A stretch of DNA of 34,514 bases. It comes from an uncultured bacterium. Lineage in GTDB: Bacteria > Patescibacteriota > Minisyncoccia > Phycocordibacterales > CAIZLB01. The position numbers and the translations under genes are program-made. A model generated the notes under the pieces. It searched no databases and was not told where the DNA came from. It saw only the letters and a list, made by a program, of their open reading frames with translations. The DNA lies in the NCBI GenBank assembly GCA_903936565.1, contig CAIZVZ010000014.1, positions 1-34,514 of the forward strand. The letters are read 5' to 3'. Within the stretch, counting starts at the first letter, position 1. Every line of letters begins with the position of its first letter. Of this stretch, positions 1-34,514 are shown piece by piece.

Positions 1-1
1 A

Positions 2-142
2 GAGCAGGGGACAAGGGTGCTAACTGTTGGTGATTTAACATTGGAGATTCGGGTGAAGGCACAGGTACCTGCGACTGCACCTAAGGTGGAGAAGAAACTG
101 ACTCCTATTGTGAAGATGTGGAGGTTTTTCGGAGGGAGGTAA
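2..142 (+). CDS. C-terminal end of an upstream CDS (partial), unknown product
   Basis: Frame 2 is open from the window start to TAA at 140-142 (EQGTRVLTVGDLTLEIRVKAQVPATAPKVEKKLTPIVKMWRFFGGR*). Confidence 0.45.
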   Translation, partial: EQGTRVLTVGDLTLEIRVKAQVPATAPKVEKKLTPIVKMWRFFGGR

Positions 143-234
143 TATGCAAGATAGATTCATAACTGTGTTTGTTATAAAAATAAGATGAGATACATTGACC
201 TCATCTCTCAATTCTGCGATAATGAATTCATATT

Positions 235-1491
235 ATGACAAGAAAAAATAAAGAAATTGTAAGACGAATTACAACGGGTGGATTAGTAGTTGCTATTGCA
301 GTTGCTGTGTTTGCGTCTGGTTTTATATCGGGACAGATGAGAACAGTAGAGGCGGGTAGAGTTCCTGGAGTTGTAAATGTCGATAAGAGTAAACCAAAGG
401 ATGTTAATGCAGATTTTGAGCTGTTTTGGAAGGCTTGGTCTGCATTAAATGCCAAATATGTTGCAACTCATAATTCAACATCTTCACCCGCACCAACTAA
501 TCAAGACAGGGTATATGGTGCCATAAAAGGAATGACAGCTTCCCTTGGTGACCCTTATACTGTTTTCTTTACTCCTCAAGAATCTGCAATGTTTGAGAGT
601 GAAATTGATGGTAATTTTGAAGGAGTTGGAATGGAGCTTGGTATTAAGAATGATATTCTTACTGTAGTTTCCGCTTTGAAGAGTACTCCAGCCGAGAAGG
701 CTGGCATGAAGAGTGGTGATAAGATTCTAAAAATCAATGACACCGTAACAACAGGCGGTATGTCCGTTGAGCAGGCTGTGAAGATGATCAGAGGCCCAAA
801 GGGAACTGATGTTAATTTCACAGTTCTAAGAGGTGAGGCTACATCAACAATGGAGATTAAAGTAACAAGAGATGTTATCAATCTTCCAACGCTTGATTCT
901 AATTATGATACTAAGACAGGAATTTACACTATTAAACTTTATAATTTCTCAGCACAAGCTTCATCATTGTTTAGGAATGCACTTAAAGACTTCGTTGCAT
1001 CAAAGAGTAATAAGTTGGTTATTGACCTAAGAGGAAATCCAGGGGGCTATCTAGATTCTGCGGTTGATATGGCAAGTTGGTTCTTGCCACCTGGAAAGAC
1101 TATAGTTCGTGAGAGTTATAGTAAGGGAAAGCCTGAGACATCAGAGAAGAGTAGGGGTTACAATATCTTTAACGATAATCTGAGAACTGTAATCTTGATT
1201 GACCAAGGTTCAGCTTCTGCTTCCGAGATCCTTGCTGGAGCATTGCAAGAGAATGGTAAGGCAAAACTTGTTGGTACAAGGAGCTTTGGTAAGGGATCTG
1301 TTCAGGAGCTTGTTAAATTGACCCCCGATACATCTCTTAAAGTAACTATTGCTAGATGGTTAACACCAAATGGTAAGTCAATTTCAGAGGGTGGTCTTAC
1401 ACCAGACGTCGAGGTTAAAAACACTCCAGAGCAGACAGTAAAGGGAATTGATGCCCAAATGCTAAAGGCTATTGAGATTCTTAGTAATTAA
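235..1491 (+). CDS. S41 family C-terminal processing peptidase (CtpA-like) with N-terminal membrane anchor and PDZ domain
   Basis: N-terminal hydrophobic segment, PDZ-like GVGMELG...AGMKSGDKILKIN, S41 core DLRGNPGGYLDSAV, DQGSASASEILAGAL, RSFGKGSVQ. Confidence 0.93.
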   Translation: MTRKNKEIVRRITTGGLVVAIAVAVFASGFISGQMRTVEAGRVPGVVNVDKSKPKDVNADFELFWKAWSALNAKYVATHNSTSSPAPTNQDRVYGAIKGMTASLGDPYTVFFTPQESAMFESEIDGNFEGVGMELGIKNDILTVVSALKSTPAEKAGMKSGDKILKINDTVTTGGMSVEQAVKMIRGPKGTDVNFTVLRGEATSTMEIKVTRDVINLPTLDSNYDTKTGIYTIKLYNFSAQASSLFRNALKDFVASKSNKLVIDLRGNPGGYLDSAVDMASWFLPPGKTIVRESYSKGKPETSEKSRGYNIFNDNLRTVILIDQGSASASEILAGALQENGKAKLVGTRSFGKGSVQELVKLTPDTSLKVTIARWLTPNGKSISEGGLTPDVEVKNTPEQTVKGIDAQMLKAIEILSN

Positions 1492-1509
1492 TGCTATATT
1501 CATTCCACT

Positions 1510-1956
1510 ATGAAAGTTATTTTGCTTAAACACATTCCAAAAACTGGAAACAAACACGATATTATAGAGGTATCAGATGGTTTTGCTCTTAATTCACTAT
1601 TCCCAAAAGGACTAGCTGAGAGAGCTACACCTGGTGCTATGAAGAAGGTTGAATTGATTAAGGCCGGTGAGGAGGCTGAAAGAGCTGTTAGAGAAGACCT
1701 TCTTTTGAAGAACCTAAAAGAGCTAAATGACGTTAAAATTACTATCTCTGGAAAGGCTAATGAGAAGGGTCACTTGTTTGCAGGAATTCACAAGGAGGAG
1801 ATTATCTCTGCTCTTAAGGAACAAAAGCAAATCGATATGGACGCAAGTCACATTGTCTTGGACAAGCCACTTAAGGAGGTTGGAGAGCATAAGGTAGACG
1901 TAAAGGTGCAAGACAAGGTGTCTCACTTTACAGTGGAGTTGGTGGCGCTGGCATAA
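1510..1956 (+). CDS. rplI: 50S ribosomal protein L9
   Basis: MKVILLKHIPKTGNKHDIIEVSDGFALNSLFPKGLAERATPG is the typical L9 N-terminus; 148 aa. Confidence 0.95.
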   Translation: MKVILLKHIPKTGNKHDIIEVSDGFALNSLFPKGLAERATPGAMKKVELIKAGEEAERAVREDLLLKNLKELNDVKITISGKANEKGHLFAGIHKEEIISALKEQKQIDMDASHIVLDKPLKEVGEHKVDVKVQDKVSHFTVELVALA

Positions 1957-1980
1957 TTCTGTGTTGGGTCGCTAGATTTC

Positions 1981-2011
1981 AAAAAACATCCGCGCGGGCG
2001 GGTGTTTTTTT
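1981..2011 (+). terminator. Rho-independent terminator after rplI
   Basis: ACATCCGC-GCGG-GCGGGTGT hairpin (one G-T wobble) followed by a run of 7 T. Confidence 0.85.
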
Positions 2012-2041
2012 GCTTACAATAAATGATGATATAATCAATAC

Positions 2042-2470
2042 ATGACAAAAATTGATTTAATTGCTAGAGGGATTATTGTTCATGATGGTAAAATATTGCT
2101 ATGTAAAAACCTTGAGCAGGGTCATTATTTTCTTCCTGGTGGACATGTTGAAGAAGGAGAGTCTCAAGAAGAAACTTTTGCGAGAGAAATGCAGGAAGAA
2201 ATGGGAAAAGATGTATCTAAGGTGCAAAAGATAATTGATGTTAATAATAGTCACGTATACAAGGAGCAAGAGTTTAATGAAATAATTTCAGTATATATTG
2301 TTGCCTTGAAAGATTATTCTAATATCAAAAGCTTGGAGGATCATATAGATTTTGCTTGGGTCCCGCTTTCTGGCTTGGCCACATCTGCATTTAAGCCAAT
2401 TGAAATGGTACCTGAAATATTGAAGTGTGTAGAGGATAATAGGGGGTTTTGGTTGGAAGGTAATATTTAA
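2042..2470 (+). CDS. NUDIX hydrolase
   Basis: Nudix box GGHVEEGESQEETFAREMQEEMG. Confidence 0.92.
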   Translation: MTKIDLIARGIIVHDGKILLCKNLEQGHYFLPGGHVEEGESQEETFAREMQEEMGKDVSKVQKIIDVNNSHVYKEQEFNEIISVYIVALKDYSNIKSLEDHIDFAWVPLSGLATSAFKPIEMVPEILKCVEDNRGFWLEGNI

Positions 2471-2512
2471 AATAATAAAATGATTTCAAGATTATTAATT
2501 AAGTACAAATAA

Positions 2513-2956
2513 ATGAAAACTACAAACAAAACATCTGGTGATGAAGGAGAACAAGAAATTGTTGTTTTGGTTCCATGCCCAAATTGCTCTAAAAAGTTAA
2601 TGTTATTACCAACAAACTACCCACTTTTTGATGTTCAATGCACGGGTTGTTCGTTTAGAGCTCAGGTTAAGACAAAAAAAACTAAACCAAAATCTGTTGT
2701 TTTTGGTGCGGAGTGGCAGATTATGAGTAAGGTGTTGAAATCTGGGTATATGGTTCCGCCATTATTTTTGAACTTTAAATGGTCAGAAGGTGGGGCTGGT
2801 AGGCAAGAAATCAGGTTCTACCCATTTGTTCCTAAGAAAAACTTATCTAATCACAAACTTTCAGATGAGGCTCAAAGAGCTAATTATGAGATGTTTAATT
2901 ACGTAGGGATGGATAAATTGCCTTATTTTGTGGTTTACACTAGTAATTTTAAATAA
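2513..2956 (+). CDS. Short DpnI-like (Dam-replacing family) restriction endonuclease domain, candidate
   Basis: CPxC...CxxC zinc motif with D-x10-Q-V-K (FDVQCTGCSFRAQVK), matching from memory the layout of DpnI D-x10-E-L-K; C-terminal LSDEAQRANYEMFNYVGMDKLP resembles DpnI LAPTARRAGWIGCNIDLSQVP. Confidence 0.65.
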   Translation: MKTTNKTSGDEGEQEIVVLVPCPNCSKKLMLLPTNYPLFDVQCTGCSFRAQVKTKKTKPKSVVFGAEWQIMSKVLKSGYMVPPLFLNFKWSEGGAGRQEIRFYPFVPKKNLSNHKLSDEAQRANYEMFNYVGMDKLPYFVVYTSNFK

Positions 2957-2971
2957 TACAGGGTAGGCGGC

Positions 2972-3050
2972 TTGACAACATCTTATCTTTAACTATACTT
3001 AGAGTTAAGTTAAAGTTTGTTGACCAACTTTAACTATAAATTTATATAAT
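2972..3050 (+). promoter_or_regulatory. Promoter/operator region of the Fic-hsd operon
   Basis: TTGACA (2972-2977), 16-nt spacer, TATACT (2994-2999); inverted repeat AGTTAAAGTT (3008-3017)/AACTTTAACT (3026-3035); direct repeat CTTTAACTATA at 2987 and 3028; second -10-like TATAAT at 3045-3050. Confidence 0.65.
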
Positions 3051-3055
3051 AAAAG

Positions 3056-4219
3056 ATGAAATATAATCCAGGCAAATCCATTAAAGCTACAAGTCCACAA
3101 GGTGAGGCTTATTTAGCGTTTTTGCCCGAAATAATAAATAAGGACTTTTCATGGGAAGACAAGAGGATTGATACACTTTTGGAGTCAGCTAGAGGCTGGC
3201 TTGGCGAGCTTAATGCTTATTCTAAACTAATACCCAATGTTGATTTCTTTATACAATCTCATGTTGCAAAGGAAGCCGAGCAATCCAGTAGAATTGAAGG
3301 AACAAAAACTACACTAGAAGAGCTGTATGTTGAGAAGGAGAACTTTGATGACCCTGAAAAGGTGAATGATCAGGAAGAGGTTAAAAATTATATCAATGCA
3401 TTAAATTATGCTATTGAAAGTATAAGCACACCAAATAAACCACCGCTCTCAATTCGTCTAGTTTGTGAATCTCATAAGGAATTACTTGCTGGTGTTAGAG
3501 GTTATAAAAGGCATCCTGGCGAAATAAGAAAAATTCAAAATAAGATTGGTGGAAGCGCTGGAAACATTAAGGATGCAGTTTTTATTCCACCTTCACCTGA
3601 TATAGTACCAAGTCTACTAAACGATTTGGAGGAATTTTGGCATAACAAGAATTTGGAAATTCCAGATTTAATAAAAGTGGCACTATCTCACTATCAATTT
3701 GAGACTATTCACCCATTTGAAGACGGTAATGGTCGTATAGGAAGATTAATAATAATTCTTCAATTTATTTCCTACGGAATGCTTCAGAAGCCCACATTGT
3801 ATTTATCAGAATATTTTGAAAAAAATAGATCAGCATATTACGATGCCCTTTCTAGGGTTCGAGAATCAGGTGATATGGAACATTGGATTAAATTCTTTCT
3901 AGTAGGTGTTGCCGAAACAGCAAAAAAAGGAAAGGAAACTTTGGAAAAGATAATTGATTTACAGAAGAAGTATGAAGGTCTAATTGAAAGTTACCTCGGG
4001 GTAAAACAGCAAAAGTTAGGTAAGGAGTTATTAAAACATTTGTTTGCAAAGCCAGTTATAACAGCAAAGGATGTTGAACTAATGCTTAACGTAACCAAAC
4101 CTACAGCCACAAGTATTGTAAATAAACTATCAGAATCAAATATGCTCTCAGAGAGAACTGGTTATAAGAGAAACAGAGTTTATGCGTTGAATGAATATTT
4201 GGAACTATTTAATAAATAA
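3056..4219 (+). CDS. Fic family protein (Fic/DOC N-terminal domain, C-terminal winged HTH)
   Basis: Fic motif HPFEDGNGRIGR (3710-3745); inhibitory-helix-type motif SSRIEGT; C-terminal HTH-like ITAKDVELMLNVTKPTATSIVNKLSESNML. Confidence 0.93.
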   Translation: MKYNPGKSIKATSPQGEAYLAFLPEIINKDFSWEDKRIDTLLESARGWLGELNAYSKLIPNVDFFIQSHVAKEAEQSSRIEGTKTTLEELYVEKENFDDPEKVNDQEEVKNYINALNYAIESISTPNKPPLSIRLVCESHKELLAGVRGYKRHPGEIRKIQNKIGGSAGNIKDAVFIPPSPDIVPSLLNDLEEFWHNKNLEIPDLIKVALSHYQFETIHPFEDGNGRIGRLIIILQFISYGMLQKPTLYLSEYFEKNRSAYYDALSRVRESGDMEHWIKFFLVGVAETAKKGKETLEKIIDLQKKYEGLIESYLGVKQQKLGKELLKHLFAKPVITAKDVELMLNVTKPTATSIVNKLSESNMLSERTGYKRNRVYALNEYLELFNK

Positions 4220-4231
4220 TAAATTATAATT

Positions 4232-6214
4232 ATGGAAAACTTCACTCAAAAAACAACAATGATATGGAATATAGCAGATATCCTGAGGGGTGGATGGAAA
4301 CAACATGAATATCAAGATGTTATATTACCTATGGTTGTTTTGAAGCGTCTGGATTCAATACTTGCTGATACGAAGTCAAAAGTTTTAGAAAAACATAATG
4401 AATATAAAGGCAAGCTCCAAGACTTAGATCCAATACTCAAAAGAACTGCCGGAGTTCCGTTTTATAATATTTCTGATTATAATTTCAAAACCCTTCTAGG
4501 CGAGCCAAAGCAATTAGCTAAAAATTTCAAGCAATATATTAATGGTTATAGTAAGAATATTCAAGATATATTTGAAAAGTTTGATTTTAATAAGCAATTA
4601 GAAAGATTAGAGGACGGAAAAATATTATTCGAGATGATTCAAATACTGAACGGAGTAGATTTACATCCGAGAAGTGTAGACAACTATCAAATGGGTCATG
4701 TATTTGAAGAGCTTCTAAGAAAATTTTCTGAAATGTCCAATGAGACAGCTGGAGAGCACTACACCCCGCGTGACGTTATTAGTCTCATGACTGAGATGCT
4801 GTTTTCTCCAGATAAGACGGATTTGAAAAAGCCTCATGTGATTAAGAAAATATACGATCCAGCCTGTGGTACTGGTGGAATGCTTTCTGTTGCAAAGGAT
4901 TACATCCTAGAAAGTATAAACAAAGAAGCTAATATATTCCTATATGGACAAGAGTTAAATTCAGTCACATATGCTATGGCAAAGTCTGATATGTTGATCA
5001 AAGGAGATGATCCGGATCTTATTCGAGGCGGGGAAAAGGACCACTCAAAAGCAAGTACTCTAGCCAACGATCAATTCTTTGGTGAAGTTTTCGACTATGG
5101 GTTGAGTAACCCACCCTACGGAGTTGATTGGAAGAAAGATAAAGAAGTAGTAGAGCGAGAAGCGTCTCGTGGATACGCTGGAAGATTTGGTGCGGGCACT
5201 CCTCGTATCTCAGACGGTCAGCTTTTATTCTTGCAACACCTGATTTCAAAGATGAAACCAGAGAAGGATGGTGGGTCTCGAATCTCAATCGTTCACAACG
5301 GATCACCGCTGTTTACTGGAGATGCTGGAAGTGGAGAAAGTGAGATACGTAGGTGGATTCTAGAAAAGGACTTGCTCGAAGCTATTGTGGCGTTGCCAGA
5401 CCAGTTGTTCTACAACACTGGTATCAATACCTACCTTTGGTTTGTTACGAATAGAAAGTCAAAAGAAAGAAAAGGAAAAGTTCAACTCATTGACGCCCGT
5501 ACCTTTTTTCAAAAGACTCGTAAGAGTCTTGGTAGTAAAAGACATGTAATTGACCCTGATTCAAAAAAGAAGATTGCTGAACTTTATGAGAAGTTTGAAG
5601 AAAATGAATTCTCAAAGATTTTCAAAACTACAGATTTTGCATATAGACAAATTACAATCGAAAGACCACTTCGTCTCAAGTTTGATTTTACTCCAGAAAA
5701 GATAGAAGAACTTCTTACAGCTTTTGACATTAAAGACAATAAAAACGGTATGAAAGATTTTATTGAATCTTTTGAAAATCAAATCATCACAAGTAAGAAA
5801 GTGCTAGATGAAAAAATTGAATCGGTAAAAGATCAGCGCGTAGCTATTAAATTTACCGCAGGACAATACAAAAAACTTATATCAATAGTTGGTATTAGAG
5901 ATGAAGAAGCAGAAATTTGTACCGATAAAGATGGTAACCCAGAGTCAGATGGCGAACTACGTGATTTTGAAAATGTTCCTTACGAAATGGACATTAAAAA
6001 ATATTTTGATAAAGAGGTAAAGCCATATGTTTCAGATGCTTGGATAAATGAATCGGTCCGAGATCATAAAGATAATAAAGTTGGTGTTGTTGGATATGAA
6101 ATTCCATTCACACGACATTTCTACAAGTACGAAGCACCAAGAAGTCTTGAGGCGATAGAAATTGATATAGAAAAGGTTGAGAATGAATTACTCACTCTAC
6201 TAAAACAACTATAG
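4232..6214 (+). CDS. hsdM: Type I restriction-modification system DNA methylase subunit M
   Basis: EHYTPRDVISLMTEML, SAM motif DPACGTGGML, catalytic SNPPYG. Confidence 0.96.
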   Translation: MENFTQKTTMIWNIADILRGGWKQHEYQDVILPMVVLKRLDSILADTKSKVLEKHNEYKGKLQDLDPILKRTAGVPFYNISDYNFKTLLGEPKQLAKNFKQYINGYSKNIQDIFEKFDFNKQLERLEDGKILFEMIQILNGVDLHPRSVDNYQMGHVFEELLRKFSEMSNETAGEHYTPRDVISLMTEMLFSPDKTDLKKPHVIKKIYDPACGTGGMLSVAKDYILESINKEANIFLYGQELNSVTYAMAKSDMLIKGDDPDLIRGGEKDHSKASTLANDQFFGEVFDYGLSNPPYGVDWKKDKEVVEREASRGYAGRFGAGTPRISDGQLLFLQHLISKMKPEKDGGSRISIVHNGSPLFTGDAGSGESEIRRWILEKDLLEAIVALPDQLFYNTGINTYLWFVTNRKSKERKGKVQLIDARTFFQKTRKSLGSKRHVIDPDSKKKIAELYEKFEENEFSKIFKTTDFAYRQITIERPLRLKFDFTPEKIEELLTAFDIKDNKNGMKDFIESFENQIITSKKVLDEKIESVKDQRVAIKFTAGQYKKLISIVGIRDEEAEICTDKDGNPESDGELRDFENVPYEMDIKKYFDKEVKPYVSDAWINESVRDHKDNKVGVVGYEIPFTRHFYKYEAPRSLEAIEIDIEKVENELLTLLKQL

Positions 6215-6217
6215 AAT

Positions 6218-7498
6218 ATGCAAACACTCAAGCTTGCAAAGAAATATGATAAATACCCTGAATACAAAGATTCAGGTGTTGAGTGGTTGGGTAAAATTCC
6301 TAATGAATGGAAATTGAATAATTTACAACACCTCTTTACCAAGGTTAAAAGGATGGGATTTGAAAACGAACAATTATTGTCAATATATCGTGATCTCGGA
6401 GTAATAATAAAATCCTCAAGAGATGATAATCATAATAAAGCATCAGACGATTTATCCACATATCAACTTGTTGAATGTGGTGATCTAGCAATAAATAAAA
6501 TGAAAGCATGGCAAGGTTCAATTGCAGTATCTGAACACAGAGGTATTGTTAGTCCTGCATATTTTATCTGTAAACCACTCTCGAAAAATAATTCAAGATT
6601 TATTCACTATTTACTTAGATCAGATATTTATATTAAACAATATGAGAGGAATTCTGGTGGAGTAAGAAACGATCAATGGGATTTAAATTATGAAAGATTT
6701 AGAAAACTTGAAGCTGGTATTCCTGAAATTTATGAACAGACGAAAATTGCTAAATTTCTTGATGGAAAGACATCCTCGATTGATCAGATTATTGAAAGAA
6801 AAGAAAGATTGATTGAATTTTTACGTGAAAAACGTACAGCTCAAATTAAAAATATTATTAAAAGTTGTGATGTTAAAGGAAAGGAGTACACAAAAGAGAA
6901 AATTAAACACGTTATAAAATCAATAGAATCTGGAGTGTGGGGTGAAAATCCTCTTGGAAACAATGATGATATTAAATGTTTACGTGTAGCAGATTTTGAT
7001 TATGCAAATTTGAGTTTCTCTAATGTTGAGACAATAAGGAATAATGAAAGGCTTTCAAAGAGAAAAATATTACAGTACGGAGATATTCTCGTGGAGAAAT
7101 CTGGTGGTGGAGAAAAAACTCCTGTTGGACGAGCTATACTTTTTAATTCAAATGAGAGAATGGTTTGTGCGAACTTTGTAGATGTAGTCCGTGTAGATAG
7201 AAATAAAATACTACCAGATTTTCTTGTTTTCTACTTGTCGAGTTTATATTCAGAAAGAATTAATACAAAATATATTAAACAAAATACCGGCATCCAAAAT
7301 ATGGATATAAAGGCATATTTTGGAGAAATTGTTTCCTATCCAGATTTAAAGGTCCAGAAAGAAATTATAGATGACATCCAAAAAAAGATGGCTTTGTTTG
7401 ATCAATCGATTAAGAAAGTTGAGGAAACAATTGAATTTTTGAAGGAGTTTAAAGCTTCTTTGATATCAAATACTGTAACTGGAAAAATTAAAATATAA
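6218..7498 (+). CDS. hsdS: Type I restriction-modification system specificity subunit S
   Basis: YPEYKDSGVEWLGKIPNEWKL start, two TRD-like halves each followed by conserved helices (EIYEQTKIAKFLDGKTSSIDQIIERKERLIEFLREKR; KVQKEIIDDIQKKMALFDQSIKKVEETIEFLKEFKASLISNTVTGKI). Confidence 0.95.
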   Translation: MQTLKLAKKYDKYPEYKDSGVEWLGKIPNEWKLNNLQHLFTKVKRMGFENEQLLSIYRDLGVIIKSSRDDNHNKASDDLSTYQLVECGDLAINKMKAWQGSIAVSEHRGIVSPAYFICKPLSKNNSRFIHYLLRSDIYIKQYERNSGGVRNDQWDLNYERFRKLEAGIPEIYEQTKIAKFLDGKTSSIDQIIERKERLIEFLREKRTAQIKNIIKSCDVKGKEYTKEKIKHVIKSIESGVWGENPLGNNDDIKCLRVADFDYANLSFSNVETIRNNERLSKRKILQYGDILVEKSGGGEKTPVGRAILFNSNERMVCANFVDVVRVDRNKILPDFLVFYLSSLYSERINTKYIKQNTGIQNMDIKAYFGEIVSYPDLKVQKEIIDDIQKKMALFDQSIKKVEETIEFLKEFKASLISNTVTGKIKI

Positions 7499-7500
7499 AT

Positions 7501-7941
7501 ATGTCTGAATATCAATTAACAACTGAATTGATCAAGCTTAGCTCTTCTCAAAAATGGGACGAGGCAAAATTAGAATGGGAACTTATAGATGTTGAAAAAG
7601 TTGAAGACGCCGAGAGTTGTCTCTGCGGGCACTATCCTATACTTGAAATTTGTACCATAAAAAATATTAAAACTACAAAGACTGCTCGCGTCGGAAACTG
7701 TTGTGTTAAAAAGTTTAATAATCAATCAGATAAAATATTTAAGGCAATCTCTAGAATAAAGAAAGACAAAACTAAGTCATTAAATGCAGAAACGATTGAT
7801 TTTGCATTTAATAAGAAATGGATAACTGATAAAGACCGTAATTTTTATATTGATATATTCAGAAAAAGAAATCTTTCTCTTAAACAGAGTGATTGGAAAA
7901 ACTCAATAAATAACAAAATTCTTTCTAAAATAAATATATGA
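7501..7941 (+). CDS. Small putative Zn-binding protein (CxCxH...C...CC), coupled to reverse transcriptase
   Basis: 146-aa ORF with SCLCGHYPILEICTIKN...ARVGNCCVKKF; ATGA overlap with the next ORF (7938-7941). Confidence 0.8.
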   Translation: MSEYQLTTELIKLSSSQKWDEAKLEWELIDVEKVEDAESCLCGHYPILEICTIKNIKTTKTARVGNCCVKKFNNQSDKIFKAISRIKKDKTKSLNAETIDFAFNKKWITDKDRNFYIDIFRKRNLSLKQSDWKNSINNKILSKINI

Positions 7942-9305
7942 TAGCTTATTCTGACTTTAAAAAATATTTCAATAATGACTTTTGGAAATCATTCAAAAGA
8001 CTACCTTTTGATATTAAAATCCCAGAGAAAGAGAGGTTTATAAAATTAGTTTATGATTCAATTGTAACAAAAAGGTACTATCCTTCTACTCCAATTCGAT
8101 ATATAGATATTGATAAAGGCAACGGTGTCGCGCGTACCGTTCCAGTTTTTGATCTCAAAGATTATTGTGTTTATTACTTTTGTATAAAAATACTAGAATC
8201 AAAAATTGCCATAAACAGAGTGCAAAATACTTTTGGTGGATGGACACTCGGAGGTGTTATGAGGCAAACTGAGGATGAAGAAGTTTCAATTTCCTCTCCT
8301 GTTATTGAAGATGTGGATGATATGATTGAAGCATCAACAAATCCATACTCATTTAATCCATACGCATGGTCGAAGGTTTATGGAGATTTTAATTCAAAAT
8401 TATATGCAACAGCCAAAACCTTTAATGGTAGTTACGTGGCTGAGTTAGATATTGCGAATTTTTATGATTCAGTACGCTTAGATATTCTTGAAAATAAAAT
8501 AAGAGAAATAACTACAAATAATGAATCTGAGGTAGTAAGTCTTTTATTTCATTTCTTAAACTATTGGAACAGAGAAATTAATTTTTATAATGGACAAACA
8601 GTAGGATTACCACAAGATGCACTAGGTGATTTCTCAAGAATTCTGGCAAACTTTTATCTACAGGACTATGATCTATATATGAAGGCGAAGGCAGAAGAAG
8701 TTGGTGGAAGCTATTTTAGATATGCAGACGATCAATTTTTATTTGCTCCAGATGAAGATGGGGTTAAGAAACTTGTTTTTTTCGCCTCAAAGAAACTTAA
8801 TTGTTTTGGTTTGAGCATAAATCAAAAAAAAGTTGTTTACAGAAAGACTGAGGAATTAATTACCTATAGATCTTTTGATGTGTTTGAGATACTTGCTAAC
8901 GAAGAAACTAGGGATAATCCAGATATTATCGAAAGTTTTGCTGATGAGTATTTGAAAATTAGATCAAGCGGTCTGGATAGTCTAAAGGGTAAAGGTTTGC
9001 CCCTAGTTAATAAATTACTTTTCAGAAAGATTGAATTATTACCAGTTAGTAAAAAGATGGTTATTTTATCAGATTTATTAGATGATAACTATATTTCAAT
9101 AATTAAAGCTGATAAATTTGAACGCATATATTCTCTGCTTTATTCGAAAGACAGAAAGAAATTTATTAATCAACTATTAAAGTTATCACAAAAGAATTAC
9201 CATAACTCTTTTCATTATGAATTGATTAAATTTTTAAAATCAAAAAAGATTGATTCGTCGACGGTAAAGGAAAGAGTTGCAGTTTTACAAAAACTTTATA
9301 AATAA
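7938..9305 (+). CDS. Reverse transcriptase / RNA-directed DNA polymerase of the non-intron, non-retron unknown-group/Abi-like type
   Basis: RT palm motifs: AELDIANFYDSV (D171), GLPQDALGDFSRILANFYLQDYD, FRYADDQFLF (YADD at 8721-8732), LNCFGLSINQKKV; no maturase X or HNH domain evident; helical-looking C-terminal region of about 150 aa. Confidence 0.88.
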   Translation: MIAYSDFKKYFNNDFWKSFKRLPFDIKIPEKERFIKLVYDSIVTKRYYPSTPIRYIDIDKGNGVARTVPVFDLKDYCVYYFCIKILESKIAINRVQNTFGGWTLGGVMRQTEDEEVSISSPVIEDVDDMIEASTNPYSFNPYAWSKVYGDFNSKLYATAKTFNGSYVAELDIANFYDSVRLDILENKIREITTNNESEVVSLLFHFLNYWNREINFYNGQTVGLPQDALGDFSRILANFYLQDYDLYMKAKAEEVGGSYFRYADDQFLFAPDEDGVKKLVFFASKKLNCFGLSINQKKVVYRKTEELITYRSFDVFEILANEETRDNPDIIESFADEYLKIRSSGLDSLKGKGLPLVNKLLFRKIELLPVSKKMVILSDLLDDNYISIIKADKFERIYSLLYSKDRKKFINQLLKLSQKNYHNSFHYELIKFLKSKKIDSSTVKERVAVLQKLYK

Positions 9306-9311
9306 AATAAT

Positions 9312-12290
9312 ATGACAACAAAAACAAACACAAAAGAATCAGGATTTGAAGAATTCATCGAGCAACAATTGGTGAGCTTACATAAATATAGATCACGACC
9401 AAGTTCTTCATATAACAAAGACCTTTGTATGGACACAGAGTTGGTCTTAGAGTTTATTCAAGCTACTCAAAAGGATAGTTGGAATAAGTTGGTTGAGCAA
9501 TACGGTGGTGACGTTGCTAACAGATTTTTGGCTAGGCTAGATGAAGAGCTTCTTTCTCGTGGCTTATTAAGTGTACTTCGTGAGGGTGTAAAAGATCGAG
9601 GGGTAAGTGTTCGTCTCGCATATTGGAAACCTGAGAATGTTAAGAATCCAGAAACACTAGCCGACTATGCTGGAAATATTTTGAGTGTCATGCGTCAGGT
9701 GAAATACAGTGCCAAGAATGAAAACTCAATTGATATGGTTATCTTTGTAAATGGTCTCCCCCTATTTACAACCGAACTCAAAAATCAGTTTACTGGTCAG
9801 AATGTTATTAATGCCATATCTCAATACAAAACGGACCGAGATCAAAAAGAAAAATTGTTGTCATTCAAGCGTTGTCTTACTCATTTTGCTGTAGATACTG
9901 AGCAAGCGTATATGACTACACGAATCACTGGATTAACTACATACTTCCTGCCATTTAATCTCGGTAATAAGGGATCATCAGGCAACCCTGACGCACCAAC
10001 AGGAAAGTATAAGACATATTATCTATGGGAAGAGGTTTGGTCCAAAGATAGTATATTTGATTTGCTTGGAAACTTCATTCAAGAAGTAACTGGAGAGAAG
10101 GAAGATAAAAATGGAAAGAAAAGAAAGGAAGAGAAGCTAATCTTTCCAAGATATCATCAACTTGAAACAGTTAGAAATATTATACGTGACGTAAGTGAAA
10201 ATGACGTCGGTATTAATTACCTTATTCAACACAGTGCAGGTTCAGGTAAAAGTAATACAATTGCATGGGTAGCACACCGTCTGGCTGAATTGCACACAGT
10301 TGAAGGAGAGCAAGCCTTTGATGGCGTAATTGTTGTTACAGACAGAAGGGTTCTCGATAAACAACTTTCAAATACTGTCAAAAGTTTCAGTCACGTCACT
10401 GGCTTAGTTAAGCACATTGAAAATGGGGGAAAGGAGCTTAAGGAATCACTTGAGTCTGGTATAAAAATTATTACTACGACATTACAAAAGTTTCCAGTTA
10501 TTGTTGATACTATAGAAAAAGTAGAAGGTAAGAGATTCGCTATTATTATCGATGAGGCCCACTCATCTCAATCAGGAGATTCTGCGAGTGATTTACGTCA
10601 GGTGTTATCACTGGATGATGCTGAAAAGCAGGCAGAGGCAGAAGAGAAAGTATTTAAGACGGTAGAAGATCAAATTGATGAACGTATTAAAGCAAGAAAG
10701 ATTTCAAGTCCTAATTTAAGTTATTTTGCCTTCACCGCTACTCCAAAACAGAAGACCCTTGAACTCTTCGGCACAGAAGACGTTTTGACTAAAAAATTCG
10801 CTCCATTTTCATTGTATTCAATGAAGCAGGCAATAGAAGAGAAGTTTATCCTAGATGTCCTGAGAAACTATACAACCTACGAGACTTATTTTGGACTATT
10901 GAAAAAAGTTGAAAGTGACCCAGAATTTGATAAGAAAAAAGCTCAAAAATTAATTGTTGGTTATGTTGAGAGGCATGAACATGCCATTGATAAAAAAACC
11001 GCCGTAATGGTGGAGCATTTTGAAGAAAAAATATCTCAATTGATTAATGGTAATGCTAAAGCAATGGTGGTCACAAAATCAAGATTACATGCAGTTAGAT
11101 ATAAACTAGCCTTTGATAAATATCTGAAAGAAAAAGGTTATAATCACAGGGCGCTTGTTGCATTTTCTGGTAGTGTAAGGGATGTTGACACAAAATTGGA
11201 ATATACAGAAGCTCAAATGAATGGTTTTTCAGAAAATCAAACTGCTGAAGAATTTAAGAGAGACGAGTGTAAGTTTTTGATTGTTGCTCAAAAGTTTCAG
11301 ACAGGTTTTGATCAGCCGTTATTGTCTGTGATGTATGTTGATAAGAAGCTCAGTGGAGTTAATGCTGTGCAGACACTGTCTCGACTTAATAGAACTACTT
11401 ATGGTAAAGAAGAAACTTTTGTTTTGGATTTTGTTAATAAAACAGACGATATTAAAGATGCTTTTCAGCCATATTATACAACTACAATTTTATCTGAATC
11501 TACTGATCCTAACATCTTGCATGATTTGGAAAGAGATATTAAGGGATTTAAATTCTTTACAGATTTTGAAGTGAATGGATTTATTGATGAGTATTTTTCT
11601 GGTGCAAAGCCTGATAAATTGAATTATATAATAGACGGTGTAGTTTCTAGAATAGATCAAGAAAACCTGACAGAGGGGGAAATTGAGAGCTTTAAGGCTA
11701 CGGTATTTGATTATATTAAGAAGTATGCATTCATATCGCAAATTGCTACATTTAAGGATCCGCAGCTGGAGAAATTATATATATTCTTAAAGTTCTTAAT
11801 AAAGAAATTACCTAAAAAGGAAAATCCATTACCGTATGAGGTTCTAGAAGCTATCGACATGGAGACTTATAAGATTGAAAAAAAGAATGAAGTGAATGTT
11901 GTTCTTGAGGATAGTGAAGGTGTAATTGACCCAATGGGTAGAGGAGATGGTAAATCTGATTTGGAAGACGAGAAAGACGCTTTGTCTAGAATAATAAAGG
12001 AGATAAACGAGAGGTATGGTACAGAATTTTCTGATTCTGACAAAATAATTTTAAATAGCCTTAGTACAAAATTGTTTAAAAATGAAGCACTTCAGGGGTC
12101 AGTTAAAAATAATAGCAAAGACTCTGCAAAACTTAAATTTGATGAAATGTTTGAAAATGAACTGGTTGATATGTTAGATAATCATTTCAATCTATATCAA
12201 AAGCTAGATAAGAGTCCAGAGCTTAAGAAGTTTGTCCAGGAAAGAGTATTTGAGTATTTGGTTAGAAAGATTGATAATGATAAGAAATAA
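9312..12290 (+). CDS. hsdR: Type I restriction-modification system endonuclease/translocase subunit R
   Basis: Walker A HSAGSGKSNTIAW, DEAHSSQSG, helicase motif FAFTATP, QTGFDQPLLSVMYVDKKL...QTLSRLNRT. Confidence 0.96.
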   Translation: MTTKTNTKESGFEEFIEQQLVSLHKYRSRPSSSYNKDLCMDTELVLEFIQATQKDSWNKLVEQYGGDVANRFLARLDEELLSRGLLSVLREGVKDRGVSVRLAYWKPENVKNPETLADYAGNILSVMRQVKYSAKNENSIDMVIFVNGLPLFTTELKNQFTGQNVINAISQYKTDRDQKEKLLSFKRCLTHFAVDTEQAYMTTRITGLTTYFLPFNLGNKGSSGNPDAPTGKYKTYYLWEEVWSKDSIFDLLGNFIQEVTGEKEDKNGKKRKEEKLIFPRYHQLETVRNIIRDVSENDVGINYLIQHSAGSGKSNTIAWVAHRLAELHTVEGEQAFDGVIVVTDRRVLDKQLSNTVKSFSHVTGLVKHIENGGKELKESLESGIKIITTTLQKFPVIVDTIEKVEGKRFAIIIDEAHSSQSGDSASDLRQVLSLDDAEKQAEAEEKVFKTVEDQIDERIKARKISSPNLSYFAFTATPKQKTLELFGTEDVLTKKFAPFSLYSMKQAIEEKFILDVLRNYTTYETYFGLLKKVESDPEFDKKKAQKLIVGYVERHEHAIDKKTAVMVEHFEEKISQLINGNAKAMVVTKSRLHAVRYKLAFDKYLKEKGYNHRALVAFSGSVRDVDTKLEYTEAQMNGFSENQTAEEFKRDECKFLIVAQKFQTGFDQPLLSVMYVDKKLSGVNAVQTLSRLNRTTYGKEETFVLDFVNKTDDIKDAFQPYYTTTILSESTDPNILHDLERDIKGFKFFTDFEVNGFIDEYFSGAKPDKLNYIIDGVVSRIDQENLTEGEIESFKATVFDYIKKYAFISQIATFKDPQLEKLYIFLKFLIKKLPKKENPLPYEVLEAIDMETYKIEKKNEVNVVLEDSEGVIDPMGRGDGKSDLEDEKDALSRIIKEINERYGTEFSDSDKIILNSLSTKLFKNEALQGSVKNNSKDSAKLKFDEMFENELVDMLDNHFNLYQKLDKSPELKKFVQERVFEYLVRKIDNDKK

Positions 12291-12333
12291 TATAAGTATA
12301 ATTAATTAACAAGAAAGATTACTTATTTACTAA

Positions 12334-12996
12334 ATGCCCCACCCCTTCCAAAAACTTAAAAGAAAACTTTCACGCCTGAGGCGGTCAATCAATGCCGCTA
12401 ATACTCCTCGTCCTGCTCGACCTATAAAAATCTCCCAAAAGCAAATCACACTTTCTGGTCAGGAAATTGAATATACTCTCCGTCTAAACCCACGCTCCAA
12501 ATCCATCAGGTTCGCCATTCACGCTGGTGGGGAATTTATTGTGACAGCTCCACCTAGGGCGACGCAAATAATGATAGAGAGCTTGATTAAACTTAAGGCT
12601 GATTGGATACTTGATAAAATAAATCATTTTAAGAATGTTATAAAAATTCCAAGAAAATCTAAAGCAGAACAAAAGGCAGAATATGCGCGTCTCAAAAATG
12701 ATGCACTTAAAATCGCAACCGAGAAGGTTGCTTATTGGAACACATTTTACAATTTCAAATACAAAAATATCAGTATCAAAAATCAAAAGACAAGGTGGGG
12801 GAGTTGCTCGAGGAACGGGAATCTGAATTTTAATTATAAGATCGCGCTAATTAGCGATAAGCTCGCGGATTATCTTGTTGTACATGAAATTTCTCATTTA
12901 GGCGAATTCAATCACTCTGCAAAATTCTGGGCGCTCGTTGCAAAAACTATTCCAGATTATGCGATTGTTAGAAGGGAATTGAAGGGGGTTAAATAG
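12334..12996 (+). CDS. YgjP-like / M48-type metallohydrolase (DUF45)
   Basis: KTRWGSCSRNGNLNFNYKIALI...VVHEISHLGEFNHSAKFW (HExxH with downstream NHSxxFW). Confidence 0.9.
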   Translation: MPHPFQKLKRKLSRLRRSINAANTPRPARPIKISQKQITLSGQEIEYTLRLNPRSKSIRFAIHAGGEFIVTAPPRATQIMIESLIKLKADWILDKINHFKNVIKIPRKSKAEQKAEYARLKNDALKIATEKVAYWNTFYNFKYKNISIKNQKTRWGSCSRNGNLNFNYKIALISDKLADYLVVHEISHLGEFNHSAKFWALVAKTIPDYAIVRRELKGVK

Positions 12997-13092
12997 CTGG
13001 CATGCTAATTTGTAATTTCAAATAGCGTCCATTCTGCGCGCTATTCAAATATTTGTAAATTATGATACGATATGCTCAATTACTAGAAGTAT

Positions 13093-13794
13093 ATGAAAAT
13101 ACGACAATATCTAAATACCAACGCGGAAGATATTCTCTCGAAGAAAAACAACATATTTATTCCAATATGTTTGGGTAATAGATTCTTCTCATATAAGGGT
13201 GTATTGAACGAAAATATAGAAAAATACCTAATGTGGGCACTATCCAACACAAAAGAAAAAGTTCTATTTATCGTTGTAGACAAAATTCAGAATACCAACT
13301 TCTTTATTAGAAATAATCGTAAGTCTGAACAAGCAAGCTTAGAACATGTTTTAAAAGAGGGTGATATTCTAAAGAGTGCAATTGATAAATTAATCAAAAA
13401 ACTTCCAAAAAACTTCCAGAAAAAAGTTGAGGTAATAAGATGGAGTGACTATGAAAATTCAGACCCACTTTGTCGAGAAATAACGGAAATTGTTTACAAA
13501 GATTTTAAAGATAATGATGATTTTAGAAACAATGTTTTGGAATCAGTTAAGTCCTCGGTAACTGATCGGGAATTTTCTGAAGAAAATTATTTGAGACTTT
13601 GCAATTATGTTCTCGATGAATTTTGTGTTGTCTACTCTGGAATAGAATATAATGGAGAATATTTCGGACTATATTTGTATCCAGACACTGACGCAGTGTT
13701 GGATTTAATCGAAAGTATTAAAATGGGAGATATTTTTAAGGAATTGCACGACAAACTTCCTAAGCAAAAAACGGGAGTACTGATATTAAACTAA
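13093..13794 (+). CDS. Probable tRNA-dependent cyclodipeptide synthase (XYP-type)
   Basis: IPICLGNRFF aligns with the CDPS GISxGNxYF motif; Y172-VLD-E176 matches Y178/E182 of AlbC; Y196-P197 lies exactly 20/21 residues after the Glu, as Y202/P203 does in XYP CDPSs. Alignment made by eye. Confidence 0.75.
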   Translation: MKIRQYLNTNAEDILSKKNNIFIPICLGNRFFSYKGVLNENIEKYLMWALSNTKEKVLFIVVDKIQNTNFFIRNNRKSEQASLEHVLKEGDILKSAIDKLIKKLPKNFQKKVEVIRWSDYENSDPLCREITEIVYKDFKDNDDFRNNVLESVKSSVTDREFSEENYLRLCNYVLDEFCVVYSGIEYNGEYFGLYLYPDTDAVLDLIESIKMGDIFKELHDKLPKQKTGVLILN

Positions 13795-13808
13795 TTTAAT
13801 CACATATT

Positions 13809-14384
13809 ATGAAAATTGATGAATTTTATGACAGTGTTGCATCGGAGTATGAAAACATAATTAATTCCCCAGAAGTTAATGCGAAGCTAATGCCTAAGAT
13901 TAAAGAGTTGTTTATTAAATACAATATCACCGAAGGTTCGATTCTGGATGTTGGATGCGGACCTGGAAATTTGAAGAGTGTATTAGGAGATAAATTTAAT
14001 TATACGGGGATTGATGTTTCTGAGAAGATGCTTTTTGAAGCAAAAGAAAAGGGATATCAGGTAATTAAGGGTAGAACAGAAGATGAAATTACTAAAATTC
14101 ACGATAAATCTGTTGACTATATTATTTCTTCAAGTACTCTGCACGTTGTTAAAGATTTAAATACGGTTATCGAAAACTTTGATAGAATTGCCAACAAAGG
14201 TTGGTTAATAACTCTTCCTGATATAACAGAAAATTTCATGAAAAATTTTCCTGTCGATGAGCCGCTGTATAATCATGTAAACTTCCCGATTATGGGAGTC
14301 AAAGAAGATATAATAATTCATGGCTGGACATCTCCTTCGGCTAATGAAGATATAAATGAGAGGGTGGTTATGAGGCTGTTTTAA
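13809..14384 (+). CDS. Class I SAM-dependent methyltransferase
   Basis: Motif I ILDVGCGPGNLKSVLG, GIDVSEKML; 14 nt after the CDPS stop. Confidence 0.9.
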   Translation: MKIDEFYDSVASEYENIINSPEVNAKLMPKIKELFIKYNITEGSILDVGCGPGNLKSVLGDKFNYTGIDVSEKMLFEAKEKGYQVIKGRTEDEITKIHDKSVDYIISSSTLHVVKDLNTVIENFDRIANKGWLITLPDITENFMKNFPVDEPLYNHVNFPIMGVKEDIIIHGWTSPSANEDINERVVMRLF

Positions 14385-14410
14385 AATAGTACAAGTTTAA
14401 TTGCAGGACT

Positions 14411-14441
14411 TTGAACATTAAACCCCAGTTAATGCTATAAT
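14411..14441 (+). promoter_or_regulatory. Promoter upstream of TspO-like gene
   Basis: TTGAAC (14411-14416) and TATAAT (14436-14441), 6 nt before the ATG. Confidence 0.5.
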
Positions 14442-14447
14442 TACCTC

Positions 14448-14846
14448 ATGAATAACACCTACAACTGGTACTCACAACTAATTAAGCCAAAATGGGCGCC
14501 GCCAAGTTATCTTTTTGGTCCGGTTTGGAGCGTACTTTATGTTTTAATTTTTGCGAGTTTTGGAACGGTCTTCTATAAAGCATTTACAAAACAACTCCCA
14601 TGGATTGTTGCGCTGCCTTTTATCCTGAACCTAATTTTCAATTTCATATTTACTCCAATTCAATTTGGCCTGAGGAATAACCTGCTCGCAGCGGTAGATA
14701 TCCTACTGGTGCTCGGAACTCTAATTTGGGCGATATGTGCAATTTACCCGCATGTAAAATGGATTGCTTACATTCAAATTCCATATCTACTTTGGGTTGC
14801 ATTTGCAACAGTGCTGCAGCTTACGGTGACATATTTGAATCGATAG
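14448..14846 (+). CDS. TspO/MBR family protein
   Basis: NTYNWYSQLIKPKWAPPSYLFGPVWSVLYVLIFASFGTVFYKAF, multiple TM segments. Confidence 0.93.
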   Translation: MNNTYNWYSQLIKPKWAPPSYLFGPVWSVLYVLIFASFGTVFYKAFTKQLPWIVALPFILNLIFNFIFTPIQFGLRNNLLAAVDILLVLGTLIWAICAIYPHVKWIAYIQIPYLLWVAFATVLQLTVTYLNR

Positions 14847-14865
14847 TCCATAAAATCATTAACCG

Positions 14866-15132
14866 ATGAACTCATTGAAAGACAAAACATTTACAGAAAA
14901 AGTTCATGATGTTGTGCGTCAAATTCCCAAGGGGAAATTTTTAACATACAAAGAAGTTGCAGAGAGGGCTGGAAACAAGAATGCTGTTAGGGCAGTTGGT
15001 ACTATATTATCGAAAAACTTCGATAAAAATATTCCATGCCACAGAGTAATTAGGTCGGATGGAAAAACTGGCCAGTACAATAGAGGTGCGAGCGAAAAGA
15101 TTAGGTTGCTAAAGCAAGAGGGAGCGATTTGA
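14866..15132 (+). CDS. MGMT/Ogt-family DNA methyltransferase domain protein
   Basis: GKFLTYKEVAERAGNKNAVRAVGTILSKN...IPCHRVIRSDGKTGQYNRG; active-site PCHRV with Cys present; 88 aa. Confidence 0.92.
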   Translation: MNSLKDKTFTEKVHDVVRQIPKGKFLTYKEVAERAGNKNAVRAVGTILSKNFDKNIPCHRVIRSDGKTGQYNRGASEKIRLLKQEGAI

Positions 15133-15235
15133 TCACTGAGCTAATATTTAAATCAAAACCGTGGATAATAAAATATCTATTTTGAAAAAAATCTATTATA
15201 ATTAGGTTTATTATATAGATAATTTATTTTAAACG

Positions 15236-18058
15236 ATGAATAACACAGATCAAGGAATGGGTATGGGTTCAGTAGCGGGAGCGGGGATGGGAAATGGAAT
15301 GGCAACGGGCGTGGGACAATCTCCGGATGCACCTGTGCAAAATAATCCAATACAAAATACTCAGCCGGCCCCGGCGTCAACGCAGGCCTCAGCACCAGCA
15401 CCGGCGTCTTCATCAGCCCCAGAACCAATGTGGGCGCCGACTTCCGTGTCGACTCCGGTTTTTGTACCTACAGAATCTACACCTTCAATATCTACTACAC
15501 TACAACCGGAATTCAAACCAGAACCCCGACCGTTTGTTGATCCTTTTGCATCATCCCCTGTCTCAAACCCTCCAGTTACAACACCGCACTCCTTCTTTCC
15601 TCCAGAGCCAGCGACTCCGACTCCTGCACCAGTCCAAACACCAGCGCCTACAATGAGCGCCTCACCTTCATCTGTGTTTTCATTTAATCCTGCATTAGCG
15701 CCAACTCCTACTTCAAACACGACTTCTGGATCTATCGCAACCCCAGTCTCAAGTCCTGTCTCTGCGCCAGTTTCAAACCCCGCTTATACTCCATCACCGG
15801 CACAAGCACCAGCATCTTTGTATCCACATCCACAAAATACTAATCCAGTTCCAGCTCCCGCAGCGGATTCAAGTCCAAGTCCAATTTCAAATTCTGCTTC
15901 ATTCACACCTCCAGTGTCTAGTCTAAATAACGACCCATTAGCATATCACCCTGATATGGCTGGTGCAAAAAATGGAGGCGGTGTGGGTGCAGGTATGGGT
16001 GGTCTTGGTGTGAACAGCGTGAACACCATGAGCGCCATGGCTAACATGAACAACAAAATGACTCCTCCTAAATCTAAAGGTGGGGGACTTAAATCTTTCT
16101 TAATTCTACTTTTAATATTAATAATAATTCTTGCGGGAGGTGCTGCGGCATACGCTTATGTGAAGAAAATTGGACCATTTGCTTTCACCTCGTATACGGA
16201 GTCAAATTTTTCATCTAGTCTACTTACAAAGATTGCAAGCATGAGTTCCGCGTCTTACATATTTTCTGGTGCAATCAACGTTGTTCCAAGAGACGCTGGT
16301 GCGGTGCCATTTGACCTAAAAGTTTCAAATGAAAAGGAATTAAAAGAGGCTTATTATTATGATAAGCAAAAATTAGAAAGTGCGAGTCTGATAATTTCTT
16401 CATTGAATTCAGCTGCCAATTATTCTAGTTATAAATATCAAAGCTATTCCACAAAGCCTAAAATTAAACCTTACGTAAATAACCTAAGTGAAATCACATT
16501 TCCTCCTGCTGTTGATCCAGAAAGTGTAAAAACCTTTGAATATCAGACAACCGATAATGGAAACAACTTCAATTTAACAGTAACTTTTGTAACAGATGAT
16601 GCTGTAAAATCTGCTAAAGGATACGATAGGCTCGCAACCAGTACGAAAGTGGAAGGAAAGAAGGTGACCTTTACAAAAGATAGTCGTTTTTCATTCTATC
16701 TTAGTGAAGAGCCACCAAAGCCAATGCTTGTAGCTATGAGTGATTCCATGGCAAATCTTCCTCCTGAAATGAATGCGAAAATTGCTGTTGGTGTATCATC
16801 AGATTTCCAGCCAGGTCAATTGGCAAATTGGCAATTCAATCTTGATGCCCAAGGAGATTTTGGTGACATGTCTTTTAAGGTTAACGCTGACGCAATCAAG
16901 AAAGATACAAATTATTATTTCAAAATAAACAATGTACCAAGCTTCTTCTTGTTTAATCAATTAGCAGCAATGAAAGGTAAGTGGATAATGGTACCAATTA
17001 AAACAGCTTCAACTACATCTACTAGTACTTCATCAACTTCAGAGATGGGTATGAATGATAATTATTCTCCATTGTCATCTGTACAATCGAGCATTTCAAG
17101 TAGTGAAGAGAAATATAAAGAAAATCGCGATAAGGCTATAAAACTTGTCAAAAAAGTCGTTGCAATAGCTGATGAGGAACAGATATTTGTTTTTAAAACT
17201 CCACCTACATCAGAGAAAGTTGGTGAAAGAAATTTGGTTAAATATGTACTGGGATTAAGAAAGGACAAAGTGCTAACTTTCTACACGAAAATACAAAGTG
17301 AAATAAATAGTAACCCTGAGTTTGCTGATTATAAGGATGCATTTATAGATCAGGGATACATAAATTATCTAAAGAGTGATGAGTTCAGTCAAACTTTCGA
17401 TTACATGGACAAGAACAATACTCTAACTTTATGGGTTGATAAGGATGGATTTCCAGCTATTGTGGAGAATATAATGCGAGTTGTTCCACCAGACAGTGCG
17501 GTAGGACTTAAGGGTAAGCAAATTAATGTGACGTTTAAATTAGATATTTCTAATATTAATCAAACAATAAATATACAAGCTCCAGCTGGCGCTGTCTCAT
17601 TTGATAAAATTACTGCAGAGATGAATGGTACTGATGCGGGAGGTGGTGCAAGCGGTATCGCAAGTAGTAGTGGTGGTGTTGGGCCAATAGATGAAGCTCG
17701 TCTTAAGGGAATGCAAGCGGCAATGAAATCTAGTTTATCAAACATGAGAGCAGAAGCTGAACTGTTTTATAGTCAAAATTCAAACTCATTTGGTAATAAG
17801 CCGTTTGCATTGAGCGCTTGCTCAAATATGGCAGGCACTTTGTTTGGAAATGAAAAAATGTTTAGTCTATTAAACTATGCAACAAAGAATAACCCATCAA
17901 CCGCGACTTGTGTCTCGAGCGGAAGTTCTGGCGCGGTTACTTCTTGGGCGCTTTCCGCCCCAATTCCTGGTGATGATGGTTTTAGTTGGTGTGTTGATAG
18001 TACGGGGGCTTCTAAGAGAATAATTGATAAGTTAAAAGGGAAGAGTTGTGCTTCGTAA
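15236..18058 (+). CDS. Large membrane-anchored protein: Pro/Ala/Ser-rich N-terminal region, single TM, extracellular domain, pilin-like C-terminal module
   Basis: P/A/S-rich residues about 25-240; TM KSFLILLLILIIILAGGAAAYAYV (about 16090-16165); C-terminus ARLKGMQAAMKSSLSNMRAEAELFYSQNSNSF...WCVDSTGASK...CAS. Confidence 0.85.
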   Translation: MNNTDQGMGMGSVAGAGMGNGMATGVGQSPDAPVQNNPIQNTQPAPASTQASAPAPASSSAPEPMWAPTSVSTPVFVPTESTPSISTTLQPEFKPEPRPFVDPFASSPVSNPPVTTPHSFFPPEPATPTPAPVQTPAPTMSASPSSVFSFNPALAPTPTSNTTSGSIATPVSSPVSAPVSNPAYTPSPAQAPASLYPHPQNTNPVPAPAADSSPSPISNSASFTPPVSSLNNDPLAYHPDMAGAKNGGGVGAGMGGLGVNSVNTMSAMANMNNKMTPPKSKGGGLKSFLILLLILIIILAGGAAAYAYVKKIGPFAFTSYTESNFSSSLLTKIASMSSASYIFSGAINVVPRDAGAVPFDLKVSNEKELKEAYYYDKQKLESASLIISSLNSAANYSSYKYQSYSTKPKIKPYVNNLSEITFPPAVDPESVKTFEYQTTDNGNNFNLTVTFVTDDAVKSAKGYDRLATSTKVEGKKVTFTKDSRFSFYLSEEPPKPMLVAMSDSMANLPPEMNAKIAVGVSSDFQPGQLANWQFNLDAQGDFGDMSFKVNADAIKKDTNYYFKINNVPSFFLFNQLAAMKGKWIMVPIKTASTTSTSTSSTSEMGMNDNYSPLSSVQSSISSSEEKYKENRDKAIKLVKKVVAIADEEQIFVFKTPPTSEKVGERNLVKYVLGLRKDKVLTFYTKIQSEINSNPEFADYKDAFIDQGYINYLKSDEFSQTFDYMDKNNTLTLWVDKDGFPAIVENIMRVVPPDSAVGLKGKQINVTFKLDISNINQTINIQAPAGAVSFDKITAEMNGTDAGGGASGIASSSGGVGPIDEARLKGMQAAMKSSLSNMRAEAELFYSQNSNSFGNKPFALSACSNMAGTLFGNEKMFSLLNYATKNNPSTATCVSSGSSGAVTSWALSAPIPGDDGFSWCVDSTGASKRIIDKLKGKSCAS

Positions 18059-18084
18059 TAATTAATAAATAATAGTAAACAATT

Positions 18085-18121
18085 ATAGCGGCAAGACGTT
18101 CCAAGCGGCGCTTGCCGCTAT
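18085..18121. other. Strong hairpin downstream of the 940-aa protein gene (possible terminator)
   Basis: 11-bp perfect stem ATAGCGGCAAG / CTTGCCGCTAT, 15-nt loop; no T-run. Confidence 0.5.
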
Positions 18122-18248
18122 TGGTATTTACAAAGCTATTTCTGTGTGATATTGTTTTTTTTGGATGCTTCGCACCGTTAACGCAAAGTCTTGCTCTGTG
18201 CAGTAGGCACGAATGCGAAGTCCAGTTCACTAGTTTAGATTGATTGCT

Positions 18249-19082
18249 ATGAAAAGAAACTTGAGTTTGATTATGTTGTTCTTGGTCCAAGTTTCGACGA
18301 GCTTGCTCGTCGACGCCAAAGGCATCGAACAACCTGCTGGTCCGCCAGATTCATCGACGACCGAGAGGGGCGAACAACCCAAGACCCAGACACTCGATGT
18401 GGTCACGTTGCAGAACTACGTTCTGCAGTTGCCATCTGGGGAGCTGTGGGTCATGCCGAAGGGCACCATTACCGTTGCGGCCTTGGGCGATGAAATGTCG
18501 TCCAGGTACGGCCCGTATTCAAAGTTACTGGAAGCGGCTTACTTGCATCCCGGCAAAATGATACCGCTTGGGTACGACGGGAGGGCTCAAACCTACAGTC
18601 GTACCGGCTTCTTGAGTATTCAGAGGTCGGATACATCAAACGGAAGCTTGTTTTACGACAAGGCTAGTCGCCAGTTCGTGGAATCAGGCCCAATTACTTA
18701 CATCAAGGACGTGACACCTGTGGTTGCGATACTTCTCGCGGTAAACGTGATTGGCTTAATTGTGATGTTTTGCATGATGTGGGATTGGGTTGGCTTCATT
18801 GGAAAGGGTGGACCTAGGATTGTCGCAGTTCCCATTGCGCTGTTCATCTTCGCTTTTACAAACTGGTTATATGGGCAAACGGTAAGTGACTTTGGGTACT
18901 TGAGAGTCGTGTCCGCAAGCTTTTTTGTGGTCTGGTTTGTCGCAACGGTCGGCACATCTATCAATTGCGGCAGATGTGCTCGCAGTCATCGATTTGCCTA
19001 TCTCAAGTGGCCAGCGTTATTGCTGTTCCTGTATTCCTCCACCCTCGCCCTCTTTGGAAAATGGGGGGACTGGGGAAACTAG
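18249..19082 (+). CDS. Hypothetical membrane protein with signal peptide and about 4 C-terminal TM segments; compositionally atypical
   Basis: MKRNLSLIMLFLVQVSTSLLVDAKG signal-like start; hydrophobic helices VVAILLAVNVIGLIVMFCMM, IVAVPIALFIFAFTNWL, VVSASFFVVWFVATVG, ALLLFLYSSTLALFG. The track start 18240 is TTG; the ATG at 18249 is more likely. Confidence 0.75.
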   Translation: MKRNLSLIMLFLVQVSTSLLVDAKGIEQPAGPPDSSTTERGEQPKTQTLDVVTLQNYVLQLPSGELWVMPKGTITVAALGDEMSSRYGPYSKLLEAAYLHPGKMIPLGYDGRAQTYSRTGFLSIQRSDTSNGSLFYDKASRQFVESGPITYIKDVTPVVAILLAVNVIGLIVMFCMMWDWVGFIGKGGPRIVAVPIALFIFAFTNWLYGQTVSDFGYLRVVSASFFVVWFVATVGTSINCGRCARSHRFAYLKWPALLLFLYSSTLALFGKWGDWGN

Positions 19083-19179
19083 TAGGGTCTCACAAACCTA
19101 CTTATCGGATCAAAAAATGATGGTATCATCCATCAAATGACTACTGGGAATTATCTAGTCACTATAAAACCTTAAATAC

Positions 19180-19204
19180 CGCCCCATACCCAGGGGGCGT
19201 TTTT
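19180..19204 (+). terminator. Rho-independent terminator
   Basis: CGCCCC-atacccag-GGGGCG followed by TTTTT. Confidence 0.85.
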
Positions 19205-19257
19205 CGTTGATAAAATTGGTAGCAAAACTCCTTAACTTGTTATACAATGCTTATATT

Positions 19258-21708
19258 ATGGCTAAAAAACAAGTGTATGACCACAGAAAAATAGAAAAGA
19301 AGTGGCAAAAGAAATGGGAAACAAGCAAAATATATAAAACTGATGACAAGACCCTGAAGCTCGGGCAAAAAAAGTTTTTTGTATTAGATATGTTCCCATA
19401 TCCATCTGGTGAAGGCCTTCACGTTGGTCACCCGAAGGGATACATTGCAACTGACGTTGTTTCTAGAATGAAGCGTATGAGTGGTTTTAAAGTTCTTCAC
19501 CCAATGGGTTGGGATGCATTTGGTTTGCCTGCTGAACAATTTGCAATAAAAAATAAAACCAATCCAATGATTGGTGTTAAGAAAACTGTCGCTAGATTTA
19601 AGAAACAAGTTTCAATTATTGGACTTGATTATGATTGGGATAGAGAAATAAATACAACTGATCCAAAATATTATAAATGGACACAATGGACATTTCTAAA
19701 AATGCTTGAAGCTGGTTTGGCATATGAGTCACATGAGCCAATTAATTGGTGTCCATCATGTAAAACCGGTTTAGCAAATGAAGATGTTGAGGATGGAAAA
19801 TGTGAGAGATGTGGAACTCCTGTAGAGAAAAAACCACTTAGACAATGGGTTATTAAAATCACTAAGTACGCAGATAGATTGTTGAATGATTTGGAAGCAC
19901 TTGAATGGCCAGAGCCTATTAAGGATGCGCAGAGAAATTGGATTGGAAGAAGCGAGGGAGCGGAGGTGACTTTTAAAACTAATGCTGGAGTTGATGTTTC
20001 TGTGTTTACAACAAGAGTAGATACTCTATTTGGTGTGACTTACGTTGTTGTTGCTCCGGAGTCAAAATTAATTGCGGAGTTTGGTAATAGTATAAAAAAT
20101 CAAAAGGAAGTTGCTGAATTTATAAAGAATACCTCAAAAATAAGTGATATAGAGAGAACGGCAGTAGATAAACCAAAAAATGGTCTTAAGTTGGAAGGGG
20201 TTATTGCAATTAATCCATCTAACAACGAAGAGGTTCCAGTATTCATTGCTGATTATGTACTTGCCAACTACGGAACTGGCGCTGTGATGGCTGTTCCTGC
20301 GCATGATACGCGTGATTATGCATTTGCAAAGAAATATGATTTGCCAATTAGGGAGGTTATTAGACCCGAAGTTGAAATCGCTGGAGCTGAACTTTTTGTA
20401 GATGATGGCGTTTTGATTAATTCATCAAAATTTAGTGGATTAACTTCAAGTGAGGCTAGGGGAAAGATTACTAAGACATATGGAAAACTTGTAACAAAAT
20501 ACAAATTACGCGATTGGGTATTTTCTCGTCAGCGTTATTGGGGTGAGCCAATTCCTGTAATTCACTGTACAGAGTGTGGAGTTGTTCCAGTTCCATATAA
20601 AGATTTGCCAGTTGTACTTCCAAAGGTTAAAAGTTATGAGCCGACAGGAACTGGAGAATCTCCGCTTGCAAATATCTCTTCATGGGTAAATGTTAAATGT
20701 CCAAAGTGCAAGGGGCCAGGAAAGCGTGAGACTAACACCATGCCTCAATGGGCAGGATCTTCTTGGTACTATTTGAGATACATGGATCCAAAGAATGATA
20801 AGGCTCTAGTTGACCCTAAGAAGGAAGCATTTTGGTCACCTGTGGATTTTTACGTCGGAGGGGCGGAACACGCTGCTAGGCACCTTATATACGCTAGATT
20901 CTGGCATAAATTCTTACAGGACATCGGAGTCGTTAAATATGGTGAGCCATTTAAGAAATTACAGAACGTGGGATTGATTATGGGAGAAGACGGAAGAAAG
21001 ATGAGTAAGAGATATGGAAATGTTGTTAATCCAGATACAATTGTAGAAACTTATGGAGCTGACACACTTCGATTATATGAAATGTTCATGGGACCATTTG
21101 ATCAAGAAATAACTTGGAAGACTGACAATATTATCGGTGTTAGAAGATTTTTGGAGAGAGTTTGGAGAATGCATGAGAGGGTAGTGGATGATAAAAAAAG
21201 TAAGGCAAAGAAGGGTGTTGCAACAAAGGATACTGTTGGATTAGATAATCCAACAGAGATTTTGTTCAATCAAACTATTAAAAAGGTTACTGATGATATC
21301 GGTACACTTGGTTTTAACACTGCGATTTCTCAAATGATGATTCTTGTAAATCAATTAGAAAAAGTAGAGATAATTCCTAAATCAGTTTACTTAACTTTGA
21401 TAAAATTGTTAGCACCATTTGCTCCACATGCAACAGAAGAATTGTGGATGTTACTTGGTCAAAAGGGAAGTGTTCATACTTCAGGATGGCCAGAATATGA
21501 TTCTGATAAACTGGTTCTTAACACCATAACTGTCATGGTTCAGGTTAATGGAAGGGTTAGGGATCAATTTAATGCTGAGATTGGTATTTCAAAGGAGGAT
21601 ATGGAAAAGTTGGCGCTTGATTCAAAATACATTCAAGATAATTTTGCGGGCAAAACTCCAACTCGAGTTATCGTGGTGCCAAATAAGATTGTGAATTTGG
21701 TTTACTAA
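19258..21708 (+). CDS. leuS: Leucyl-tRNA synthetase
   Basis: HVGHP signature in MFPYPSGEGLHVGHPKGYIATDV; DGRKMSKRYGN; C-terminal anticodon-binding and VNGRVRDQ regions. Start at ATG 19258 preferred over the track's 19207. Confidence 0.97.
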   Translation: MAKKQVYDHRKIEKKWQKKWETSKIYKTDDKTLKLGQKKFFVLDMFPYPSGEGLHVGHPKGYIATDVVSRMKRMSGFKVLHPMGWDAFGLPAEQFAIKNKTNPMIGVKKTVARFKKQVSIIGLDYDWDREINTTDPKYYKWTQWTFLKMLEAGLAYESHEPINWCPSCKTGLANEDVEDGKCERCGTPVEKKPLRQWVIKITKYADRLLNDLEALEWPEPIKDAQRNWIGRSEGAEVTFKTNAGVDVSVFTTRVDTLFGVTYVVVAPESKLIAEFGNSIKNQKEVAEFIKNTSKISDIERTAVDKPKNGLKLEGVIAINPSNNEEVPVFIADYVLANYGTGAVMAVPAHDTRDYAFAKKYDLPIREVIRPEVEIAGAELFVDDGVLINSSKFSGLTSSEARGKITKTYGKLVTKYKLRDWVFSRQRYWGEPIPVIHCTECGVVPVPYKDLPVVLPKVKSYEPTGTGESPLANISSWVNVKCPKCKGPGKRETNTMPQWAGSSWYYLRYMDPKNDKALVDPKKEAFWSPVDFYVGGAEHAARHLIYARFWHKFLQDIGVVKYGEPFKKLQNVGLIMGEDGRKMSKRYGNVVNPDTIVETYGADTLRLYEMFMGPFDQEITWKTDNIIGVRRFLERVWRMHERVVDDKKSKAKKGVATKDTVGLDNPTEILFNQTIKKVTDDIGTLGFNTAISQMMILVNQLEKVEIIPKSVYLTLIKLLAPFAPHATEELWMLLGQKGSVHTSGWPEYDSDKLVLNTITVMVQVNGRVRDQFNAEIGISKEDMEKLALDSKYIQDNFAGKTPTRVIVVPNKIVNLVY

Positions 21709-21737
21709 AAGACTAAGATAAAATTTAAAAAAGATTC

Positions 21738-21769
21738 AGGGCGGCCACTCTCGCGAGAGTGGCCGCCCT
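21738..21769. terminator. Perfect palindrome, likely terminator between convergent genes
   Basis: AGGGCGGCCACTCTCG/CGAGAGTGGCCGCCCT, 32-nt perfect inverted repeat; minus-strand T-rich tract (rc of aaatttaaaaaagat) follows. Confidence 0.65.
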
Positions 21770-21797
21770 TGGGTTGTTGGGGGACGGGGACAGTTGC

Positions 21798-22220
21798 TTA
21801 CGCAGCCTTGCTACGGGTCTTCTTCGGCTTCTTCTTTGCGGTGGCACAAATGGTCTTCTGTGGCCTTGCCAAGCGAATGGCTACCCTAAGCGCCTCAGCC
21901 TGAGCTGGTTCCACGCTTTTGCAGTCCGGATGAAGCAGTCTACTGATAGTGACCGCGTGAATCTGGACCCCACTTTTCTGTGGGGTGTCCCGTTTGACCA
22001 GCACGAGGTAGGTATCGGCAATGGCGGTGCGGTGCGTGGTGTGGCCACTGTCGCTAATACCGCAGGATTTCATGAAGCGGCCGATGGCAGCTTCGCTGTC
22101 ACCATGAGCGTCCTTGATCTTAAAGACCCCGCCTTTTCCGCCTTGCTTTTTCTCGACATAGGCCATTCCGCCAGCTTCTCCAAGTGGGGATTTAACTAAC
22201 AATACGTTGATGTAGCACAT
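21798..22220 (-). CDS. Hypothetical protein with basic C-terminal tail; compositionally atypical
   Basis: 140-aa ORF ending ...ATAKKKPKKTRSKAA, followed on its own strand by hairpin plus T-tract; higher GC than its surroundings. Confidence 0.6.
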   Translation of the reverse strand: MCYINVLLVKSPLGEAGGMAYVEKKQGGKGGVFKIKDAHGDSEAAIGRFMKSCGISDSGHTTHRTAIADTYLVLVKRDTPQKSGVQIHAVTISRLLHPDCKSVEPAQAEALRVAIRLARPQKTICATAKKKPKKTRSKAA

Positions 22221-22340
22221 GTGCTGTATTCTGTTGATGGTTACTGAATTGATTATCTACTCTGGGCACCGAAAAAAGATCGGTCCGGAGACAATATAAT
22301 CATATTTCTGATTACTTGTAAATAGCTACAGAATTTTCAG

Positions 22341-23231
22341 CTAGTTTGCTGTTTTGTTTCCACCTCTTGATCCAATTAGGTACGTTTGAATATTATTCTT
22401 GTGTTGCTCATAAGTTTTTGAACAATGGATTTTTCGATTGTTGTCGTGTAGATAATACATACAATCTGTTTTTTGAGGAGCGTAAGCAGCCTTCAATGCG
22501 TCTATGCTTATATTTGAAATTGCTGTAGGGGGTAGGCCTAGATTTGAATAGGTATTATATGGTGAATCAATCTTCTTATCAGCTGAGGCTATTTTTGGCC
22601 ACCAATCTTCAGGGCTTCCTTTTGCGTATTGCAGAGTCGCATCCATTCCAAGTGTCATCCCTTTAAATAGCCTATTCCAGATAACTCCAGAAATTAAATT
22701 CATATCTTTTGGTCCTGCAGCTTCTCTTTGAATAATTGAAGCGATTCGCACAGCTGTTTCAAGGTTGATTTTTTTAGTGCTTGCTTTGATCTTCTTATCT
22801 CCTAATATTTTTTCTCCAACTTGTTTATCAAATTCGGCCATACCCTGGTCGGCCACCTCCTTGCCGGTAGCATCAATTTTAATCCAATATGAACCAGGCA
22901 TAAAGAAACCCTCCATGGCACCATCGTCATCCCTGGGGGCTGAATTGATAAACTCCCGCTTATCCTTTTCAGTCCAATTGATAATCTTGGCGATTTTGTC
23001 GGCTATTTCCTCGATTCTCATACCAGGGTTGATGGTTATGTATCTAACGTATGGATTGGCCAGATTTATGTAAAAAGACAGGGGGTTATTCTCGTCTAAA
23101 TTGGACCTTGAGTATATAAGACCTATACTAAAAATGAAGCCAATTATGGCAATAATAGTCAAGGTCTTCCAGCGATTTTTACCTATATTGTTGGCTGTTC
23201 TTTTGGATTTAGATGTACTTCTGTGGATCAT
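22341..23231 (-). CDS. mltG: Endolytic transglycosylase MltG (YceG-like)
   Basis: RIASIIQREAAGPKDMNLISGVIWNRLFKGMTLGMDATLQYA...SPYNTYSNLGLPPTAISN; N-terminal TM. Confidence 0.95.
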   Translation of the reverse strand: MIHRSTSKSKRTANNIGKNRWKTLTIIAIIGFIFSIGLIYSRSNLDENNPLSFYINLANPYVRYITINPGMRIEEIADKIAKIINWTEKDKREFINSAPRDDDGAMEGFFMPGSYWIKIDATGKEVADQGMAEFDKQVGEKILGDKKIKASTKKINLETAVRIASIIQREAAGPKDMNLISGVIWNRLFKGMTLGMDATLQYAKGSPEDWWPKIASADKKIDSPYNTYSNLGLPPTAISNISIDALKAAYAPQKTDCMYYLHDNNRKIHCSKTYEQHKNNIQTYLIGSRGGNKTAN

Positions 23232-23239
23232 GTGATACT

Positions 23240-23245
23240 ATTATA
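23240..23245 (-). promoter_or_regulatory. -10 element of mltG
   Basis: TATAAT on the minus strand, 8 nt before the ATG. Confidence 0.5.
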
Positions 23246-23287
23246 GTACAAGATGTAATAAAGGTGAACCCATCTACGTCATAATCT

Positions 23288-23821
23288 ATGTCTAGAAAGA
23301 CACACATGAGCCAGCTTAAAAAGGACTTTGCCAAAACGTATGACGAGCATTCGGATGCTATTTTCAGATATGCATATTTTAAGCTCTCAGATACAGAAAA
23401 AGCTAAGGATGTCGTTCAAGACACCTTCGTTAAGTTTTGGGAATACATTTCAGCTGATGTGGAAAATGAGTTACAGAACGTAAAAGCACTTTTATATCGG
23501 ATAGCCTTAAATACAATAATAGACCTCTATAGAAAGCGTAAAACCTTTTCTTTAGACACTTTGGCTGACGATGGGTTTGATCCTGCGTTTGAGCCAGAAC
23601 AGGATGTCTTTGAAAGACATGAGTCAGAGGCGGTATTAAGGGCGATAAGTGAACTTGAGGAAGAGGATAAAAACATCATGTTCATGAGGTATATAGAAGG
23701 ACTATCGTTTGATGATATCGCTGAGGTAACAGGGCAGAGGTCAAATACCGTAACTGTTAAGGTGCATAGATTACTCAAGCAGTTAAGGCAATCTTTGAAT
23801 ATTAATGAAACTACAGAATAA
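23288..23821 (+). CDS. RNA polymerase sigma-70 family (ECF-like) sigma factor
   Basis: Region 2 HSDAIFRYAYFKLSDTEKAKDVVQDTFVKFWEYI; region 4 LEEEDKNIMFMRYIEGLSFDDIAEVTGQRSNTVTVKVHRLLKQLRQ. Confidence 0.95.
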   Translation: MSRKTHMSQLKKDFAKTYDEHSDAIFRYAYFKLSDTEKAKDVVQDTFVKFWEYISADVENELQNVKALLYRIALNTIIDLYRKRKTFSLDTLADDGFDPAFEPEQDVFERHESEAVLRAISELEEEDKNIMFMRYIEGLSFDDIAEVTGQRSNTVTVKVHRLLKQLRQSLNINETTE

Positions 23822-23824
23822 AAC

Positions 23825-25195
23825 ATGATCGATAAAAAAATTAACAACTTAAAAGATAGACTTGCAAACATTCACATGTCAGCAGATGACAAGCGTGAGG
23901 TTTTTAAGCGTATCTCTCTTGTTGTTGATAAGATTGAAGCTGTTTCTTCTGAATTCCATAAAGCTCCTGTTCTTTCTCCATTTTCTAGTGATAATTCTGT
24001 TTCTGGTGGTAGATTTGCTAGTCGTTTTGCATCTAATATTTTTGTCTATGTAAGACAGAGAAAATTTGTTCCATCTCTTGTTGTGGTACTACTCCTATGT
24101 GCCACAGGTGGTGTATCTGCATTTGCCGATAATGCCATGCCTGGAGATTATTTGTATCTATTGAAAGTAAATGTTAATGAGCAAGTAAAAGGCTTCGTCG
24201 CTGTTACTCCCGAGGCAAAGGCTCGTCTTGCAGTTGAGACAACAGAAAGAAGATTGCAAGAGGCTGTTATACTTTCTTCACAAGGGAAGTTAACAGATGA
24301 GAGAAAACAAATTATACAAGGTCAATTGAGTAAAAATGCAACTGACGTTAAGAATAGTGTCGCAGATTTAGTAGCTTCAAACAACATTTCTGTTGCACAA
24401 GAAGTGGCTATTAACTTTGAGGCATCATTGAAGACTCATGAATTAATGCTCGAGACTCTTACAAAGAGTGCAGAGAATGCAAAGAACGGTACTTCGACAA
24501 GTGGTACTGTGATAGTGTCTGCTAGTTCCACATCGGCAGCTGCTTCATCTACCGCAAGTTCAACAGAGGCTGGCGTTACAACATTTACAACAATAGCTAG
24601 TTCAACTAACTCTACAAGCACAACGCAAGTTGGTACCGCTCAAGCCGTAGCCATCACAGCACTTCAGCCAATTAGTACATTAATGCAAGATATTAGATCT
24701 GAAATTAATTCCAATACAAAAGTTAGAGAAGAATTGTCGATCAAAGAAATTGCTGCTGCAACAGATCCTGCTGTGATTTCTGACAAGATTAAGACAGTAA
24801 GGGCTAAGTATTCTGATTTGGCATATCAAAGAAAGACACTAACAGATTTGAGTCCTGCTTCGATTAAACTATTTGATACTTATCTAAATACAGCTTCATC
24901 CACCCTTAATGATGCTGAAAATGCATTGCAAAATAAAGATTTGGTTAAATCGATGACAGCGTTACAACAAGCTGTTAAATCACTAAGTGATTCGGATTCT
25001 CTACTCTCAATTGAGCTGAATAGTAAGCCTGAAGTTAGGAAGATGTTGGAATTAATTGATATTAATAAACTTCTAAATTCAATTCATTCAGATGATTCTA
25101 ATTCACCAGCAAATTCTACAAGTACAGTTTTGAATTTAAATAATTCAACATCAACTGAAGGAACTTTAAGTACAAAGGTTGTTTCCTCCATATAA
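23825..25195 (+). CDS. DUF5667 domain-containing membrane protein, paired with sigma factor
   Basis: TM FVPSLVVVLLLCATGGVSAF then DNAMPGDYLYLLKVNVNEQVKGFVAVTPEAKARLAVETTERRLQEA; Ser/Thr-rich linker. Confidence 0.85.
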   Translation: MIDKKINNLKDRLANIHMSADDKREVFKRISLVVDKIEAVSSEFHKAPVLSPFSSDNSVSGGRFASRFASNIFVYVRQRKFVPSLVVVLLLCATGGVSAFADNAMPGDYLYLLKVNVNEQVKGFVAVTPEAKARLAVETTERRLQEAVILSSQGKLTDERKQIIQGQLSKNATDVKNSVADLVASNNISVAQEVAINFEASLKTHELMLETLTKSAENAKNGTSTSGTVIVSASSTSAAASSTASSTEAGVTTFTTIASSTNSTSTTQVGTAQAVAITALQPISTLMQDIRSEINSNTKVREELSIKEIAAATDPAVISDKIKTVRAKYSDLAYQRKTLTDLSPASIKLFDTYLNTASSTLNDAENALQNKDLVKSMTALQQAVKSLSDSDSLLSIELNSKPEVRKMLELIDINKLLNSIHSDDSNSPANSTSTVLNLNNSTSTEGTLSTKVVSSI

Positions 25196-25200
25196 TTGAA

Positions 25201-25231
25201 TCACCTGCCGGGTGACGGGTTTTGTTTTCAA
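25201..25231 (+). terminator. Weak rho-independent terminator after the sigma/DUF5667 operon
   Basis: TCACC-TGCCG-GGTGA hairpin then CGGGTTTTGTTTT. Confidence 0.5.
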
Positions 25232-25261
25232 TAAAGTGATGATATAATATATTTACTATAT

Positions 25262-26485
25262 ATGTCATTTAAATTTATGTTTTCAAAAAAATATAATCAC
25301 CAAGATGCTTTCACGTTAATCGAACTTCTATTTACGATTGCGATAATATCGCTCCTTTCAGCATTGATTTTAAATAGTCTGGCTAGTGCTAAGATGCGAA
25401 CGAACGATACAAAGATATCAGAAGACTTAAGACAATTTAGAACAGCTGTTGATCTTTACTACAATGACAATAGGACATATCCATCAACAGCGATGAATTA
25501 TGAAGATAAAAACATTGCTGTTCAGGATAAGCAATATGGTTGGTCAAATAAATTATCATTCTTTGTAAAAACAGCTGAAGCAGCAGCTGTTCATACTACT
25601 CCACTTTGCAGAAACTTTGATAAGGTCGCTGCATCTTTGGTTACAAGTAAATATTTAACTAATGTACCGGTTCATCCATACGATAATGATGCAAAAGGAA
25701 TTTGTTACAAGGCTGTAAATTCTAATGGTACTTTCTCAGCTTATGCATCGCTGACAACTTTAATGAATGTTGGTAGTGGAGCTTCGGCAGGTACAATAAG
25801 TAAAAGGACTGGATTTATAACGGGGGATACGAGTTCGGCTGGTATTACTAATTTGATTGCAACTACAAATTCTGCTGCCCCCACTGAAATTCCTTATCCA
25901 ATTGGGGTAGATGCCGTTACAGCTTTAGATATAACTAAATCAGCTGACGCCATCAATGGAGTTACTGCTGGTATTCAGGGTTCGGGTGGAACAGGTAGTA
26001 TCATAACCAATACATCTTCTACAGCTCCTGTAACGTATACGCTCTCAACTGTTGCACTCGGAGAGCCTCTTAGTGGGTCAATATCATATACTCCAGTTAA
26101 GGCATCTTATTCTCCTGGTGATATTGTAGTTTTCACAGCGATTCCCGGTTCTGGATATCTATTAACCTATTGGTTGGGCTGTACCGCAAGTACGGGTAAT
26201 ATCTGTACATTGGTTATGAATTCCAATACCGTAGTGCAAGCAAGCTTTAATAGAAGTTATAATTTTAATGTAGTCAATTATTTCCCTGCTGGTGGATTAG
26301 TTACTTATTCTCCAAATCAGCCAAAATATTTACCTGGAAGCACCATAACTGTTACCGCTAGTCCATATAATGGTTATACACTGACTTACTGGATTGGATG
26401 TACGTCCACTAATGGTAATACGTGTACTGTGACCACAGATTCGGCTGATAAGACTGTTTATGCAAGCTTTAATGCCGCATACTAA
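25262..26485 (+). CDS. Type II secretion/type IV pilin-like protein with two C-terminal InlB B-repeat-like domains
   Basis: Prepilin N-terminus AFTLIELLFTIAIISLLSALILNSLASAKMRTND; repeated ...Y(S/L)PG(D/S)...TA.P..GY.LTYW(L/I)GCT...ASFN twice. Confidence 0.9.
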   Translation: MSFKFMFSKKYNHQDAFTLIELLFTIAIISLLSALILNSLASAKMRTNDTKISEDLRQFRTAVDLYYNDNRTYPSTAMNYEDKNIAVQDKQYGWSNKLSFFVKTAEAAAVHTTPLCRNFDKVAASLVTSKYLTNVPVHPYDNDAKGICYKAVNSNGTFSAYASLTTLMNVGSGASAGTISKRTGFITGDTSSAGITNLIATTNSAAPTEIPYPIGVDAVTALDITKSADAINGVTAGIQGSGGTGSIITNTSSTAPVTYTLSTVALGEPLSGSISYTPVKASYSPGDIVVFTAIPGSGYLLTYWLGCTASTGNICTLVMNSNTVVQASFNRSYNFNVVNYFPAGGLVTYSPNQPKYLPGSTITVTASPYNGYTLTYWIGCTSTNGNTCTVTTDSADKTVYASFNAAY

Positions 26486-26554
26486 ATATATGAAATTTTC
26501 TTAAAAATTTAGTATTTGTGCAGATTTAAAAAAACTGTTAAAGTATCAATCACT

Positions 26555-26788
26555 ATGTCATTTTTTCAAAACATGTTAATGAAGCAGATGCTTAAAAAGC
26601 AGATGAAAGGAATACCAGAAGCTGAGCAAGAGAAGATCTTGAAGGCTATTGAAGAGAACCCAGATTTTTTTACAAATATCGCAACAGAAATTCAGGCAAG
26701 GATGAAAACTGGCAAGAGTCAGATGGACGCCACAATGGAAGTTATGGGACAACACCAGGAGAAGCTCCGACAAATAATGGGGAAGTAG
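26555..26788 (+). CDS. Small conserved hypothetical protein, helical
   Basis: ATG at 26555: MSFFQNMLMKQMLKKQMKGIPEAEQEKILKAIEENPDFFTNIATEIQARMKTGKSQ...; clean ORF in intergenic context. Confidence 0.75.
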   Translation: MSFFQNMLMKQMLKKQMKGIPEAEQEKILKAIEENPDFFTNIATEIQARMKTGKSQMDATMEVMGQHQEKLRQIMGK

Positions 26789-26850
26789 TACTGCTACCCA
26801 GTTGGTTGGACGCTGGCCGTGTTCCTTCGGATTTCCTTTAAAACAATAAA

Positions 26851-27729
26851 ATGTTTAAAATTATATTTAACATTAAAAACACCATCAGAAATATTGTATT
26901 TTTGTTGGCGTTTTTGTTTACCTTTATTGCAATTTGTTATGGATTGTTTGTGCTAGCAAATCAGCCTTCAAATAATAGGAATTGGGTTAAAGATATGAAG
27001 GAGCTTTCTTCTGTTGAATTCAACAGCGGTAGTAGCACTGTGGTTCTATATAACATTAGAAATAATTTATACAGAAGCACTGATGATTTTGATGTAAGGT
27101 ATTATAATACTAAATTTGATATAAAGAAGCTAAAGAAAGCATATTTGATAACTGATCCATTTGGTAATTTTGCATCACATACAATGCTTGATTTTGAATT
27201 TGATGACGGCCAAAAGGTTGTGTTATCTGTTGAGGTCAGAAGGGAAGAGGGCGAGGTCTTTCAGAATTTTAAGGGAATGTTTCGTGGTTATGAATTATAT
27301 TATGTCTGGTCAAGTGAGGAGGACGTTATTAAGCTTCGTACTAACTATAGAAAGGATAGTGTGTATATGTACCCACTAAAGATGTCAGAAGCAAATATTC
27401 AAAAATTATTTGTTGAAGCATTACTTAGAACAAATGAGTTAAAAGATAACCCAGAGTTTTATAACTTCTTATTTGACAATTGCACAACTAATTTAGCAGA
27501 GATGTTGCAGAAGGTGTATAACAAAAAAATAATTGTCGATTGGAGGTATCTTGCGCCAGCGTATGCCGAAGGCTTGTCTATGAAGTATGACCTTATTGAT
27601 GGTAATCCTGTTGGTGACAAAGAGACTATTTTACAAATCAGGAAGACACACGATATTTCTCCATATGCAAGAGCTTGTGATGATTGCTTCGATTATTCGG
27701 GGTCAATTAGGAATATTTTTGGGAAATAA
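26851..27729 (+). CDS. DUF4105 (Lnb N-terminal-type) membrane-anchored protein
   Basis: N-terminal TM; FLFDNCTTNLAEMLQKV and FGNFASHTMLDFEF style motifs. Confidence 0.85.
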   Translation: MFKIIFNIKNTIRNIVFLLAFLFTFIAICYGLFVLANQPSNNRNWVKDMKELSSVEFNSGSSTVVLYNIRNNLYRSTDDFDVRYYNTKFDIKKLKKAYLITDPFGNFASHTMLDFEFDDGQKVVLSVEVRREEGEVFQNFKGMFRGYELYYVWSSEEDVIKLRTNYRKDSVYMYPLKMSEANIQKLFVEALLRTNELKDNPEFYNFLFDNCTTNLAEMLQKVYNKKIIVDWRYLAPAYAEGLSMKYDLIDGNPVGDKETILQIRKTHDISPYARACDDCFDYSGSIRNIFGK

Positions 27730-27881
27730 TTAAACTATTTCGAACTAATAGGATTAGGGTAATAATTTTGCCAAATTTTGCCTACTTATACACAGTTTTA
27801 TATTGAAAACAGCGCACTTTTCTGACAGCAGTGTGTTATAATAAAAAGGATTCAAGGGTTGAAATAATAGTATTTTGCGAG

Positions 27882-30800
27882 ATGCCTTTTAAAATTTTAA
27901 AAATATTAGGTTGGAATATTACCCCAAGGCTTTTTAAGTATATGGGAGTACTTATTTTTGTCGCATCTACATTTACTTTTGTTCAATTTGCTGGCGCTAC
28001 AATTTACCAACCCGGTGAGACATTAGAGCCTGATTGTGCGCCTGGTTCTGCTAATTGCGGTGTTGTTACTCCTAATTCTTCTGCAGTAAATACAGGCCTA
28101 TTAACGTCGACAGATTGGAGTGCTTTTAATAATAAACTTTCTGCCACATTAAATCAGGGTAAAATTTTTATTGGAGATGGTTCAAATCAAGCGAGCCCAA
28201 TAAATATTTCCGGAGACGCAGGTCTTTCAAGTTCAGGTCTGCTTACAATATCTAGTAATGCAATTACAGCTTCTAAAATTCTCAATGCTGCAGTTACTTA
28301 TGCAAAAATACAAGATGTTAGTGCTGGCAAAATTTTAGGAAATCCAACAGGCTCATCTGCTGCTCCTTCGGAAATTAGTTTAGGTAACGGTCTTATGTTT
28401 TCTGGAACAGATTTAAAAGTTAATGTTCCAACATGTGCATACAATGAAAGATTAAGTTGGAATGGATCTGCCTTCTTCTGTTCTGTAGTTGCCGCTGGTA
28501 CGATAACTGCTGCAAATACTTTTTATGCTGGTCCAACAAGCGGTTCACCAGACTTACCAGGATACAGGTCGATTGTTGCATCAGATCTTGGTAGTGGTCT
28601 AGCAACAAATCAAGAAGTTTTGTTGGGTAATCAATCTTGGTTAACTCTATTTGATGGTTCTGGAAAAATTAATTCATCAGTTTTGCCAAGTTCAATTACT
28701 GGTTCATTGAAATTTAGGGGAACTTGGGATGCTAATTTAAATTCACCCAATTTAAATACTGGAGGAATTGGGGGAGTAAGTGGGGATTTTTATGTTGTTG
28801 ATGTTGCCGGTACATCTACTCTCGATGCTCACTCAATATGGAATGTTGGGGATTGGGTTGTTAATGCGTCATCCTCTTGGGATAGAGTTGAACAAGGTGC
28901 TACAGTTTCAAGTGTAAACGGTAAGAACGGAACTATAGTTTTAAATACTGGTGATATAAGTGAGGGTGTGAATCAATATTTTACAAATCAGAGAGCGAGA
29001 AATGCTTTTGCGGGAGTTGGACCAATTACCTTATCCTCAACTACTGGAAATATTGATTGTCCTACTTGTGTTACAAATACTGGAAATGGAAGTTTATTAT
29101 CTGGTACGGGTGTTGGTATGAGTGGAAGCCTTTCGGGACGCTTGATTGGTTCTGGCAATGTAACTTTTTCTATAAATGATACAACTGTTATATCTGGAAG
29201 TTATGGTAGTAATACCTCCGTTCCAACTTTTACTGTTGACGCTCAAGGAAGGCTGACTTCTGCTGGAACAACTACTTTGGATGTGTCAGCAATTACTTCT
29301 GGAAATCTATCTGTCGCACGTGGTGGAACTGGCGCTGGAACATTTACAACAAATGGAGTTCTTTATGGTAATGGTACTGGGGCTCTTTCTTCATCTATTG
29401 CTGGAACATCTGGTCAATTTTTAGTTGCAAATGGATCTGGGGTTCCAGCCTTTGTAACAGCCTCGGGAGATTTGGCAGTAAATTCATCGGGATTGTTTAC
29501 AATAGGAACAAGCACAATTACATCATCAAAGATTACAGATGGTACAATCGTGAATGCTGACATATCAGGAGGAGCATCCATTGCGTACGGAAAATTGAAC
29601 CTTGCAAATTCTATCGTGAATGGTGACATTGTAAATGGAACTATCACAAATAATAAACTTACAAATTCCTCAGTCGGACTTACTTTAGGATCATCGGGAA
29701 ACGACATATCGCTTTCGACTAATTCTGTTGCACTCGGTGATACGTTGGTTGTCAATGTTCCAAGCGCATCTAGTATTGCACGTGGTGTTGTTTCTACCAC
29801 CACTCAAACCTTTGCTGGTGCAAAGACCTTTAGTAATGACGTGACATTGAATGGTAATGCGATCTTCAGTAGGGATTTTATTACTCCAAAGGGTGCAGAC
29901 TATGCAATTACTGGAACCCAAAATGATGTAAACCTTGGAGTTGGATCATATTTTCACTATATTGGTAATTCGCCAGCTACATTCACAGGAATTGCTGGAG
30001 GAGTAGACGGAAGACTTATTCGTATACTTAATGATAGTAGCTTTACTTTAACAATTAAAAATCTTGGTGCTGGTTCATTACCTGCTAATTTAATTGAAAC
30101 ACCAAATTCTGAGGATATTATTATTCAGCCAGATATGATGTTGGCTTTGATTTATGATATTGATTCAGCTAATTGGCATCTAGCATCTCAACCTACAACA
30201 GCGGACACAATAAAATCCTTTTCCTACATAAATGGTGGAAATGGTTTTGGAGGTGCAGCAAACATTGGAACAACAGATGCTTATGGATTGAATTTTATTA
30301 CAGCAGGTTCTTCTCGATTTGGGATTGCTTCCAGTTCCGCGACACTAACTGGTGCTGGGGCGACATCCATTATTGGTGGTTCAACCCTTGCTTTGACTTC
30401 TGCGTCCGGTTCATCGCTTAATGTTAATTCTGGAACAACAGGCTCACTCAACTTGGATTCTGGGACAACGGGTGCCATCAATCTCGGAACTGGATCTAAT
30501 TCAAAAAATCTCACAATCGGCAATACGACGGGTACAACTGCAATTAATGTAAACAGTGGAACGGGTGGAATTAATTTGACGGGCCTTGTGACACTTGGAA
30601 ATGCATCAACATCAAATGTCTCTGTTGCTAATAATTTATACATTGGTACAACAAATATTTCGTCAATTGTTGGTAACAACGGAGTCTCGACCTTGCGTTC
30701 TGATCTTGCGGTTACCGGTTCAACATCTTTGCAGAATTTTACAGCAATAAACGGAACTACTACTGGTAATTTTCATGCAACAACATTTTCGGGTAGTGCA

Positions 30801-33800
30801 CAAAACTTGACCCTGGCCAGACTTGGTAGTACAACATTTTCAACTCTACAGGATATGCAGAATGTATTTCATTCATCTGGATGGACTACTGGTGGAAGTA
30901 TAACTGATGCTGGTGGTGGAAGTATAAATGTTGCAGCTGGAACTGGTCTTCTTCGTCCAACAAACTCAGCATTGGCAACTGTATATTATTCAGATTGGCC
31001 AGCTGTGAATGGAATTGCAATTCCTACTAACACAATTAAATATATTGGTGTTGAATACAACGGCGGAACACCTCGTGTTACAGTACGTAGTTCTGCAAAT
31101 TGGAATTACAAAACTGATTTTCCAATAGGGGTAGTTACAAATGAGGGTGGTGTAATTCATGCGGCAAGTGATGTTCAGGGTGTTGGGGACCACGCTGCAA
31201 CCATGATTCAACGTGAGTATGAGACAATGCCGCTTTCTAGGGATGAAAGATCTGGTGGTCTCATGATTATGGAGTCAGGTGATAGTAATAGACATATTAT
31301 GGTTACAGCAGGTGCGCTTTGGGATAGACTTACTCGTTATTCAATACCAGAAATTGATACTGCTACAGGTAGTACATTTGATACATATGTAGGAACAGTT
31401 AAGCAATCCTCTTCTCAAACTCAATGGGATAATACTCACTATGGTAATGCTGGTACATACACAACTTTGGCTGACGGTAAATATGCTGTCATGTGGTTCT
31501 ATGTGGAGACAGATAATGATCTTGTTGCTGTTTATGGAACTAATCAATATTCTACGGTTGCTGCTGCTACAGTTGAAAATTCACCAACAGTACTGCCAAA
31601 TAGATTAATAGGATCTGGAAAACTTGTTGGTAGAATTATTTTTCAAAAGTCATCAAATATTGCTGCCCAAGCTGACAGTGCGTTTAACATGTCTCCATTT
31701 AGTACAGAAGCACTAACTCACCTTTCTAATCTCTCTGATTTAGATTTTGAATCTTCTAAATTGACTGGCTTTGTTGGAACTGGAGGTGTAGCTGGAGGGC
31801 AAACAATTATCGGTGGAAAAAATATAATTGATGGATTGACACTGCAGAGTACTTCTGCAACAGGGACAACTGATTTTATAAAATTCTTGGTAGGGAATAA
31901 CGGCGCGACAGAAGCTGGAAGGTTTACAAATAATGGATATCTAGGGCTTGGAACAACTACTCCTTCATCGAGACTTGCTGTCTCTGGAACTGCGACCGCA
32001 GATAACTTTATTGCGAATTCATCAACTGCAACTTCTACGTTTGCTGGCGCTTTATCGCTCGGTGGAATACTTAGTGTTTCTGGTGCATCCTCACTTTCAT
32101 CACTCAATGTTTCTGGTTTGACGAGCTTGAATAATTTCACAGCTGTAAATTCCACCACAACAAATTCTGCTATAACAAACCTTTCAGTTTCTGGTCTAAC
32201 TCAAATTGGAACTGTTAACTCTGGAACATGGAATGGCGGAACAATTGGAACAATCTATGGAGGTACTGGACAGTCAGTTTACACAGTTGGAGATATCTTG
32301 TATGCAAGTGCAACAGGTACACTTTCAAAATTACCAATTGGGTCCAATGGAAATATATTAACGGTTGGTGGTTCAGGTGTACCTTCTTGGCAGCCAAATG
32401 CTGCTGGATCAATTATTACAGGTAAATGGGCTACAACCACAAATAGTCTAGCGCTTTATCCAATTGATCCAACTCAGGTTGTTTTGGTCGGAGCTTCTGC
32501 AACATCATCCACAGGAAAAATTTTAGAAGTTACTGGAAATTCATTATTCACTGGTAATGCAAATATAACTGGACTTACAACTCTAAGTGGTGGTGCTACA
32601 ACCACAAACCTAACTGTTTCGAATAATCTATCTGTTTTAGGAAGTGCAACCACAACTGGTGCATTCACATCAGGTGGTCTCATCACTGCGGCTGGATCTG
32701 GAGTTGGACTCAATATAGTTAATAATGCAACTATTGGCGGAACTCTTGATGTGACTGGTACAACCACACTGCAAAAATTAGTTGCAATAAACTCTACATT
32801 CACCAATGCTACAGCGACAAATATGTTTGTCACAAATCTTTCAACAAACACATTTAGTCCTGCCAACCTGTCAACCCCTGGAGCCTTTAGTGTTTCGGAC
32901 CTTTCAACACTTAGCGGTGGAGCATCGACTACAAACTTAACGGCATCAGGTTCTATTTCTGTTGGAGGAATGTCTACGACAACAAATGGAATAATAGACA
33001 CTCAAACAAAATATAAGATTGCTGGGCTTGATGTTATAACTTCAAATACATTAGGTTCTGGAATATTAAATTCATCCCTAACATCTATTGGTACTCTTGG
33101 TACGCTTACTGTCTCAGGTCAATCATCATTTGCTAATGCATCAACTACAAATCTTTCAGTATCAAATGCACTATATATAGGAGGGATGTCTACAACGACA
33201 AACGGAATTGTAAATACACAAACAAAATACCAGATTAATGGTTCAGATGTACTTACTGCAACTACTCTAGGTTCTGGAATTACATCATCATCACTCACGT
33301 CTTTAGGTACGCTTTCCGGACTTACTGTATCGGGACAATCATCATTTGCTAATGCATCAACTACAAATCTATCCGTTTCTGGCAATTTCTCAGCCGGAAA
33401 TGGTAATGCTTCCATTGCCTCGAACGGTAATATTTCAACAAATGGAACTATCACATCGGGATTAATAAATGGTCAAACAATTTCATCTTCTGCTAATTTC
33501 ACAGGTTCTGTTACATCTGCTGGACTAATCACTGCTTCGAATGGCCTTACTTTAAGCAGTGGTTCATTAACGCTTCCTGCTGCATCTATAAATGATTCAG
33601 CTCTTTCGTCTAATGTTGCCTTACTTAATCGTGCTAATCAAACATTTACAGGGGCAAATACATTCTCTGGACAAACAACTCTGGGAAATGCCTCATCGAC
33701 TAATGTTTCGGCATCGGGGAACTTGAGTGTTGCTGGAAACTTTATAATGCCAAGAGGAAATAACTATTCAACAACCGGAACACAGAACGATGTGGATCTC

Positions 33801-34514
33801 GGCTTAGGCTCATATTTCAATTATAACGGTGTAAGCACCGCGACATTTACAGGTCTTTCTGGAGGAGTAGATGGAAGGCTTGTTCGTATCAATAATGCAT
33901 CTGCGTCTAATCTCTTGTTTACAAACCAAGATGCAAGTTCAACTGCTGCAAATAGAATTATTACACCAAGTGGTAACGCTGTAACTCTTGCAACAAATCT
34001 TTCTATTAGTTTGCAATATGACTCAAGTGTCTCACGTTGGAGAATTATCACAATTCCATCTACCCAAGCTTCTATTTCTGGATATGCATATTTACAGAAC
34101 GGTAACTCTTATGGATCTCAGGCAAATTTTGGTACAAATGATGGATATGCACTAAACTTTATTACAAGTGGAACGCAGCGTTTCTCAATAGCTACTTCTT
34201 CGGCCTCAATCACCGGATCTGGTGCAACAGCTATCACTGGAGGAACAACCCTTGCCCTAACATCCGCATCAGGATCGGATCTTAATGTTACATCTGGTAC
34301 GACAGGAAACCTAAACCTAGATTCTGGTTCAACTGGATCAATTAATATTGGAACAAATGCAAACGCTAAAAGTATAACCGTTGGAAACTCAACTGGAGCA
34401 ACTGGTCTTGCGCTAAACTCTGGAACAAATGGAATTACACTTCTAACTGCAACAACTGGAAATGTTTCAATAACTTCTGGTTCAACAGGTTCTGTAACTC
34501 TGGATTCTGGTACA
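27882..34514 (+). CDS. Giant secreted repetitive surface protein with phage tail-fibre-like segments (3'-partial)
   Basis: ATG 27882 (MPFKILKILGWNITPRLFKYMGVLIFVASTFTFVQFAGATIYQPGETLEPDCAPGSANCG...); translated by hand with no in-frame stop to the window end (>2,200 codons). Missing from the ORF track, presumably because it is open at the edge. Confidence 0.9.
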   Translation, partial: MPFKILKILGWNITPRLFKYMGVLIFVASTFTFVQFAGATIYQPGETLEPDCAPGSANCGVVTPNSSAVNTGLLTSTDWSAFNNKLSATLNQGKIFIGDGSNQASPINISGDAGLSSSGLLTISSNAITASKILNAAVTYAKIQDVSAGKILGNPTGSSAAPSEISLGNGLMFSGTDLKVNVPTCAYNERLSWNGSAFFCSVVAAGTITAANTFYAGPTSGSPDLPGYRSIVASDLGSGLATNQEVLLGNQSWLTLFDGSGKINSSVLPSSITGSLKFRGTWDANLNSPNLNTGGIGGVSGDFYVVDVAGTSTLDAHSIWNVGDWVVNASSSWDRVEQGATVSSVNGKNGTIVLNTGDISEGVNQYFTNQRARNAFAGVGPITLSSTTGNIDCPTCVTNTGNGSLLSGTGVGMSGSLSGRLIGSGNVTFSINDTTVISGSYGSNTSVPTFTVDAQGRLTSAGTTTLDVSAITSGNLSVARGGTGAGTFTTNGVLYGNGTGALSSSIAGTSGQFLVANGSGVPAFVTASGDLAVNSSGLFTIGTSTITSSKITDGTIVNADISGGASIAYGKLNLANSIVNGDIVNGTITNNKLTNSSVGLTLGSSGNDISLSTNSVALGDTLVVNVPSASSIARGVVSTTTQTFAGAKTFSNDVTLNGNAIFSRDFITPKGADYAITGTQNDVNLGVGSYFHYIGNSPATFTGIAGGVDGRLIRILNDSSFTLTIKNLGAGSLPANLIETPNSEDIIIQPDMMLALIYDIDSANWHLASQPTTADTIKSFSYINGGNGFGGAANIGTTDAYGLNFITAGSSRFGIASSSATLTGAGATSIIGGSTLALTSASGSSLNVNSGTTGSLNLDSGTTGAINLGTGSNSKNLTIGNTTGTTAINVNSGTGGINLTGLVTLGNASTSNVSVANNLYIGTTNISSIVGNNGVSTLRSDLAVTGSTSLQNFTAINGTTTGNFHATTFSGSAQNLTLARLGSTTFSTLQDMQNVFHSSGWTTGGSITDAGGGSINVAAGTGLLRPTNSALATVYYSDWPAVNGIAIPTNTIKYIGVEYNGGTPRVTVRSSANWNYKTDFPIGVVTNEGGVIHAASDVQGVGDHAATMIQREYETMPLSRDERSGGLMIMESGDSNRHIMVTAGALWDRLTRYSIPEIDTATGSTFDTYVGTVKQSSSQTQWDNTHYGNAGTYTTLADGKYAVMWFYVETDNDLVAVYGTNQYSTVAAATVENSPTVLPNRLIGSGKLVGRIIFQKSSNIAAQADSAFNMSPFSTEALTHLSNLSDLDFESSKLTGFVGTGGVAGGQTIIGGKNIIDGLTLQSTSATGTTDFIKFLVGNNGATEAGRFTNNGYLGLGTTTPSSRLAVSGTATADNFIANSSTATSTFAGALSLGGILSVSGASSLSSLNVSGLTSLNNFTAVNSTTTNSAITNLSVSGLTQIGTVNSGTWNGGTIGTIYGGTGQSVYTVGDILYASATGTLSKLPIGSNGNILTVGGSGVPSWQPNAAGSIITGKWATTTNSLALYPIDPTQVVLVGASATSSTGKILEVTGNSLFTGNANITGLTTLSGGATTTNLTVSNNLSVLGSATTTGAFTSGGLITAAGSGVGLNIVNNATIGGTLDVTGTTTLQKLVAINSTFTNATATNMFVTNLSTNTFSPANLSTPGAFSVSDLSTLSGGASTTNLTASGSISVGGMSTTTNGIIDTQTKYKIAGLDVITSNTLGSGILNSSLTSIGTLGTLTVSGQSSFANASTTNLSVSNALYIGGMSTTTNGIVNTQTKYQINGSDVLTATTLGSGITSSSLTSLGTLSGLTVSGQSSFANASTTNLSVSGNFSAGNGNASIASNGNISTNGTITSGLINGQTISSSANFTGSVTSAGLITASNGLTLSSGSLTLPAASINDSALSSNVALLNRANQTFTGANTFSGQTTLGNASSTNVSASGNLSVAGNFIMPRGNNYSTTGTQNDVDLGLGSYFNYNGVSTATFTGLSGGVDGRLVRINNASASNLLFTNQDASSTAANRIITPSGNAVTLATNLSISLQYDSSVSRWRIITIPSTQASISGYAYLQNGNSYGSQANFGTNDGYALNFITSGTQRFSIATSSASITGSGATAITGGTTLALTSASGSDLNVTSGTTGNLNLDSGSTGSINIGTNANAKSITVGNSTGATGLALNSGTNGITLLTATTGNVSITSGSTGSVTLDSGT
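29877..30590 (+). repeat. Copy 1 of a large internal module repeated at about 33741-34514
   Basis: GTQNDVNLGVGSYFHY...FTGIAGGVDGRLIRI...NFITAGSSRFGIASSSATLTGAGATSIIGGSTLALTSASGSSLNVNSGTTGSLNLDSGTTGAINLGT vs the second copy GTQNDVDLGLGSYFNY...; offset 3,864 nt. Confidence 0.85.
32970..33401 (+). repeat. Tandem pair of 216-nt (72-aa) repeats inside the giant protein gene
   Basis: MSTTTNGI(I/V)(D/N)TQTKY(K/Q)I.G.DV(I/L)...LGSGI...SSLTS.GTL..LTVSGQSSFANASTTNLSVS in both units (32970, 33186); the 35-nt string CAATCATCATTTGCTAATGCATCAACTACAAATCT is identical in both. Confidence 0.85.

Follow-up and report, generated by a model that had tools for sequence, protein, structure and literature searches.

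A UG13b reverse transcriptase embedded in a type I restriction operon of an uncultured Patescibacteriota bacterium

Introduction

In a contig of an uncultured Patescibacteriota bacterium, the gene of a reverse transcriptase (RT) and the gene of a small protein of 146 residues are placed between hsdS and hsdR of a type I restriction operon. This raises the question of what kind of RT is encoded here, whether it works alone, with a neighbouring RNA, with the small protein or under the control of the restriction enzyme, and why it is found at this place. An original prediction had been made from the letters of the DNA, and its claims are taken up below together with the results that bear on them.

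Results

The operon and its genomic setting

The stretch of DNA that was analysed, in the following called the window, is 34.5 kb long (34,514 nt) and is the entire contig (C14) of a 1.04-Mb genome that is 98% complete. The positions of the open reading frames (Table 1) confirmed the predicted head-to-tail gene order Fic-hsdM-hsdS-(146 aa)-RT-hsdR-YgjP and the gaps of 12, 3, 2, −4 (an ATGA overlap), 6 and 43 nt between these genes. Chance is excluded as the source of the operon's genes, of which the YgjP-like gene is probably the last. The best sigma-70-like match of the region, upstream of fic, is by its sequence a possible promoter of the operon; the total number of matches in this consensus scan was not above chance. 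The RT is very probably cotranscribed with the restriction subunits and would be made from the hsd operon mRNA.

Table 1 Features of the restriction operon and of the DNA directly upstream of it (positions in the window)
Feature	Position	Strand	Evidence and remarks
DpnI-like (Dam-replacing) methyl-directed restriction endonuclease	2513..2956	+	Pfam PF06044 34.3 bits (cut-off 26.7); PADLOC mREase_II 1.1e-5; upstream of operon
Sigma-70-like promoter match TTGACA-16-TATACT (11/12)	2972..2999	+	consensus scan, best match of the region; upstream of fic
Fic protein, SoFic-like (Fic_N + Fic)	3056..4219	+	Pfam PF13784/PF02661; PADLOC SoFic 385 bits
HsdM, type I methyltransferase	4232..6214	+	PF02384 203 bits; PADLOC MTase_I 867 bits
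HsdS, specificity subunit with two halves for target recognition	6218..7498	+	PF01420 in two stretches; PADLOC Specificity_I 252 bits
146-aa four-cysteine protein	7501..7941	+	no Pfam, NCBIfam or PADLOC match
UG13b reverse transcriptase (DRT-type)	7938..9305	+	PADLOC RT_UG13b 416.8 bits over 4-449
HsdR, type I restriction subunit	9312..12290	+	PF04313, SWI2_SNF2, T1R_D3-like
YgjP-like metallopeptidase	12334..12996	+	PF01863 132 bits; 43-nt gap after hsdR

Housekeeping genes flank the region from 2.5 to 13 kb, with an S41 peptidase, L9 and a NUDIX protein encoded before it and LeuRS after it. Since the gene of the DpnI-like nuclease is located directly upstream of the hsd operon, we regard the region as a small restriction island. 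The DpnI-like nuclease itself carries a possible CxxC zinc ribbon. One N6_Mtase match and one hsdS gene were found in the assembly, both within the RT-bearing operon, which is the sole type I restriction system detected in the genome. The G+C content is low in hsdS, in the gene of the 146-aa protein and in the RT gene (0.29–0.30) compared to hsdM and hsdR (0.35–0.36).

The RT is a full-length member of the UG13b group

The RT had been claimed to be a stand-alone enzyme of the unknown-group (DRT) type. This was borne out by the profile match to UG13b (417 bits), which covers nearly all of the 455 residues, whereas the next models, UG21 and UG19, reached about 97 bits. The window RT resembles the UG13b models (PADLOC DRT PDLC03750; unknown-group/Abi RTs) in its full-length match and in all key residues. 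For ten further proteins that were gathered, UG13b was also the best PADLOC model by a wide margin.

The catalytic motifs named in the original prediction, LDIANFYD (170–177) and YADD (262–265), are present, and the residues D171, D177, D264 and D265 are invariant in 11 aligned UG13b sequences. The GLPQD motif was also found, at 223–227, but its reading as a peculiarity of this RT did not hold, as PQD is a signature of UG13b and occurs in 9 of the 11 aligned members (SQD and PQE stand in its place in the remaining ones). A degenerate enzyme was therefore rejected as the meaning of this motif.

The check by profiles placed the RT in UG13b and not among the retron, group II intron or DGR RTs. 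As predicted, the protein has no maturase or HNH domain, and RVT_1 (43 bits) is its only Pfam domain. A group II intron RT was rejected on this ground, on the score of the group_II_RT_mat model (64 bits, cut-off 300) and because no Rfam match was obtained. A retron RT was rejected with 42 bits for the St85 model (cut-off 235), no Rfam match and no space for an ncRNA.

No description of the activity of any UG13 member was found in the literature searched. The UG13b family is already catalogued, and new here is its recurrent embedding in restriction operons (restriction neighbours may be listed in the 2022 UG/Abi survey, gkac467).

The best structural matches of the RT model are DRT and Abi polymerases

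The AlphaFold2 model of the RT, built with seven sequences, was of fair quality (pLDDT 76, pTM 0.65) and unreliable at the residues 104–139. It consists of an RT core of about residues 1–305 and an all-helical part of about 305–455, and the claimed alpha-helical C-terminal domain is thus present in the model. The best PDB matches in Foldseek, extending nearly over the full length, were UG15/DRT4, Abi-P2, AbiA and DRT6 with E-values from 2e-10 to 3e-9 and TM-scores of 0.36–0.52. DRT9 and group II RTs followed closely, with E-values at most about tenfold higher than those of the leaders, which is a small margin for a model of fair quality. When the sequence only was compared to the PDB, the best match was DRT2, an ncRNA-templated RT (E 3e-7).

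DRT4 and the Abi polymerases are single-gene systems that synthesise DNA without a template, and AbiK and Abi-P2 are primed from a tyrosine of their own (PMC9508834, PMC13213688). With DRT4/UG15, DRT6, AbiK, Abi-P2 and AbiA the window RT, as modelled, shares the RT core with the alpha-helical C-terminal domain, the encoding in one gene and that no ncRNA was seen. In contrast, it is 13–16% identical to DRT4/UG15, DRT6 and the Abi polymerases, and the residues 21–30, corresponding to the loop that joins helix 2 to helix 3 and in which AbiK and Abi-P2 have their priming tyrosine, contain no tyrosine. The priming residue would therefore lie elsewhere, for example at Y47, the invariant N-terminal tyrosine of the RT, which is located after helix 3. 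The priming position varies among the known systems. We regard template-free DNA synthesis by the window RT as likely.

The RT is conserved as a single bare ORF

The DNA similarity among five relatives (L001, L002, L003, L004 and L006; 75–88% in blastn) was lost within about 6 nt upstream of the start codon and within about 10 nt downstream of the stop codon. In the closest pair the RT gene of L003, which has no restriction gene, and that of L004 in an hsd operon were 87.5% identical within the ORF and about 25%, i.e. randomly, identical outside. The substitutions between the two were distributed 27/18/128 over the codon positions 1, 2 and 3. Because the identity is limited to the ORF and the substitutions show this distribution, what is conserved is the protein, on which purifying selection acts. 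The mobile unit is the bare ORF of the RT, and a neighbouring ncRNA is therefore probably needless for it. No conserved ncRNA adjoining the RT was found in the five relatives, and no Rfam match was obtained in 2–14 kb of the window. As had been noted, the RT is flanked by −4 and +6 nt, which leaves no room for an intron RNA.

These results bear on the possibility that the RT is an ncRNA-templated enzyme like DRT2, DRT9 or DRT10, with an RNA that is encoded elsewhere, within the ORFs themselves or in flanking DNA that changes rapidly. The sequence match to DRT2 and the appearance of DRT9 among the structural matches are consistent with it. The ending of the DNA conservation at the ORF is the main argument against such a mechanism, and the lack of space at the RT in the window and of an Rfam match point in the same direction. 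We therefore consider an ncRNA template unlikely and prefer a self-sufficient enzyme.

UG13b loci in restriction operons and elsewhere

UG13b loci were taken from a one-genome-per-species scan, from whole-genome searches and from IMG/VR, giving twelve distinct loci including the window. The set (n=12) consists of MAG contigs, with short flanks at some of the loci. Rhodobacterales plasmid RTs (28–30% identical) and the distant UG13b-profile matches L013/L032 and L027 were left out. UG13b is rare, with 4 carriers in 380 genomes drawn from the phylum and 4 in 384 drawn from the class (about 1%). In the order draw of 397 genomes the own genome was the sole carrier; this draw did not show the same-genus carrier G001, which has just a 39% identical relative, located elsewhere. 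In phage records and in a single-query viral scan, a close relative of the RT was not found.

At four of the twelve loci the RT gene is tightly inside a restriction operon or ends it, in three architectures. In the window the order is hsdM-S-x-RT-hsdR. In L002, the genes for HsdR, AlbA/Schlafen and an HsdMS fusion are followed by the RT after a gap of 3 nt. In L004, HsdR and an HsdMS fusion precede the RT with an overlap of 8 nt, and a PD-(D/E)XK nuclease is encoded 6 nt after it. L006 (23–2967 of a 4.6-kb contig) has an HpaII endonuclease, Vsr and the RT with an 8-nt overlap; a 64-nt insertion, either real or an assembly error (contig coverage 2.6x), interrupts its RT reading frame. At two further loci a restriction gene was found 1–5 kb from the RT, namely a type III Res subunit on the viral contig L021 and HsdR in L083. 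At the remaining six loci no restriction gene adjoins the RT (L001, L003, L005, L030, L031 and the just 4.3-kb contig L035), and in L001 the RT adjoins RhuM and Fic genes. The recurrence of the RT with hsdS and hsdR was thus confirmed in part: the RT is found in restriction operons of other assemblies (L002, L004 and L006), but the exact order hsdS-x-RT-hsdR in this assembly only. As a separate observation made by eye, the gene beside the RT in L031 (1569–5069) and in L035 reads as elongation factor G.

The RTs of the window and of L001 to L006 form one clade (100/99), in which the copies in restriction operons and the lone copies are intermixed and the hosts come from several phyla. The HsdM of the window is 22–23% identical to the HsdMS fusions, and therefore the restriction-operon loci are separate captures and not one inherited locus. 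The operons of L002 and L004, which are 41–42% alike, may have a common ancestor. That 3 of the 12 UG13b loci lie within a few kb of hsdS corresponds to a rough P of about 6e-5 when random placement is assumed, and the ordinary clustering of defence genes would soften this value. As the UG13b RT occurs in restriction operons as well as alone, it seems to be a portable defence gene acquired by restriction operons.

Variable slots and a proposed working of the RT

A complete sister operon (L042, 343–8795), whose HsdM is 53% and whose HsdR is 47–48% identical to those of the window, has a DUF3800 gene that separates hsdM from hsdS and a Fic gene that separates hsdS from hsdR, whereas the RT is not in the slot. 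Since these genes are carried in place of the RT, the hsd intergenic slots are variable, and in the lineage of the window and L042 the spaces between the hsd subunit genes look like slots for a changing cargo. The nesting of a further defence system in an hsd operon is likewise known from Vibrio, where the type IV restriction system TgvAB in the VPI-2 type I RM operon protects without the restriction activity of HsdR (PMC11411939). TgvAB is a nuclease system, whereas the window encodes a DNA-synthesising RT.

With a probability of about 0.55, we propose that the UG13b RT is a self-sufficient one-gene DRT that is carried as cargo in the hsdS-hsdR slot, works probably template-free and protein-primed and gives the cell a further line of defence besides the restriction enzyme. 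From this accessory slot, the RT would be translated from the operon mRNA in coupling via the ATGA overlap and would stay quiet until a phage infects the cell. The YADD centre would then most likely synthesise DNA with no RNA supplied as template and with the RT protein as the primer, which is the mode of DRT4/UG15 and the Abi polymerases. The infection would be aborted by the DNA product or by the reaction itself. This second line of defence would act independently of HsdMSR. The UG13b loci that have no adjoining restriction gene make it unlikely that the RT depends obligatorily on a restriction partner.

A dependence of this kind is known for PrrC, which is encoded within the type IC locus ecoprrI and becomes active once the T4 protein Stp inhibits EcoPrrI (PMC12707154). 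In a PrrC-like arrangement, HsdMSR would hold the RT silent, an anti-restriction protein would free it, and the DNA synthesis would kill or arrest the cell. Like PrrC, the window RT is a defence effector encoded inside a type I hsd locus, and RTs of the group occur in restriction operons of three types in tight coupling. However, PrrC is an anticodon nuclease, and UG13b is not constantly linked to restriction, with 6 of the 12 loci without an adjoining restriction gene. The restriction partners are mutually unrelated, with HsdM and HsdMS at the low identity given above and the type II enzyme HpaII, which makes a conserved specific protein contact unlikely, and TgvAB protects from within its type I locus without HsdR restriction. 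The control by the restriction complex is thus putative for the RT, and we find a guard held by HsdMSR doubtful. Doubtful, too, is the wider form, in which the UG13b RTs of restriction operons are guards that start a template-free abortive synthesis when restriction fails (because the phage DNA is modified or an anti-restriction protein acts) or when HsdR or HpaII leave DNA ends. By analogy to PrrC, it is possible that the RT serves as a backup when the R-M system is overcome.

The RT group UG13b is now tied to restriction systems of three kinds. Its restriction-linked and its lone loci are compact natural constructs for asking whether the synthesis and the cutting of DNA cooperate within a single defence operon. 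If the guard reading were true, a restriction-triggered DNA-synthesis defence would be common to type I and type II systems.

The 146-aa protein is not a conserved partner of the RT

The small protein had been described as a CxCxH metal-binding protein. The cysteines C40, C42, C51 and C68 are conserved, being invariant in 20 of 20 relatives, but the histidine at position 44 is Gln or Lys in several of them. The relatives are 33–50% identical and are encoded on conjugative plasmids and viral contigs; the closest of them (42–50%) come from viral contigs and from conjugative plasmids of Enterobacterales. On the plasmids the family adjoins CBASS-like, ThiF/JAB, Shedu and restriction genes, where "CBASS-like" and "JAB" are names that we gave to neighbours annotated as nucleotidyltransferase/HNH and as ThiF/metallohydrolase, and no RT is listed close by. 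The model of the protein was good (pLDDT 91.6), and no PDB fold matched it under an E-value of 0.18.

The direct adjoining of the two genes with their 4-nt overlap and the low G+C content of both would fit a two-gene module, in which the 146-aa protein is a primer protein, an activator or an inhibitor of the RT; the low G+C content is equally seen in hsdS. The protein is absent from the genomes of L001 to L006 and from five genomes with related hsdR genes, and its relatives on plasmids and phages have no RT listed nearby. The predicted pairing was therefore not borne out, with six other UG13b genomes lacking the protein and the protein occupying many unrelated contexts. A conserved pair was rejected, and a two-gene module is very improbable. 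The 146-aa protein is a further passenger of the hsd operon, independent of the RT and not its partner. The unnamed family of four-cysteine proteins of about 150 residues (L014–L020, L053–L077) turns up on conjugative plasmids, in phages and in defence islands. Its member in L077 is preceded by a stretch that by eye resembles a GIY-YIG endonuclease.

Alternatively, the RT could be a bystander without antiviral function, either a remnant or part of a mobile element, that came into a defence island by chance. This is suggested by the patchy spread (about 1% of the phylum and class draws) and the one broken copy (L006) but is hardly credible against the purifying selection on the catalytic residues and the protein sequence and the absence of an intron RNA, a maturase domain, a retron or a known RNA family adjoining the RT.

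Further genes of the window

Behind the operon, the positions 13093–13794 show a weak match to a cyclodipeptide synthase (CDPS), which is under the family cut-off, and a methyltransferase gene is next at 13809–14384. At the end of the window, an ORF of at least 2228 aa (27831–34514) runs off the contig. Upstream of it are a pilin-like N_methyl gene (25262–26485) and a gene with an Lnb_N domain (26851–27729).
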